Shown here one piece after another: positions 1 through 64,000 of a DNA stretch of 64,000 nt (position 1 is its first letter; every line of letters starts with the position of its first letter). The stretch is taken from contig NZ_LMUJ01000031.1 in the NCBI RefSeq assembly GCF_009765975.1, positions 199,182 through 263,181 on the forward strand, written 5' to 3'. This DNA comes from Acidisphaera sp. S103. Lineage in GTDB: Bacteria > Pseudomonadota > Alphaproteobacteria > Acetobacterales > Acetobacteraceae. Position numbers and translations under genes: made by a program. Below the pieces are notes generated by a model. That model worked only from the letters and a program-made list of their open reading frames with translations. It did no database searches and was not told the DNA's origin.

Positions 1-1922
<1,922 letters not shown>

Positions 1923-1940
1923 TTGACGAACACGAAAACC

Positions 1941-2017
1941 GTCATGGCCGGGTGTGTCCCGGCCATCCACCCCGCAACCGTTCGTGCGCAGATGGCCGGG
2001 ACGTGCCCGGCCATGAC
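1941..2017. repeat. REP-like double hairpin between rpoB and rpoC
   Basis: The outer arms are GTCATGGCC (1941-1949) and GGCCATGAC (2009-2017). Inside are two short perfect hairpins, GGCCGGG-N5-CCCGGCC at 1946-1964 and 1994-2012. Similar elements lie at 25245-25322 and 41414-41479, so this is a dispersed intergenic palindromic family. It has no T-tract, so it is not an obvious terminator. Confidence 0.75.
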
Positions 2018-2086
2018 GGGTGGGGTCGGGCGGATTGCCGTACTGCGCGCTGAGATGATGAACCCACGAAAAAGGGTATCAAACGT

Positions 2087-6244
<4,158 letters not shown>

Positions 6245-6271
6245 GTTTCCACGCGGCTGGGTTGACGAAGG

Positions 6272-6304
6272 GGCCGGTGGCGCGAAGGTGCCACCGGCCT
6301 TTTT
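6272..6304 (+). terminator. Rho-independent terminator of rpoC
   Basis: There is a perfect 10-bp stem, GGCCGGTGGC (6272-6281) paired with GCCACCGGCC (6290-6299), with an 8-base loop and a run of five T at 6300-6304. It starts 27 bases after the rpoC stop codon. Confidence 0.95.
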
Positions 6305-6622
6305 ATGAAGCGCTCTTGCGATCAATGGGCAGGATATGCGGAGCCCTCCAGGATATGGCTGTTCCAGCCGTGGAAGGTAAGTCGGGGCCGCCGAAGCCCA
6401 GACTTTCGATACGATTGTTGCAGTCGTCTCCCGCTATTCCCGTCAACATGTATGGCTGGTCTTCCTGACGCCGACTTGCCCGGAATCGGAGCTTTGGCGA
6501 GCCGAAGATGTCTATTTTGACAACCGCGAATTCGCCCAAACGCATAGCCTCCGGAATTGACAGCTTTAGGAATCGGAGGCAGTGTACCGGAAATCGGAAT
6601 TATTCTGAGGGTGATTAAACTG
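6305..6622. other. Non-coding stretch downstream of rpoC
   Basis: About 320 bases without a credible gene. Short frames run on both strands, but none has a good ribosome binding site or recognisable product. Base composition falls here from the high GC of rpoC to a clearly AT-richer level that continues through the next two genes. The promoter for the lipoprotein gene at 6623 should lie near the right end. Confidence 0.5.
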
Positions 6623-6955
6623 ATGAGAACCGGCGTGAGTATAAAGGCAATCAGTTTACTTTTGATTTTGACACTTTCTGGATGCTCAAGCGGCCCATCG
6701 GCCGATGAAATCAAAACGGCAATGCAAGACTATGCCGATGCTCAGGTCGGCAGAGGTGCTGTTGTATTTGAAGAAATCTCGAATGTCAGTTGCAAAGAAG
6801 TGCAGAATAAACCTGGATATTTTTGCTCTTTTTCATTGACGTCTTTAACAAAGCTTAAAGTTGGAACGAGTCGAGTAACCAATCCTAACGCAAGCGCGCA
6901 GTTCACAAAAACCGACAACAAATGGGTTAGAGTGCCGCCCGACCAGCCAGGCTGA
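6623..6955 (+). CDS. Small predicted lipoprotein, paralogue of the next gene
   Basis: A 110-residue protein of unknown function. The N-terminus is a classic lipoprotein signal ending in the lipobox LTLSGC, so it should be lipid-anchored in the cell envelope. The mature part begins SSGPSADEIKTAMQDYAD and has two later cysteines (VSCKEV, YFCSF) that could form a disulfide. I chose the ATG at 6623 because it gives a normal signal peptide and follows GAGGGTG; a longer frame opens at 6557. It is clearly related to the protein at 7051-7350: the same GPSADxIKxAxQ start and the same NVxCKEx(Q)xKPGYxCS block, implying a tandem duplication. AT-rich codon use suggests recent acquisition. Confidence 0.7.
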   Translation: MRTGVSIKAISLLLILTLSGCSSGPSADEIKTAMQDYADAQVGRGAVVFEEISNVSCKEVQNKPGYFCSFSLTSLTKLKVGTSRVTNPNASAQFTKTDNKWVRVPPDQPG

Positions 6956-7050
6956 TTTTCTCGGCAAGAGGTGTTGTTACTGTTCTTAACATTTTGATGT
7001 TCCGTCACGTAACCCGCGGTAGCGGTTCCATTTCGGTAAGGGAACTTCGG

Positions 7051-7350
7051 GTGAAGCCACGGTACGGCATTCTTGCATTGCTTTTTATGCTGTCTGGATG
7101 TGCGAATGGGCCATCCGCAGATGACATTAAAGCGGCGCTCCAGCGAGCGCTCACCCTTCTCATGGGTTCGGGTACGGTCACCGTTGAAGCCGTCTCGAAT
7201 GTTGATTGCAAGGAAGCCCAGGGGAAACCTGGGTACGTCTGCTCATATTCCGCAACAACCTTCAATAAACTCCTCAATCAGAGAGGAACGAGTGCCTCCG
7301 AAGGACGATTCGTCAAGGACGGTGACAATTGGAATCTAATGCAAAACTGA
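7051..7350 (+). CDS. Small predicted lipoprotein, second copy
   Basis: A 99-residue paralogue of the protein encoded just upstream. The signal peptide ends in the lipobox MLSGC and is followed by ANGPSADDIKAALQRA. The paired cysteines of the VDCKEAQGKPGYVCSYS block are conserved. The GTG at 7051 is preferred because it gives a short signal peptide and lies behind AAGGGAA; a frame from 6994 would add a hydrophilic extension. The function is unknown. The shared fold and lipobox suggest a small periplasm-facing domain. Confidence 0.65.
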   Translation: MKPRYGILALLFMLSGCANGPSADDIKAALQRALTLLMGSGTVTVEAVSNVDCKEAQGKPGYVCSYSATTFNKLLNQRGTSASEGRFVKDGDNWNLMQN

Positions 7351-7378
7351 TCCCTCTTACCCCGAGAAGTGTTGCCCA

Positions 7379-8407
7379 ATGACGAAGCCCGCCGCCGGGA
7401 CCCGACGATCCATCCTGCTTGTTACCACCGCCATCATCAGCGTCGCAGGCCCTGCCTTTTCGCAGAGCCAAGGCGGCACCTGGGAACGCCACCGCCAAAC
7501 CGATTCAATGTCTGACGCCGCATCGGAATCCCTCATACACAGCTTCCACGTCGATGGCGGAGGGCGGTTTCAAACCACCGTTTCTTGCGCAGGCGGAATC
7601 ATCAATTTCGCGTTCGACTTCTACGCTGCCAACAAAAGCAATGATCACGCCTCCAGCCTCGCCTGGCTGGAGAACGAGACCTATTCAGCCACGACGTTCG
7701 GCTTCTCTACCCAGATAAACCGTGATGTAAGGCGCTGGGTTCCGTTGCGCATCCGCGTCGGTCAGTTTGCCGTCGTCTCACGGAATTCCAGCAGCAAATT
7801 CACCAACGAAGCAGAAATTGTATTCTACGATCCAGCCGAGGTCCAAAATCAGGCCAATCGCCGTGCCCAGTACTATGCCTCGGCCAATAAACAGCCACAC
7901 GGGGCCAACCATGAGAACCTCGGCCAGATATTATCCGACCTGAATGGTGCGCTTGGTGACATGGTAACGGAGACACTGCCGACCCTCCTACCTCTGACCG
8001 CCGCCGGAACGCTCGACCAACTCGTTACGGCCCATCAGATCAAGGTCGAAATCCCGCTCGCGGACGGCCGAACGCCGGTTGTTACGTTTTCCCCGGACGA
8101 TGCCGCGTTGCACGCATTTCTGCTTGATTGTTCGCCCAACAGCGGTACGCAAGCGGGCACGGCCCGGCCGGGGGGCACGCTAGAAGGCACCTTTGCCGAC
8201 GGCCAAGGGCACACCATTATTTTCGCCAACGGACAGGCATTCATAATAGCAAACGGCGCTAAATCGCCGCCGTTCACCTATAGGGTTTCTGGCAATCATG
8301 TTCTTATGGATGACCCCGGTGGCGACGGCCAGATAGAATTGACGGCGGACGGAGGACTACAAGTGACCAATGGCCATCAAGTCCTTCGGTTTCGTCGTGT
8401 GCGATAG
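7379..8407 (+). CDS. Secreted protein of unknown function
   Basis: A 342-residue protein with an N-terminal signal peptide ending near VAGPAFSQSQ, so it is exported. The body has no motif I recognise. Residues from about 255 onward form a compact region rich in Gly, Asp and Thr with alternating hydrophobics (TIIFANGQAFIIANG, ELTADGGLQVTNG), which looks like a small beta-barrel or beta-sandwich. It starts 28 bases after the second lipoprotein and may be co-transcribed with it. GC content is back near the genome level. Confidence 0.65.
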   Translation: MTKPAAGTRRSILLVTTAIISVAGPAFSQSQGGTWERHRQTDSMSDAASESLIHSFHVDGGGRFQTTVSCAGGIINFAFDFYAANKSNDHASSLAWLENETYSATTFGFSTQINRDVRRWVPLRIRVGQFAVVSRNSSSKFTNEAEIVFYDPAEVQNQANRRAQYYASANKQPHGANHENLGQILSDLNGALGDMVTETLPTLLPLTAAGTLDQLVTAHQIKVEIPLADGRTPVVTFSPDDAALHAFLLDCSPNSGTQAGTARPGGTLEGTFADGQGHTIIFANGQAFIIANGAKSPPFTYRVSGNHVLMDDPGGDGQIELTADGGLQVTNGHQVLRFRRVR

Positions 8408-8504
8408 ATCCGCCACCGGCGACCCTGGCATGTCAGAACTCACCAACGTCTATCAAGGTAACCCGGCGCCATAACTGGCCCATCCCCTCCACATCTGGAG
8501 CCAT

Positions 8505-9290
8505 ATGATGCGCACACTCCAATACTCCCTCCTCGCAGCCGCCGCCTTGCTTTGGGCCGTCGAACCGGCCGCGGCACAGTCAGCAGACAAACTCGACATC
8601 CTGGGTGTGCATCTCGGCAGCACGCGAACCGAGGCGCTTGCGATACTGCACGACAAATTACCGGATGCGAGCTTTAAGGACGCCAGCGGTTCCCTCACCA
8701 TGGGCCAATATACGTCACCCGCAATGACTTTTGGTGTCGAAGCTGGTTTTGCGAAAGTCAACGATTTCCACAGCTATGTCCACGTTGCCTTCGATCAGCA
8801 CGACCCGCAGACAGTCCTCGCGGTCAGCCGGTATCAGCTCTTCAAGGAAGGTGAAATGCCCAGCCTCGCTGACACCGAGGCAGCGCTTGTGGAGAAATTC
8901 GGCAAACCACAAATCGCTACGGGGAATCCCCACGGGAATCAGCTTCGTACACTGATTTGGCATTTCGGCACCGACCCCTCGATGCTTGTCAATTTTGCCC
9001 ACTATACATCGTGCCTTAGTTACATGAGCCATGTGGGCGCGGCGAACTACGCAGGCCAGGACATCAGTTCCCATCCTCAGGATGCGGCGATGACAAAATG
9101 CGGCACATGGGGGCAAGTGATGCTATCTCCCTGGAACCAAAATCCCGAATTGGTGGCAAATATTCAAATGGAAATCGGCGATGTACCGCGGGCGAAGGCT
9201 TCGGTTGACCTCATTCTGAATAATCTGGCGCAAGGCGATGCCGATATACGCAAGCAGCAGACCGGCGGGGCAGCGAAGCCCCGTCTGTAG
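8505..9290 (+). CDS. Secreted protein of unknown function
   Basis: A 261-residue exported protein; the signal peptide ends near VEPAAAQSADKL. The first mature segment, DILGVHLGSTRTEALAILHDKLP, resembles the short helical motif often seen in periplasmic proteins that track a ligand or partner, but I cannot name the family. Two cysteines lie in the middle and C-terminal third (TSCLSY, TKCGTW). The start ATG is preceded by CTGGAG. It is in the same orientation as the three genes upstream, about 100 bases from the last. Confidence 0.6.
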   Translation: MMRTLQYSLLAAAALLWAVEPAAAQSADKLDILGVHLGSTRTEALAILHDKLPDASFKDASGSLTMGQYTSPAMTFGVEAGFAKVNDFHSYVHVAFDQHDPQTVLAVSRYQLFKEGEMPSLADTEAALVEKFGKPQIATGNPHGNQLRTLIWHFGTDPSMLVNFAHYTSCLSYMSHVGAANYAGQDISSHPQDAAMTKCGTWGQVMLSPWNQNPELVANIQMEIGDVPRAKASVDLILNNLAQGDADIRKQQTGGAAKPRL

Positions 9291-9535
9291 CCGAACACGG
9301 AGCAGACGAATCTATCTCATTCGGACCCGCGAGTCCGTACCTCCGCGCAATCGAAATGGCCCAAAGGTCATAACGTCAGCGCGTGATGCTCGCCAGACAG
9401 GAATGTGGTGGACCCGGGATTGCACCGACCATGTCCCGTTCGCCTGGCAGGTAACCAGGAACAGGTTGCAGCCCGACGTTGCGTTGCAATAAATCCCACA
9501 TTCCCATCCCCCGCCGCCGGCGATAGACTGACCGA

Positions 9536-10864
9536 ATGGCCTCTCCCTCCCCTCCCAACGACCCCGCCACCGATCCCTCCATCCAGGACCTGATCGCCGC
9601 CCGTCCGTGGCTCAAGTATGACGCCTTCTCCGGCCTGATGCTGGACGACGTCCCGCTGGCCGGTATCGCCGACGCCGTCGGCACCCCCACCTGGGTCTAT
9701 TCCGCCACCACCATGCGCGCCCGCTACAAGACCCTGACCACCGCCATGTCCGACGCCGGTCTGGACACACACATGCATTACGCGGTGAAAGCCAACGATA
9801 GCCGAGCGGTCCTCGCCCTGTTCGCGACGGAGGGCGCCGGGGCCGACGTAGTCAGCGGCGGCGAACTCCTGAAAGCCCGCCGCGCCGGCATCCAGGCGTC
9901 GAAAATCGTCTATTCCGGCGTCGGCAAGTCGGCCGCCGAACTCCGCCTCGCGCTGGAAGAAGACATCGGCCAGATCAACGTCGAAAGCGCCGAGGAACTG
10001 GAAACCCTCTCCGCCCTCGCCGCCGCCAGCGGACGGACCGCCCGCGTCGCCTTGCGGGTGAACCCCGACATCGACGCCGGCACCAACGACAAGATCACCA
10101 CCGGCCGAGCCACCGACAAATTCGGCATCCCGTATGACGATGCAATCGCTCTCTACACCAAGGCAGCGTCGATGCCGTGGATCGAGCCGGTCGGTCTCGC
10201 CACCCATATCGGCAGCCAGATTCTTGACCTCGCCCCGTACCGGGATGCCTTCCGCCGCATCGCCGACCTCGTCCTCGCCTTGCGCGAAAACGGCCTTCCC
10301 ATCACCACCGTCGATTGCGGCGGCGGCCTTGGCATCCCCTACCGCAATGAAGCCGCGCCATCCCCCGCCGGGCTTGCCGCCGCGATGAAGCAGGCGTTCC
10401 ACAATCTCGATGTCCATCTCGCCATGGAACCCGGTCGCTGGCTGGTCGGCCCCGCCGGCGTGCTGTTGGCCTCGGTCGTGCTGGTCAAGCAGACCCCGCA
10501 CGAGCCGTTCGTCGTCCTCGACGCGGCCATGAACGACCTGGTCCGCCCGGCGATGTACGACGCCTGGCACGGCATCGTCCCGGTTTCCGCCATCGACGCC
10601 CATGCCCCGGCCGCCCCCGCCACCATCGTCGGCCCGGTTTGCGAAAGCGGCGACACCTTTGCGCGAAGCCGCGCCCTGCCGCGGCTGGTCCCCAACGCGC
10701 GTGTGGCGATCCTCGACGCCGGCGCGTATGGTGCGGTCATGAGTTCGACCTACAACGCGCGCCCGCTGGCGGCCGAGGTATGGGTGGATCAAGGCCAGTG
10801 GTCGGTCATTCGCGACCGCCAGCCGTTCGAGGCCGTGTGGGAGCGGGAGCGTCTGCCGACATGA
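9536..10864 (+). CDS. lysA: Diaminopimelate decarboxylase
   Basis: Last step of lysine synthesis: PLP-dependent decarboxylation of meso-diaminopimelate to L-lysine, in the cytoplasm. The 442 residues match the family length. The PLP lysine is K85 in HYAVKAND. Other signatures are ATHIGSQ, DCGGGLGIPY, the EPGR phosphate-binding element, CESGDTFA with the active-site Cys, and DAGAYGAVMSSTYN. Its last four bases overlap the ATG of the next gene (ATGA at 10861-10864). This lysA-TIGR02302 pairing is common in alphaproteobacteria. Confidence 0.97.
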   Translation: MASPSPPNDPATDPSIQDLIAARPWLKYDAFSGLMLDDVPLAGIADAVGTPTWVYSATTMRARYKTLTTAMSDAGLDTHMHYAVKANDSRAVLALFATEGAGADVVSGGELLKARRAGIQASKIVYSGVGKSAAELRLALEEDIGQINVESAEELETLSALAAASGRTARVALRVNPDIDAGTNDKITTGRATDKFGIPYDDAIALYTKAASMPWIEPVGLATHIGSQILDLAPYRDAFRRIADLVLALRENGLPITTVDCGGGLGIPYRNEAAPSPAGLAAAMKQAFHNLDVHLAMEPGRWLVGPAGVLLASVVLVKQTPHEPFVVLDAAMNDLVRPAMYDAWHGIVPVSAIDAHAPAAPATIVGPVCESGDTFARSRALPRLVPNARVAILDAGAYGAVMSSTYNARPLAAEVWVDQGQWSVIRDRQPFEAVWERERLPT

Positions 10865-13386
10865 CCGATCCGGCGCCCCAAGGTTCGACGAACCTGCACA
10901 GGCGCCTCGCCGGTCGCCGCTTCCTGGCCCGCGCCGCCATTTTATTCGAGGCCGTGTGGCCCGCGCTTTGGCCGCCGCTCGCAGTGGTTGGCCTGTTTCT
11001 GTGCGTGGCGCTGCTGAACCTGCCGCCGCTGCTGCCCGCCTCGCTGCAAGTGGCGCTCCTCGTGCTGGTCGCGCTGGCCACAGCCGGCCTGCTGTTCAAC
11101 GGTCTGCGCAAAGTCCGCCTGCCGGACGATCACGCCGCCGACCGCCGGCTGGAAACACGGTCTGGCATGCTGCACCGGCCGCTCTCGGTGCTGACCGACA
11201 AGCCAGCGACCGGCGATGCCGTCGGCCTCGCGCTGTGGCAGGCGCATGCCGCCCGAGCTATCACGCAGATCGGCCGCATGCACGTGGGGCTGCCGCAACC
11301 AGGGTTGGCACGCCGCGATCCCAGGGCCTTGCGCTATGGGTTGCTGCTGTCTGTTCTGGCCTGTCTGGGTATCGCCAACACCGATGCGCCGACCCGCCTG
11401 TATGCCGCGGTGACACCGTCGTTGCCGGTCACACCCGGCGCGCCGGCGACCGAACTGCAGGCGTGGATCACCCCGCCCGCCTACACGCGCATCGCCCCGA
11501 TCTTCCTGAAGCCCGAGGGTGGCAGCGTCTCCGTCCCGGCCGGGTCGCATCTGACAGTGAACGTCTCCGGCGGCGGCAGCGAACCGACCCTTTCGCTCAA
11601 TGACCGCACCGGGTCCTTCACCGCGCTGGACCACAGCAGTTTCCAGGCCGACTGGGATCTGACTCGTGGCGGCCATCTGACCGTGCGGCGGGATGGCGGC
11701 ACCCTCGCGGACTGGACCGTCACCGTCGTCGCCGACCAGCCGCCGACCGCCGCGTGGAGCGACAACCCGGGTAGCCCACCATCTAGCCAGCGGACGCGGT
11801 TGCCGTGGCAGGCCGCGGACGATTACGGCGTCACCAGCCTGCAAGCCGAGCTCCGTCTGCGCGACCGGCCAGATGCGCCGCCGCTGGTGGTGACCATTCC
11901 GATGCCGGGCGGTTCGCCGAAAACCGCGCATGGTCTCAGCCAGCAGGACCTGACCGCGCATCCCTGGGCCGGCCTGCCCGTCATCGGCCGGCTGGTCGCC
12001 CATGACGCCGCCGGCCAGGCCGGGACCAGCGCCGATGCGACGTTCACCATCGCCGAACGGCCCTTCCACAACCCCGTCGCCCAGGTGCTGATCGCCGCTC
12101 GCAAAAGCCTGAGTTTACATCCCGACGATCGCGGCGATGCGCTGGAGGCGCTGGACGGACTGATGCAGCGTCCGGGGTTGTTCGCCGGCGACATCGGCGC
12201 ATTCCTCAATCTCAGCGCCATTTACTATGGCCTGGTCTTCGACCACGCCGACAACGCGATCGCCGAGGCGCAGGACATGCTGTGGCAACTGGCGTTGCAC
12301 ATGGAGGAAGGCCAGACCGAGCAGACCGCCCAATCGCTGGAAGAGGCTCGCCAGGCCGCGCGTGACGCGATGGACAAAGCCCAGCAGCAGCCCAACGACG
12401 CGACGCGCCAGGAGTTGGCGAAGAAGCTGGAGGAACTGCGTCAGGCCATCGACCGGCACATGCAGGCGCTGCTGCAGGAGGCGCAACGCAACAACGCCAT
12501 CATGCCGTTCGATCCCAAGGCGCTGCGGCTCTCCGATCGCGATATGCAGCGTATGGCGCAACAGGCCGAACAGGCGGCCAAGGAAGGCCGCATGGCCGAT
12601 GCCCAGCAGCAGATGGCGCAGTTGGAGCGGATGCTCGACCAGCTTCGTAACGCGCATGTCCAAAAGAACGACGGTAAGCAGGCCAAGAGCAAGCGCCAGC
12701 GCGGCAAGAATCAGCAAAGCGTAGTTCAGGACCTGATCGCGCGCGAAGGCGGGCTATTGGATCACGCCCAGCAACGCGATGACCCGAACCCCTCGGCGGC
12801 CGATCCCAATGCCGAACGCACCGCCGATGCCCGTGTCCAACAGGCGCTGCGGCGCGCCCTGGGGGAATTGATGCAGCAGTTCACCGACCTCAGTGGCGAA
12901 GCATCCCCGGGCTTGGGCGAGGCGGATCAGGCAATGCGGGACGCCGTGACGAAGTTGAACCAGGGGCAGGACCAGGCTGCCGGCGACTCGCAGCAGCAGG
13001 CGATCGCCGCGTTGCAGAAGGGCAACAAGGAGATGGGCCAGGCGATGGCGAGGATGGGCCAGCAGCCGGGGCAGGAAGGTGAGGATGGGCAAGGAGATGG
13101 CTCCGAAGATACCCTGGGGATGATGATGCAGGATGGCCAGGGCGCCGATGGCCAGGGATCAGGGGCGCTGCCGGGTTCGCCGGATCAGGCCGACCCGAAT
13201 GGGCGGGATCCCTTGGGCCGCTACAATCAGGGCAGTGCCTCCGACAACGACGACAACGCGGTGCCGGAGCATCGGGAGCAGCAGCGAACCCAGGCGATCC
13301 AGGACGAACTGCGCCGCCGCGGTGCCGACCAGGAGCGGCCACGGCAGGAACTGGACTATATCGGTCGGCTGCTGAAGCAGTTCTGA
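10861..13386 (+). CDS. TIGR02302-type large membrane protein (DUF4175)
   Basis: 841 residues from the ATG that overlaps the lysA stop; an earlier frame at 10639 runs through lysA and is rejected. Two hydrophobic segments at about 34-80 and a third near 160-178 anchor it in the inner membrane. A beta-rich extracytoplasmic region follows. The C-terminal 350 residues are Gln/Met/Ala-rich helices likely to form coiled coils, then a Gly/Asp/Gln low-complexity part (DGQGDGSEDTLGMMMQDGQG). Architecture and position after lysA match the alphaproteobacterial TIGR02302 family, whose function is unknown. An envelope role is my inference. Confidence 0.85.
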   Translation: MTDPAPQGSTNLHRRLAGRRFLARAAILFEAVWPALWPPLAVVGLFLCVALLNLPPLLPASLQVALLVLVALATAGLLFNGLRKVRLPDDHAADRRLETRSGMLHRPLSVLTDKPATGDAVGLALWQAHAARAITQIGRMHVGLPQPGLARRDPRALRYGLLLSVLACLGIANTDAPTRLYAAVTPSLPVTPGAPATELQAWITPPAYTRIAPIFLKPEGGSVSVPAGSHLTVNVSGGGSEPTLSLNDRTGSFTALDHSSFQADWDLTRGGHLTVRRDGGTLADWTVTVVADQPPTAAWSDNPGSPPSSQRTRLPWQAADDYGVTSLQAELRLRDRPDAPPLVVTIPMPGGSPKTAHGLSQQDLTAHPWAGLPVIGRLVAHDAAGQAGTSADATFTIAERPFHNPVAQVLIAARKSLSLHPDDRGDALEALDGLMQRPGLFAGDIGAFLNLSAIYYGLVFDHADNAIAEAQDMLWQLALHMEEGQTEQTAQSLEEARQAARDAMDKAQQQPNDATRQELAKKLEELRQAIDRHMQALLQEAQRNNAIMPFDPKALRLSDRDMQRMAQQAEQAAKEGRMADAQQQMAQLERMLDQLRNAHVQKNDGKQAKSKRQRGKNQQSVVQDLIAREGGLLDHAQQRDDPNPSAADPNAERTADARVQQALRRALGELMQQFTDLSGEASPGLGEADQAMRDAVTKLNQGQDQAAGDSQQQAIAALQKGNKEMGQAMARMGQQPGQEGEDGQGDGSEDTLGMMMQDGQGADGQGSGALPGSPDQADPNGRDPLGRYNQGSASDNDDNAVPEHREQQRTQAIQDELRRRGADQERPRQELDYIGRLLKQF

Positions 13387-13441
13387 TTCGTAGGCGTATC
13401 GCGCAGGCGCGGTAGCATGGGTCGAGGGGGGGAACCAGCCG

Positions 13442-14503
13442 ATGAGCGGCAGCCTGCGACACATCCTGGTCGTCGCCTTGCTCTGCGTCGTGTTTCCGGG
13501 CCGTCATGCGAAGGCCGAAGACCGCTTTCCCGGCGCCGAATGGGCACACGTATCCCCTGCGCAGGCCGGATGGTCGGAAGAGGGCCTGGCGCAGGCTCGG
13601 GACTGGTCGCGGAAAATCAACTCAACCGCGGTGATGGTGATCCATCACGGCGTGGTGGTTGCGGAATGGGGTGACACCGCCAAGCGCACCGAACTCGCCT
13701 CGGTGCGCAAGAGTATTCTGAGTGCTCTGATCGGCATCGCGGTGGCGCAAAAGAAGATCAACCTGGACAGCACGCTGGCGCAACTGGGCATCGACGACAA
13801 CCCGCCGTCGCTGACCGAGGTCGAGAAGCAGGCGACGGTCCGCATGCTGTTGGAAGCGCGTTCGGGTGTCTACCACGACGCGCTTTATGAAACGGAGACG
13901 ATGCAATTTCGGCGGCCGGCACGGGGCAGTCACGCACCGGGCACGTTCTGGTACTATAACAACTGGGACTTTAATGCACTCGGCACGATCTATGAACATG
14001 CGACCGGGATCGGCATCTATGACGCGCTGGACCAACAGATCGCGCAGCCGATCGGGATGCAGGACTACCGGCCGCGGGACGGTAAATATTTCACCGGTAC
14101 GGCCTCGATCCACCGCGCTTATCCGATCTGGATGAGCGCCCGGGACCTGGCGCGGTTCGCGTTGCTGTATCTACACGAAGGCAGATGGGCGGGACGCCAG
14201 GTCGTGCCCGCCGAATGGGTGCGGGACAGTATCCAGGCCTACTCCAGATCGGAACCCGGAACGGGTTATGGATACCTGTGGCGCGTGGCCCTCGCCGACC
14301 CCACGCCGGGGAGCGTCAGGTTGCCGGCAGGAAGTTTCCTGGCCCGAGGCAATGGTGGCCAGTATGCTTTTGTCATTCCGGCGCACGACCTTGTGGTGGT
14401 GAATCGGGTGGACCGGAAACCAGGGCTGCCGTCGCCGCCGATGGCGATGGTTGTCTCGATGCTTGATATGATCCTGAAGGCTGGCGGCTTCAGACCGGAA
14501 TAG
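13442..14503 (+). CDS. Exported serine hydrolase, class C beta-lactamase fold
   Basis: 353 residues with a signal peptide ending around RHAKA. The catalytic S-x-x-K tetrad is S87-V-R-K90 and the Y-x-N element is Y172-N-N174. A GNGGQY segment near residue 300 stands where the K/H-x-G motif lies in this fold. Such proteins are penicillin-recognising or esterase-type hydrolases in the periplasm; the substrate cannot be read from sequence. The gene ends 7 bases before the sulfatase-like gene, so the two are probably co-transcribed. Confidence 0.85.
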
Positions 14504-14510
14504 GAAAAAC

Positions 14511-16118
14511 ATGACCAAGCGTAACGTCCTGTGGATCATGTGCGACCAGCTTCGGTTCGATTACCTGAGTTGTTACGGCCATCCGCATCTGCACACGCCC
14601 AACATCGACGCGCTGGCCGCGCGTGGGGTGCGCTTCACCCGAGCCTATGTGCAATCCCCGGTCTGCGGCCCGTCCCGCATGAGTTCCTACACCGGTCGTT
14701 ACATGCGTAGCCACGGTGCCAACTGGAACCGCTTCCCGCTCCGGATCGGCGAGCCAACCCTGGGCGACCACCTGGCGGAACTTGGCGTCCGTAACGTCCT
14801 TGTCGGCAAGACCCACATGCAAGCCGACATCGAGGGCCTGCGTCGGCTCGGCATCGATCCGGCCTCATCGCTTGGCGTGCAAGTCGCCGAATGCGGCTTT
14901 GAACCTTATGAACGTGATGACGGCCTGAACCCCGACCCGGCGCCTCGTGTGCCCTACGACGACTATCTGCGCGCACAGGGCTTCGATGCAAGCAATCCGT
15001 GGGAGCAATGGGCGAATTCGGCCGAGGCACCGGACGGCACGTTGCTGAGCGGCTGGCTGCTGGAGCACGCCGACAAACCCGCGCGCATTCCGGAGGAACA
15101 TTCCGAAACACCCTACATGACTCGCCGGGCGATGCGGTTCATCGAGGAGGCGGCGGTGGATGGGCGCCCATGGTGCCTGCATCTTTCATACATCAAGCCG
15201 CACTGGCCGTACATCGTGCCGGCGCCGTATCACGCGATGTATGGACCGTCGGACATCATCACGCCGATCCGGTCTCAGAACGAAAGACGCGATCCGCACC
15301 CCGTCTACGGCGCATTCATGGCCGCCAGGGTGTCGCAGGCGTTCTCTCGCGACGAAGTGCGGCAACGGGTGATCCCGGCGTATATGGGGCTGATCAAGCA
15401 GATCGACGACCAGATCGGTGTGCTGATGCGTTTCCTGGCGGATCGCGGCCTGCTGGATACCACCATGATTGCGTTCACCTCCGATCACGGCGATTACCTC
15501 GGCGATCATTGGCTGGGTGAGAAGGATTTGTTTCACGATTGCTCCGCCAAGGTCCCTCTGATCGTGGTCGACCCGTCGCCTGCCGCGGATGCCACGCGAG
15601 GGACGGTAAGCGACGCCCTGGTGGAGGCGATCGACCTGGTGCCCAGTTTCATCCGATACTTCGGCGGCGAGCCAAAGTCGCACGTTATCGAGGGGCGGGC
15701 ATTGCAACCGCTGCTGCATGGGAAGGCCGTGCCGGACTGGCGGCAACATGTGTTTTCCGAATACGACTACGGGACGATGCCGGCTCGCCGGACGCTGGAT
15801 ACGCCGGTGGATGCGTCGCGGCTGTTCATGGTGTTTGATGGGCGCTGGAAATACGTCCACGCAGTCGGCTTTCGTCCAATGCTGTATGATTTGAACACCG
15901 ATCCGAATGAACTCCACGACCTCGGGGCCGACCCCGCTTGCGCGGATGTGTGTGTTCGGCTGAAGGATGCGCTGCTGACATGGTCGTTGCGCGATCACAA
16001 TCGGATCACCACGCCCGATGCCCGGATCGCCGCTTACAGCGAGGCCTCGCAGTTGAAGGGGGGGATCGTGATCGGCTTCTGGGATCAGGCGGAGCTGGAC
16101 AAAGCGAGGCAGTCCTAA
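14511..16118 (+). CDS. Sulfatase-family hydrolase, close to phosphonate monoester hydrolases
   Basis: 535 residues of the alkaline-phosphatase/sulfatase superfamily. The C-x-P-S-R signature is C52-G-P-S-R56, where Cys would be converted to formylglycine as the nucleophile. Metal ligands are D12 in MCDQLR and the Asp/His pair in [11 protein letters not shown]. The block [19 protein letters not shown] and the surrounding layout resemble known phosphonate monoester hydrolases, which cleave phosphonate and phosphate diesters and sulfate esters promiscuously. There is no signal peptide, so it is cytoplasmic. An arylsulfatase role is possible; substrate confidence is moderate. Confidence 0.85.
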
Positions 16119-16120
16119 GT

Positions 16121-16990
16121 CTACCCCATCACCACCTGGATCGGTCCCGGTGCATCACTCACCCACAGCGGGGCGCGGCCGGCGCTGTCGCCGTCTGTTT
16201 GTGCCGGGACCGTCTCGTTCTGGAGGAAGTCGATCCGCTGTGCCCGGATGTGCCGCACGCCCGGCGCACGGCCCAGCAGGTTCAACGGCAGCGCGGCGCC
16301 ATACATCATCGCGGCACCTGGACCGGACCGGTCGAACAGCACCACGGAGAATCCAGGGGCGCCCGGCACCGCGTCGGCGGCCAGAAGGAAGCTTCCGCCA
16401 TACAACTGCCCTTTGCTGATGATGACGCTCGCTGCCTCGGTTTCCGTGTTGTCGATGCGCATCCGGATCAGCGGAAATTTGTAACGGGCAAGTTCCCGCA
16501 TCGACTGCATCACGTAAGCACCCTTGCCGAACACTTTCTTCAGCGGGAAAGGCAGGTTATGCACCACGTGTGCATCGAAACCGACGCCCAGCATTTGCAC
16601 GAACAGCCTGGCGCCGTCGGGTCCGTTCGCCTGGCCTGGCCACAGCGTGCAGGTACGTCCGAACGCCAGGGCCGCGGCGACGGACCGGGGCGCGAATGGC
16701 AGCCCCAGTTCGTGCGCCAGGACGTTGGCGGTACCAAGCGGAATAACACCGAGCCGGGCGGTGGAGCCCATCAGGCCGTTGGCAACCTCGGCGATGGTGC
16801 CGTCGCCGCCCGCCGCAACGACCATGGCTTCCCCGCGCCGCGCGGCTTCACGCGCCAGTGCCTCGGCGTGTCCGGCACGGTGGGTTTCCGCCAGATCCAG
16901 CCTGACGCCATTGGCTACAAGAACATCGAGCACCCGCCACAGTAAATGGGCGCGCCGGCGTCCAGCAACAGGGTTGAAGACGATGACCAT
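16121..16990 (-). CDS. Diacylglycerol/lipid kinase family protein
   Basis: 289 residues from the ATG at 16990, placed directly before the first strand VIVFNPVAGRRR; a GTG at 17026 would add 12 residues. The catalytic-domain signatures NPVAG and VVAAGGDGTIAEVANGL (nucleotide binding) and PLGTANVLA are clear. The family phosphorylates diacylglycerol or related lipids with ATP at the membrane. It faces the PlcP-like gene across a short region holding a Pho-box-like repeat. Phospholipase C releases diacylglycerol, so a kinase recycling that product fits the context. This is inferred from neighbourhood, not proved. Confidence 0.85.
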   Translation of the reverse strand: MVIVFNPVAGRRRAHLLWRVLDVLVANGVRLDLAETHRAGHAEALAREAARRGEAMVVAAGGDGTIAEVANGLMGSTARLGVIPLGTANVLAHELGLPFAPRSVAAALAFGRTCTLWPGQANGPDGARLFVQMLGVGFDAHVVHNLPFPLKKVFGKGAYVMQSMRELARYKFPLIRMRIDNTETEAASVIISKGQLYGGSFLLAADAVPGAPGFSVVLFDRSGPGAAMMYGAALPLNLLGRAPGVRHIRAQRIDFLQNETVPAQTDGDSAGRAPLWVSDAPGPIQVVMG

Positions 16991-17042
16991 CAGCGAATCG
17001 AAACCTGTTTCCACGGTAAATACCACTGGGTGCCACTATCCA

Positions 17043-17071
17043 ATGTCATTTCCATGACAGTTGAGTGACCA
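17043..17071 (-). promoter_or_regulatory. Pho-box-like triple repeat
   Basis: Read on the minus strand there are three 7-mers at exact 11-bp steps: TGGTCAC (17065-17071), CTGTCAT (17054-17060) and ATGACAT (17043-17049), with 4-base spacers. The middle one equals the alphaproteobacterial Pho-box half-site CTGTCAT; the flanking ones match at 5 of 7. A weak -10-like GATAGT follows at 17035-17040, nine bases past the core box, pointing at the lipid kinase gene. PhoB control of both divergent genes is an inference. Confidence 0.6.
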
Positions 17072-17194
17072 TCAGGATATCTTTGAGAAAATCCAGATAA
17101 ATCGCTTACGTCATCGAATCTTAACTTCTCCGGCGCGGGAAGCACAGTATCTGGTGCGCTGTGACTGAAGCGACAAAAAGTGATTTCCCCCTGA

Positions 17195-18013
17195 ATGAAC
17201 GCAATGTCCCATATCGGCGTCCCCACCGACTACCGGACCATCTTCATTTCGGACACGCACCTCGGCACGCGTGGCTGCCGCAGTGAATTCCTGGCGGATT
17301 TCCTGAAGAAATCAAGCTGCCACAACCTGTTTCTGGTCGGTGATATCATCGATGGCTGGCGGTTGCGGAAATCGTGGTACTGGGATGAACACCATGACGA
17401 CGTGCTGAAGCAGATCGTCCGCCATGCGCGCGCCGGCACCGACGTCACCTACATTCCCGGCAATCACGATGAGATGTTCCGTAACTGGCTGCCGATCGGG
17501 CTGGAAATCTGCGGCATCAAGATGCGCCGCGAGTCGGAGCACACCACCGCCGACGGCAAGCGCCTGCTGGTGATGCACGGCGACGAATTCGACAGCGTGG
17601 TGCGCTATGCCAAGTTCCTCGCGCTGCTGGGCGACTGGGCTTATACGACCGCGCTTGTGGTCAACCGCTGGTTCAACGCCATCCGCCGCCGGCTGGGCTA
17701 CCCATACTGGTCGCTGTCCGCCTGGCTGAAGCGGCAGGTGAAGGAAGCGGTCAAGGCGATCGACCGGTTCGAGACCGCGTTGGCCTGTGAAGCTCGCCGC
17801 CGGGGCTTCGACGGCGTGGTCTGCGGCCACATCCACCATGCGGAAATGCGAGACGTGCAGGGCGTGCTGTATCTGAACGACGGGGACTGGGTGGAAAGCT
17901 GCACAGCATTGGTGGAACATCACGACGGACGCCTGGAACTGATCGATTGGGCGGAACGCAATCGCCTGTCGTTCTTCGCCCCGCGCCAAACCCGGGTGCC
18001 CGCAACTGCCTGA
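17195..18013 (+). CDS. plcP: PlcP-like phospholipase C (LpxH-fold metallophosphoesterase)
   Basis: 272 residues of the calcineurin-like phosphoesterase superfamily. Metal ligands are in SDTHLG (D20, H22), GDIIDGW (D50), GNHD (N90, H91) and GHIHHAE near 213. General annotation would call it UDP-2,3-diacylglucosamine diphosphatase because of LpxH similarity. Alphaproteobacteria normally use LpxI for that step, however, and this gene sits directly before an Agt-type glycosyltransferase beside a Pho-box-like site. That arrangement matches PlcP, which under phosphate starvation splits membrane phospholipids to diacylglycerol. The ATG at 17195 is used; a second at 17204 is possible and neither has a strong ribosome site. 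Confidence 0.75.
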   Translation: MNAMSHIGVPTDYRTIFISDTHLGTRGCRSEFLADFLKKSSCHNLFLVGDIIDGWRLRKSWYWDEHHDDVLKQIVRHARAGTDVTYIPGNHDEMFRNWLPIGLEICGIKMRRESEHTTADGKRLLVMHGDEFDSVVRYAKFLALLGDWAYTTALVVNRWFNAIRRRLGYPYWSLSAWLKRQVKEAVKAIDRFETALACEARRRGFDGVVCGHIHHAEMRDVQGVLYLNDGDWVESCTALVEHHDGRLELIDWAERNRLSFFAPRQTRVPATA

Positions 18014-18041
18014 TACCATCCCCCTCGCGGACATAGCGGAC

Positions 18042-19079
18042 ATGTTGCCGCCAGCCCCGTGCCATCGCATCCTGATCGTGACGGATGCATGGAAGCCCCA
18101 GGTCAACGGTGTGGTGCGCACGCTGTCCACGGTGGCGCAGGAACTGCAGGACATGGGTCACGTCGTCGACGTGATTGGGCCTGACCGGTTCCGCACCCTG
18201 CCGTGCCCGACCTATCCTGACATTGCGTTGTCGCTGATGCCGCGCCGGCGGTTGATCGGCATGATCGAGGCGTTCAAGCCGGATGCGCTGCACGTCGCCA
18301 CCGAGGGACCGCTTGGTCTCGCGGCCCGAAGCTGGGCGAAGCGCAATGGCGTTGCCTTCACCACGGCGTTTCACACAAGGTTCGCCGAATACGTGAAGGC
18401 GAGGACCGGCATTCCGGTGACGCCGATCTACGCCTGGATGCGGCGGTTCCATGCCGCCGGCCAGGGAACCATGGTCGCGACGCAATCGCTGCGGGACGAA
18501 CTGTCGGCGCGCGGGTTCCGCAATATCCGGCCCTGGTCGCGCGGGGTCGATCTGAGCCAGTTCAAGGCGTACCCGCGGGACGAGTTCGCCCATCTTCCAG
18601 GTCCGATCTTCATCTATGTCGGTCGGGTGGCGGTAGAGAAGAACATCGGCACGTTCCTCGACCTGGATTTACCGGGCTCGAAGGTGGTCGTGGGCGGCGG
18701 CCCGCAGTTGGCGTCGCTGCAACGGGACTATCCGAAGGTGACGTTCACCGGCCCGCGGTATGGTGAGGCTCTGGCACGGGCCTACTCTGGCGCGGACGTG
18801 TTCGTGTTCCCCAGCAGGACCGACACATTCGGGCTGGTGATCCTGGAAGCCCTGGCCTGCGGCACGCCGGTGGCCGCATTCCCGGTGACAGGACCGAAAG
18901 ACGTGCTGATCAATGCCGAGGGCAAAATCGGTTCGGTCAACGAAGACCTTCGGGCGGCCGCCCTGGATGCGCTGACGGCGGACCGTGCAGCCTGCCGCAT
19001 ACATGCGGAGCGCTATTCATGGCGTGCCTGCGCCGAGATCTTCCTGTCGCATCTGGTGCCCGTGATGGGGAACCGATAG
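18042..19079 (+). CDS. agt: Family 4 glycosyltransferase, Agt-like
   Basis: 345 residues, GT-B fold. The N-terminal DAWKPQVNGVVRTL and the HTRFAEYVKARTG block are typical of bacterial GT4 enzymes that glycosylate diacylglycerol. The C-terminal donor-binding region reads FPSRTDTFGLVILEALACGTPV. It follows the PlcP-like gene by 28 bases in the same direction. In several alphaproteobacteria plcP-agt pairs replace phospholipids by glucosyl- or glucuronosyl-diacylglycerol when phosphate is short. I infer the same here. A mannosyltransferase acting on another lipid is the main alternative. Confidence 0.75.
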   Translation: MLPPAPCHRILIVTDAWKPQVNGVVRTLSTVAQELQDMGHVVDVIGPDRFRTLPCPTYPDIALSLMPRRRLIGMIEAFKPDALHVATEGPLGLAARSWAKRNGVAFTTAFHTRFAEYVKARTGIPVTPIYAWMRRFHAAGQGTMVATQSLRDELSARGFRNIRPWSRGVDLSQFKAYPRDEFAHLPGPIFIYVGRVAVEKNIGTFLDLDLPGSKVVVGGGPQLASLQRDYPKVTFTGPRYGEALARAYSGADVFVFPSRTDTFGLVILEALACGTPVAAFPVTGPKDVLINAEGKIGSVNEDLRAAALDALTADRAACRIHAERYSWRACAEIFLSHLVPVMGNR

Positions 19080-19168
19080 GGCACACATCGCGGCCGACGT
19101 AGGCCTGGCACTCGGTTATCCGATACCAGCCAGGCGAGGAACTGACGCACTGAAATAGGCCTTCGGCC

Positions 19169-19870
19169 TCAAGGCTGGGCGTATCTTTGGATGTCCGAAC
19201 GGGTCAGGGCGCCGGTGTGCAGCGCCGTGGCAACGAGCACGCCCGCTGCCCCGATGGTTTTCAGGGCGCTGATGTCGGCACCATGCCGCACACCACCGGC
19301 GCCAAATACCGCGCGCCGGTTGGCCCGCGTCACGATGGCGGACACGCGCTGGATGTCGGGGCCGGCGGCGGCACCGACGCGGGCCAGGGTCATGACGATT
19401 ACGCGGGCGGGCCATAAGGCGGGGTCTTCCAGTAACGCGGCGGGGCCCTGAAAGACATCACTGCGAAAATCCAATGAGAGCAGCACACGCGGCTCATCGC
19501 GCAGGGATGCGATCGTCTGCGTGTCATGTTGGGATTCGCTGCCGATGACCAGGCTATGCGGCCAGCGTTTCAGCCAGGCCGATGCCGCTTCCGCGCCGGC
19601 GATGCCGTTGTCGACCCAAAGTTCGACGCTGGGCACGCTCTCGGCGATCGAACGGATCGCGGCATCGTTTGGGGCGCGCGCCTCGATTGCGTCCAGATCG
19701 GCGATGTAAAGGTGGCGAAATGGTGCCAGGCGCAGCAATCCGGCCGCTACGTCGGCTGGTTCGCTGGTGGGACTCAGCGGGGTCTGGATCGGGCGATACG
19801 AATCCCGGCGTCCCCCTTGCGCATGCACGACCTGACCGTTTTTGATGTCGATCACCGGTATCACTTCCAT
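19169..19870 (-). CDS. HisA/HisF-like TIM-barrel protein of the C1-cofactor block
   Basis: 233 residues from the ATG at 19870, which lies behind GGGAGGGG and directly before the first strand MEVIPVIDIK. The fold and the two catalytic aspartates of HisA are kept (D8 in VIDIKNG, D134 in SLDFRSD), as is the C-terminal phosphate-binding stretch FGAGGVRHGADI. The first phosphate-binding loop, GGGIR in HisA, reads VDNGI (86-90). It is therefore probably not the histidine enzyme. Homologues sit in tetrahydromethanopterin gene clusters of methylotrophs. I infer a role in methanopterin or methylofuran synthesis, reaction unknown. Confidence 0.8.
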   Translation of the reverse strand: MEVIPVIDIKNGQVVHAQGGRRDSYRPIQTPLSPTSEPADVAAGLLRLAPFRHLYIADLDAIEARAPNDAAIRSIAESVPSVELWVDNGIAGAEAASAWLKRWPHSLVIGSESQHDTQTIASLRDEPRVLLSLDFRSDVFQGPAALLEDPALWPARVIVMTLARVGAAAGPDIQRVSAIVTRANRRAVFGAGGVRHGADISALKTIGAAGVLVATALHTGALTRSDIQRYAQP

Positions 19871-19916
19871 GCGCGCCCCTCCCGAAGCATGCATTGTGAC
19901 CCAGGAGGACAGCACC

Positions 19917-20945
19917 GTGCAAAAGGTCATCGGCTGGGATATCGGCGGGGCTCACGTCAAGGCCGCCTGCATCGAGAAGGGGCGTGTGACGGCGGTCAGG
20001 CAGTTGGCGTGCCCGCTATGGCTGGGCGCGGACCGGCTGGCACCGGTGCTGGAGACGGTGCTGTCGGCGTTCGGAGCGGCCGATCTGCATGTCGCAACGA
20101 TGACCGGTGAGTTGGCCGACGTTTTCCCCGACCGGCGCACCGGCGTATTGGCGATCACGGAGGCTTTAATGCGGGCATTGCCGGCTGGATCGTTGCGCCT
20201 GTACGCCGGGCGGGCGGGGATCATCGATGCATCGATGGTAGCGCGGCATGTCGAGGACATTGCTTCAGCCAACTGGCATGCAAGCGCGGCGCTGGCCGCT
20301 CGGTTTGGTGATGGGCTGTTCGTCGATATCGGGTCCACCACGACGGATATCGTTCCGCTTCGTGATGGCACCGTGCACGCCAGGGGTTACACGGATGCGG
20401 AACGGTTGGGGTATGGGGAACTGGTCTATACCGGGTTGACGCGGGCGTTCGTGATGGCGATGGCGGCGCGGGCGCCGTTCGGGGGAGCGTGGACCACACT
20501 CGCGGCTGAGTATTTCGCGTCCGCGGCGGATGTCCATCGCGTTCTTGGGACGCTGGATGAGGCGGCGGATCAGATGGACACCGCCGATGGGCGGCCGAAG
20601 ACCGTTGCGGACTCGCGGGCGCGGCTGGCTCGTATGATCGGCCGTGATGCGGCGGACGCCAGCGATGCGGATTGGCATGGTCTCGCGGCGTGGTTCGCGG
20701 AGATGCAACTGCGGCAGGTCCATGACGGGGCGCTGTTGGTGCTGTCGGGTGCTGGGCTGCCGCCGGACGCGCCGGTGATCGCGGCGGGGGTGGGTGCCTC
20801 GATCGTTCAACGGCTGGCGGAGCGGCTGGGGCGGCCGTGCGTGGCGTTTGCCAGCCTGTTCGGGGCCGATGGCGTCAACTGGGTGGATGGGTGCGCGCCG
20901 GCGGTCGCGGTGGGTTTGCTCGCCGCGGATCAGCCTTTGGCGTAA
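19917..20945 (+). CDS. mfnF: MfnF-like protein (methylofuran/H4MPT-linked synthesis)
   Basis: 342 residues of the hydantoinase/oxoprolinase-related ASKHA superfamily, with ATPase-like loops GWDIGGAHVKAA at the start and VDIGSTTTDIVPL in the middle. This matches the H4MPT-linked C1-transfer protein family that includes archaeal MfnF, which joins aminomethylfuran diphosphate to the tyramine-glutamate part of methanofuran. The GTG at 19917 is chosen because AGGAGGA lies 7 bases upstream; earlier starts would overlap the divergent HisA-like gene. The two start codons are only 46 bases apart, so the promoters overlap. The 3' end overlaps the convergent DUF447 gene by 16 bases. Confidence 0.8.
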   Translation: MQKVIGWDIGGAHVKAACIEKGRVTAVRQLACPLWLGADRLAPVLETVLSAFGAADLHVATMTGELADVFPDRRTGVLAITEALMRALPAGSLRLYAGRAGIIDASMVARHVEDIASANWHASAALAARFGDGLFVDIGSTTTDIVPLRDGTVHARGYTDAERLGYGELVYTGLTRAFVMAMAARAPFGGAWTTLAAEYFASAADVHRVLGTLDEAADQMDTADGRPKTVADSRARLARMIGRDAADASDADWHGLAAWFAEMQLRQVHDGALLVLSGAGLPPDAPVIAAGVGASIVQRLAERLGRPCVAFASLFGADGVNWVDGCAPAVAVGLLAADQPLA

Positions 20946-21490
20946 TGGGCGCGGACGGCGTCCATCAGCCAGCCCCAGGCCTCGCGCTCCGGATCGGCGG
21001 CGGTCTTGCCGATGGCGATTTCCAGATAGGCGAGTTCGGTTTCGATTTTTCCGCGCGGCAGCATGCCTAACCGGCTGACCAGGATCGCCGCTTCGATGAC
21101 GGCGGCTTTGGCGCGGTTCAGGCCCTCGAACGGGGCGTGCGTCTCGCGATGCACGATCCGGCAATGGAAGCGGGGGCGCTGGGGGTCTTCGCGCACTGAT
21201 GCCACCGCCATCTCGGCATGGGCCAGGGCGGCGGTCAGGCGGGGCGGCGGCACGACGGTGGATGGCACGCAGGGCCAGTCGCGCCGGCCGGTCAGGCTGC
21301 CGGCGAAGATGCGGACGTCGTCGGTGTAGTTGGCCACCAAGAACGGAATTTCCCGCAGATTGTCCAGGGTGGTCGATGGATGGAACGGGGCGATCACCCA
21401 TTCGGCCGGCGGTGCCTCGATCAGGCCGAACGGCGCGACATGCGGCTTGCCGGCTGCGGAGATGGTGGTGACGATGACCTCTCGGATCAT
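20930..21490 (-). CDS. DUF447 flavin-binding-like protein of the C1 cluster
   Basis: 186 residues with a split-barrel, FMN-binding-like layout: VTTISAAGKPHVAPFGL at the start, and the middle FLVANYTDDVRIFAGSL. DUF447 proteins recur in tetrahydromethanopterin/methanofuran gene sets of methanogens and methylotrophs but have no assigned reaction. The start ATG overlaps the stop of the DHPS-like gene (4 bases), so translation is coupled. The C-terminal third has a helical part, GLNRAKAAVIEAAILVSR. Confidence 0.8.
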   Translation of the reverse strand: MIREVIVTTISAAGKPHVAPFGLIEAPPAEWVIAPFHPSTTLDNLREIPFLVANYTDDVRIFAGSLTGRRDWPCVPSTVVPPPRLTAALAHAEMAVASVREDPQRPRFHCRIVHRETHAPFEGLNRAKAAVIEAAILVSRLGMLPRGKIETELAYLEIAIGKTAADPEREAWGWLMDAVRAHYAKG

Positions 21491-22887
21491 CGGGTGCGGC
21501 CCGGTTTCGACCGCAACGTGTGGCCGGCTTCGGCGAGTCGGGTCGGTTCGGCCTTTGCGCGCGGCACGGCGCAGCCCCAGTCGAGCGGTGTGTCCTGGAC
21601 GTAGCGCTTGCCCAGCGCGAAGGCGGTCTCGGCCTTCATCAGTTCGGTGCCGAGGTAGAAGGCGTGTGCGCCGTCGGTTGCAACGTCGAGCGTTGGAAAC
21701 AGCGCCATCGCCTCGCGGCCGATTTCGTGGATGGCGTTGTTGAAGACGTGGATGCCGTCCTCGGCGGTCGCGATCCGGTAGTTAGGGTCTCGGACGGCCT
21801 GTGCCTGGACGACGAGGTCGTTGGCGGTCTGCACGAACGGCTTGCGGTCGTGCGCTTGCAGCAGGCTGGCCCCGTAGCCGCGCGGCAGGTCGGTGTTGGC
21901 TCGGGCGGCGAACATCATGCGGCGGGCGAAGTCGTGTTCAGCGACGGTTTCGCGGGTGTGCTTGCTGACCTGGACCACCAGCACGTTGCGGATGGCGAGT
22001 TCGGAGCAGATCCCCATCAGGATCGCGGTGACGCCGGAGGAATCGGCGTCGGTGAGTTCCGTCAGATTGCCGGTGCCCATCAGGATTTCCGCGTCAGGCA
22101 GGCGCGCCCGCAGCGTGGCGTAGCGCATCAGGGACGCGGTGAAACCGAAATGAATCGGATCGAGGATCGGATCGAGCATACAGGGCAGGTCGCGGGTTCG
22201 GGCCATTTCGGCCGCGCGGATCAGGGAGTCGAGGTCGCCTTGTTTGGCCGGAACCAGGACCGGGATGGCGGCAGTGCCGTCGACGACGTCGAGAGTCTCT
22301 TCCGTCAGGCTCAGCAGGAAGTCGGCGCCGGCGAGCGCGCCGCGGCGGAGTTCATCGCGGTTGCCGGAGTCGACGCTGACGCGGAAGCCGGCGTCGCGCA
22401 GGCCGGTGACGGTGGTTTCCAGGTGGTCGAATGGTGTGCCGGGGCGGCAGCCGATATCGATGATGTCGGCGCCTTGGGCACGCAGTGTCTTGGCCCGGGC
22501 CAGCAGGCGGTCCCATGGCAGCAGTGGGGCGTCGACGATCTCGGCGAAGATGCGGACGTCGTGCTTGGACAGGTCGAGCGGGGCACCGTCGCGGCCTAGA
22601 TAGGCGGGCAGGTCGGCGAGTTCATCCGGGCCGCGTTCGAATTTCACGCCGAATTCGGCGGTCAGGCGGGCGGGATCGATGCCGGCTCGGCCGGGGAAGA
22701 TGACGCGGGTCGCCTGCACCGGGCGCGGCAGGCGGCGGAGGATGATCGCCTCGGTCATCAGGGCAGCGACCTGCACGCCGATGTCGACGATGTCCCAGGC
22801 GAAGGGGGTTTCGCCCAGTGCCTGCAGAATGCGGCGCAGCCGGGGTTCGGCGAGATGACCGGTCAGGAAAAGCAGCCGTTCTGTCAT
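21487..22887 (-). CDS. Dihydropteroate-synthase-like protein for methanopterin synthesis
   Basis: 466 residues. The central part, about 155-300, is a TIM-barrel with pterin-synthase features: GADIIDIGCRPGTPF, then VSVDSGNRDELRRG and a later MGTGNLTELTD. An N-terminal domain of about 130 residues and a C-terminal domain after about 340 are additional to ordinary FolP. This architecture is the DHPS-like protein of H4MPT clusters, thought to help attach the arylamine to the pterin. The GTCATG region at 22885-22887 marks the start. The gene is in line with the DmrB-like gene, which ends 28 bases upstream. Confidence 0.85.
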   Translation of the reverse strand: MTERLLFLTGHLAEPRLRRILQALGETPFAWDIVDIGVQVAALMTEAIILRRLPRPVQATRVIFPGRAGIDPARLTAEFGVKFERGPDELADLPAYLGRDGAPLDLSKHDVRIFAEIVDAPLLPWDRLLARAKTLRAQGADIIDIGCRPGTPFDHLETTVTGLRDAGFRVSVDSGNRDELRRGALAGADFLLSLTEETLDVVDGTAAIPVLVPAKQGDLDSLIRAAEMARTRDLPCMLDPILDPIHFGFTASLMRYATLRARLPDAEILMGTGNLTELTDADSSGVTAILMGICSELAIRNVLVVQVSKHTRETVAEHDFARRMMFAARANTDLPRGYGASLLQAHDRKPFVQTANDLVVQAQAVRDPNYRIATAEDGIHVFNNAIHEIGREAMALFPTLDVATDGAHAFYLGTELMKAETAFALGKRYVQDTPLDWGCAVPRAKAEPTRLAEAGHTLRSKPGRTR

Positions 22888-22915
22888 GACGAACGGTTAT
22901 ACACCGGCGACGCTG

Positions 22916-23467
22916 TCATGGTGTGTCCCGCAGCACACGGCGGCGTTCGGCGATGGCGGATTCCAGATCGGCCAGGGTCAGCACCACCTTGGTTCGCTCG
23001 AATGATGCCAGGCGGGTGGTGTTCTCAAGGTCGATGGCGCGGGGGTAGACGTTGACTATGCCCTCGGGGGCTTCGGTTTCCATCTCCGGGGCACTGTCGC
23101 AGGCAAAGACGATGGCGGGAACGCGGCATTTGCCGGCTTGCGCGAAGACATTGGTGACCAGGGAGTCGGAGATGCCGACGACGCATTTCGCCACCGTGTT
23201 GGACGTCGCCGGCGCAACGACGACGGTGTGGTAGTCGCCATGGTAGAAGCGTGCCACTGGGGCGGCACTGGCGGTGGTGTCGCGATAGACTTGGCAGCCT
23301 TTTGGCAGGTTCAGATCGGTTTTGTACATACGCACGACCTCGGCGGCGGCGCGGCTGACGAACAGGTCGACGTCCCCCAGGGCGCGCACGATATCGAGCG
23401 ACTGGGTGAAGAAATGCCCCGATCCGGTGAGTGCCCAAGCCCAGCGGGGGGGCCGCTTGCGGGCCAT
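22916..23467 (-). CDS. dmrB: DmrB-type flavoprotein, dihydromethanopterin reductase candidate
   Basis: 183 residues of the flavoprotein (UbiX/PanC-like) fold: WALTGSGHFFTQSLDIV binds the FMN phosphate, VVVAPATSNTVAKCVVGISDSL is the family core, and FACDSAPEMETEAP follows. Homologues reduce dihydromethanopterin to the active tetrahydro form; the enzyme from Burkholderia xenovorans is a known case. A much longer frame runs upstream to 24136, but that part is a shadow of the MfnE gene; the ATG at 23467 is the true start. It lies 2 bases from the stop of the MfnE-like gene. Confidence 0.85.
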   Translation of the reverse strand: MARKRPPRWAWALTGSGHFFTQSLDIVRALGDVDLFVSRAAAEVVRMYKTDLNLPKGCQVYRDTTASAAPVARFYHGDYHTVVVAPATSNTVAKCVVGISDSLVTNVFAQAGKCRVPAIVFACDSAPEMETEAPEGIVNVYPRAIDLENTTRLASFERTKVVLTLADLESAIAERRRVLRDTP

Positions 23468-23469
23468 GG

Positions 23470-24057
23470 TCAGGCGCCGGCGGGGGAATGGGTGGCGAAC
23501 AGCGTGTCCGCCGAGGCCAGGTCGTCGGGGCCGGCGATGGCGATGGTGCCGCGAAAGTGCCGGGTGAAGCGCGGGAAGGCGGCGTCCAGCAGGTCGTCGC
23601 CGCCGGTCGGGGCGGGCGCTCGATGCTTGATCAGCACCAGGCGGCGCGCGTTCAGGGCAGTTGCGAGCCATGCGGCCAGACTGTCGGAAGTGACGTCCCA
23701 GGAACGCAGGATGTCCGGATGTGACCGCAATCCCGGCCAGGGCGACCAGACCGGGATGTCGCCATGGGCCACCGCTTCCCGCACCGCGGTCAGCGTGTCG
23801 GTGTAGACGAACCCATCGGCGAGGCTGGTCAGTGCTCGGCCATACTGCGCCATTGCCATCATCGCCATGTCGTGTGCGGCGTTGTCGTCGAAGCCCATCG
23901 TGGGCTGTGCTGTGCGCACCGCATCGGCGAACGGGCCGCCGCCGGGCACCACGACGACATCGCCGGCGCCTTGGCGGATCGCATCCAGCCACGGCCGCAG
24001 CAACGGCGACAGTGCGTGACTGCCACCGAGTTTCACCACGGTGGGGCCGCGGATCAC
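23470..24057 (-). CDS. mfnE: MfnE-like amino-acid-kinase-fold phosphotransferase
   Basis: 195 residues, shorter than usual amino acid kinases. The start VVKLGGSHAL and VVVPGGGPFADAVR are the phosphate- and substrate-binding glycine loops, and the C-terminal ADTLFATHSP is family-like. In archaea MfnE phosphorylates aminomethylfuran phosphate to the diphosphate used by MfnF. The neighbours here are MfnB and MfnF homologues, which supports that role in methylofuran synthesis. The start ATG overlaps the end of the upstream fusion gene by 4 bases. Confidence 0.8.
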   Translation of the reverse strand: MIRGPTVVKLGGSHALSPLLRPWLDAIRQGAGDVVVVPGGGPFADAVRTAQPTMGFDDNAAHDMAMMAMAQYGRALTSLADGFVYTDTLTAVREAVAHGDIPVWSPWPGLRSHPDILRSWDVTSDSLAAWLATALNARRLVLIKHRAPAPTGGDDLLDAAFPRFTRHFRGTIAIAGPDDLASADTLFATHSPAGA

Positions 24058-25211
24058 GATTTGGGCGCCGCTTCGGCCAGCAGCGGCCGTTCGGCGGCGC
24101 GGGCGGCGGTTTGGGTGCGCTCGATCTCGACACCAACGATGCCGGAGCCGGTTTGCAGCTTCTGCACCCGCACCACCACCTTGGTCACGCGCGGATGGCC
24201 CAGCACCGTCGCGGCGATTTGTTCGGCCAGCGTTTCCACCAGCGCCACGTGGCCGGCCCCCACAAGCATCCGGATGCCGTCGGTGATCAGGTCGTAGGAA
24301 AAGACATCGCGCATGTCCTCGGCGGCGCGGCCGGTGCGCATCACCGAGGCGGTGACGGCGAACCGGACGTCCTGCGGAGAGTCCCGTTCACTTGCATAGG
24401 CGCCGATGAATACGGGCAGAATGAAATCATCCACCAGCACCAGATCGACCGGCACATCGTCACCGGGCGCTTCCGGCGCATAGCCGCGCGCCGCCAGCAG
24501 GCGGTAGTCCACTTCGTGCACCGTGGTGTCCAAACCTTCCAGCGGGATCAGGTCACGCACCGCCCGCACGCGTTCGGGATCGAGCGCGGCGGTTCGGCCG
24601 CCGGGACCGCACAGTGCACCTCGGAAACCAAGCAGATCGGGGGCCAGGACCAGCAGGCGGGGGATATCGGGTGGTTCGAGTGAGCCGGCCAGGCCGGCGA
24701 TCATGTTCAGGGCGCGACAGTCGACGACGAAGCCGCGCAGGCGGGTGACATCGAAATGATCCAGCAGGCGGCCGGCGGATTTCCCCCTGGTGTCGATCAT
24801 CGCGCCGGCGAAGCCGCTTTGCCTCAGCAGCGGCAGCAGGGAGAGGTCAGGTGCCGCGTCGGCAAAGAAGACCGCGATGAGTTTCGTGTGTGGTGCGATC
24901 GCGGCGAGTTCCTTGATGCAGGCGGCCGGGTCGCCGTCGGGGAAGATGCCCAGCTTGACGTAATCCACGCCGGTGGCGGCGATGTCCCGCACGGTGGCCG
25001 CGACCAGGTCGGGCCGCATCGGCAGATCGCCGGCGACGGCGCTGACGGGGCGGCGCCCGCGGACAGACTGCACGGTGGCTTGGATCACATCGGTGGCGAC
25101 GGCGCCCAGGGCGCCTCGGGTGGGGTCCTTCAGGTCGATGATGTCGGCGCCGGCGGCCAGGGCGATGTCCGCCTCCGCCGGTCCGTTCACCGAAGCCAGC
25201 ATGCGGGTCAT
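24054..25211 (-). CDS. mfnB: Fusion of MfnB-type furan synthase and dihydroneopterin aldolase
   Basis: 385 residues in two domains. Residues about 1-235 are MfnB-like, (5-formylfuran-3-yl)methyl phosphate synthase, with the Schiff-base region IIDLKDPTRGALGA, VDYVKLGIFP and MIDTRGKSAGRLLDH. Residues about 245-370 are a FolB-type dihydroneopterin aldolase: FIGAYASERDSPQDVRF, VFSYDLITDGIRML, LVETLAEQIA and the catalytic-lysine strand VVVRVQKLQTG. One polypeptide would thus serve both the furan arm and the pterin arm of C1-carrier synthesis. It heads the minus-strand operon mfnB-mfnE-dmrB-DHPS-DUF447. Confidence 0.85.
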   Translation of the reverse strand: MTRMLASVNGPAEADIALAAGADIIDLKDPTRGALGAVATDVIQATVQSVRGRRPVSAVAGDLPMRPDLVAATVRDIAATGVDYVKLGIFPDGDPAACIKELAAIAPHTKLIAVFFADAAPDLSLLPLLRQSGFAGAMIDTRGKSAGRLLDHFDVTRLRGFVVDCRALNMIAGLAGSLEPPDIPRLLVLAPDLLGFRGALCGPGGRTAALDPERVRAVRDLIPLEGLDTTVHEVDYRLLAARGYAPEAPGDDVPVDLVLVDDFILPVFIGAYASERDSPQDVRFAVTASVMRTGRAAEDMRDVFSYDLITDGIRMLVGAGHVALVETLAEQIAATVLGHPRVTKVVVRVQKLQTGSGIVGVEIERTQTAARAAERPLLAEAAPKS

Positions 25212-25512
25212 CGAAGGAGCCCCGCGGACAGGCTGTTTCTATCCGTCATGGCCCGGCGAAGTCCGGGCCATCCGCGCTTCGTCCTCCGGTGCGCGGATGG
25301 CCGGGACACGCGCGGCCATGACGATGAGAGTATGATCGCCATCCTGATGCCTGCGCGAAGGGTCCCAACACGGACGATCCGGTTGCTGGAAAGAAAGGAT
25401 TGTTCACGATCCCGAAACCCTGTCGCGAAATGCGGCGGTCGCATCATCATTGGCTGTCTTTCTGCCCTCCTGGCGGCTTGCGGGGAATGTCCGGTTGTCC
25501 CACTTTGGCGGC
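25212..25512. other. Divergent intergenic region between the cofactor and ABC blocks
   Basis: About 300 bases between two divergent operons. It contains the REP-like element at 25245-25322 and must hold promoters in both directions, but I could not pick convincing -35/-10 pairs. No gene is seen. Confidence 0.5.
25245..25322. repeat. REP-like double hairpin
   Basis: Outer arms GTCATGGCC (25245-25253) and GGCCATGAC (25314-25322), the same as the element between rpoB and rpoC. The inner arms also repeat GATGGCCGGGAC-like sequence. It is a member of the dispersed intergenic family. Confidence 0.7.
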
Positions 25513-26733
25513 ATGAAACGTCCAAATCGAAATGTGCGCAACGGCATAAGCCGGCGCCATGCGGTCGCCTTGCTGTTGGCCGCCTCCGCCTTGCCGTCGA
25601 CCGCCCGGGCGGATGAGCCGGCGATCCAGATCGGCTACATAAGGTCGATGGAGCGGCATCCGACGATCTCGCTGCTCGACAAGCCGACGCCCAATGCCGG
25701 ATTGGCGGGCGCGACGCTGGGGCTGGACGACGACAACACGACCGGCCGGCTGCAAGGCCAGAGCTTCGCGCTGATCGATGTGCCGGTGCACCCGAACACC
25801 GATGTCGTGGCGGCGCTGGAGGGGCTGGCGACGAAGGGCGTCAAGCTGGTGATGACCGACCTGCCGGCCGACGCCGTGCTGAAGCTGGCGGACGCCGGGC
25901 GGGCGCACGGCATGACGGTCTTCAACCTGGCCGCGCCCGACGACACGCTGCGCCAGCAGGATTGCCGCAACGACCTGATCCATGTGGCGCCCTCGCGTGC
26001 CATGCTGGCGGATGCGGTGGGGCAATATCTGGTCTGGAAGAAATGGACCCGCTGGTACCTGGTCTACGGCTCGCATCCCGAGGACAAGCTGCTGGCCGAC
26101 GCCTATCGCCGCACCGCCACCCGCTTCGGCGCCAAGATCGTGGCGGAGAAGCTCTTCGCGGACACCGGCGGGTCACGGGAAACCGATTCGGGCGTGGCAG
26201 AGACCCAGCAGCAGATACCCAGGCAGACGCAGGGCGCGCCCGACTACGACGTGCTGATCGCGGCCGATGAGAACGAGGTGTTCGCCGGTTACCTGCCGTT
26301 CCGCACCTGGGACGCTCGGCCGGTGGCGGGTTCGGCAGGGCTGGAGCCGACGACCTGGGACGCCAGCAGCGAATCCTGGGGCGGCACGCAACTGCAAGAC
26401 CGCTTCGAGCGGCTGTTTCACCGGCAGATGATGCCGCTGGACATGCAGGCCTGGACCGGCGTGCGTATGGTGGGTGAGGCGGCCAGCCGCACCGGCAGCA
26501 GCGATCCCGACAAGATCATGGCCTACATGAAAGGGTCGGATTTCGGCATCGCCGCCTACAAGGGACAGCGCCTGACGCTGCGCGACTGGGACTGGCAGCT
26601 TCGCCAACCCATCCTGCTGGCGGACGGCCGGACTGTTGTTTCAATTTCCCCGCAACCCGGGTTCCTGCATCAGGTGACGGAGCTGGATACGCTGGGCATC
26701 GACCGTCCGGAGACGAAATGCAAACTGCAATGA
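25513..26733 (+). CDS. PQQ-associated ABC transporter binding protein (PedA1/LutA-like)
   Basis: 406 residues. The N-terminus has a twin-arginine-like signal (GISRRHAVALLLAASALPSTARA), so the protein is periplasmic. The body resembles branched-chain amino-acid-type binding proteins, as in the PQQ_ABC_bind family found with quinoprotein alcohol dehydrogenases. Homologous systems (PedA1A2BC in Pseudomonas putida, Lut in Methylobacterium) are implicated in lanthanide supply. I used the ATG at 25513, which gives the signal peptide; the ribosome site is weak. It is first of five tightly packed genes; the next start lies inside its last codons. Confidence 0.8.
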   Translation: MKRPNRNVRNGISRRHAVALLLAASALPSTARADEPAIQIGYIRSMERHPTISLLDKPTPNAGLAGATLGLDDDNTTGRLQGQSFALIDVPVHPNTDVVAALEGLATKGVKLVMTDLPADAVLKLADAGRAHGMTVFNLAAPDDTLRQQDCRNDLIHVAPSRAMLADAVGQYLVWKKWTRWYLVYGSHPEDKLLADAYRRTATRFGAKIVAEKLFADTGGSRETDSGVAETQQQIPRQTQGAPDYDVLIAADENEVFAGYLPFRTWDARPVAGSAGLEPTTWDASSESWGGTQLQDRFERLFHRQMMPLDMQAWTGVRMVGEAASRTGSSDPDKIMAYMKGSDFGIAAYKGQRLTLRDWDWQLRQPILLADGRTVVSISPQPGFLHQVTELDTLGIDRPETKCKLQ

Positions 26734-27695
26734 ACCGGATCCTGGTCGCCGCGATCGGCATCCTGCTGGCCAGCGGCAATGCCTTCGCCCTGACCGCCTA
26801 CGTATCGAACGAACGCGACAACACCATCAGCGTCGTCGACATGGACCAGATGAAAACGATCAAGACCATCGATGTCGGCCAACGCCCCCGCGGCATCCTG
26901 CTGACCAAGGACGAGAAAGACATCCTGGTCTGCGCCAGCGACGACGACACAATCCAGATCATCGACCGAGCGACGCTGCAGATCGTCGGCAGCCTGCCCT
27001 CCGGGCCCGACCCGGAGACCTTCGCGCTGCGCGATTCCGGCAATCCGCTGTACGTGTCGAACGAAAACGACAACATGGTCACGGTGATCGACGTGCCGAC
27101 GCGCAAGGTGCTTGCGCAGATTCCAACGGGTGTGGAACCGGAGGGGATGGCGGTCAGCCCGGACGGCCAGACCATCGTCAACACCTCCGAAACGACCAAC
27201 ATGGCGCACTTCATCGACTACCAGACGCGCAAGGTCGTCGCGAACGTGCTGGTCGATGCCCGTCCCCGGGTCGCGATGTTCAAGCATGACGGTTCGCAGG
27301 TTTGGGTTTCCTCCGAACTCGGGGGCACCGTCAGCATCATAGACACGGCGAAACGTGCGGTCGTCGGCAAGATCAATTTTGCCGTCCAGGGCCTGCGCTC
27401 GGACGTAATCCAGCCGGTGGGGATCCGCTTCACCAAGGACGACGCCACCGCGTTCGTAGCGCTGGGGCCGGCCAACCGGGTCGCGGTGATCGACACCAAG
27501 ACACAGAAGGTCGAGAAATACCTGCTGGTCGGTCAGCGAGTCTGGCAGATGGCGTTCACGCCGGACGAAAAATACCTGCTGACCACCAACGGGCTTTCGA
27601 ACGATATTTCCGTCATTGACGTCGCCGACCAGAAGGTCATCAAGTCGATCCAGGTCGGCCGGTTGCCCTGGGGCGTGGCGGTCGCGGCGCAATGA
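26718..27695 (+). CDS. PQQ-associated YVTN beta-propeller protein
   Basis: 325 residues. The signal peptide ends near SGNAFA. About seven repeats of the YVTN type follow (AYVSNERDNTISVVDM, LYVSNENDNMVTVIDV, AFVALGPANRVAVIDT), predicting a secreted beta-propeller. This is the PQQ-dependent-catabolism-associated propeller family, equivalent to PedA2. The ATG at 26718 lies 5 bases after GGAG and overlaps the end of the binding-protein gene. It probably works with the ABC transporter at the periplasmic face; what it binds is unknown. Confidence 0.85.
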   Translation: MQTAMNRILVAAIGILLASGNAFALTAYVSNERDNTISVVDMDQMKTIKTIDVGQRPRGILLTKDEKDILVCASDDDTIQIIDRATLQIVGSLPSGPDPETFALRDSGNPLYVSNENDNMVTVIDVPTRKVLAQIPTGVEPEGMAVSPDGQTIVNTSETTNMAHFIDYQTRKVVANVLVDARPRVAMFKHDGSQVWVSSELGGTVSIIDTAKRAVVGKINFAVQGLRSDVIQPVGIRFTKDDATAFVALGPANRVAVIDTKTQKVEKYLLVGQRVWQMAFTPDEKYLLTTNGLSNDISVIDVADQKVIKSIQVGRLPWGVAVAAQ

Positions 27696-28471
27696 CGGTG
27701 GTGACGGCGTTGACCGACGATGAAGTCGTCACGACGCCCGCTTTGTCGGTGACCGGGGTCAGTCATGCCTATGGCGCCCGCAAGGCGTTGGACAACGTTA
27801 CGCTCACCGTCGGACAGGGTCAGTTCACCGCTCTGCTGGGCCTCAACGGCGCGGGCAAGACGACGCTGCTGTCGCTGATCACAAGGCTGTTCGACACCAA
27901 GACCGGTAGCATCAGCGTCCTCGGCCATCGGATCGACCGCGAGCCGGGAGAGGCGTTGCGCCAACTCGGCGTGGTGTTCCAGGCCCGCACGCTCGATCTC
28001 GATCTTTCGATCAGGGAAAACCTCCTCTTCCACGCTTCCCTCCACGGCATCGGCGGCTACGAAGCGCGCCAACGCGCGGCGGACGTGCTGGCCGAGGTGG
28101 AACTGGCGGAACGAGCCCGTGACAAGGCACGCAACCTGTCAGGCGGCCAGATGCGCCGCGTGGAAATCGCCAGAGCCCTGCTGCATCGCCCACGTCTGCT
28201 GGTGCTGGATGAGCCGACAGTTGGACTGGACATCGCCTCCAAGCTCGCGATCGTGACGCATGTCCGGACGTTGGTGCGCGAACGCGGCGTAGCTGTGCTG
28301 TGGACCACGCATCTGCTGGATGAAATCGAACCGTCCGACAACGTGGTGATCCTGCATCAAGGCAAGCGGATGGCCGCCGGCCTGGTATCCGACGTCGTGG
28401 CACAGACCGGTGCGGACAATCTGCGCGGCGCCTTCACCTCGCTGACCGGATCGCGGGAGCCCGCGGCATGA
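27692..28471 (+). CDS. ABC transporter ATP-binding protein, PQQ-associated (PedB-like)
   Basis: 259 residues. Walker A GLNGAGKTT, signature LSGGQMRRVE, Walker B LLVLDEPTVGLD and switch His in TTHLLDE are all intact. The type is that of ABC-2 transporters and pairs with the permease next door. The ATGA at 27692-27695 overlaps the propeller stop, showing translational coupling. It powers the transport system implicated in lanthanide supply in relatives. Confidence 0.92.
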   Translation: MTVVTALTDDEVVTTPALSVTGVSHAYGARKALDNVTLTVGQGQFTALLGLNGAGKTTLLSLITRLFDTKTGSISVLGHRIDREPGEALRQLGVVFQARTLDLDLSIRENLLFHASLHGIGGYEARQRAADVLAEVELAERARDKARNLSGGQMRRVEIARALLHRPRLLVLDEPTVGLDIASKLAIVTHVRTLVRERGVAVLWTTHLLDEIEPSDNVVILHQGKRMAAGLVSDVVAQTGADNLRGAFTSLTGSREPAA

Positions 28472-29298
28472 CGGCCATCGCACAGGGTTTCACCTTCAGG
28501 CAGCATCTGATCTGCCTGCGCGGCATCACCTGGCGGGAAGGGCTGCGCTTCGTCCACCAGCGCGAACGGTTCGTTTCGGCCCTGGTGCGCCCGCTGGTCT
28601 GGCTGTTCATCTTCGCCGCCGGGTTTCGCCAGATCCTGGGGGTGTCCATCATCCCGCCCTATGAGACCTACGTCCTCTACGAGGTCTACGTGACCCCCGG
28701 CCTGATCGCGATGATCCAGCTGTTCAACGGCATGCAGTCGTCCCTGTCGATGGTCTACGACCGCGAGATGGGCAACATGCGCATGCTGCTGGTCAGCCCG
28801 TTTCCGCGCTGGTACCTGCTGGTCTCCAAATTGCTGGCGAGCACCGCGGTCTCTATCCTGCAGGTCGCCGCGTTCCTGATCGTCGCCGAACTCTGGGGAG
28901 TCGATCTGCCGCCATGGTCGTGGCTGACCGTGCTGCCGGCGCTCATCCTGGTCGGGTTGATGCTGGGTGCGCTGGGGATGTTGCTGTCGTCGATGATCAA
29001 GCAACTGGAGAATTTCGCGGGCGTGATGAATTTCGTGATCTTCCCGATGTTCTTCGCCTCGTCTGCGCTGTATCCGCTGTGGCTGGTGCAGCAATCCAGC
29101 CCGACGGTCTACCTGATCTGCCGGCTGAATCCGTTTACCTATGGAATCGAACTGATCCGCTTCTCGCTCTACGGCAAGCTGGATCCCATCGCACTGGCGG
29201 TGGTCGTGGTGATGACCGCCGTGTTCATGATCGCCGCGATCGTCGCCTACGATCCCGCCAAGGGCTTGCTGGTGCGCCGCGGAGGAGGACCCGGATGA
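28468..29298 (+). CDS. ABC-2 type permease, PQQ-associated (PedC-like)
   Basis: 276 residues with six predicted membrane segments of the ABC-2 family (for example VRPLVWLFIFAAGF, VLPALILVGLMLGALGMLL, VVMTAVFMIAAIVAY). It overlaps the ATPase gene by 4 bases. ABC-2 permeases generally export, so either the system moves a metal-binding molecule outward or its direction is atypical. That is an open point for all Ped/Lut-type systems. Confidence 0.9.
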   Translation: MTAIAQGFTFRQHLICLRGITWREGLRFVHQRERFVSALVRPLVWLFIFAAGFRQILGVSIIPPYETYVLYEVYVTPGLIAMIQLFNGMQSSLSMVYDREMGNMRMLLVSPFPRWYLLVSKLLASTAVSILQVAAFLIVAELWGVDLPPWSWLTVLPALILVGLMLGALGMLLSSMIKQLENFAGVMNFVIFPMFFASSALYPLWLVQQSSPTVYLICRLNPFTYGIELIRFSLYGKLDPIALAVVVVMTAVFMIAAIVAYDPAKGLLVRRGGGPG

Positions 29299-29906
29299 AA
29301 CGGACGCTTCTGCTTGCGACACTGCTGGCTGGTGCGAGTTCCCTGGCGATGGCCGCGCCGCGCAACAGCGACCCCGACTGGCCCTGCGAGCAGGTGAAGG
29401 TCAGCGAATTGTCCGTGGGATCTTTCTGGAACGGCCCGGCGATCGATGCGGCGACCGCCGACTGGCAAAAGGATGCGGCGGTGGCGTCCCTGGTCGGTGC
29501 CGTCACCCAGAGACGGCTACCGATGGATGAGGCCGGTCAGCGGATCGCCGCGTTCGCCAAACAAGCTGGCGATGACAAGCAGCACGAACTGGTGTTGGTG
29601 TTCGCGGGTGTGTTCGATGTGCTGAACCAGGAGCGGCGCAAGGTGATCGACGGACTGGACCGGTTCGGCCAGCGCCAGAAGGTCCTCGCGGCCAATCTGC
29701 GGCAGGAAGGCGAGGGCCTGCGTGCGGCGCAAACTAGTACGCCTCCGGACGACGCGAAAGTCGCCGACCTGACAAAGCATCTGTTGTGGGATCAACAGTT
29801 TTTCGAGACAAGGCGGCAGTCCCTGCGCTTCGCCTGCGACGTGGCGACGACGATCGAGCAGCGGTTGTATGGACTGTCGCAGGCGATCCAGCAGAATCTT
29901 GGCTGA
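29295..29906 (+). CDS. Periplasmic helper protein of the PQQ-associated ABC operon
   Basis: 203 residues; the signal peptide ends near SLAMAAPRN. The rest is mainly helical with charged heptads (QERRKVIDGLDRFGQRQKVLAANLRQEG), suggesting a coiled coil. The cysteines WPCEQV and RFACDV could pair. It starts at the ATGA overlapping the permease stop, behind GGAGGAGG, so it belongs to the operon. I know no named family for it; a structural or ligand-handling partner of the transporter is the simplest inference. Confidence 0.7.
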   Translation: MKRTLLLATLLAGASSLAMAAPRNSDPDWPCEQVKVSELSVGSFWNGPAIDAATADWQKDAAVASLVGAVTQRRLPMDEAGQRIAAFAKQAGDDKQHELVLVFAGVFDVLNQERRKVIDGLDRFGQRQKVLAANLRQEGEGLRAAQTSTPPDDAKVADLTKHLLWDQQFFETRRQSLRFACDVATTIEQRLYGLSQAIQQNLG

Positions 29907-29957
29907 ACCGGCCGTTGTTTGGCGGCCAGGCGTTCCGTTGCCCTGCCCGCCAAATCA

Positions 29958-30521
29958 TTACGGCCGGGGCTTCGGCTCCCGCGGTTCCACCGGCAGGCCC
30001 TGCGCCGCCCATTCATCGGTCCCACCGGCATACCAATCCACCAGCGTGTAACCCAGGTCCATGGCACGCTTCGCGGCATTCCACGACATCCAGCAATTCG
30101 CGAGGCAGTAGAAAACCAGATGCCGGCCCCGATCCCCGCCGGTGGCATCACGCAAATTGTCCTCGAAATACGTTTCCATCACCGCCGGCAACTGCCCGTA
30201 ACCGGTATCCGGCAACCAGATGCTGCCTGGTATGTCCTCGCGGACCTTACTGTGCCAGATCGTACCCGCCGGAAGCTCGGCGGGCCGAGGCGCCTGCGGC
30301 AAGGTATCGACGAAGATCGCCGCATGATCCCGCCATAGCGCCGCCGCCTGCTGTGTCGTCAGGACCGGCTTGTCGTTGACCGTTGCCGGCACGGGCGAAC
30401 GATAATCGCTGGTGCGATAACCCGCCGGTTCAGGCGGCGAGGCAGCCAAACCCGTCGTCGCCCACAATACCAGGCCCAGCAACACACCCAATCGCAGGAG
30501 CGGGCGCGGCAGGCCCGTCAT
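29958..30521 (-). CDS. CXXCW-motif rhodanese-like periplasmic protein
   Basis: 187 residues with a signal peptide (TTGLAAS). The rhodanese-like core ends in YCLANCWMSWNAAKRA, the C-x-x-C-W motif that names the PQQ-dependent-catabolism-associated family. It is the last gene of the xox unit on the minus strand: its ATG overlaps the XoxJ stop by 4 bases. Convergent with the gene at 29295-29906, with only 51 bases between. A thiol-relay or copper/heme-assembly role is plausible but unproven. Confidence 0.85.
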   Translation of the reverse strand: MTGLPRPLLRLGVLLGLVLWATTGLAASPPEPAGYRTSDYRSPVPATVNDKPVLTTQQAAALWRDHAAIFVDTLPQAPRPAELPAGTIWHSKVREDIPGSIWLPDTGYGQLPAVMETYFEDNLRDATGGDRGRHLVFYCLANCWMSWNAAKRAMDLGYTLVDWYAGGTDEWAAQGLPVEPREPKPRP

Positions 30522-31396
30522 TGGGTGATCGCCTTGCCCTCCTCATCGACGATCGGAACGCCGTAGCCGATGAGGATCTTGTTGATAGCATCCTGGTTTT
30601 CGCTGATCAGGCGATTCAGGGTGCGTTTCCAATCCTGGTCGCTGTGCCGCACCCCCATCGAGATCCGAAAATCCATCGGCACACCGTGTTCTTGGATCAG
30701 CGGGATGACGGTCAGCGGTTTGGACGCATGCTTGGCATAGTAACCGCCGATCGGCCCCCACAGGACGCCGGCATCCAACGACCCCGAAATGATCTCATCG
30801 ATCATCGACTTGGATGGCGCGTCGACTCGGGTATCGACCATCAGCGGGAATGGTCTTGCATCACCCATAAGTCCGTTATTGGCCATGACTGTCGCCGGCG
30901 GCGTGCCGGCGATCACCCCAATATGCTTGCCTTTCAGGCGTGGGTCTTCCAGCGATTTGACGTCGCCGAGACCGCCTCCGGCCGGAACCACCAGCACGTA
31001 GAAGGCGTGGTAGTAGGGGTTGGTGGTCTGCACCATATCGTCGCCCTGTGCGTCGCCCATGACGACGTCGCATTTCAGCGCGTTCAGCGTGTTGCGCACG
31101 AACCCGATCGCACGCGGATAATACGTGTAGGACAGCGTTTTCCCGAGTTTCTGGGCGAACAATTCCGCAAGCTTGTCCTCGAAGCCTTCGTGCGCCTCAT
31201 CCGAAAACGGCATGCTGCGCGGATCGGCGCAGACACGCAGCACCTTCGGATCGACCAGCTCCACCGACCCGCCCAGGCCCGGCGCCTGGGCATGCGCCCG
31301 CACCGCGAGCATGCCGAACAGACAGATCGCCAACGCAAGCTGGCGGCCGTTACGGAAGATAAGATTCATCGCGCGTTGCTGCTGAGCGTTCCTCAT
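30518..31396 (-). CDS. xoxJ: XoxJ periplasmic binding-type protein
   Basis: 292 residues from the ATG whose TGA overlaps the XoxG stop; an internal ATG at 31369 also gives a good signal peptide, so the start is uncertain. The mature part has the extracellular-solute-binding fold of MxaJ/XoxJ: VLRVCADPRSMPFSDEAHEGFEDKLAEL, ALKCDVVMGD and DAGVLWGPIGGYYAK. XoxJ partners XoxF in the periplasm, probably helping maturation or activation. It has the canonical place after xoxF-xoxG. Confidence 0.9.
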   Translation of the reverse strand: MRNAQQQRAMNLIFRNGRQLALAICLFGMLAVRAHAQAPGLGGSVELVDPKVLRVCADPRSMPFSDEAHEGFEDKLAELFAQKLGKTLSYTYYPRAIGFVRNTLNALKCDVVMGDAQGDDMVQTTNPYYHAFYVLVVPAGGGLGDVKSLEDPRLKGKHIGVIAGTPPATVMANNGLMGDARPFPLMVDTRVDAPSKSMIDEIISGSLDAGVLWGPIGGYYAKHASKPLTVIPLIQEHGVPMDFRISMGVRHSDQDWKRTLNRLISENQDAINKILIGYGVPIVDEEGKAITQ

Positions 31397-31920
31397 CCCA
31401 TGCAACTATCTTCGGCGGTGGTGAATGCGGCCGGTTTCGATTCGTGCGCCGCTGGACGCCCCCGGCCGATGGCGCCGTCGGAGCGGCCGCGCAGGTAAAT
31501 GTAGATCGCGTCGATATAACACATGACGTTCTTGTTCTCACCCAGCGACGGCATCACGAGTTGCTGGGACGCCGACACGTCCTTCTTGCCGCCGGCGACG
31601 GTGGCGAGGAACGTGCCGTAGTCGATGCTTTTCAGCGCATCGACAAGCGATGGCGCGTAGGTGGACCCCAGGCCGTCGGGGCCGTGGCACTGCAGGCAGT
31701 TGGCCGAATAGCGGACGAAACCGATATAACTGTAGAAATCGACTTTGCCGTCCTTGTCCACCTTGTAGGTGGGGTTGCCGTCCTTGTCGGCGTATTTGCC
31801 ATCCTGAGACGTCACCGCTGCCGGATTGCCCGGCTTGTCCGCAAATACGAAACTCGTGCTCAGGCATGTGAAAATGCAGGCGATAGCAAAAGTACGTGCG
31901 TGTTTCGTCACACTGGTCAT
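31393..31920 (-). CDS. xoxG: Cytochrome c electron acceptor of XoxF
   Basis: 175 residues with a signal peptide ending near SFVFADK. One heme site, NCLQCH, with a later methionine in LVMPSLGENK as likely axial ligand. XoxG takes electrons from lanthanide methanol dehydrogenase. It lies 83 bases downstream of xoxF with an intrinsic terminator in between, so its level depends on read-through or its own promoter. Confidence 0.9.
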   Translation of the reverse strand: MTSVTKHARTFAIACIFTCLSTSFVFADKPGNPAAVTSQDGKYADKDGNPTYKVDKDGKVDFYSYIGFVRYSANCLQCHGPDGLGSTYAPSLVDALKSIDYGTFLATVAGGKKDVSASQQLVMPSLGENKNVMCYIDAIYIYLRGRSDGAIGRGRPAAHESKPAAFTTAEDSCMG

Positions 31921-31936
31921 CCTTGAGGGTCGGGCG

Positions 31937-31979
31937 AAAAAAGGGCCGGAACTCGGTTTATCGCCGAGTCACCGGCCCT
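31937..31979 (-). terminator. Intrinsic terminator between xoxF and xoxG
   Basis: On the minus strand an 8-bp outer stem (AGGGCCGG/CCGGCCCT, 31972-31979 and 31942-31949) encloses an inner ACTCGG/CCGAGT stem. A run of six T (A at 31937-31942 on the plus strand) follows. It lies 24 bases after the xoxF stop codon and 16 before the XoxG start, so it probably reduces transcription from xoxF into xoxGJ. Confidence 0.9.
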
Positions 31980-32003
31980 GTATCAAATCAATCCAGACAG
32001 GTT

Positions 32004-33815
32004 TCAGTTCTGCGGCACCGCGAAGACGGTCAACGAGCCACCGAGTGACGTGTACTGGTTGAGCGCGGCATAACCGCCGACCGCACCGAGGCCCGCATGC
32101 GGATCCGTCAGGCCCGCGGCGAGACCGATTCCGGCCCAGCCACCAACACCCGACAGCACGGCCACATACTGGCGTCCGGCGTGTTCGTAGGTCATCACGT
32201 TGCCGATGATGCCGGACGGGGTCTTGAACTTATACAGCAGCTTGCCCGTCTTGGCGTCCACCGCCTTCAGGTAGCCTTCCAGCGTGCCATAGAACACGAC
32301 GTTGCCGGCGGTGGCGAGCGCACCACCCCAAGCCGAGAACTGTTCCGGCAACGACCAGACGATCTTACCCTTGGTGGCATCCCAGGCGATGAAATTGCCC
32401 ATGTTGGTATCGCCCTTCGGCGGATACATGGACAGCGTCGCGCCGACATAGGGCTGGCCCGCGACGTAGGACACGCGGAACGGCTCGTAGTCCATGCAGA
32501 CATGGTTTGTGGGCACGTAGAACAGGCCGGTCTGCGGCGAGAAGGCGGAGGGTTGCTCATCCTTCGAACCCAGGGCGGCCGGGCAGATGTTGGTGGTGTT
32601 CACGTCCTCGCCGCCGTGTTCGGTCGAATACTGCGGCAGGACTTCCGGACGGCCGTAATTCGGGCTTTTCGGGTCCATGTCGACCTTGGAGGCCCAGTTC
32701 ACCGCCGGATCGTATTTCTGCGCGACCAGCAACGCGCCGGTATCGCGATCCAGCGTGTAGCCGAAGCCGTTACGATCGAAGTGCACCAGCAGATGCCGGT
32801 CCTTACCGTCGATCTTCTGGTCGACCAGTACCATCTCGTTGACGCCGTCATAGTCCCACTGGTCGTGCGGCGTCATCTGATACAGCCACTTGACCGCGCC
32901 GGTGTCGGCATCGCGGGCCCAGATGGTCATCGAGTATTTGTTGTCGCCGGGCCGCTGCTTCGGGTTCCAGGTGGACGGGTTGCCCGAACCGTAGAAAATC
33001 AGGTTGGTTTTCGGGTCGTACGATTTCCATCCCCAGGTATCGCCGCCGCCGATCTTCCACTGGTCGCCCTGCCAACTCGCCTCACTGGAATTGGCGGGAA
33101 CCGGTTTGCCCAGGTCGGTCGTCTTGTCGGGAACGATCAGCGTGTCGCTGTCCGGACCCATCGAATAGCCGCGCCAGACCTGCTTGCCGTCGGCCACGTT
33201 GTAGGCCGCGAACCAGCCGCGCACGCCGAACTCACCGCCCGACACGCCGACATAGACCTTGTCCTTGACCACAAGCGGCGCATCGGTGCCGGTTGCGCCT
33301 TTGGACGGATCGTCGGTCTTCACCGACCAGACCACCTTGCCGGTCTTTGCGTCCAGCGCCAGCAGCGTGGTGTCGGCCTGATGCAGGAAGATCTTGCCGT
33401 CGCCGTAGGCCACGCCGCGGTTGACGGTGTCGCAGCACATCACGGGAATGACATTGGGATCTTGTTTCGGTTCATACTTCCACACGATCTTGCCATCGTG
33501 ATCGAGGTCGAGGGCGAAGACGGTGTTGGGGAAAGGTGCGTCCAGATACATCATGTTGCCGATGACGAGGGGCTGGCCCTCATGCCCGCGCAGCACGCCG
33601 GTCGAGAACGTCCATGCGACCTGAAGTTTGCCAACGTTCTTGCTGGTGATCTGGTCCAGGCTGGAATAGCGCTGGCCGCTCATGGTGCCAGCCGGCGTGG
33701 TCCAATCCTTGCCCGCCGCTGATGCCGTGGTTTGCGCCATGGACCCTGACGCCATCAGGACGGATGACAGAAGCGCCCCTGTCACCAGCAACCCGTTGCG
33801 AGACATTCTTCCCAT
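32004..33815 (-). CDS. xoxF: Lanthanide-dependent methanol dehydrogenase
   Basis: 603 residues from the ATG at 33815, chosen because AAGGGA lies 9 bases upstream and a clean signal peptide follows; longer starts at 33836 and 33860 exist. It is the PQQ eight-bladed propeller of XoxF, oxidising methanol (and often formaldehyde) in the periplasm. The vicinal cysteine pair C127-C128 (VMCCDTV) is present. The catalytic Asp321 is in QWDYDGVNE, and Asp323 two residues later is the extra carboxylate that marks lanthanide rather than calcium use. The gene order xoxF-xoxG-xoxJ is standard. Divergent from the quinoprotein-relay genes. Confidence 0.97.
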
Positions 33816-33992
33816 TTTGTTTTTTCCCTTCGCCATTTGACGACCGATGGACGAGTACAAGAAAAACCTGCCACGCCGACCGGGCGATCCGATCAGGAAG
33901 AGACTTCCGACAGCGTGTCACGACAGCGTCTGCGAGAAGGGGGCCAGGGTCGCCCGTAACACCTGCTCGACGATGCACTGTCTTCGAGGTTT

Positions 33993-34017
33993 TACCTGTC
34001 CTCCCGATTTACAGGTA
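33993..34017. promoter_or_regulatory. Inverted repeat TACCTGT-N11-ACAGGTA upstream of xoxF
   Basis: The 7-bp arms (33993-33999 and 34011-34017) are perfect complements with an 11-base spacer, centre-to-centre 18 bp, typical of a dimeric regulator. It lies about 180 bases upstream of the xoxF start and about 240 from the divergent gene. The binding protein is unknown. Confidence 0.55.
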
Positions 34018-34045
34018 GCCTAGAAGTCGGTTGCAAAAACCATAA

Positions 34046-34066
34046 TGCTGTCGTGGTGAGACAGCA
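34046..34066. promoter_or_regulatory. Inverted repeat TGCTGTC-N7-GACAGCA upstream of xoxF
   Basis: Perfect 7-bp arms (34046-34052 and 34060-34066) with a 7-base spacer. It is in an AT-richer patch between the two divergent operons, 28 bases from the other repeat. This is a candidate operator for xoxF or for the divergent relay genes. Confidence 0.5.
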
Positions 34067-34258
34067 ACAGGTTTATTCGTTAGCGCCGCGATACGGTGGC
34101 GGCACACGTTTCCGTGAGAAATGATGCGGCGCATCATGAATGTTCATCATCGAAACGGATTGTATCGTCGATATTCACGGAACCGGTGCCGTGATAGGCG
34201 GGAAGTTGTTTGCGGCGCCGCAGGTATTGCCGCATCCGCCGATCGGGAAAGGAAGACC

Positions 34259-35197
34259 ATGCGACTCCGAGCCGCCACGTTCGCACTTGCAGCATGGATG
34301 CTCGCCGCCCTCGTCCTGCCGGCCCACGCGCAGACCGAACCCTTCGCGATCCAGAAGATCGCCGACGGAGACTACGTGCATTTCGGGCAGGTCGCCATGA
34401 CCACGGCCGCAAACGCGGGCGACATCGCCAATCTCGGCATCGTTGTCGGGCGCGACGCGGTGGCGGTCATCGATACCGGCGGCAGCGTCGCGGTTGGCCG
34501 GGCCCTCCGGGCAGCCGTGCAAAAACTGACGGACAAGCCGGTGCGCTATGTCATCAACACGCACGAGCATCCGGATCATGTCTTCGGCAATGCAGCATTC
34601 GCCAATACGGGCGCGACTTTCGTCGGACACCATAACCTGCCGGCATCCATGCGGGCACATGGTCCGTTCTATCTGCATTCGTTCCGCGACGTTCTCGGCG
34701 CCGCCGCGATCGACCAGGTCCGGCTGATCCCCCCCACCGTGTTGGTGGACCACACGATGACGCTGGATCTGGGCGGCCGGACACTGTTGCTGACGGCCTG
34801 GTCGCCGCCTGCCCACACCGATTGCGACCTGACAGTGCTGGATGAAGGAACGCATACCCTGTTTGCCGGGGATCTGGTGTTCCTGGATCACATTCCGGTC
34901 ATCGACGGCAGCCTGAAGGGCTGGCTGGACGTGTTGCCGCGACTGGCCGAACTGTCGGCCGTACGCGTGGTGCCTGGGCATGGGCACCGGATCGGGTCGT
35001 GGCCGGGTGCACTGGATGATGAGCGGCGCTATCTGCTGACCGTGGAAGCGGATGCGCGCCGGCTCATCGCCGCCGGCACGCCGCTGGCGAAGGCGGTACC
35101 GCTGATCGGCCAATCCGAACGCGGGCATTGGCAACTGTTCGACGACTATAATCCGCGTAACGCCACGGCGGCATTCAGCGAACTGGAATGGGAATAG
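34259..35197 (+). CDS. Quinoprotein relay zinc metallohydrolase (MBL fold)
   Basis: 312 residues from the ATG at 34259, behind GGGAAAGGAAG. The signal peptide ends near LPAHAQ. The metallo-beta-lactamase H-x-H-x-D-H motif is in NTHEHPDHVFGN, with later ligands in AWSPPAHTDCD, FAGDLVF and PGHGH. This is the SoxH-related metallohydrolase family seen with quinoprotein dehydrogenases and SoxYZ-like carriers. Its reaction is unknown, but the pairing with the next gene argues for chemistry on a carrier-bound group. It overlaps the upstream long frame of that gene only. Confidence 0.85.
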   Translation: MRLRAATFALAAWMLAALVLPAHAQTEPFAIQKIADGDYVHFGQVAMTTAANAGDIANLGIVVGRDAVAVIDTGGSVAVGRALRAAVQKLTDKPVRYVINTHEHPDHVFGNAAFANTGATFVGHHNLPASMRAHGPFYLHSFRDVLGAAAIDQVRLIPPTVLVDHTMTLDLGGRTLLLTAWSPPAHTDCDLTVLDEGTHTLFAGDLVFLDHIPVIDGSLKGWLDVLPRLAELSAVRVVPGHGHRIGSWPGALDDERRYLLTVEADARRLIAAGTPLAKAVPLIGQSERGHWQLFDDYNPRNATAAFSELEWE

Positions 35198-35325
35198 GCA
35201 TCCCGGTGAGTTGGGTGGGCCAATTCAGCCGACGCCCGGGAGTCAAGCGTTGGGATCGGACGACCAGGACTGTCGAAGCCGTACAGATTATACTATATGC
35301 GAGTAAAGACCGGATAGGAGGCGAC

Positions 35326-36162
35326 ATGCCGACGATTGATCACGCCGCCGGGTTCGGGCGAACCGGAAGACGCGCCGTCCTGGGCGCCCTGTCAGGCACA
35401 TTGCTGATCGCGCCCCGCATGCGCGCCGCCATGGCCGCCGATGCCGATCCGTGGCCCGCGCTCGCCCCGCAGATCTTCCCCGACCGGGCGCTGGAGGACG
35501 GGACGAACGTGCTGACGATCGACGCACCCTATCGCGCTGAGGACGCCGCCGTGGTGCCCGTGACGCTGCACACGACGCTGGCGGCGGATGACCCCAGGCA
35601 GGTGCGCAAGATCACCCTGGTGATCGACGCCAATCCGTCACCGGTGGCGGCGGTGTTCACGTTGGAGCCGCATGCCGGTATCGACAGCATCGCCACCCGT
35701 GTTCGCGTCGACGACTACACCAACGTGCATGCGGTCGCCGAACTCAGCGACGGCAAGCTTTACATGGCCACGCGCTATGTGAAGGCGGCGGGCGGATGTT
35801 CGGCGCCGGCACTGAAGCAGACGGCGGACGCCATACCGGTCGGAACGCTGCGGTTCCGCGAGCTGCAAGCGACCGATCCCGCCCAGCGGGAGGCGCAGGT
35901 CATGGTGCGGCATCCGAATTACTCGGGGATGCAGATGGACCAGCTCACGCGGCTGTATATTCCCGCCGATTTCGTGGAAAAGCTGCGGATATGGCAGGGC
36001 GATCAGCTTCTGCTGACGGTCGAGGGGGGGATATCGATCTCCGAGAACCCATCGTTCCGGTTCAGTTTCAAGCCGAATGAGGCGAAAACGTTTCGCGTCG
36101 ACGGTAGCGACAGCGACGGCAAGCACTTCAGCGGTTCGTTTCCCGCGCAGGATGCTGCCTGA
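35326..36162 (+). CDS. Quinoprotein-associated SoxYZ-like carrier protein
   Basis: 278 residues from the ATG at 35326, which follows AGGAGG. The leader carries a twin-arginine motif (RTGRRAVLGALSG) and ends near RAAMA, so it is probably a Tat substrate. An N-terminal SoxY-like domain includes a Gly-Gly-Cys end (KAAGGCSAP), the likely swinging-arm cysteine. A SoxZ-like domain follows (MVRHPNYSGMQMDQLT...FRFSFKPNEAKTF). A frame to 35188 is an overrun. It pairs with the metallohydrolase, as in other quinoprotein clusters. Confidence 0.85.
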   Translation: MPTIDHAAGFGRTGRRAVLGALSGTLLIAPRMRAAMAADADPWPALAPQIFPDRALEDGTNVLTIDAPYRAEDAAVVPVTLHTTLAADDPRQVRKITLVIDANPSPVAAVFTLEPHAGIDSIATRVRVDDYTNVHAVAELSDGKLYMATRYVKAAGGCSAPALKQTADAIPVGTLRFRELQATDPAQREAQVMVRHPNYSGMQMDQLTRLYIPADFVEKLRIWQGDQLLLTVEGGISISENPSFRFSFKPNEAKTFRVDGSDSDGKHFSGSFPAQDAA

Positions 36163-36183
36163 AGGCTTCCGGGGCCGGCCGGG

Positions 36184-36576
36184 TCAGAAGCAACTGACGT
36201 CGGCTTCCGCCTGGGCTTCCTGAAGGTCGCGCAGCATGTTGTTGCTTTCGGTGACGCGGAATTCCTGCGCCAGGTAGCCGCCGCCCTCCTGGCGCATGCG
36301 GAGGATGGTTTCGGCCTTTTCATATTGGCTGTATGGCAGCGCCGCGGCGATCGTATCGATCGCGCAGGAGCAGTGATCGAGCGCGTCCCGGGTCTCACCG
36401 TTGGTGGCCATGCAGGCAAACACGTATTCCGCTCGGGCCGCGGTCGGGTAGTCGTTCACGGCGCCGGCCGTTTCGGGTGGCGTGGCGTCTGGGCTGGTGA
36501 CAGTCGGACTCTGGGCCCAGGCGCCGAATCCGGCCAGCACGAATGTCATTGCGAGCGCCGAAATGCGTAGCGTCAT
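36184..36576 (-). CDS. Small secreted protein with CSC motif in the PQQ/xox region
   Basis: 130 residues from the ATG at 36576, behind GGAAGGA. The signal peptide ends near GAWAQS. The mature domain has a Cys-rich core, YVFACMATNG...LDHCSCAIDTIAAALPY, then a helix, YEKAETILRMRQEGGGYLAQEFR. It is downstream of pqqE on the same strand and convergent with the carrier gene. The family is found near methanol oxidation genes, but no function is assigned. Disulfide or heme/metal contact by the C-x-x-x...CSC cysteines is possible. Confidence 0.6.
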   Translation of the reverse strand: MTLRISALAMTFVLAGFGAWAQSPTVTSPDATPPETAGAVNDYPTAARAEYVFACMATNGETRDALDHCSCAIDTIAAALPYSQYEKAETILRMRQEGGGYLAQEFRVTESNNMLRDLQEAQAEADVSCF

Positions 36577-36696
36577 GGCGATCCTTCCCTCCGCGAATAT
36601 CTTATACCGTCGCGCTGACATTGACACACCGGCCTCGGCGTGGATCCGAGACGTCCGCCACCAGGGAGTGGTGGATCAATCCCACGGTACGGCGAA

Positions 36697-37791
36697 TCAG
36701 CCGGAAACCACCGGTCGCCCACGATAAACGTAGTGTGTGTCCCGCACCGCCGCCGCTTGTTCGGCCATGCCCAGGAGCTGCGTGTGATAGGGGGACAGGT
36801 CGCAGCTTGGGTCTGTGGCGGCGGCGTCGCCGGTGATGGCAAGGGCCTGGCAGCGGCAACCGCCGAAATCGCGGTCTCGGAATTCGCAGGACCGGCAGGG
36901 TTCTTTCATCCAGTCGGTGCCTCGGAAGGCTTGGAACGCTGGGGCGTTTTGCCAGATGTCGGCCAGGGGGTGGTCTCGGACCGACCAGAATTCCAGGGGT
37001 ATTGTTTGGGCGGCGTGGCAGGGCAGCACCATGCCGGAGGGGGTTACGTTCAGCGACCGCAAGCCCCAGCCGCCCATGCAGGGTTTCGGGCGGCTGGCGT
37101 AATAATCCGGGATCACCAGGTCGATCAGCACGCGGCCGGCGTGGCGGGCGTGGATGCTGTCCATCTCGGCCATTGCGCGATCGGTTTGTTCGCGGGTGGG
37201 CATCAGGGCGTCTCGGTTGCGCAGCGCCCAGCCGTAGTATTGGGCGTGGGCGATCTCGACGCGGGCGGCACCGAGCGAGACGGCGTAGTCGACCAGGGCT
37301 GAGAGGTTGTGGATGTTGGCGCGGTGGACGACGGCGTTCACCGTCAGGGGCAGTCCGAGTTCGGTGACCCAGGCGGCGAAGGCTTGCTTGCGGACGTGGC
37401 CTCCGGGGTAGCCGGCGATGCGGTCGGCGGATGTGGGCTCGATGTCCTGGACGGAGAGTTGCACATGATCCAGGCCGGCGGTTTGCAGGCGGGCCAGGCG
37501 GTCTCGATCGAGGCCGATCGCGGAGGTGATCAGGTTGGTGTAAAGGCCGGCCTGGCTGGCGGCGGCGGTGATGTCGACGAGGTCGCGACGGGACGCGGGT
37601 TCTCCGCCCGACAGGTGGACTTGCAGCACGCCCATTGCTGCGGCTTCACGGAACACGCGCGCCCAGGTGGCGGTGTCGAGTTCGGTGGTGCGGTCGTCCA
37701 GCGCCAGCGGGTTGGAGCAGTATGGGCAGGCCAGCGGGCACCGGTGCGTCAGTTCGGCCAGCAGGCCCAGCGGCGCCGGGATGCCGGTCAT
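36697..37791 (-). CDS. pqqE: PqqA peptide cyclase (radical SAM)
   Basis: 364 residues. The radical SAM cluster is C-x3-C-x2-C in THRCPLACPYC, followed by the SAM-binding LSGGEP. The C-terminal SPASM-type cysteines are in PCMGGWG, LPCHAAQ, EPCRSCEFRDRDFGGCRCQA and DPSCDLSPYH. PqqE joins Glu and Tyr of PqqA with PqqD as carrier. It overlaps pqqD by 4 bases. Confidence 0.97.
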   Translation of the reverse strand: MTGIPAPLGLLAELTHRCPLACPYCSNPLALDDRTTELDTATWARVFREAAAMGVLQVHLSGGEPASRRDLVDITAAASQAGLYTNLITSAIGLDRDRLARLQTAGLDHVQLSVQDIEPTSADRIAGYPGGHVRKQAFAAWVTELGLPLTVNAVVHRANIHNLSALVDYAVSLGAARVEIAHAQYYGWALRNRDALMPTREQTDRAMAEMDSIHARHAGRVLIDLVIPDYYASRPKPCMGGWGLRSLNVTPSGMVLPCHAAQTIPLEFWSVRDHPLADIWQNAPAFQAFRGTDWMKEPCRSCEFRDRDFGGCRCQALAITGDAAATDPSCDLSPYHTQLLGMAEQAAAVRDTHYVYRGRPVVSG

Positions 37792-38069
37792 GGCGCCAGC
37801 AGTCGTTTCGCAACCATGTCGCGCAGCATGTCGGTGACATCGCCCTCGATCAGGGCGCGATCGGCGGCGAAGACGACGGCAAGTTCGTCGATGATTTCGC
37901 CGACGGTGCGCGTGCCGTCGCAGCGGCGGAGGATTTCGTTGGCGGGGCCTTCGGCCTCGATCACCCGTTCCGGGGACAGAAGAACCCAGGCGTTGCGCGT
38001 GCTGTCGAAGTGCAGGCGCACGCCGGGCGCCAGCTTCGGGCGTTCGGGGAGGTCAGGCATCGGAGTCAT
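37788..38069 (-). CDS. pqqD: PqqD peptide chaperone
   Basis: 93 residues, the small winged-helix protein that binds PqqA and delivers it to PqqE. LHFDSTRNAWVLLSPERVIEAEGPANEILRRCDG is characteristic. The first ATG (38069) overlaps the end of pqqC; a second at 38060 would shorten it by three residues. Confidence 0.95.
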   Translation of the reverse strand: MTPMPDLPERPKLAPGVRLHFDSTRNAWVLLSPERVIEAEGPANEILRRCDGTRTVGEIIDELAVVFAADRALIEGDVTDMLRDMVAKRLLAP

Positions 38070-38793
38070 GGGGCACGAACGCGCCGGGCGGGATCAGGCG
38101 CGGGGTCACGTAGGCGTGATGCAGGGCGTCCATCATGCTCCACAGCACGTCGCATTTGAAAATCAGCGTGTCCATCACTGCCTGTTGCTGTTCGGCGGTC
38201 ACGGCGTGCTGCTTGACCCAATCCAGCGCGAACGTCGCGTCGCGTTCAGCCTGCGGCGGGCGTTTGTCGAAGTAGGACAGGATGTCCGCCGTTACGTAGT
38301 CGTAATTCGCGAGCATTCCGCTCATGCGTTCGGTGATGATCTGCGGGGAGAACAATTCGGTCAGGCAGGAGGCGACGGCTTCCAGCATGCTGCGTTCGCG
38401 CACGTAATGGACATAGGCCTGCACGGCGAAGCGCGTGGCGGGCAACAGCAGGCGGGTGGAGGTGACGTCGGAGCGATCCAGGCCGAGGCCGTCTGTGAGT
38501 TTCAGCCAGCGCTCGATCCCGCCGGGACGGTCGTCGTCGCCGTCGTGGTCGTCCAGGCGCTTGCGCCATTCGCGACGCAGCGCTTGATCCTCGCAGCGGC
38601 CGATCAGAGATGCGTCCTTCAGCGGGATCATCGCCTGGTAGTAGTAGCGATTGAGTGCCCAGGCTTGCACCTGGCCTTTGCTGCACTTGCCGGTGTGCAG
38701 CATCCGATGGAACGGGTGAAGGATGTGGTAGCGTTTGGCGCCGATCTCGCGCAGGCGCGCTTCCAGTTCGCTGCCGCTTAGGACGTTGCTCAT
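38053..38793 (-). CDS. pqqC: PQQ synthase
   Basis: 246 residues of the PqqC family (heme-oxygenase-like all-helical fold). It makes the final ring closure and eight-electron oxidation to PQQ. Conserved parts include RYHILHPFHRMLHTGKCSKGQVQAWALNRYYYQAMIPLKDA and HDGDDDRPGGIERWLKL. Its start overlaps the pqqB stop (ATGA). Confidence 0.97.
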   Translation of the reverse strand: MSNVLSGSELEARLREIGAKRYHILHPFHRMLHTGKCSKGQVQAWALNRYYYQAMIPLKDASLIGRCEDQALRREWRKRLDDHDGDDDRPGGIERWLKLTDGLGLDRSDVTSTRLLLPATRFAVQAYVHYVRERSMLEAVASCLTELFSPQIITERMSGMLANYDYVTADILSYFDKRPPQAERDATFALDWVKQHAVTAEQQQAVMDTLIFKCDVLWSMMDALHHAYVTPRLIPPGAFVPHDSDA

Positions 38794-39716
38794 AGGTCGA
38801 TCTCCATCCCGTCATAGGCGACTTCGAACCCGGCGGCTTCGACGGCCCGACGTTCGGGGGAGTCGTTCACCAGGATCGGATTGGTGTTGTTGATGTGCAG
38901 GAAGATACGCCGGCCGGGCAGATCGGCAAGCCTGGTCAGGGTGCCGTCGGGACCGCTGATCGGGGTGTGGCCCATGCGGCGGCCGGTCTTGCTGCCCAGG
39001 CCGGCGGCAATCATTTCGGTATCAGTGAACAGCGTGCCGTCGAAGAACAGGACGTCGGCCTGGCTGAGTTGGGTGCGGACGGGTTCGGTGATGTCGGCGC
39101 AGGCGGGGGCGACGATGACGATGCGGCCGGCGGTTTGGATCTGGGCGGCGTAGGTTGCGGCGGATTCGGGTTCGGCCGCCGCGTTGCGGTTGTTTTCCAG
39201 GAACAGCGGCACCTTTCCCGGCATGGTCAGCAGGGTCACGGTCAGGTTGCCGGCGCAGGTGAAGGGTTCCATCGGCCTGATTGCCACGCGGCGCACCATC
39301 GTGGGGTCGAGGACGTCGAATACGCGGTTGGTGGCCAGCAGATCGAGCAGTTCGACCGGGGCGTAGACGGTGAAGGGCTGGCGTTCGCGCAGCACCAGCA
39401 GGCCGGCGATGGCGTCGATGTCGCCGCCGATCAGTAGCACGTCCGTGATCGGTGAATCCCGGGTCGGTGTGCGCGGCCAGAGATGGGGGGATTGGGAGAT
39501 TTGCTGGCGGAGGTCGGGCGAGGCGCCGATGAGGAGCCAATTTTCACCATTTCCGGTGACCGCGACGCTGGCCTGGGTGGCCGGGCGGACGCGCGAGTCT
39601 CCTGTGCGGGCCAGGCTGCATTGACGGCATCCACAATTCCATTGTGGAAAACCGCCTCCGGCAGCCGACCCGAGCACGAGGGCAACCGGGTGGGGTTGCC
39701 AATTCTGCTTGGTCAA
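38790..39716 (-). CDS. pqqB: PqqB, metallo-beta-lactamase-fold PQQ protein
   Basis: About 308 residues if translation begins at the TTG at 39716. The protein is certain: VLGSAAGGGFPQWNCGCRQC, LLIGGDIDAIAGLL and a C-terminal LHINNTNPIL are diagnostic. The start is not: no ATG or GTG lies in frame between the pqqA stop and the first conserved strand. The frame otherwise opens at 39842, upstream of pqqA, which would make the two genes overlap. TTG at 39716 is the only plausible start, but no clear ribosome site precedes it. PqqB is a hydroxylase acting on the tyrosine part of the precursor. Confidence 0.9.
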   Translation of the reverse strand: MTKQNWQPHPVALVLGSAAGGGFPQWNCGCRQCSLARTGDSRVRPATQASVAVTGNGENWLLIGASPDLRQQISQSPHLWPRTPTRDSPITDVLLIGGDIDAIAGLLVLRERQPFTVYAPVELLDLLATNRVFDVLDPTMVRRVAIRPMEPFTCAGNLTVTLLTMPGKVPLFLENNRNAAAEPESAATYAAQIQTAGRIVIVAPACADITEPVRTQLSQADVLFFDGTLFTDTEMIAAGLGSKTGRRMGHTPISGPDGTLTRLADLPGRRIFLHINNTNPILVNDSPERRAVEAAGFEVAYDGMEIDL

Positions 39717-39729
39717 TCGAACCGCGGCG

Positions 39730-39807
39730 TCAGACGCGGGCGCTGAAGTACCCGTTGATTTCCATGCCGAGGCAGATTTCGCGTAGTGTCGGGCGGGTCC
39801 ATGCCAT
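39730..39807 (-). CDS. pqqA: PqqA precursor peptide
   Basis: 25 residues (MAWTRPTLREICLGMEINGY then FSARV). The Glu and Tyr of the E-x3-Y motif (E16, Y20) become the PQQ backbone. The ribosome site AGGAGACGACC precedes the ATG at 39807. It lies directly before pqqB in the order pqqABCDE. Confidence 0.97.
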   Translation of the reverse strand: MAWTRPTLREICLGMEINGYFSARV

Positions 39808-39973
39808 AGGTCGTCTCCTATCTTTTTCTTTCGAGAAATCAAAGACTCCGGGAACGATTGCCCCCAGCACAGGGAAGGTTAGCGCATCTTCCGCGGTTAG
39901 GAAAGTGGTTTGCCGCGGCTGTTGGGGGCATCGTGAAATCCCCCCGTTCATTCGGGGCGTTCCGGCCGACGCT

Positions 39974-40474
39974 CTATTGGCCGCTGTTGAGGATACGGTT
40001 GCGTAAAAGAAAGGATAGGCCATGCGTCCAGGATTCGTCGGTATCGCCGCGAATATCCACGCTGCCCGCCGCCACGCGCTGGCCCGTGGTCACGTCGCGG
40101 ACGACGACGTTGATGTTCAGGATCAGGTTTGAGACCTTCTGCACCCAGCCGATCACCGAGAACCGGGCGCCAGCCTTGCGCGCCGCGTCCACCTCGCACC
40201 CGTCGCAGGTCCACCAGGACGGGGTGGAGGGATCGGTGGCGACTACAACCACCTCATACCGGGACGATTGTGCCAGTGCGGTCTGCAATTGCGCGTCGAG
40301 TTGATGCAGGCGTGCCTGGTCGGCCTCATCAGGTCCGCGCATCGCGCCTTGCAAACTGGTATCGTCAAGTTCGAATGCAAACACGGCCGTCTGAAGTGAG
40401 GCCGCGTGCGCCGCAGGCGTGGCGAGCAGCAGGCCGCCCATTATAGCCGCCGCAAGGGCGTGTGCTGAGGTCAT
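39974..40474 (-). CDS. DUF2380 secreted protein
   Basis: 166 residues from the ATG at 40474, with a signal peptide ending near TPAAHA. The domain VFAFELDDTSLQG...RYEVVVVATDPS..WWTCDGCEVDAARKAGARFSVIGWVQKVSNLILNINVVVRDV is typical of DUF2380, seen in PQQ alcohol-oxidation clusters of other bacteria. The W-T-C-D-G-C pair probably forms a disulfide. It is upstream of pqqA on the same strand, 166 bases away, and could be its neighbour in a unit. Confidence 0.8.
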   Translation of the reverse strand: MTSAHALAAAIMGGLLLATPAAHAASLQTAVFAFELDDTSLQGAMRGPDEADQARLHQLDAQLQTALAQSSRYEVVVVATDPSTPSWWTCDGCEVDAARKAGARFSVIGWVQKVSNLILNINVVVRDVTTGQRVAAGSVDIRGDTDESWTHGLSFLLRNRILNSGQ

Positions 40475-40634
40475 AATCCCGCTTCTTCCCTGGTGTTCGA
40501 GCGACGCGCAACCAATCGTGGCCTTTAAGATCACATCGCGGCTATAATATCTTAAATAACGGTCATTCGCGCGCGCCCGGTTCTGCTTGGTTTTTGTTCC
40601 GCGGCATCGATCGACCCGAAACGCGGAGGTTGCC

Positions 40635-40847
40635 ATGAACATCGTCGAGCTGATCGTGATGGTTTGCTCCCTGCTCAATCCGAATGCATGCTCCGAGAAG
40701 CATTTCGAGTTTGAGTCGAATGGCTCCCTGAAAAGCTGTATGATGCAGGCGCAGCCTTACCTCGCGCAATGGGCCGGCGACCACCCCAATGACCGCATCG
40801 CCTCCTATCGCTGCGCCTGGCCGGGTCAGGAGGGCGAGGATTTGTGA
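40635..40847 (+). CDS. Small cysteine-containing protein of unknown function
   Basis: 70 residues from the ATG at 40635, behind CGGAGG. MNIVELIVMVCSLLNPNAC is a short hydrophobic start, then a compact domain with cysteines in SLKSCMMQAQ and YRCAWPG. Four cysteines in 70 residues suggest an exported disulfide-rich protein, though no clear cleavage site is seen. Divergent from the DUF2380 gene. Family unknown to me. Confidence 0.55.
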   Translation: MNIVELIVMVCSLLNPNACSEKHFEFESNGSLKSCMMQAQPYLAQWAGDHPNDRIASYRCAWPGQEGEDL

Positions 40848-40992
40848 TCCCGCCGTCCCAGTGTTCGTTCGCAAAGCCGAACCAGGGGACCAATTGACAG
40901 TCACGAGACGCATCGGGGACTATCCGGCTCGAAAAGACCGATAATCCTTCGGTTTTGTTGGCAACGTTCCCGAGAGGACGGTGGGAGGCTTC

Positions 40993-41382
40993 GTGACGCG
41001 TTGGGGTATGATCATTGTCGCGCTGGGCTGCGCGGTTTCCGTCCGTGCCGTCGCACAGGACGTGGCGGCGGGCGAAAAAGCGTTCGTCGTCTGTCGCGCC
41101 TGCCACCAGATCGGCCCGACCGCGAAAAACTTCGTCGGACCGGTGCTGAACGGCGTGGTCGGCCGGCCGGCGGGAACGTATCCCGACTACAGCTACTCGG
41201 CGGCCAACAAGAATTCCGGACTGACGTGGGATGAGGCGACGTTGCAAAAGTATCTCGCCAATCCGCAGCAGGTGGTGAAGGGGACGAAGATGATCTTCCC
41301 CGGGATCAAAGACCCGGCGAAAGTGAACGACGTGATCGCGTTTTTGAAAACCTACAAGGCGGACGGGTCGCGGATCCAGTAG
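40993..41382 (+). CDS. Class I cytochrome c
   Basis: 129 residues from the GTG at 40993, which follows GGGAGG; a GTG at 40981 is an alternative. The signal peptide ends near RAVAQD. The heme site is VCRACHQ (C-x-x-C-H), the axial Met is in GTKMIFPG, and the overall form is that of cytochrome c2/c550. It could carry electrons from XoxG or the quinoproteins to the terminal oxidase. Confidence 0.9.
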   Translation: MTRWGMIIVALGCAVSVRAVAQDVAAGEKAFVVCRACHQIGPTAKNFVGPVLNGVVGRPAGTYPDYSYSAANKNSGLTWDEATLQKYLANPQQVVKGTKMIFPGIKDPAKVNDVIAFLKTYKADGSRIQ

Positions 41383-41413
41383 CGGCCGGCACGGACGGGC
41401 GCTCCGCCCGTGT

Positions 41414-41479
41414 GTCATGCCGGCTATCTGCGCTTCATCCGTCGGTGTGCAGATCGCCGGGACGCCGTTCGGCCATGAC
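41414..41479. repeat. REP-like palindromic element
   Basis: The outer arms GTCATG and GGCCATGAC flank a 45-base middle with the GATC/GCCGGGAC-type internal sequence. It is a shorter, more degenerate member of the family at 1941-2017 and 25245-25322, and sits between convergent genes. Confidence 0.55.
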
Positions 41480-41491
41480 GGTAAACGGAAC

Positions 41492-41800
41492 TCAGGCCAG
41501 CCGATCGTTGAACTGGATTGTCGGCTGTACGTCGGTGAAGTTGGGGATGTCGCCGAGGACTTCCTTGCCGTGCGCGGCGGCGGCGGATTTGAAGGCGTCC
41601 AGCGACTCGAAGTCCAGCAGCGCGATGATGTGAAACATCGCCGGGTCACCGCTGGGGGAACCGGCCCCTTGCAGCACCTGGGCGCCCTTCAGGCCAGAGG
41701 AGCCCCACAGCCGGCCAACCAGCGGCACGTGGGTTTTCATGTAGTAGTCCAGGTCGAATTTGTGACCCGGACCGACTTGGTACATTACCGATACTATCAC
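41492..41800 (-). CDS. EthD-family protein
   Basis: 102 residues of the dimeric alpha/beta-barrel EthD family: MIVSVMYQVGPGHKFDLDYYMKTHVPLVGRLW is the signature. Such small proteins bind quinones or heme products, or act as partners of oxidoreductases; the exact role here is unknown. It is on the minus strand just before the small secreted protein gene. Confidence 0.85.
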   Translation of the reverse strand: MIVSVMYQVGPGHKFDLDYYMKTHVPLVGRLWGSSGLKGAQVLQGAGSPSGDPAMFHIIALLDFESLDAFKSAAAAHGKEVLGDIPNFTDVQPTIQFNDRLA

Positions 41801-41822
41801 ACCGCTCTCCCTTTGCTTTGGT

Positions 41823-42188
41823 TTAGTGGCAGTTTTTCAGATCGTTGTCGCGGATATCGAACGTGGTGTCCTTGCCCAGATCGATGGCGCGCTTGATGCA
41901 GGTTCGTCCAGTCTTGTCGACGATCTTCGCGTCGAATTGTCCGCGTTCGATACCCTTGATCTGCAGCCGCTCCGACGGATCGACTGCCTTGTCCTTGTCG
42001 TTCAGGGCCTGGTTGCTGCCCCAGTGGTCCGATCCCGCCGGGGCGAGATAGACACCCGTGAATGTCGTCGATGCTGTCAGGTTGTAGAGGAAAAACCGAT
42101 CGGCCGCTGAGGCATCCCGGCCGGTGCACATCGTGGCGATGCCGGCAAAGGCCAGTAACAAGGCGGTGCGCGGGTTCGGCATCGGCAT
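41823..42188 (-). CDS. Small secreted protein of unknown function
   Basis: 121 residues. The signal peptide ends near GRDASA. The mature domain DRFFLYNLTASTTFTGVYLAPAGSDHWGSNQALNDKDKAV is recognisable as a conserved alphaproteobacterial secreted family without known function. Two cysteines (TCIKR, KNCH) near the end could form a disulfide. It lies 19 bases from the ABC ATPase gene on the same strand and may be part of that unit. Confidence 0.65.
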   Translation of the reverse strand: MPMPNPRTALLLAFAGIATMCTGRDASAADRFFLYNLTASTTFTGVYLAPAGSDHWGSNQALNDKDKAVDPSERLQIKGIERGQFDAKIVDKTGRTCIKRAIDLGKDTTFDIRDNDLKNCH

Positions 42189-42207
42189 TTTTCTCCCTTG
42201 GCTCAGC

Positions 42208-42945
42208 CTAATCCGTTAGTGATGCGCCGGGCAATCCGTCTCCGTTTGCTGTGAAGAACGGAAACCGGCTGGCCAGGTCTGCCTGTAATGCCGCGCGGGT
42301 GGCGGCGTCGTTGCCGGCGGGCACCGGCACATCCGCCGCCAGTGTGGCTGGCGTGCCTGCCAGCACCAGCACGCGGGAGGCAAGCTGCAGCGCCTGCGCC
42401 AGATCGTGCGTCGCCAGCAGCACCGCCGCCCCGGTGTCGCGCGTCCAGCGGCCCACCACGTCCGCCAATGCCGCCGCGAGCTGCGGGTCCAGCGATGCGA
42501 ACGGTTCATCCAGCGCCAGCAGCTCCGGCGAAACCGCCAGCGCCCGGGCGAGCGCCGCTCGTCTGGCCATGCCGAGGGAGAGCTGGCGGGGGTACAAGTC
42601 GGCGGCGTTGGGAAGGCGCACCATCTCCAGTAAGGCGCCGATATCCGGTTGCGGCATTCCGTCCGTCACCACCAGGCGCAAATTGTCCGCAACCGTCAGC
42701 CACGGCAGCAACCGCGGCTCCTGGAACACCACGCCGATCCGCCAGTCGCGGTGTTGTACCGCGCCGTCGAACGCCGTGTCCAAGCCGAGGAGAATGCGTA
42801 AGGTCGTACTCTTACCGATGCCGGACGAACCCAGCAGCGCGATCACCTCGCCGCCGGCGATGGAGACGCGGACGTCGCGCAGCACCTGCCGACGGGTGCC
42901 GTCGGGGGCGACGAAGACCTTGCGGTCGATACGGGCCTCAAACAT
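42208..42945 (-). CDS. NitT/TauT-type ABC transporter ATP-binding protein
   Basis: 245 residues from the ATG at 42945; a GTG at 42960 would extend by five. Walker A GSSGIGKST and Walker B LLALDEPFASLD are intact. The signature reads LSLGMARR instead of LSGGQ: the G-to-L change is unusual, but such substitutions occur in this subfamily. It is the third gene of an importer operon and overlaps the permease. Confidence 0.88.
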   Translation of the reverse strand: MFEARIDRKVFVAPDGTRRQVLRDVRVSIAGGEVIALLGSSGIGKSTTLRILLGLDTAFDGAVQHRDWRIGVVFQEPRLLPWLTVADNLRLVVTDGMPQPDIGALLEMVRLPNAADLYPRQLSLGMARRAALARALAVSPELLALDEPFASLDPQLAAALADVVGRWTRDTGAAVLLATHDLAQALQLASRVLVLAGTPATLAADVPVPAGNDAATRAALQADLASRFPFFTANGDGLPGASLTD

Positions 42946-43714
42946 CGGATCGCCACGCACTGGTCCGGCGTTCCAGCGGCTGCAGGATGGCGGCTTCGAC
43001 CAACAGCATCAGGCCGGCGAAGGCCAGGCCGTAGGCGAGGATGCCGGTGACGTTGAAGTTCTGGAAATACAGGTTCAACACGTAGCCGACGCCATTGGGG
43101 CGGCCCAGCAATTCCACCACCAGGACGATTTTCCAGGTGATCGACAGCCCGCTGCGGCCGGCGGCGGCAAGATACGGCAGCAATTGCGGCAGCACGACGT
43201 GGCGCAGGCGCCGCAAGCGCGGCAGGCGGAACGCGGCGGCCATCTCGGCCAGTCCGGGATCCAGCGCCCTGGTGCCCTCACGGACGGTCACCACGACGGT
43301 CGGGGCTTTGGCGATGACCACCGCCAGCACGGCGGCGGTGTCGTTCAGCCCGACCCATATGTAGGCCAGCACGATGACGACAAGGACCGGCAGGTTGAGC
43401 GCGATCACCACCCAGGGATCTAGCCAGGCGTTCGCTCGGCCCGATCGTCCCGCCGCGTAGCCGACCACGGTGCCGCCCGCCATCGCCACGCCGAACGCCA
43501 CGACGACACGCAGCAGGGTGGCGGCGAAGGCGGCGGGCATCGCGCCGTCCTCGCATTCTCGGCCGATGAAGAGGGCGACCGCCATGGGGGACGGCAGCAG
43601 CGTGGGGGAAGCGGCGACCCTCGCGGCGATCCACCAGACGGCCAGGAAACCGGCGAGGGACAACAGACGGTCGCGGCCGGCGATACCCATCGCCAGCCGG
43701 TCAGGTCGCCTCAT
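42938..43714 (-). CDS. NitT/TauT-type ABC transporter permease
   Basis: 258 residues with about six membrane segments and the binding-protein-dependent transport loop around EMAAAFRLPRLRRLRHVVLPQLLPYL. It overlaps both its neighbours by a few bases. Family members import taurine, nitrate, sulfonates or thiamine precursors; the substrate is not inferable here. Confidence 0.88.
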   Translation of the reverse strand: MRRPDRLAMGIAGRDRLLSLAGFLAVWWIAARVAASPTLLPSPMAVALFIGRECEDGAMPAAFAATLLRVVVAFGVAMAGGTVVGYAAGRSGRANAWLDPWVVIALNLPVLVVIVLAYIWVGLNDTAAVLAVVIAKAPTVVVTVREGTRALDPGLAEMAAAFRLPRLRRLRHVVLPQLLPYLAAAGRSGLSITWKIVLVVELLGRPNGVGYVLNLYFQNFNVTGILAYGLAFAGLMLLVEAAILQPLERRTSAWRSDV

Positions 43715-44717
43715 GTTCGGGCGGCCAGAAAATCCCCGGTGGCAGTGTGTCGATGCCGCCGGTGGCGCGCGATCCGCCGGTGGCGTGCAGGACCGCGAAC
43801 ATCTTGTCGGCCGCCTTGGTCTGTCCGGCCGTGTCCTCGTGGGCGATGCCTTCGCGGAAGCGGTCGCGCAGGCGGGTGAACAGGGCGTCGGTGTCGGCGT
43901 TCATCAGCGGGCGGATGGTTTGCCATTCGGCGTCGGATTGGGCCAGCAGGCGTTCGGCGTCGGCGACGGCGGCGAGGAAGCCGTCGACGGTCGCGCGGTG
44001 GGCTTTTGCCCAATCCTCATGGAAGACAAACCCGATCAGGCTCATGCGCGGGGAGATGCCCAGAGCGGTGGCGCATTGGGCGACCGAGACCGCCTGGCGG
44101 AAGCCGGCTGCCTCCAATTGTGCCGCGAAGTTCCAGAAGGTCAGCACGGCGTCCAGTTCGCCCTGCTTCAGCTTGGCACCGAGCAGGGGGGGCGCGCCGT
44201 AGACCACGGTCGCGGCGGTCGCCAAATCGATGTTTTGCGTCGCTCGCCCGGCTGCCTGGACGATGAGCCAGGATTTGTCGACCGGTCCCCCGACGACGCC
44301 CAATTTGCGGCCGCGCAGGTCCGCCAGGCTGCGAATCGGTGATTGCGCGGCAGTCATGATTCCGCCGGAGGAGCTGGAGAATGGGGCGAAGGATAGCTTG
44401 GTGCCCGACGCGCGCTGGACGGCGGTGAATATCCAGTCGGAGACGACGATGTCGCTGGCGCCGGCCATCAGCGACACACGGCCGGCGTCGATGTTGGCCA
44501 GCATCACGGTGTCCAGGGTGAAGCCGTGCTTGCGGTCGAGTGCGTGGCGGCGGATGACGTCGGCCACCCATTGGATGGTGCCGAACTGCAAGATTCCCAG
44601 CCGCAGCGCCGGCGACTCGGCGGCATGCACCTGGCGCAGCGCCATGGTGGCAGACGCGGTCGCGATCGCCGCCCGTCGCGTGATCCTGGGCACCGCTTTC
44701 ATATCGTAACCGAGCAA
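43701..44717 (-). CDS. NitT/TauT-type ABC transporter substrate-binding protein
   Basis: 338 residues. A twin-arginine-like leader (RITRRAAIATASATM) ends near VHAAES. The mature part has the two-lobed binding-protein form: LRLGILQFGTIQWVADVIRRH, SDIVVSDWIF and GRKLGVVGGPVDKSW. It is first of the three-gene importer operon. Several methylotroph gene sets carry a similar transporter next to PQQ/xox genes, so a link to C1 metabolism is possible but unproved. Confidence 0.85.
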   Translation of the reverse strand: MLGYDMKAVPRITRRAAIATASATMALRQVHAAESPALRLGILQFGTIQWVADVIRRHALDRKHGFTLDTVMLANIDAGRVSLMAGASDIVVSDWIFTAVQRASGTKLSFAPFSSSSGGIMTAAQSPIRSLADLRGRKLGVVGGPVDKSWLIVQAAGRATQNIDLATAATVVYGAPPLLGAKLKQGELDAVLTFWNFAAQLEAAGFRQAVSVAQCATALGISPRMSLIGFVFHEDWAKAHRATVDGFLAAVADAERLLAQSDAEWQTIRPLMNADTDALFTRLRDRFREGIAHEDTAGQTKAADKMFAVLHATGGSRATGGIDTLPPGIFWPPEHEAT

Positions 44718-44936
44718 CTTCGTTCCTCCCGATCATTCTCTGTCAGACGGACGGCGAGGAAATGCAAGTGCCCCTGCGCGTCGCGAACGCCGAACCCGGT
44801 TGGGGGCCAACGCCCGCTTCGTCATGGCTCGGCACTCGCGATTCGTCGTGACCCCGCTGATTCGTCATGGACCGGCGCCAGTCAGTCCGGATTATGACGA
44901 AGAAAGAGGCGGCCTCAATGCCGGTTCGTACTACGT

Positions 44937-46265
44937 TCAGAGGTTGGCAAGAGCGGCATCCACTGCTTCGCCCAGCCGCTCCACGATCGTGTCGATATCA
45001 GCCTCGGTCACGATGTAGGGCGGGGCGACGATGACGTGATCGCCTAGCTTGCCGTCGATCGTGCCACCCATCGGGTAAGTGGCGAGGCCGCGGGCAATCG
45101 CCTGGGTCTTGACCCGTTCGTTCAGCTTCAACGCCGGGTCAAAGACCTGCTTGGAACCCCGGTCGGTCACGAACTCCAAGGCCCAGAACAGGCCGCGTCC
45201 ACGAATGTCGCCGACATGGCGGTGGTTACCGAACCGTTCTTGCAGCGCGGATTCCAGCCGGTGACCCATGGCCGCGACATTGGCGACCAGCTTGTCCTCA
45301 CGGATGATCCTTTGGACTTCCAGCGCCGCCGCACAGGCGACGGGGTGCGCCTGGTAGGTCTGGCCATGCAGGAACCCGCCGGAGCCATCAGCCAGGGCAC
45401 GCACGATCCGATCTGCGATCAGAATGCCGCCGATCGGCTGGTAGCCGCCGCCGAGACCTTTGGCGATGACCTGGATATCGGGGGTGACGTCTTCCTGTTC
45501 CCAGGCGTGCATGGTGCCGGTGCGGCCCATGCCGCACATCACCTCATCCAGGATCAGCAGGGCACCGTAACGGTCGCAAATCGCTCGCACCGCGGCGAAG
45601 TAGCCCGGAATGGCGGTGACGCAGCCCGTTGTGGCGCCGACGACCGGTTCGGCAAGGAACGCCATCACCGTATCGGGGCCGAGGCGCTGGAATTCCGCGT
45701 CCAGTTCCGCCGTCAACCGATCCAGATACTGCGCGTCCGTCTCACCGTCGTGCTTGAACCGATAAGCGAAGCAGGGGGAAACCAAACTGTGCGTCTGGCT
45801 CAGGATCGGCTCGAAATAGGCGCGTCGCATCATGTTGCCGCCGGCCGCCAGAGCCCCCAGCGTGGTGCCGTGATAGGATTGGCGGCGAGCGATCGTGCGG
45901 GTGCGCTGAGGCTGACCGATCTCCAGAAAATATTGCCGCGCCAGCTTGATCGCCGCCTCATTCGCCTCAGACCCCGATGAACAGAACCACGCCCGGGACA
46001 ATCCCCCCGGTTGGTCGCCAAGCAGGATGTCCGCGAGGTCCTCGGCCGGCTGGTTGGAGAACGTGCCGGTATGCGCATAGGCCATGGCGGCCGCTTGGCG
46101 CCCGATGGCCTCGGCCACACGGCGGTTGCCGTGACCCAGGCATGCGACGGCGGCCCCGCCGGACCCATCGATGATGGCGCGTCCGTCTTCGGTATGCAGA
46201 TAGATGCCCTCGCCCCGGACGGCAATGGGCGGAATGGCGCCGGAACGGTGCAGGATTCGGGTCAC
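44937..46265 (-). CDS. Class III (omega) aminotransferase
   Basis: 442 residues, PLP-dependent. The catalytic lysine is in QVIAKGLGGGYQPIGG, the PLP-ring Asp in LILDEVMCGMGRTG and the phosphate cup in SSGSEANEAAIKLAR. The family moves amino groups from omega-amino acids or amines (for example beta-alanine) to pyruvate or 2-oxoglutarate. The partner genes do not tell the substrate. Confidence 0.92.
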   Translation of the reverse strand: MTRILHRSGAIPPIAVRGEGIYLHTEDGRAIIDGSGGAAVACLGHGNRRVAEAIGRQAAAMAYAHTGTFSNQPAEDLADILLGDQPGGLSRAWFCSSGSEANEAAIKLARQYFLEIGQPQRTRTIARRQSYHGTTLGALAAGGNMMRRAYFEPILSQTHSLVSPCFAYRFKHDGETDAQYLDRLTAELDAEFQRLGPDTVMAFLAEPVVGATTGCVTAIPGYFAAVRAICDRYGALLILDEVMCGMGRTGTMHAWEQEDVTPDIQVIAKGLGGGYQPIGGILIADRIVRALADGSGGFLHGQTYQAHPVACAAALEVQRIIREDKLVANVAAMGHRLESALQERFGNHRHVGDIRGRGLFWALEFVTDRGSKQVFDPALKLNERVKTQAIARGLATYPMGGTIDGKLGDHVIVAPPYIVTEADIDTIVERLGEAVDAALANL

Positions 46266-46393
46266 TTGCTGCCTCCAATCGGCGGCACCATGGCGCAGAG
46301 GTCCGGGGACGACAAGTTGGATGGCACAACCGGCGGTCTCTGGTTGGCGAAACCGCCGGACACGCTTAGTTTGTCGCGCAAGGAGGACCCACC

Positions 46394-46954
46394 ATGGACG
46401 CTCTTGAACTGATGCTGAGCCGGGAATCGGCGTTGAAGTTGGAATCGCCTGGCCCCTCGGCCGAGGAACTGAACCGGATTTTCGACAGTGCCGTGCGCGC
46501 CCCCGACCACGGGCGGCTGCGGCCTTGGCAGTTCGTCGTGATCGATGAAACCCACCGCGCGGCGTTCGGCGCGCTGATGGCGGATTCGCTGCGGCGGCGC
46601 GATCCCACGGCGACCGACATTGAGTTGCAGCGCGAACGCGACAAGGCGTTCCGCGCGCCGGTGATCGTCGCGGTCGCGGCGAAAGTCCGCAAAGGCAACA
46701 AGATACCGGAGATCGAGCAGATCGCCTCAGCCTCGGCCGCGGCGCAGACGATCATGCTGGCGGCGCCCGCCATAGGGTATGGCGCGGTGTGGAAGACCGG
46801 CGCGCCGGCCTATGATCCAGTGGTCAAGACGGCGCTCGGGCTGGCCGAGGACGATAATATCGTCGGGTTTCTGTATATCGGCACGCAGGTGGGTGGGCCG
46901 TCGCCCATCCCCCGCCCGGAAGCCCGTGATTTCGTGACCGCCTGGGCTGGGTAG
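46394..46954 (+). CDS. Nitroreductase-family flavoprotein
   Basis: 186 residues of the YdjA-like nitroreductase group. RAPDHGRLRPWQFVVID is the FMN-binding start, and AAPAIGYGAVWKTG and a C-terminal GFLYIGTQVG are typical. It is an NAD(P)H-dependent reductase with unknown substrate, divergent from the aminotransferase gene. Confidence 0.88.
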   Translation: MDALELMLSRESALKLESPGPSAEELNRIFDSAVRAPDHGRLRPWQFVVIDETHRAAFGALMADSLRRRDPTATDIELQRERDKAFRAPVIVAVAAKVRKGNKIPEIEQIASASAAAQTIMLAAPAIGYGAVWKTGAPAYDPVVKTALGLAEDDNIVGFLYIGTQVGGPSPIPRPEARDFVTAWAG

Positions 46955-47024
46955 GGCGCGACGCGAAATAACCGCCCCAAGGGAGCACGGCTACCCGAAC
47001 ATCGCCATGGCGGGCGCAGGCCCG

Positions 47025-47067
47025 CCATCCACGCCTTGAGTGTAGGTCTTGGAAAAGGCGTGGATGG
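47025..47067. repeat. Inverted repeat between convergent genes
   Basis: The 13-bp arms CCATCCACGCCTT (47025-47037) and AAGGCGTGGATGG (47055-47067) pair perfectly across 17 bases. The adjacent bases repeat the CATGGCGGGC-CCGCCAT pattern of the REP-like family. It lies between the nitroreductase and tcuB stops and may serve as a terminator-like hairpin. Confidence 0.6.
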
Positions 47068-47109
47068 CCGTACCAGCGTTGAGGCACTTATTTGTCCGCG
47101 GAGCCTTAG

Positions 47110-48219
47110 CTACTCGCCGCCCAGGGGCTTCATGTTCCGCTCCACCGCCCGGCGCAGCAGCGCGGCGGAGCGGTAAACGCCATGCACCATCTTGGAGTAT
47201 GGCAGCACCACGAAGAACGCCAGTATGAAGCCGAGATGGATCGCCATCGCCAGGCCCATGGCGCCGGTGGCACGCACCGCGAGCAGGACCAGCCCGGTCA
47301 GCGCGATCATCGCCAGCAGCATCAACAGCGCGACGTCGCCGCCCAGCAACCGGCGGACGGACGGCAGCGGGTCATCGACCAGCTTCATCGCGAACAATCC
47401 GACGGTGCCGACCAGCATCAGCACACCGCCGACGGTGCCCAGCAGGACCGGCACGCTGACGAACGGGTACGGCGCCGGCCAGCCCAGGAACGAATGGTAG
47501 ATGAAGCCGACCGTCGTGGCGGCAAAGCACAGCAGGAAGCCATAGAACATCGCGTGGTGCAGATGGCGGCGGCGCATGGAGAACGCCTCGGAATTGTCGT
47601 TGCAGCCGTTACCGCCGCCGCCGAGGTTCTTCAGAGTCAGCACATCCCACAGCGCGACGGAGATCGCCGTCGGACCGATCTTTTCGCGCGGTCCGGCATC
47701 GCGCCAGAAATTACGGGCACCCATCGCCAGCGCCACCAGCGAAAACCCGAACGTCAGGATGGCGACAACCTGCATCGCCCAAAGCGGAATGACCTCATAG
47801 AACGAGTCCGCGGCCGTACCATGGGCGCCGAAGAAGTTGCCCGGTGAATTCAGCAGCATACTCAGGATCAACACGACAGCGATGCCCAGTGCGGCGACCA
47901 ACGACACCACGGTGCCATTGCGATTGAACATCGATGCCAACGGCTTCGGCCACGCATATTCCGCATAGCTTTCCGCTCGGACTTCCGCCAGCGCCTTGGG
48001 AACGTTGATGCCCCATTCGTGCGGCGGGCTGTATTGGCAGGCGTAGTAACAGCCTCGGCAGCCGTGGCACAGGTTGGCCAGATAGCTCAGGTCGCCCGCG
48101 GAGAATTCGCGGCGCAGTTCCACCGCGGGGAACACGGCGCAAAAACCCTCGCAGTAGCGGCAGGCGTTGCAGATCTCCATTTCCCGCCGAGCATTGATGA
48201 CGGCGTCAGTTTCTTGCAC
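47110..48219 (-). CDS. tcuB: Membrane ferredoxin-like electron transfer subunit (TcuB)
   Basis: 369 residues from the GTG at 48219, which has AGGAGG 9 bases upstream. The N-terminal iron-sulfur cysteines are in EICNACRYCEGFCAVFP and LCHGCRGCYYACQYSPP. Several membrane segments follow, with heme-ligand candidate histidines. TcuB reoxidises the flavin of TcuA and passes electrons to the quinone pool. It overlaps the tcuA stop by 14 bases. Confidence 0.9.
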   Translation of the reverse strand: MQETDAVINARREMEICNACRYCEGFCAVFPAVELRREFSAGDLSYLANLCHGCRGCYYACQYSPPHEWGINVPKALAEVRAESYAEYAWPKPLASMFNRNGTVVSLVAALGIAVVLILSMLLNSPGNFFGAHGTAADSFYEVIPLWAMQVVAILTFGFSLVALAMGARNFWRDAGPREKIGPTAISVALWDVLTLKNLGGGGNGCNDNSEAFSMRRRHLHHAMFYGFLLCFAATTVGFIYHSFLGWPAPYPFVSVPVLLGTVGGVLMLVGTVGLFAMKLVDDPLPSVRRLLGGDVALLMLLAMIALTGLVLLAVRATGAMGLAMAIHLGFILAFFVVLPYSKMVHGVYRSAALLRRAVERNMKPLGGE

Positions 48220-49606
48220 GACGAGCTGCCTCCTGGCCGGCGATGCGGCCAAATACGGTTCCGATGGTCATTCCGAAGCCGGCGAGGTAGCCCTTGCCGA
48301 GGATATTGCCTGACATGATCTCGCCCGACGCGAACAAGTTGCCGGCCGGCTGGCCGTTGTCCATCAGCACCTGGGCTTTGTCGTTCACCTTGACGCTGAG
48401 ATAGGTGAAGGTGATGCCCGGGCGCAGCGGGTAGCCATAGTACGGTGGCTTGTCGACGGAACGAGCCCAGTTGGTCTTGTTCGGCGTCAGCCCGGCGGTG
48501 GCGTTGCCGTCCAGCTTCAGGTTGTCGAAGATCTGGCCGGGTTTGACCGCCTTGTTGAACCCGTCGATGGTCTCGCGGACCTTCCCCGGATCCAGCTTCA
48601 TCTTCACCGCCAGTTCCTCCAGCGTGTCCGCCTTGATCGCCGGGAACACCGACGGCATGAACAACGGAAAGGCCTTGGAATCGCAGATCGAATAAGCGAT
48701 CTGGCCGGGCTGCTGGGCGATCAGGCGGCCCCAGATGGCATAGCGCTTCGGCCAGACGTCTTCGCCTTCGTCATAGAAGCGGTCCCCGTTGCGGTTCACG
48801 ACCACGCTATAGGGCACGCTGTCCAGGCGGGTGGTGATGCCGCCGTCGAATTTCGGCGCGCGTGCATCCAGCGCGACCGCATGGCACTGGGTCGGGTCGC
48901 CGATCGCCGCCACGCCCTGCGACAGCAGGTTCTTCAGCACGCGGCCACGGTTGTAGGGCGTGCCGCGGATGACGAAGTTATCCACCGCGTCGCCCCAATA
49001 TTCGCGCATCCAGTCCAGATTGGCCTGGAAGCCGCCCGACGACGCCACGACGCAGCGCGCATGCACGGTTTCCGGAAAACCCTTGTAGGTGATGTCGATG
49101 GAGCGAACCGCGCCGTCCTCCATGTTCATGTTGACCACCTCGGTATCGTAGAGGATCTCGACGCCCAGGCGTTCGGCGGTCAGGTAATAAGCGTTCACCA
49201 GCGCCTTGCCGCCGCCCAGGAAGAAGGCATTGGTGCGGCCCAGGTTCAGCGTGCCGGTCAGCGACGGCTGGAACCGCACGCCGGCGTCCTTCATCCAGCC
49301 GAACACGCCGGAGGACGCTCGTATCGTCATGCGGGCGAGTGCTTCGTCGGTGTTGCCGCCGGTGACGCGCAGCAGGTCGTCCCAGTACTCGTCTTCCTTG
49401 TAGGCGTCGGTCAGCACGGCGTTCGGCTGGTCATGCATGGCACGCAGGTTGCGGGTGTGGCGGCTGTTGCCGCCGCGGAACGCCTTCGGGGCGCTTTCCA
49501 CCAGCAGCACGCTCGCACCCGCCTGGCGCGCGGTGATCGCGGCGCACAAGGCCGCGTTGCCGCCGCCTGCCACCAGCACGTCATAGGTCTTTGTCCGATC
49601 AGGCAT
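48206..49606 (-). CDS. tcuA: FAD-dependent tricarballylate dehydrogenase-like protein (TcuA)
   Basis: 466 residues with the FAD dinucleotide fold VLVAGGGNAALCAAITAR and the flavin/substrate domain of fumarate reductase-like enzymes (GGNSRHTRNLR, NAFFLGGGKALVNAY, GEIMSGNILGKGYLAGFGMTIGTVFGR). TcuA oxidises tricarballylate to cis-aconitate in Salmonella. Whether tricarballylate is the substrate here is open, because the usual TcuC transporter is absent and a TPP decarboxylase pair is divergent instead. Confidence 0.88.
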   Translation of the reverse strand: MPDRTKTYDVLVAGGGNAALCAAITARQAGASVLLVESAPKAFRGGNSRHTRNLRAMHDQPNAVLTDAYKEDEYWDDLLRVTGGNTDEALARMTIRASSGVFGWMKDAGVRFQPSLTGTLNLGRTNAFFLGGGKALVNAYYLTAERLGVEILYDTEVVNMNMEDGAVRSIDITYKGFPETVHARCVVASSGGFQANLDWMREYWGDAVDNFVIRGTPYNRGRVLKNLLSQGVAAIGDPTQCHAVALDARAPKFDGGITTRLDSVPYSVVVNRNGDRFYDEGEDVWPKRYAIWGRLIAQQPGQIAYSICDSKAFPLFMPSVFPAIKADTLEELAVKMKLDPGKVRETIDGFNKAVKPGQIFDNLKLDGNATAGLTPNKTNWARSVDKPPYYGYPLRPGITFTYLSVKVNDKAQVLMDNGQPAGNLFASGEIMSGNILGKGYLAGFGMTIGTVFGRIAGQEAARRARN

Positions 49607-49702
49607 CCGTTCCCTCCGCCGACGGTTTCTTTCCTACGAATGGTTGCGGGATCGCGCAAGGCATGCGAATGCGGCGCCAGAATTTGAGGAGAGGAGGTCG
49701 AG

Positions 49703-50236
49703 ATGGCCGAAGCCGCGGACGGGCGCGCCTGGTACGAGATCGTGCGAGACGTGTTGAAGCGCCACAACGTTAGCCTGGTCACCTATGTGCCCGACAACGT
49801 GCTGCGGCCGCTGATCGAGGCGATCCATGCCGATCCATTCTTCACCGCCTTCTCCTGCACGCGGGAGGAGGAGGCGTTGGGGATCAACGCCGGTGCGTGG
49901 ATGGGCGGGGTGCGCGGTATCCTGCTGATGCAGACCTCGGGCTTCGCGACGCTGCCGAACGTGCTGGCGTCGCTGTCGGTGCCGTTCTCTATCCCGACGC
50001 TGATGATGGTGTCCGAACGCGGCACGCTGGGCGAGTTCAACATCGGCCAGTCGCTGGTGGCGCGCACGATGCGCCCGGTTCTGGACGCGCTGTCGATCGA
50101 GAACCACACGATGACGCGGCTGGATGAGGTCGAATTCACTGTCGATCGCAGCATCACCCAGGCCGTGGCCACGATGGCGCCGGTCTGTTTCATCCTGTCG
50201 CCGCTGCTGACCGGCGGCAAAGTTTTCGCGAAGTAG
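49703..50236 (+). CDS. TPP-dependent decarboxylase, N-terminal (alpha) subunit
   Basis: 177 residues equal to the N-terminal TPP-pyrimidine domain: VTYVPDNVLRPLIEAI then SCTREEEALGINAGAWMGG (with the conserved Glu) and LMQTSGFATLPNVLASL. It resembles the alpha subunit of sulfopyruvate/phosphonopyruvate-type decarboxylases (ComD-like). The beta subunit follows after 12 bases. Divergent from tcuA, with 96 bases between. Confidence 0.88.
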   Translation: MAEAADGRAWYEIVRDVLKRHNVSLVTYVPDNVLRPLIEAIHADPFFTAFSCTREEEALGINAGAWMGGVRGILLMQTSGFATLPNVLASLSVPFSIPTLMMVSERGTLGEFNIGQSLVARTMRPVLDALSIENHTMTRLDEVEFTVDRSITQAVATMAPVCFILSPLLTGGKVFAK

Positions 50237-50248
50237 GGGGCGGTTGTC

Positions 50249-50878
50249 ATGGCATCGTTAGCGAACCACCCGGCGAACCGGGATCAGGCCAAGGTGATGA
50301 ACCGCTACGACATCACCAAGCGGATGGTCGGGCTGCTGCACCAGGATGAGGCGGTGATCGGCGGCATCGGCTACACCAACTTCGATCTGTGGGCGGCATC
50401 CGAATCAGCGTCCGGACGGCGGCAGCAGAATTTCTACATGCTGGGCAGCATGGGGCTGGCGGTGCCGATTGCGATGGGCGTGGCGATTGCCCAGCCGTCG
50501 CGGAAGGTATTCGCGCTGGAGGGCGACGGCTCGGTGCTGATGCAGCTCGGATCGCTGACCACCGTCGCCGCCAGGGCACAGAAGAACCTGTGCATCGTGA
50601 TCATGGACAACGGCGCGTACCAGATCACCGGCGGCCAGCAGACGACCACACACCAAGGTGCCGATATCGTCGGGATCGCTCGGGCGGCTGGGCTGACGCA
50701 GAGCGCGTGGGCGGCGGATGAAGATGCGTTTGTGGAACTGATCGGGCGGTCGCTGAAGGAAGACGGGCCGTGGCTGATCGGATGCCGGATCGATAATCAG
50801 AAGCCGGTGGACACGACGGAACGCGATCCGGCTCGGATTCGGGACAACTTCATGCGGGGGTTGGGGGTGAGAGGGTAA
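50249..50878 (+). CDS. TPP-dependent decarboxylase, C-terminal (beta) subunit
   Basis: 209 residues with the TPP diphosphate-binding motif EGDGSVLMQLGSLTTVAARAQKNLCIVIMDNGAYQ (GDG...N). It resembles ComE-type subunits. The alpha-beta pair acts as one enzyme on a 2-oxo acid; sulfopyruvate, phosphonopyruvate or another 3-carbon acid are candidates. The ATG at 50249 is 12 bases after the alpha stop; a GTG-rich stretch precedes it. Confidence 0.88.
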   Translation: MASLANHPANRDQAKVMNRYDITKRMVGLLHQDEAVIGGIGYTNFDLWAASESASGRRQQNFYMLGSMGLAVPIAMGVAIAQPSRKVFALEGDGSVLMQLGSLTTVAARAQKNLCIVIMDNGAYQITGGQQTTTHQGADIVGIARAAGLTQSAWAADEDAFVELIGRSLKEDGPWLIGCRIDNQKPVDTTERDPARIRDNFMRGLGVRG

Positions 50879-51245
50879 TAAACGGTTCTGTCGCAAATTT
50901 CCCGGCAGACCTGCAATATCCTGTGCGATCGATGCAGCGATGGCCCCGACGACGGAACACAACCGATTCTTGAATTCGTCGTCGCATCATCGCATGGGCG
51001 GCCGCAATCCTAAGCGGAGGCAATATGGGCCGGCGGTTCGCCAGGAACCGTTGCTCCCGCTGTGCGCAAACGTCCTATGACACGGTCCAGATAGACCGTG
51101 TTGCAGTGGTCAATGGCAACGGTGACTAGGCTCAGGCCTGACACGCGGAAACTTTGGCTTCGGTGTCCCCCGGCCGCGTCATCGCGGCCGGATTGCCAGA
51201 GCTTCCTGCGACGCGACTGCTGCGTCCAGTCAGGATGGGACGGCT
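50879..51245. other. Convergent intergenic region with one hairpin
   Basis: About 370 bases between the convergent decarboxylase and glycine-rich genes. No gene is visible. It contains one perfect hairpin at 51170-51191 without a T-run. Confidence 0.6.
51170..51191. other. Perfect 9-bp hairpin with 4-base loop
   Basis: CCGGCCGCG (51170-51178), loop TCAT, CGCGGCCGG (51183-51191). There is no T-tract in either direction. It lies between the two convergent genes and may stop transcription from both sides. Confidence 0.55.
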
Positions 51246-52169
51246 CTAACCGCGCCGGCGGCGCGCGAGCCTGATCCCGGCGAGCGCGGTGACGAGGATC
51301 GCCGCCGAGGCTGGTTCCGGGGCAGGCGCCGGCCCCGCATAGCTGATCGTCACGTAGCCATTGCCGGTCCGAACGCCGGACTGAAACTCCGGGTCCAAGG
51401 CCCCAGCCTCGAGAAACGACCCGCCGCCGCCACCGCCGTCGAAATAGGAACCCCCACCACCGGAATATCCGCCACCGCCGCCGCCAGCATGCCTGGTTGC
51501 GCCGCCGCCACCGCCAAACCCGCCGGCACCACCCTGAAGGTTCGAGCCGCCGCCCATGAACGTTGCGTAACCGGAACCTCCGTCAGCCGAGACGGTGCCG
51601 TTGCCGTTTCCGCCCGCGCCGCTGAAGCCCGCACCTCCTGCGCCGTTCAACCCGGTCGCGGTGCCGCCACCGCCGCCCAGACCTCCGATTCCACCGGCGC
51701 CGGCGTTGCCGTGGCCACCGACCCCACTTTGCCCGTTCAGGCCTGTCACACCGGCGCCGCCGTTGCTGCCGCCTTCATAGGCCGCGCCGCCCCCGGCGCC
51801 GCCACCGCCGCCGGCCGCTCCCAGGAGCGTCGATCCGACAAACGCGAAGCTGCCGCCGCCGCCGCCGCCGCCGCCGGGACTGGCATCGAAGCCGCCCGTC
51901 CCCGAGGCCCCGGCACCGCCGACGACAACGCTCAACTCCTCCCCGGCGGTCAACAGAATCTCGCCGCTGACGGAGGCGCCTTCGCCGCCCGTGAAGCCCC
52001 CGGGCGAGTTGCCGCCCTGCGCGCCCGACAGAGTGATGTCGTATTCCCCGGTCGTGGTCACGTCGTAGGTCTGGGTCGTGCCGGTGTAAGAGAACGGCGT
52101 GGCTTGCGCGCCGGTCCCGGCAACACAGATCGCGAGCAGCGAGACACCCGCCAAAAGATCAAGTTTCAT
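51246..52169 (-). CDS. Glycine-rich secreted protein with PEP-CTERM-like tail
   Basis: 307 residues from the ATG at 52169 (behind GGGAAC; an ATG at 52181 is four codons upstream). The signal peptide ends near GTGAQA. A beta-rich start, FSYTGTTQTYDVTTTGEYDITLSGAQGG, leads into about 200 residues of extremely Gly-rich sequence of the ALK/LTK glycine-rich type. The C-terminus has PEPASA, a hydrophobic helix and a basic RLARRRRG end, matching the PEP-CTERM/exosortase sorting layout. It is probably an extracellular matrix or surface protein. The Gly tracts make antisense frames unusually long; those are shadows. Confidence 0.75.
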   Translation of the reverse strand: MKLDLLAGVSLLAICVAGTGAQATPFSYTGTTQTYDVTTTGEYDITLSGAQGGNSPGGFTGGEGASVSGEILLTAGEELSVVVGGAGASGTGGFDASPGGGGGGGGSFAFVGSTLLGAAGGGGGAGGGAAYEGGSNGGAGVTGLNGQSGVGGHGNAGAGGIGGLGGGGGTATGLNGAGGAGFSGAGGNGNGTVSADGGSGYATFMGGGSNLQGGAGGFGGGGGATRHAGGGGGGYSGGGGSYFDGGGGGGSFLEAGALDPEFQSGVRTGNGYVTISYAGPAPAPEPASAAILVTALAGIRLARRRRG

Positions 52170-52182
52170 TATTGTTCCCATT

Positions 52183-52203
52183 CCGATAACGCCACGTTAT
52201 CGG
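52183..52203. promoter_or_regulatory. Inverted repeat CCGATAAC-N5-GTTATCGG
   Basis: Perfect 8-bp arms (52183-52190 and 52196-52203) around GCCAC. It lies 13 bases upstream of the glycine-rich gene start, so it may be an operator or an mRNA hairpin that affects translation start. Confidence 0.6.
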
Positions 52204-52559
52204 TGACATGCAATCGGTGTGCTACGCGACAAAATGGCTGATTTCCACCGCTTTGCGTGACCCCGGCAAAGGGCGAAGCGGCCATCCTGTAAAGATTTCC
52301 GACTATGTCACCACCGTGTCTCCGCGCACCAGCAACGCGTCGGCACTTTCACGGCCCATCGACCACGTCCAAAGCTCGGGCATGGTAAGGGGTGCACACC
52401 GTGCGCATCCTTCATATCCGCCGCCGGGGAAAGCGCGCCGCCGTGGCGCGGCATGCACGTCGATACGATCCCGCGCGACGGTCAGAGGCTCCGACCAAGC
52501 CAATTGGGTCGATGTCGCTCGAAAATCGGATTTGCCTCAAAAGAAATCAAGCGGCTCGC

Positions 52560-52590
52560 TTGACCATAGGTAATGTTATGATATAACATT
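52560..52590 (+). promoter_or_regulatory. Promoter-like site overlapped by an inverted repeat
   Basis: TTGACC (52560-52565), 16-base spacer, TATAAC (52582-52587). An 8-bp perfect inverted repeat, AATGTTAT-GAT-ATAACATT (52572-52590), overlaps the -10. This is the arrangement expected of a repressed sigma-70 promoter for the receptor gene 300 bases downstream. AT-rich against its surroundings. Confidence 0.5.
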
Positions 52591-52869
52591 TCAATAGATG
52601 ATGGGGAGCAGGATGACGGCAGCAGCAGGCGCTACGAAGGTTCTCGGCTGCCGAAGTCGATGCAGGGGGCAACGCGCGCGCCGACAGTCCGGTGAACATG
52701 CGCAATACGTGTGTCCGATTATCGATGCGTCCGCCCCGCGTCATCCCAAGCTGCAAACTGCGGCTACCGTCGATACTTCAGTCTCTTACACATTTCTCCG
52801 GCGCCATGTCCGCGCGCCGCCCGCCTGAAGCCGTCTACCAAACCCGATAATCCATAATTCACCTGGATA

Positions 52870-52884
52870 ATGTTCGTCGAACAT
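52870..52884. promoter_or_regulatory. Palindrome just before the TonB-receptor start
   Basis: ATGTTCG-T-CGAACAT, 7-bp arms around one base. It ends 11 bases before the GTG start and abuts the ribosome-site candidate GAGGG, so it could form an mRNA hairpin or be an operator. Confidence 0.5.
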
Positions 52885-52895
52885 GAGGGCCACTC

Positions 52896-55283
52896 GTGAA
52901 CAGAAAAACGCGCGCCATGACTGCTGCCCTTTGGGGCATTTTGGTCACCAGTAGCCATCCTGGATACGCCCAAACCCCGACGGTGGTATCGTCTGAAACG
53001 GTGACCGGCGTCGCGCGCGACGCGTTGCAGCGTCCGCTCGACAGCGTTCAAATCCGCCTGGAAACGCCGGACGGCAAAGTGATCGCGCGCGGCACGACCC
53101 AAAAAAATGGCAAGTACACGCTGCCTACGGTTGCACCAGGTGTCTACTCGCTGATTGGCGAGAAGACAGGATTTGCGACCGCGACCGCAGTCGTAACGGT
53201 CGGGGCGAAGGGAGTGGCAAGCGATCTGACGCTCGCGTCCAACGAAGCCCTCGATATGAAAGTTGCAGCCGAACGGCTCGCCGCGGCACGGAGCGAGACG
53301 GAGCCGCGCATCGGCGCCACCACCTATACGCTCGACAACGGTGCGATCCAGGATCAACCGGGAGGCTCGAACATCCCGCTCAATCAAACCCTGTTGCAGG
53401 CCCCGGACGTCTCTCAGGACTCGTTTGGTCAAATCCATCTCCGCAATGACCACGCCAACATTCAATACCGGATCAACGGCGTGATTCTACCCGAGGGCAT
53501 CAGCTTTTTCGGCCAGAGCCTGAGCTCGCGTTTTGCGAGTTCCGTCGATCTCATCACCGGGTCCTTGCCGGCCCAGTATGGCTTGGTGACAACGGGCATC
53601 GTTGATATTCAAACCAAATCGGGTGCATTCGAGCCAGGCGGTTCAGTCGGCTTCTATGGCGGCAGCCACGGCTGGATGGAGCCAAGCCTGGAATATGCCG
53701 GGTCGGCCGGCAATCTCAATTACTATATCTCTGGGGATCTACTTCAGAACGGCATCGGCATCGAAAATCCGACCAGTTCGAGCAATCCGATCCATGATCA
53801 AACGAGACAAGGTCATGGTTTCGCCTATCTGGAAGATATCATCGACCCAACGAGCAAGATCAGTTTGATCCTTGGCGCCTACCAAGGCAGCTTCCAGATC
53901 CCGAACAGTCCAGGTCAGGCACCTGCTTTTCAATATCTCAACCAGACGAACTTCAACTCGACGCTGCTCAACGACACCCAGCAGGAGAGCAATGATTACG
54001 CCGCGCTGTCCTATCTCAAGACCGAAGACAACTACAGTTTTCAGATCTCGGCCTTCACGCGGTACAGCAGGCTTGCCTACTCCCCCGACGACGTCGGCGA
54101 TCTCATGTTCTTTGGGCTGGCGCAGAACGCGCTTCGCACCGACGTCGCGGAGGGTCTCCAGGCTGACGCAAGCTACAAGCTCAACGACAGCCACACCTTG
54201 CGCTACGGAGGATTGGTCACCGCGGAACATGCAGCCTCGAACACCAATTCCCAGGTCTTTCCCTGCCTTGACCTGGCATGCAGCAGCGTCGGAACCAGCC
54301 CAACCTCTGTCAATGACAGCAGCGCCATCACCGGATGGACCTACAGCGCCTATGCTCAGGACGAGTGGAAGCTGCTTCCGACCGTTACGCTCAATTACGG
54401 TGCGCGCTTCGATGTGCTGAACGCCTACACCAATACCAATCAGCTCAGCCCGCGTGTCAACGTTGTGTGGAAGCCCACGTCGGACACCACGCTGCACGCC
54501 GGCTATTCGCGTTATTTCACGCCGCCGGCCTTGGAGCTGGTCTCCGGAGAATCGATCGCCAAGTTCGCGGGAACAACAGGCTACCCCGCGGGGTATACAC
54601 CGGCATCCCCGCCCGCCGACGGAGCGATCTTGCCGGAGCGTTCGAATTACTTCGATATCGGCGCGGACCATACCTTCGCGCCTGGCCTGAAGCTGGGTGT
54701 GGATGCGTTTTACAAGATTGCGCAGGATCTGATCGATGAAGGACAATTCGGCGCGCCGATCATCCTCTCAGTCTTTAATTACGCCCACGCGGATGTTTAC
54801 GGCATCGAGTTTACCGGCAGCTATAAACGCGGCAACTGGTCGGCGTACGGCAATCTCTCCGTAGGCCGGGAACGTGCGACCCAGGTTGCATCGCAACAAT
54901 TCAATTTTACACCGGCCCAACTCGCATTCATTTCGAGCAACTACATCTATACGGACCACAGTCAATGGGTCACCGCTTCGGGCGGTATTGCTTACACCTG
55001 GTTGGGTACCCGCTTCAGTGCCGATATGATTTATGGATCGGGCCTCCGGCAGGATAGTGGCGACATTCCGAATGGGGGTACGGTACCCGGCTATACCCAG
55101 GTCAATCTCGGTGTCTCGCACCGCTTCCAGAACATGCCCGGCGGCCCGATCGAACTGAGTCTGAATCTGATGAATGTCTCTGATAGCATCTATGAAATCC
55201 GTTCGGGAACGGGTGTCGGTGTGTTCGCGCCGCAATACGGTCCACGCCGAGCCATCTACGCCGGCATACGAAAATTCTTTTGA
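52896..55283 (+). CDS. TonB-dependent outer membrane receptor with carboxypeptidase-regulatory-like domain
   Basis: 795 residues. The signal peptide ends near HPGYAQT. Residues about 30-110 are a carboxypeptidase-regulatory-like beta-sandwich (VTGVARDALQRPLDSVQIRLETPDG). A plug region follows (LLQAPDVSQDSFGQIHLRND, GSLPAQYGLVTTGIVDIQTKSG), then the beta-barrel, ending in the outer-membrane signal KFF. Receptors with this layout import siderophores, saccharides or metal chelates. It is followed at once by ExbB, ExbD and TonB genes and then by a quinoprotein island, so a metal chelate or alcohol-related ligand is an inference. A LutH-like lanthanide-chelate role is possible. Confidence 0.9.
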   Translation: MNRKTRAMTAALWGILVTSSHPGYAQTPTVVSSETVTGVARDALQRPLDSVQIRLETPDGKVIARGTTQKNGKYTLPTVAPGVYSLIGEKTGFATATAVVTVGAKGVASDLTLASNEALDMKVAAERLAAARSETEPRIGATTYTLDNGAIQDQPGGSNIPLNQTLLQAPDVSQDSFGQIHLRNDHANIQYRINGVILPEGISFFGQSLSSRFASSVDLITGSLPAQYGLVTTGIVDIQTKSGAFEPGGSVGFYGGSHGWMEPSLEYAGSAGNLNYYISGDLLQNGIGIENPTSSSNPIHDQTRQGHGFAYLEDIIDPTSKISLILGAYQGSFQIPNSPGQAPAFQYLNQTNFNSTLLNDTQQESNDYAALSYLKTEDNYSFQISAFTRYSRLAYSPDDVGDLMFFGLAQNALRTDVAEGLQADASYKLNDSHTLRYGGLVTAEHAASNTNSQVFPCLDLACSSVGTSPTSVNDSSAITGWTYSAYAQDEWKLLPTVTLNYGARFDVLNAYTNTNQLSPRVNVVWKPTSDTTLHAGYSRYFTPPALELVSGESIAKFAGTTGYPAGYTPASPPADGAILPERSNYFDIGADHTFAPGLKLGVDAFYKIAQDLIDEGQFGAPIILSVFNYAHADVYGIEFTGSYKRGNWSAYGNLSVGRERATQVASQQFNFTPAQLAFISSNYIYTDHSQWVTASGGIAYTWLGTRFSADMIYGSGLRQDSGDIPNGGTVPGYTQVNLGVSHRFQNMPGGPIELSLNLMNVSDSIYEIRSGTGVGVFAPQYGPRRAIYAGIRKFF

Positions 55284-55372
55284 GCAGGCTTGATGTCCCT
55301 TCTCGCCATAAACGACAAAGGAATATACATGCACACGATAGCCGCCAGGACGACGCGGTTTCAGGAGCAAGC

Positions 55373-56029
55373 GTGGAACAGGTAAGTGACGTCATCAATG
55401 CGTTACGGGTCGGCGGCGTGGCTGTCTACCCGCTGGGCCTGCTGGCGGTCGTTGCGATCGTTATCGTGATCGACAAGATGTTTCTGTTCTTCGTGCAGAC
55501 CCGCCTGCCACAAGACCTGGTAGCCCTGGTCGAAAACTATGGTTTCGGCTGGGACGCCCTGGCACAACGGCTCGGCCGGCTTGGCGCGCGCAACCATTTT
55601 GCGCGCTTCCTAAGCGTCATTCTTGACAATCGAACACATCCCGTTTGGTGGGTGGAATCACGCGCCGCCGATGAAGCGGCGCTGATCGAGAAATCTCTGG
55701 CCCGCTGGTTATGGGTTCTCGAAACCATTGTGACCGCTGCCCCGCTCCTTGGATTGCTGGGCACCATCACCGGCATGATTCGTTCGTTCAAGTTGTTCGG
55801 CAATCAGGGCCTGGTCGACCCCGCGGGGGTAACGGGCGGTGTGGCCGAGGCGCTGATCGCGACCGCACTCGGACTGTTCGTGGCACTGATCGCGCTGTTT
55901 GCTTTCAACTATTGTTCTGATCGTCAAGCCCGGATCATGGACGAAATGGAGCGGCTCGGCACCCGCGTCATTGATCATATCCGGCTCGATACGCAGGAGG
56001 ATCGGCATGAAGCTGCGCTCCGCGCATAA
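55373..56029 (+). CDS. exbB: ExbB/MotA-TolQ family proton channel
   Basis: 218 residues from the GTG at 55373, behind AGGAGC; an open frame from 55280 is an overrun of the receptor end. Three membrane helices are visible (VYPLGLLAVVAIVIVIDKMFLFF, TIVTAAPLLGLLGTITGMIRSF, EALIATALGLFVALIALFAFNY). It energises TonB with ExbD. The 3' end overlaps exbD by 23 bases. Confidence 0.92.
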   Translation: MEQVSDVINALRVGGVAVYPLGLLAVVAIVIVIDKMFLFFVQTRLPQDLVALVENYGFGWDALAQRLGRLGARNHFARFLSVILDNRTHPVWWVESRAADEAALIEKSLARWLWVLETIVTAAPLLGLLGTITGMIRSFKLFGNQGLVDPAGVTGGVAEALIATALGLFVALIALFAFNYCSDRQARIMDEMERLGTRVIDHIRLDTQEDRHEAALRA

Positions 56030-56399
56030 ACGCCGCCGCGGCCGCATCGAGATCATCCCAATGATCGATGTGATGTTCTTCCTGCTCGCGACCTTTATGC
56101 TGGCCTCTCTGACAATGCAGAACCTGCACTCGCTCCGGGTCGATCTGCCGCAAGGAAGCGCGACGCCGCTGGCCGTGTCAAAGTCGGTCACCTTGACCGT
56201 TACCGCGACAGGCAATCTTTTTCTGGATAAGGTTCCCGTGACACTCGATACGCTTGCCTCGGCGTTGAAGCCACCGGAAGGCCGGACGGTTGTGGTCGCG
56301 GCCGACAGGGCGGCGCCAAACGGGACTGTGGTCGAGGCCATGCTGCAAGCGCGCGAGGCCGGCGTAGAAGAGTTCGTCTTCGCCATTCGCAAGGAGTAG
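56007..56399 (+). CDS. exbD: ExbD/TolR biopolymer transport protein
   Basis: 130 residues from the ATG at 56007, behind AGGAGGA. It has one N-terminal membrane helix containing the essential Asp (EIIPMIDVMFFLLATFMLA) and a periplasmic domain. It is part of the private TonB energising unit. Confidence 0.92.
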   Translation: MKLRSAHKRRRGRIEIIPMIDVMFFLLATFMLASLTMQNLHSLRVDLPQGSATPLAVSKSVTLTVTATGNLFLDKVPVTLDTLASALKPPEGRTVVVAADRAAPNGTVVEAMLQAREAGVEEFVFAIRKE

Positions 56400-56401
56400 G
56401 C

Positions 56402-57112
56402 GTGCGGGTAGACAGGCCATGGGTCCGGTTGGCCTGGACACTGCCCATGGCGCTTGTTGTGACAGCGCTGGCCTTGACCGGATTTCTCGATGTCCTGACC
56501 CAAGGCGCGTCGCCACCCCCCGCATCCAAGCCAGTGGCGATGCAGATCATCGAACTGCCGCCACAACCATCGCAGCCCCAACCGGCACCGGCAATCGAAA
56601 CACCACCGCCGGCAGAGGCGACAGAGGTGCCACCGCCCGTAAGCGCGCCGCCGACGCCCACGACACCTATGACGCCAACGACAAAGACACTGCCGCCACC
56701 CCCGCCCGTGCCAGCACGGAAACCGCAGCCCACCCAACCGCCGCACCGCCGGGATCTGTCGCGGCAACGTCCGCGGGATCAAACCGCCGCACCGGCTCAG
56801 GTGCCTACGTCAGCACCTGTCACGCAGAGTCCCCCGGGCGGTATGACCATGGGGGTCCGGGCACTCTACCAGCCGATGCCGGACATTCCGGAGGAACTGC
56901 GGCATCGCGAACTTGCGGTTGTCGCAATGGCACGCTTCCACGTTGCGGCTGATGGCAGCGCGACAGTCACATTACTTCAGGCAACCGCCGACCCTCGCCT
57001 CAATGCGGCTTTGATGTTCGCCCTGCGGAAATGGCGTTTTTTCCCTGCCATGGACAATGGACAGCCGGTCGCGTCGACAATCGATATCCGCGTTCCTATC
57101 GATGTTCACTAA
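56402..57112 (+). CDS. tonB: TonB energy transducer
   Basis: 236 residues from GTG at 56402. A single N-terminal membrane helix is followed by a Pro/Thr-rich spacer typical of TonB (PPPPPVPARKPQPTQPPHRR). The C-terminal domain (ELAVVAMARFHVAADGSATVTLLQATADPRLNAALMFALRKWRFFPA) contacts the receptor plug. The dedicated receptor-exbB-exbD-tonB set makes a self-sufficient uptake system. Confidence 0.92.
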   Translation: MRVDRPWVRLAWTLPMALVVTALALTGFLDVLTQGASPPPASKPVAMQIIELPPQPSQPQPAPAIETPPPAEATEVPPPVSAPPTPTTPMTPTTKTLPPPPPVPARKPQPTQPPHRRDLSRQRPRDQTAAPAQVPTSAPVTQSPPGGMTMGVRALYQPMPDIPEELRHRELAVVAMARFHVAADGSATVTLLQATADPRLNAALMFALRKWRFFPAMDNGQPVASTIDIRVPIDVH

Positions 57113-57340
57113 CCCTGACACGCAAGCAGGGGATCCGAGCGCCCGCCATCCGGTTGCTTGACAGTGTTTTCGGCGGTCGCTACGGTCAAATGGCAAATAA
57201 TACTGGCAAGTAGGGAAAAGTTCCCGATGGACTAGCAACGTCAGGAAATAATTTGCAATGAACTGGAACAGTGCTGATTGTGCTGATCCTATCAGGTGTC
57301 AGTACGATGTCCCGGGCCGTTCGGCAGCGGCGCGCGCAAC

Positions 57341-57934
57341 GTGAACGACCATCGATCCTGGACAGAGTTATGGCCCCGGCGGTCTATGCTGGGAGTGGCC
57401 TATGTACTGGCCGCGGCGACCCGAACCAGCCTCCCTGCCCGCGCGGATGACCCGCCGGATGCCGCCCGCGGCATGTTGGCGCAGGTCGGCGATCAACTGG
57501 TTGCCTTCGGCAGCGAAGACGGCGGTGCTCCCCTCGCGGTGTCGGATATCCCGCCTCACAGCGACGTCGTCCTGGCCTGGCCGCTCGATACGGCGCGTCG
57601 TGTCGCGCGCAATGCGTCTCGGCTGAACCTCATCATTCTGATGCACTTCGACCCATCCAGCCTGTCCGGGCCGGAAACGGCGCGCGCCGCGAATGGCATC
57701 GTCGCTTTCACGGCGGTCTGTTCCCATCAGGCCTGTTGGGTGACCGACTGGCTGTCGTCCAAGCAGTTGCTTCAGTGCCCTTGCCATCAGTCCGAATACG
57801 ATCTGCGGCAGGGCGGAAAAGTGGTGTCCGGACCGGCACCGCGCGGACTCGCGGGGCTGCCGTTGAAGGTAGCCGACGGCAAACTGGTCGTCGCCGGCCC
57901 ATTCACCGATCGTGTGGGAGGCCAAAAGCTATAG
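57341..57934 (+). CDS. Periplasmic Rieske [2Fe-2S] protein
   Basis: 197 residues from the GTG at 57341; a GTG at 57296 is possible and the start is uncertain. A Tat-type leader (WPRRSMLGVAYVLAAATRTSLPARA) suggests export folded with its cluster. Ligands are C-x-H in CSHQAC and C-x2-H in CPCHQSEYDL, and both extra cysteines of the disulfide found in high-potential cytochrome bc1-type Rieske proteins are there. It is 100 bases upstream of the quinoprotein gene, so an electron-transfer role there is likely. Confidence 0.85.
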   Translation: MNDHRSWTELWPRRSMLGVAYVLAAATRTSLPARADDPPDAARGMLAQVGDQLVAFGSEDGGAPLAVSDIPPHSDVVLAWPLDTARRVARNASRLNLIILMHFDPSSLSGPETARAANGIVAFTAVCSHQACWVTDWLSSKQLLQCPCHQSEYDLRQGGKVVSGPAPRGLAGLPLKVADGKLVVAGPFTDRVGGQKL

Positions 57935-58034
57935 ACAACGCAGCGACGCGCGAACTGTGACGAGGCTGCGACGTCCCGCCAAAAGCAGGGCACGACGGTA
58001 ATGCCAAAGCAAAACGCAACCGGGGAGAACGTCG

Positions 58035-59771
58035 ATGAAAGGTATAAGCTACATAGTTCCGCTGGCAGTGGCCGCTGGGTTGTCGTGGGGGGTGAGCGGC
58101 ACGACCGCCTTCGCGGGCTCGGTAACCGGCTATCAGCCGGTCACCCAGGACAGGCTGGACAATCCGGGACCCGCCGATTGGCTGCTTTACCGGCGCACCT
58201 ATGACGGCCACGGTGACAGCCCGCTGCGGCAGATCAACGTCGACAACGTCAAGGACCTGACGCCCGTCTGGACGTTCTCGACCGGCGTGGTGGAGGGGCA
58301 TGAGGCGCCGCCCATGGTCAACAACGGCGTCATGTTCGTGACCACGCCAGGCGATCAGGTGCTCGCGCTCGATGCGGCCAGCGGCGACCTGCTGTGGCGC
58401 TACGCGCCGAAGCTGCCGGAAGACCTCTTTCAACTGCACCCGACCAATCGCGGCGTCGCGTTCTGGGGCAACAATCTCTATCTGGCGACGACGGACTCAC
58501 GCCTGATCGCGCTCGACGCGAAGACCGGTAAAGTCGTGTGGGAGGCAACGGTCGGCGACTATCACCACGGCGAATACATGACGCTCGAACCCCTGGTGGT
58601 GAACGGCAAGGTGATAATCGGCACGTCGGGCGGCGAATTCGGCGTCCGCGCTTATATCGCCGCCTATGACGCCGATACCGGCAAGGCACTGTGGAAGACC
58701 TACACCGTGCCAAGCCCGTCCGAACCCGGCGGCGACACCTGGAATACCGATGCCTGGAAGACCGGCGGTGGTTCGGTCTGGATCACCGGCAATTACGATC
58801 CAAAGCGCAACCTCGCCTATTGGGGGGTCGGTAACGCCGCCCCATGGCCCGGCGACCTGCATCCGGGCGACAATCTCTACACCAGTTCGACCATCGCGCT
58901 TGATCCGGACACCGGCAAGATCGTCGCATATCACCAGTATCATCAGAACGATTCCTGGGATTGGGATGAAGTGCGGCCGCCGATACTGATCAATATGACT
59001 CGTGACGGGAAGACAATCGATGCGCTGGTGCATCCGGCACGTGACGGCTATCTGTGGGTGCTGCAGCAGACCGATGACGGCATCAAGTTCATCTCCGGCA
59101 AGCCGTTTGTTTACCAGAATGCTTTCAAGAGTCTCGATCCGCAGACCGGGCGTCCCACGTACGACCTGGACCACAAGCCTGTTGTCGGCAAGACCGTAAC
59201 GTTCTGCCCGTCGCTATGGGGCGGGGATGATTGGACGTCGTCGGCCTATAGCGACGAGACGCACCTGGTCTACATTCCGGCCAACAACAACATGTGCGGC
59301 TCCAACGAAGGCGTCGACAAGAAACTTCTGGTCGGGCAGTTGTGGCTCGGCGTTGATCCCAGCACCAACAAACTGGTACCCAACGGCCAGCATATCGGCG
59401 AATTGCAGGCCTGGGATCCGGCGACAGGCAAGCAGGCCTGGATGTATCCGTTCCCCAATCAGCTTTTCGCCTCGGTGCTGACCACCGCGGGCGGCCTGGT
59501 GTTCGTGGGCGGCACCAATGACCGCATGTTCCGGGCCTTCGATGCCAAGACGGGTGAACTGCTGTGGCAGCAGCGCACCAATTCGGGGATCATCGGCATG
59601 CCCGTCGCCTTTCAGGTGGGCGATACCGAATATATCGCCGTGCAGTCTGGCTGGGGCGTGGATGCCCAGCGAATTCAGAACTCGCTGGCGAAGACATCGA
59701 TGAAGCTCGACCCTGATGAGGTCCCGCAAGGCGGCGTCGTCTGGGTGTTTGCCGTGCGGCACCACAACTAG
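58035..59771 (+). CDS. PQQ-dependent alcohol dehydrogenase, lanthanide-type, atypical
   Basis: 578 residues with a signal peptide ending near TTAFAGS. The PQQ propeller W-motif repeats are present ([39 protein letters not shown]). The catalytic Asp309 and Asp311 form D-W-D in NDSWDWDEV, the same +2 Asp that marks lanthanide use in XoxF/ExaF-type enzymes. The vicinal Cys-Cys of XoxF (near the [10 protein letters not shown] segment) is replaced by Gln-Leu, so the adjacent-cysteine ring above PQQ is missing. A second disulfide pair (FCPSL, NMCGS) remains. The substrate is unknown; primary alcohols are likely. Confidence 0.88.
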
Positions 59772-59821
59772 CCAAATGCGTCGGGGCGCGTCCCGCAATT
59801 TTCAGAATGAAAGGCGAAGAC

Positions 59822-60274
59822 ATGGTTACGCTCAAAGTCAACGGCCAGAATTTCACATATGACGGGGACCCGGAGGTGCCCCTGCTGTGGGTGCTGCGTG
59901 ATGAGCTTGGCCTGACAGGCACGAAGTTCGGCTGCGGTGCCGGGCTTTGCGGCGCCTGCACCGTGCATCTTGACGGCACCGCGGTGCGATCCTGCAGTGT
60001 GGAGGTGAGCGACGCCGCGGACAAGACAATCGTTACCATCGAAGGACTGGACCCGCATGGCGACCATTTGGTTCAGCGGGTCTGGCGGGAGGCGAATGTG
60101 CCGCAATGCGGCTACTGTCACGCCGGACAGATCATGCAGGCCGCGGCGCTGCTCGCCGCCAACCCGAAGCCGGCCCCGGACGATGTGATGCAAACCATGT
60201 CCGGGAACATCTGCCGCTGCGGCTGTTATCAGCGCATCGCCGAGGCCATCGCTCTCGCTTCGACAGGAGCCTGA
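59822..60274 (+). CDS. [2Fe-2S] subunit of molybdenum hydroxylase (IorA-like)
   Basis: 150 residues from the ATG at 59822 (an ATG at 59807 would add five). Two clusters are shown by [15 protein letters not shown] (plant-type) and [14 protein letters not shown]...[10 protein letters not shown] (C-terminal cluster). It passes electrons from the molybdenum subunit next door. It follows the PQQ dehydrogenase by 50 bases. Confidence 0.92.
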
Positions 60275-60277
60275 GCC

Positions 60278-62593
60278 ATGACATACATGTTCGATCCCGA
60301 ACCGATCCCGGCCGGCGCGATTGTCAATGTCAGCCGCCGTTTCCTGCTGAAGGGCGCTGTTGCGACCGGAACGCTGGTGCTGGGGGCCAGCCTGCTGCCT
60401 GGCCGAGCGATGGCGGAATGGGCGACCGGCGCCGGCGCGATGCCGGGCGGCACCGTCAACGATCCGCATGTCTATATCGCCATCGATCCGTCCGGACTGG
60501 TGACGATCCTCACCAACCGCTCCGAGATGGGCACCGGTGTACGCACCAGCCTGCCGATGGTCGTTGCCGATGAGATGGAGGCCGACTGGTCCCGCGTTCA
60601 GGTGAAGCAGGCGCCGGGCGACGAAACGAAATACGGCAACCAGGATACCGATGGATCGCGCAGCGTGCGGCACTTCGTCCAGCCAATGCGCCAATGCGGC
60701 GCCGCGATGCGGACGATGCTCGAACAGGCCGCGGCCAAACGCTGGGGCGTCGATCCGTCGGAGGTGAAGGCCGACAACCACGTCGTCGTCCACCTCACCT
60801 CCGGCTACAAGGCCGGCTTCGGTGAACTGGCGGCCGCCGCGGCGGCGCTGCTGACCCCCCCGGTATCGACGCTGAAACTGAAGGATCCAAGCCAGTTCCG
60901 CTATATCGGGACTGGCACGATCTCGATCGTCGATCTGCACGACATCACCACCGGTCATGCGCCGTACGGCATCGACGCCAAGATCCCCGGGATGAAGTTC
61001 GCCGTCGTCGCCCGCCCGCCGGTCGTCGGCGGCAAGCTGGTATCCTTCGATGCGACCGAGGCGCTGAAGGTTCCGGGCGTCGAGAAGGTCGTGGAGGTGA
61101 AGGGGTGGCCCTGGCCGTCGAAGTTCATGCCGGTCGGCGGCGTCGCCGTCGTCGCCCGCAACACGGGTTCGGCGATCAAGGGGCGCGAGAAACTGCAGAT
61201 CGTCTGGGACAATGGGGCGAACGCGACCTACGACTCGGGCGCCTTCCGCAAGGCGATGGAGGAGACCGCGAGCCAACCCGGGCTGGTGGTCCGCAATGAC
61301 GGCGATGCCGACGCAGCGCTGAAATCCGCCGCCAAGGTGGTCACCGCGCAGTACTACATCCCACATTTGTCCCACGCCACCATGGAGCCGCCGTCGGCGA
61401 CGGTAAACGTTGCGGACGGCAAATGCGTGGCCTACGCGGCGACGCAGAGTCCCGGCGGGTGTCGGGACGATCTGGCAAAGATACTGGGCTTGTCCGTCGA
61501 CGACGTCACGGTGAACGTGCCGCTACTTGGCGGCGGTTTCGGCCGCAAGTCGAAATGGGACTACGTGCTGGAAGCTGCCCTGGTGTCGAAGACGGTGAAC
61601 GCGCCGATCAAGCTGACCTGGACGCGTGAGGACGACATTCAGCACGATTTCTACCACACCGTCTCGGTGGAGCGGATCGACGCCGGGGTGGATGCCAGCG
61701 GCAAGGTTGTCGCCTGGCGGCACCGCAGCGTCGCACCGTCGATCGCCTCGACGTTCAAAGCCGGCGTAGACCATGAGGCACCGTTCGAACTCGGCATGGG
61801 ACTGGTGGACAATCCGTTCGACATTCCCAATCTGCGCTGCGAGAACGGAGCCTGTACAGCGCACACGCGGATCGGATGGTTCCGGTCGGTGTCCAACATC
61901 CCGCACGGCTTTGCCGTGCAATCCATGGTGGCGGAACTGGCCGCGGCGTTAGGACGCGATCCCAAGGACATGCTGCTGACGCTGATCGGGCCGGACCGCA
62001 TCGTCGATCCGCGCAAATCGCCGGGCGTGAAGGGATTCTGGAACTATGGCGATCCGTTCGACACCTATCCGATCGACACCGCCCGGCTGCGCCGCGTGGC
62101 GGAGCGGGCGGCGCAGGCGGCAGGCTGGGGCAAGACCCTGCCGAAAGGCCAGGGGCTTGGCATCGCGGCGCATCGCAGCTTCCTGACCTACGTGGCGACG
62201 GTGGCGCACGTGGCGGTGGACGACCACGGTAACCTCAGCGTCCCCAACGTCTACACCACGATGGATTGCGGCTTTCATATCAACCCCGAACGAATCCGCT
62301 CGCAGATCGAGGGCGCGGCGGTGATGGGTCTCGCCCTCGCGAAGAACAGCGAGATCACCTTCAAGAACGGGCGCGTGGAGCAGCAGAACTTCGACGGCTT
62401 CATGGTCGCTCGGATTGATGAGGCGCCGTTGCACGTGCATGTCGACATCGTTCCGGCCGATTGGAGCGTGCCGGCCAGCGGCGTCGGTGAGCCCGGGCTG
62501 CCGCCGTTCGCCCCGGCTTTGTGCAACGCGATCTTCGCGGCGACCGGCAAGCGCATCCGCAGCCTGCCGATCGGTCAGCAGCTTTCGACCTGA
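60278..62593 (+). CDS. Molybdopterin-binding subunit of xanthine dehydrogenase-type oxidoreductase (IorB-like)
   Basis: 771 residues. The Tat leader SRRFLLKGAVATGTLVLGAS predicts periplasmic export in folded form. Family blocks include GTGVRTSLPMVVADEMEADW, HATMEPPSATV, LLGGGFGRKSKWDYV and GEPGLPPFAPALCNAIFAATG with the catalytic Glu (GEPG). With the iron-sulfur subunit it should oxidise an aldehyde or N-heterocycle. Next to an alcohol dehydrogenase, aldehyde oxidation is the simplest idea. No cytochrome c subunit is in the unit, unlike acetic acid bacterial aldehyde dehydrogenases. Confidence 0.9.
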   Translation: MTYMFDPEPIPAGAIVNVSRRFLLKGAVATGTLVLGASLLPGRAMAEWATGAGAMPGGTVNDPHVYIAIDPSGLVTILTNRSEMGTGVRTSLPMVVADEMEADWSRVQVKQAPGDETKYGNQDTDGSRSVRHFVQPMRQCGAAMRTMLEQAAAKRWGVDPSEVKADNHVVVHLTSGYKAGFGELAAAAAALLTPPVSTLKLKDPSQFRYIGTGTISIVDLHDITTGHAPYGIDAKIPGMKFAVVARPPVVGGKLVSFDATEALKVPGVEKVVEVKGWPWPSKFMPVGGVAVVARNTGSAIKGREKLQIVWDNGANATYDSGAFRKAMEETASQPGLVVRNDGDADAALKSAAKVVTAQYYIPHLSHATMEPPSATVNVADGKCVAYAATQSPGGCRDDLAKILGLSVDDVTVNVPLLGGGFGRKSKWDYVLEAALVSKTVNAPIKLTWTREDDIQHDFYHTVSVERIDAGVDASGKVVAWRHRSVAPSIASTFKAGVDHEAPFELGMGLVDNPFDIPNLRCENGACTAHTRIGWFRSVSNIPHGFAVQSMVAELAAALGRDPKDMLLTLIGPDRIVDPRKSPGVKGFWNYGDPFDTYPIDTARLRRVAERAAQAAGWGKTLPKGQGLGIAAHRSFLTYVATVAHVAVDDHGNLSVPNVYTTMDCGFHINPERIRSQIEGAAVMGLALAKNSEITFKNGRVEQQNFDGFMVARIDEAPLHVHVDIVPADWSVPASGVGEPGLPPFAPALCNAIFAATGKRIRSLPIGQQLST

Positions 62594-62857
62594 CGTCCAC
62601 CTGCCAGCGGCGCCGCGACGCATTCCAGCGCAGCGGCGCCGTCAACCTGACGGCGGGAAAACCCACGACCCTGCTGAACCTCGACGTGCCGATGGCCGCC
62701 GAATCGATTAAGGATACCCGGAACGTGTAGCCGTGCTACCAGAGCGGTCGGTGGCGTTTGACCATGGCAAAAAATCGAGTCCGAACGGCCTGGTAGGTGC
62801 GATACACCTATCGGAAAGGCCAGACTCGTGAGTGCAAAGTTAAGAGAAAGGGGCAAC

Positions 62858-63919
62858 ATGAACACGATAGGAAGGAATTTTGGCAGCGACAACGTTACCC
62901 CAGCCTCGCCGGAGGTGATCGACGCCATCGTCGCGGCCAATGTTGGTTCCCTGCAGTCCTATGGCGACGACCCCTATACGCACCGCCTGACAACCTTGGC
63001 CTCCACATTATTCGAAACCGAGGTGACCATCTACCCGGTCGCCACCGGAACGGTCGCCAACGCCTTGGCGCTATCGGTGCTGACACCCCCCTACGGTGCG
63101 ATTTACTGTCACGAGGCCGCACACATCATGACCGACGAGTGTGGGGCGCCCGAATTCTACACGGGGGGAGCCAAAATCATCGGCCTGCCAACCGCGGACG
63201 GCAAGATTGTGCCCGCTCAACTCGATAATCCTCTGCGCTTTGCCCAGGACACCGGCGTGCATCACGTCAGGCCGGCGACGCTGAGCCTCACGCAGTCAAC
63301 CGAATGGGGCACCGTCTATACGCCGGCTGAAGTCAGCGCTCTGTCGGACGCAGCTCATGCTTACGGTCTTGGTGTTCACATGGACGGATCCCGTCTTGCC
63401 AACGCCATCGCCTGTCTCGGCTGCAGCCCGGCGGAAATCACCTGGAAATCCGGCGTCGATGCACTGTGTCTTGGCGCCACAAAGAATGGTGCGATGGCAG
63501 CCGAAGCGGTGGTCTTCTTCGACCGCACGCGCGCGGCCGGGTTCGAATCACGGCGTAAACGCGCCGGCCACCTATGGTCGAAGATGAGGTTCCTCAGCGC
63601 ACAGTTGATAGCGTATCTGGAGGATGGGCTTTGGCTGCGCAACGCCCGGCATGCCAACGCCATGGCCGCGCGGTTGGCCGCGGGCTTGACGGCCCTATCA
63701 GGCATCCAACTGGTGCAGCCGGTACAGGCCAATGAGTTGTTCGTCGTAATGCCCGAGGCCATGATCGCCACGCTTTTGGCCGAAGGGTTCGAGTTTCACC
63801 GCTGGCCCGCCCCGGCCGGCGTGTCCGGTTCGGTGGTTCGTCTGGTTACGGCCTTTTGCACGACCGCGGCGGACGTGGATGCGCTGCTAGCGGCAATCAG
63901 CGATCGCGCGACCAGGTGA
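62858..63919 (+). CDS. Threonine-aldolase-family PLP lyase
   Basis: 353 residues from the ATG at 62858, behind AAAGGGG. It has the fold-type I beta-eliminating lyase/low-specificity threonine aldolase layout: NFGSDNVTPASPEVIDAI, TGTVANALALS and the PLP lysine in LCLGATKNGAMAAEA. It cleaves threonine or related beta-hydroxy amino acids to glycine plus aldehyde. The link to the quinoprotein genes is not evident. No gene is seen in the last 80 bases of the window. Confidence 0.88.
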   Translation: MNTIGRNFGSDNVTPASPEVIDAIVAANVGSLQSYGDDPYTHRLTTLASTLFETEVTIYPVATGTVANALALSVLTPPYGAIYCHEAAHIMTDECGAPEFYTGGAKIIGLPTADGKIVPAQLDNPLRFAQDTGVHHVRPATLSLTQSTEWGTVYTPAEVSALSDAAHAYGLGVHMDGSRLANAIACLGCSPAEITWKSGVDALCLGATKNGAMAAEAVVFFDRTRAAGFESRRKRAGHLWSKMRFLSAQLIAYLEDGLWLRNARHANAMAARLAAGLTALSGIQLVQPVQANELFVVMPEAMIATLLAEGFEFHRWPAPAGVSGSVVRLVTAFCTTAADVDALLAAISDRATR

Positions 63920-64000
63920 ATCGTATCGTTTGCGGCATCACCACGGCACTGCGGTCGTTTGCCGAAACAAGTCCCGAACCGGCCGACTTGACGCTCAAAC

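Follow-up and report, generated by a model that had tools for sequence, protein, structure and literature searches.

Soluble PQQ alcohol dehydrogenases are taken to pass their electrons to c-type cytochromes. The described enzymes used here for comparison are PedH (6zcv/6zcw) and XoxF. The dehydrogenase of the present locus likewise keeps the PQQ fold and the Glu, Asn, Asp and extra Asp residues, but it lacks their adjacent Cys-Cys pair and a Rieske gene directly adjoins its own. The Rieske protein of Thermus thermophilus (1nyk, 3fou) matches the Rieske protein of the locus over the whole domain (E 4e-52), whereas the latter is encoded with a PQQ dehydrogenase, with cytochrome b elsewhere in the genome. 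A Rieske protein is also the exported partner in arsenite oxidase AioAB (8ed4, by its title), where it relays electrons to cytochrome c. Our Rieske protein would act alike, although the molybdenum catalytic partner of AioAB is of another family and the AioB Rieske protein is only distantly similar to ours. For both subunits of the molybdenum hydroxylase, the best solved match is the membrane-bound aldehyde dehydrogenase of Gluconobacter oxydans (8gy3, chains B and C), with E-values of 3.5e-52 for the 2Fe-2S and 9.4e-73 for the Mo subunit. This AldFGH enzyme presumably carries a cytochrome c subunit, AldF; the locus, in contrast, has no cytochrome subunit gene, and its hydroxylase genes stand in one operon-like series with those for a PQQ dehydrogenase and a Rieske protein. 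In the open-access literature that we searched, we found no description of a Rieske-quinoprotein pair, and the sections available of PMC11102522, PMC4013037, PMC11996626, PMC10715153 and PMC5023235 do not mention one. A PQQ alcohol dehydrogenase and a Rieske protein as an enzyme team are apparently undescribed.

The window analyzed here is the whole 64-kb stretch of DNA, positions 199182-263181 of contig 80 in a genome of 8.37 Mb and 116 contigs. The original prediction had read 52896-62593 as one island for import and oxidation. All eight listed genes, i.e. the TonB system, the Rieske protein, the PQQ dehydrogenase and the Mo hydroxylase, were verified there, all on one strand (+) as it had stated, but they form two units and not one island. 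We consider it fairly probable that a dedicated Rieske-quinoprotein pair forms the core of 57296-62593, which would be a periplasmic module for alcohol oxidation, and that the TonB block is unrelated to it and probably a Zur-controlled zinc unit. The direct basis of this reading is formed by the genes, their conserved linkage, the cofactor motifs, the twin-Arg motif and the predicted Rieske fold; electron transfer from PQQ to the Rieske protein, the final acceptor, the substrate, lanthanide use and sharing of the Rieske protein are what we infer. The module starts with a Tat-type, Thermus-like Rieske [2Fe-2S] protein (57296..57934, +; alternative start GTG 57341), the proposed electron acceptor. 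It is followed by the PQQ alcohol dehydrogenase (58035..59771, +), the AldG/IorA-like 2Fe-2S small subunit of the Mo hydroxylase (59807..60274, +) and its Tat-type, AldH/IorB-like molybdopterin large subunit (60278..62593, +). The gaps of 100, 35 and 3 bases from the Rieske gene to the Mo subunit are spaced as in an operon. A terminator scan gave 14 candidates in the window against 8.9 expected, and a promoter scan was uninformative, with 3 found and 2.8 expected. No tRNA was found within the 64 kb.

Counts out of 115 given below refer to Rieske-linked PQQ genes from which exact repeats were removed and near-copies retained. In a PQQ-profile scan of the genome_contigs set, we examined the best 80 of at least 586 relatives, and the Rieske gene lies directly upstream of the PQQ gene in all 80 of them. 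In the same best 80, a Mo gene is found in 69, genes of glutathione-linked formaldehyde oxidation in 50 and TonB parts in none. Most of these 80 are Bradyrhizobium loci, in which the Mo and FeS genes are convergent to the pair, and the sampling is therefore biased to this genus. A class search matched 13 of 385 genomes and 14 places besides that of the window. At 52–63% identity, a Rieske gene was present on the same strand within 1 kb in 10/10 places; at 39–44% it was present in none of four, three of which have a CxxCH motif in the flank. The family search from the PQQ side (46/299 genomes) found the Rieske gene at all 29 places of 54–80% besides the window's. Among another 21 places at 40–43%, the one examined lacks a Rieske gene and encodes a cytochrome c-like protein (28% identity). 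The sets of 80, 10 and 29 overlap; all inspected dehydrogenase relatives with at least 51% identity are linked, and a Rieske gene was found at none of the five places at 39–44% inspected in the class and family searches. Four of these five have CxxCH in the flank, which is weak evidence for a cytochrome because 4 of the 38 Rieske-linked loci of these searches show the motif too. Among the five, only L247 gave a match to a cytochrome-like gene. Searching from the Rieske side, the phylum search hit 12 of 398 genomes, and all 11 other matches lie beside a PQQ gene. The family search gave 39 matches, including the window's, in 36 of 299 genomes. Of the 38 others 33 were inspected: 30 lie beside a PQQ gene, two lie apart from one (G217, G078:C23) and one is cut by a contig end (G074). 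No PQQ gene was found beside the Rieske relatives on Thermus, Meiothermus and Kozakia plasmids.

Plasmids also carry the pair, at 43.6–63% identity, in Roseomonas, Methylobacterium (two places), Azoarcus, Alteromonas, Deinococcus and four Paracoccus records, one of which shows it by match coordinates only. A Caballeronia plasmid relative (41%) has a cytochrome c gene in place of the Rieske gene. Since the Deinococcus relative is linked at 43.6% identity and keeps its Cys-Cys pair, neither identity nor loss of this pair strictly defines the arrangement. Linkage persists with swapped gene order (110 loci Rieske-PQQ, 5 PQQ-Rieske) and with the Mo/FeS genes in both orientations. The order Rieske, PQQ, FeS, Mo recurs within the Acetobacteraceae, from which the nearest named relatives of the dehydrogenase come, at loci with different flanking genes (L047, L048, L050, L054, L058), and on a Roseomonas marmotae plasmid; in one genome (G099, locus L066) the order is FeS-Mo-Rieske-PQQ. 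In a quick tree of 71 rows, a branch with an SH-aLRT support of 98 separates 59 linked enzymes from 12 others, and Deinococcus branches earliest among the linked ones. A second tree of 72 rows that includes the five enzymes at 39–44% separates 55 linked from 17 (SH-aLRT 93); both trees are quick ones with long branches. Rieske-linked PQQ enzymes are a discrete family, although identity alone sets no border. Pairwise distances of PQQ and Rieske proteins correlate with r = 0.80 across 42 dereplicated loci, a value reached in 0 of 2000 permutations. In the 21 loci with a Mo gene, r is 0.82 for PQQ-Rieske and 0.57 for PQQ-Mo. Correlations of this size can also arise from shared descent alone. Because the Rieske-PQQ-FeS-Mo linkage is conserved in other genomes, chance is excluded for these four genes, and 57296-62593 is a real module.

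The dehydrogenase scores 578.9 bits with TIGR03075 (cut-off 480.05), which places it in the methanol/ethanol family. Glu201, Asn267, Asp309 and Arg336, positioned by alignment and taken by us to be the metal and PQQ ligands, are invariant in alignments of 15 and 16 rows. Residues 308-311 read WDWD and contain the D-x-D lanthanide motif, and the enzyme is probably lanthanide-loaded, as judged from this motif. The window encodes an earlier PQQ dehydrogenase at 32004-33860 on the - strand, so the description of the present one as a second enzyme with the lanthanide Asp was correct. All 17 unlinked enzymes have the second Asp of D-x-D, and so do 107 of the 115 linked ones. In the remaining eight linked enzymes, those of Paracoccus and Alteromonas among them, it is replaced by Ala; metal choice therefore varies in this family and the Rieske partner does not. 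The enzyme had also been called atypical, and it is so in one respect: the Cys-Cys pair that precedes the NRG/SRG motif is missing and the sequence reads HPTNRG instead. Among the aligned sequences, 114 of 115 linked enzymes lack the pair, Deinococcus alone retaining it, whereas 15 of the 17 unlinked enzymes have it. Since the other two unlinked enzymes (L038, L061) are without it, the pair is a common feature of PQQ alcohol dehydrogenases and not a defining one. The predicted fold of the PQQ enzyme has a modest mean pLDDT of 68.6, and therefore we draw no argument on metal-site geometry from this model. We also considered an "empty" quinoprotein without cofactor and rejected it: the enzyme scores 343.6 bits against the empty group (cut-off 650) compared with 578.9 bits against the active family, the ligands are kept, and pqqB and pqqE are encoded in the window.

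In the Rieske protein, the ligands CxHxxC...CxCHxS and both disulfide cysteines are present, as in the high-potential type. Among 113 distinct Rieske proteins from linked loci, 111 share this ligand and disulfide motif; one exception is cut by a contig end and the other is an early-ending frame. A twin-Arg motif is present in 110 of the 113. The AlphaFold model (mean pLDDT 81.4) aligns with Thermus 1nyk at a TM-score of 0.94 to the target, in agreement with the sequence search. A role as a bc1 subunit was rejected. Every match of the protein to the NCBIfam bc1 Rieske profiles is below cut-off, and among 25 Rieske-domain matches in the genome, the single cytochrome b match (C110:281545, on contig 110) adjoins a different Rieske match (C110:281159).

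A conserved neighbour can also serve in maturation, sensing or protection. The Rieske protein could be a sensor, an assembly factor or a protective protein, with the electrons of PQQ going to a soluble cytochrome c encoded elsewhere. The window has no dedicated downstream acceptor gene beside the Rieske gene, and many Bradyrhizobium loci have, at a distance of a few kb, a gene for cytochrome c next to a second PQQ gene; both observations would fit such a role. The ligands for electron transfer and the disulfide positions are nevertheless kept, and the Rieske gene is also present at loci without a match to the Bradyrhizobium cytochrome c. We regard this explanation as improbable, and favour the Rieske protein as the electron acceptor of the dehydrogenase.

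The Mo hydroxylase has the characters of the AldFGH/IorAB type, namely the Mo-binding domains, the 2Fe-2S subunit and the GxGE motif, of which Glu738 is invariant. As had been proposed, both it and the Rieske protein are Tat-type; its 2Fe-2S subunit (59807-60274) was not part of the original prediction's title. The only CxxCH motif in positions 51001-64000 of the window is the CGYCH of this 2Fe-2S subunit, and an AldF cytochrome was not found there. Within 7 kb, a Mo gene is present in 87 of the 115 loci and aldA, an NAD-type aldehyde dehydrogenase gene, in 10; one locus has both and 19 have neither, so that an aldehyde-oxidising enzyme is encoded near 96 of 115. Among the 93 loci that extend 5 kb or more to each side, 82 have Mo or aldA and 11 have neither. 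This alternation of Mo and aldA supports an aldehyde as the product. Together with the co-travel of the four genes, it upholds the predicted oxidation from alcohol to aldehyde to acid.

The frequency of the Mo gene raises another explanation, in which the Rieske protein mainly serves the Mo hydroxylase, as AioB does in arsenite oxidase, and merely travels with the PQQ gene. It would agree with the Mo gene near 87 of 115 loci, with the missing cytochrome subunit that we presume for the relative 8gy3, and with AioB being a distant relative of the Rieske protein. Against it, 28 of the 115 loci have no nearby Mo gene, including those of Paracoccus, Alteromonas, Azoarcus and Deinococcus, while Rieske and PQQ genes occur together in all 115 by construction, and the Mo gene is on the opposite strand in most Bradyrhizobium loci. 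A Rieske protein devoted to the Mo enzyme is, in our estimate, unlikely, somewhat more so than one with a sensing or protective task, and the pairing with the dehydrogenase is preferred.

In the mechanism that we propose for this pairing, the PQQ dehydrogenase, probably with a lanthanide, would oxidise an alcohol to the aldehyde at PQQ. PQQH2 would then give its electrons singly to the cluster of the Tat-exported Rieske protein, which would stand in for the c-type cytochrome of other PQQ alcohol dehydrogenases, be it XoxG or a fused haem domain, and would pass electrons on to the respiratory chain. The aldehyde would be converted to the acid by the two-subunit Mo hydroxylase, likewise exported by Tat. 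This enzyme may also use the Rieske protein, since it comes without a cytochrome subunit in the window. The Bradyrhizobium context suggests small alcohols as the substrate. There, beyond the pair and the Mo/FeS genes, come gfa, a zinc-type dehydrogenase, a cytochrome c and the second PQQ gene. The PQQ alcohol dehydrogenase bll6220 of Bradyrhizobium diazoefficiens USDA110 probably belongs to the Rieske-linked clade, as we assume from the order of locus tags. In the part of PMC6320959 available, bll6220 is among the constantly present bacteroid proteins, and in that of PMC4070659, mxaF', blr6214 (cytochrome c), flhA and gfa of B. japonicum form a single transcriptional unit for methanol oxidation.

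More tentatively, the whole PQQ clade (Bradyrhizobium, Acetobacteraceae, Paracoccus, Methylobacterium, Azoarcus, Alteromonas and Deinococcus) may have swapped cytochrome c for a Rieske acceptor and lost the Cys-Cys ring except in its most divergent member, with the members that have a Mo enzyme draining both oxidation steps through the same Rieske protein. We see this extension as possible, though doubtful. A Rieske partner, if true, would change the placement of PQQ dehydrogenases in the respiratory chain, their assay and their electrode wiring, and a Rieske-linked clade would be a natural test of the purpose of the Cys-Cys ring. It would also assign a role to this gene pair, which many genomes of Bradyrhizobium and other bacteria carry, frequently next to genes for methanol oxidation.

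The TonB block consists of a TonB-dependent receptor with an N-terminal CarboxypepD_reg domain, zinc-type by context (52896..55283, +), ExbB (55280..56029, +), ExbD (56007..56399, +; the start near MKLRSAHK within the frame 55899-56399 is approximate) and TonB (56402..57112, +). That it imports what the module oxidises, all eight genes forming a single island with its own uptake of substrate or metal chelate and subsequent periplasmic oxidation, we judge very improbable. The genes share a strand, the interval from the TonB end at 57112 to the Rieske frame is 183–228 bp depending on its start (57296 or 57341), no terminator was found between them in the + strand scan, and a different kind of TonB-dependent receptor lies about 6 kb (Alteromonas) or 5 kb (G585) from the PQQ gene. 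However, homologs of the TonB genes are present within 7 kb in only 1 of the 115 non-redundant loci, the window itself (some loci end at contig ends), and the closest relatives L047-L049 (PQQ identity 76–80%) have none. Third-position GC is 0.65–0.69 in the receptor, ExbB and TonB genes and 0.74–0.84 in the Rieske, PQQ, FeS and Mo genes. A Zur-like site precedes the block, and the same block elsewhere adjoins a Fur-family gene, ZigA and zinc ABC genes. Because it is unlinked in relatives, preceded by a Zur-like site and related to a zinc operon, the TonB block is not supported as a part of the oxidation unit. Since this arrangement was found in no inspected relative, its position next to the module may be due to chance. 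The single island thus survives in its oxidation half, where the four genes co-travel in many genomes, and loses the TonB genes and the import of an oxidation substrate. Gene order across genomes had itself been named beforehand as what could refute the island, and it divides in the same way, with Rieske-PQQ-FeS-Mo linked and the TonB genes unlinked. For the TonB block by itself, the predicted import of a metal is probably correct, and zinc is the likely one.

At the sequence level, a Zur-box-like site stands before the receptor: AATGTTATGATATAACATT (52572..52590, no strand assigned) lies 5′ of the block and has 9-base arms that pair at 8 positions. Its core GTTATGATATAAC (52575-52587) has one mismatch to the pattern GTTATANTATAAC; three other matches occur in the window, each with three mismatches, where 1.9 matches with up to three mismatches are expected by chance. 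The part of PMC4176598 available lists ATTGTTATGATATAACATC as the Zur site upstream of Caulobacter crescentus znuG, and the 13 bases of the window core are identical to it. That part of the source also covers the Zur-controlled zinc receptors ZnuK and ZnuL of Caulobacter (PMC4176598). The window likewise has a Zur-site core before a TonB receptor, but its block has its own ExbB-ExbD-TonB. The block is probably a Zur-controlled unit, as far as the site indicates. The receptor family is widespread (119 of 299 family genomes at E 1e-60). Among seven receptor loci inspected, GTTATN3ATAAC precedes the matched receptor region in four (L079, L080, L084, L089), in L080 inside the longest frame; the site is absent from L081, L082, L083, the G094 locus and three plasmid loci.

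Of 150 family genomes, two have a close ExbB: that of the window and G094, a draft with 7% contamination. In G094, the contig ends within ExbB; after TonB come a Fur-family gene and, further on, NikR and a nickel transporter. This context would favour uptake of nickel over zinc, which we keep as the weaker alternative. The Rieske-PQQ-FeS-Mo genes of G094 are on a different contig from this ExbB-ExbD-TonB relative, without TonB genes there. For 52896-57112, a zinc-uptake block looks the better description. No zinc context was found at two Sphingomonas loci; L079 additionally encodes an ABC-3 metal permease, an ATPase and a Fur-family gene, and in Paraburkholderia sprentiae receptor-ExbB-ExbD-TonB follow a Fur-family regulator in the same order, with ZigA and a zinc ABC transporter adjoining.

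The window holds a further quinoprotein region of the canonical type, which spans positions 26718-29298 and 32004-39842. The PQQ dehydrogenase of this region possesses the adjacent cysteine pair, and the other genes found there encode a PedC-type ABC transporter, a quinoprotein relay hydrolase and a SoxYZ-like carrier, together with pqqB and pqqE.

Among the comparison loci, for which coordinates are locus-internal, the Rieske-PQQ pair occurs twice in tandem in Bradyrhizobium archetypum (L101). A Thermus plasmid (L188) carries a related Rieske gene without PQQ (4851-5444), surrounded by the sugar-oxidation genes zwf, 6-phosphogluconolactonase and a glycosidase. The Rieske proteins of L040, L042, L043, L044 and L058 display a short Cys-rich stretch (e.g. 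CCxC) at the N-terminus, ahead of the twin-Arg signal.

In some genomes the Rieske-PQQ module is repeatedly adjoined by a small protein without a Pfam match. It is encoded at 16458-17015 in L040, with relatives in L051, L054, L057, L058, L059 and L065; no protein of this type was seen in the window. In addition, an Alteromonas locus (L043, 15555-17603) and the G585 locus (L182, 13474-15465) each encode a TonB-dependent receptor of a kind unlike that of the window, at a distance of 5-6 kb from their PQQ genes.

Immediately upstream of the probable zinc-uptake block of the window (52896-57112, plus strand) is the gene of a glycine-rich exported protein (51246-52181, minus strand), whose C-terminal end appears PEP-CTERM-like by eye. 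Two adjacent genes at 49703-50878 resemble the two halves of a TPP enzyme of the sulfopyruvate/phosphonopyruvate decarboxylase type.
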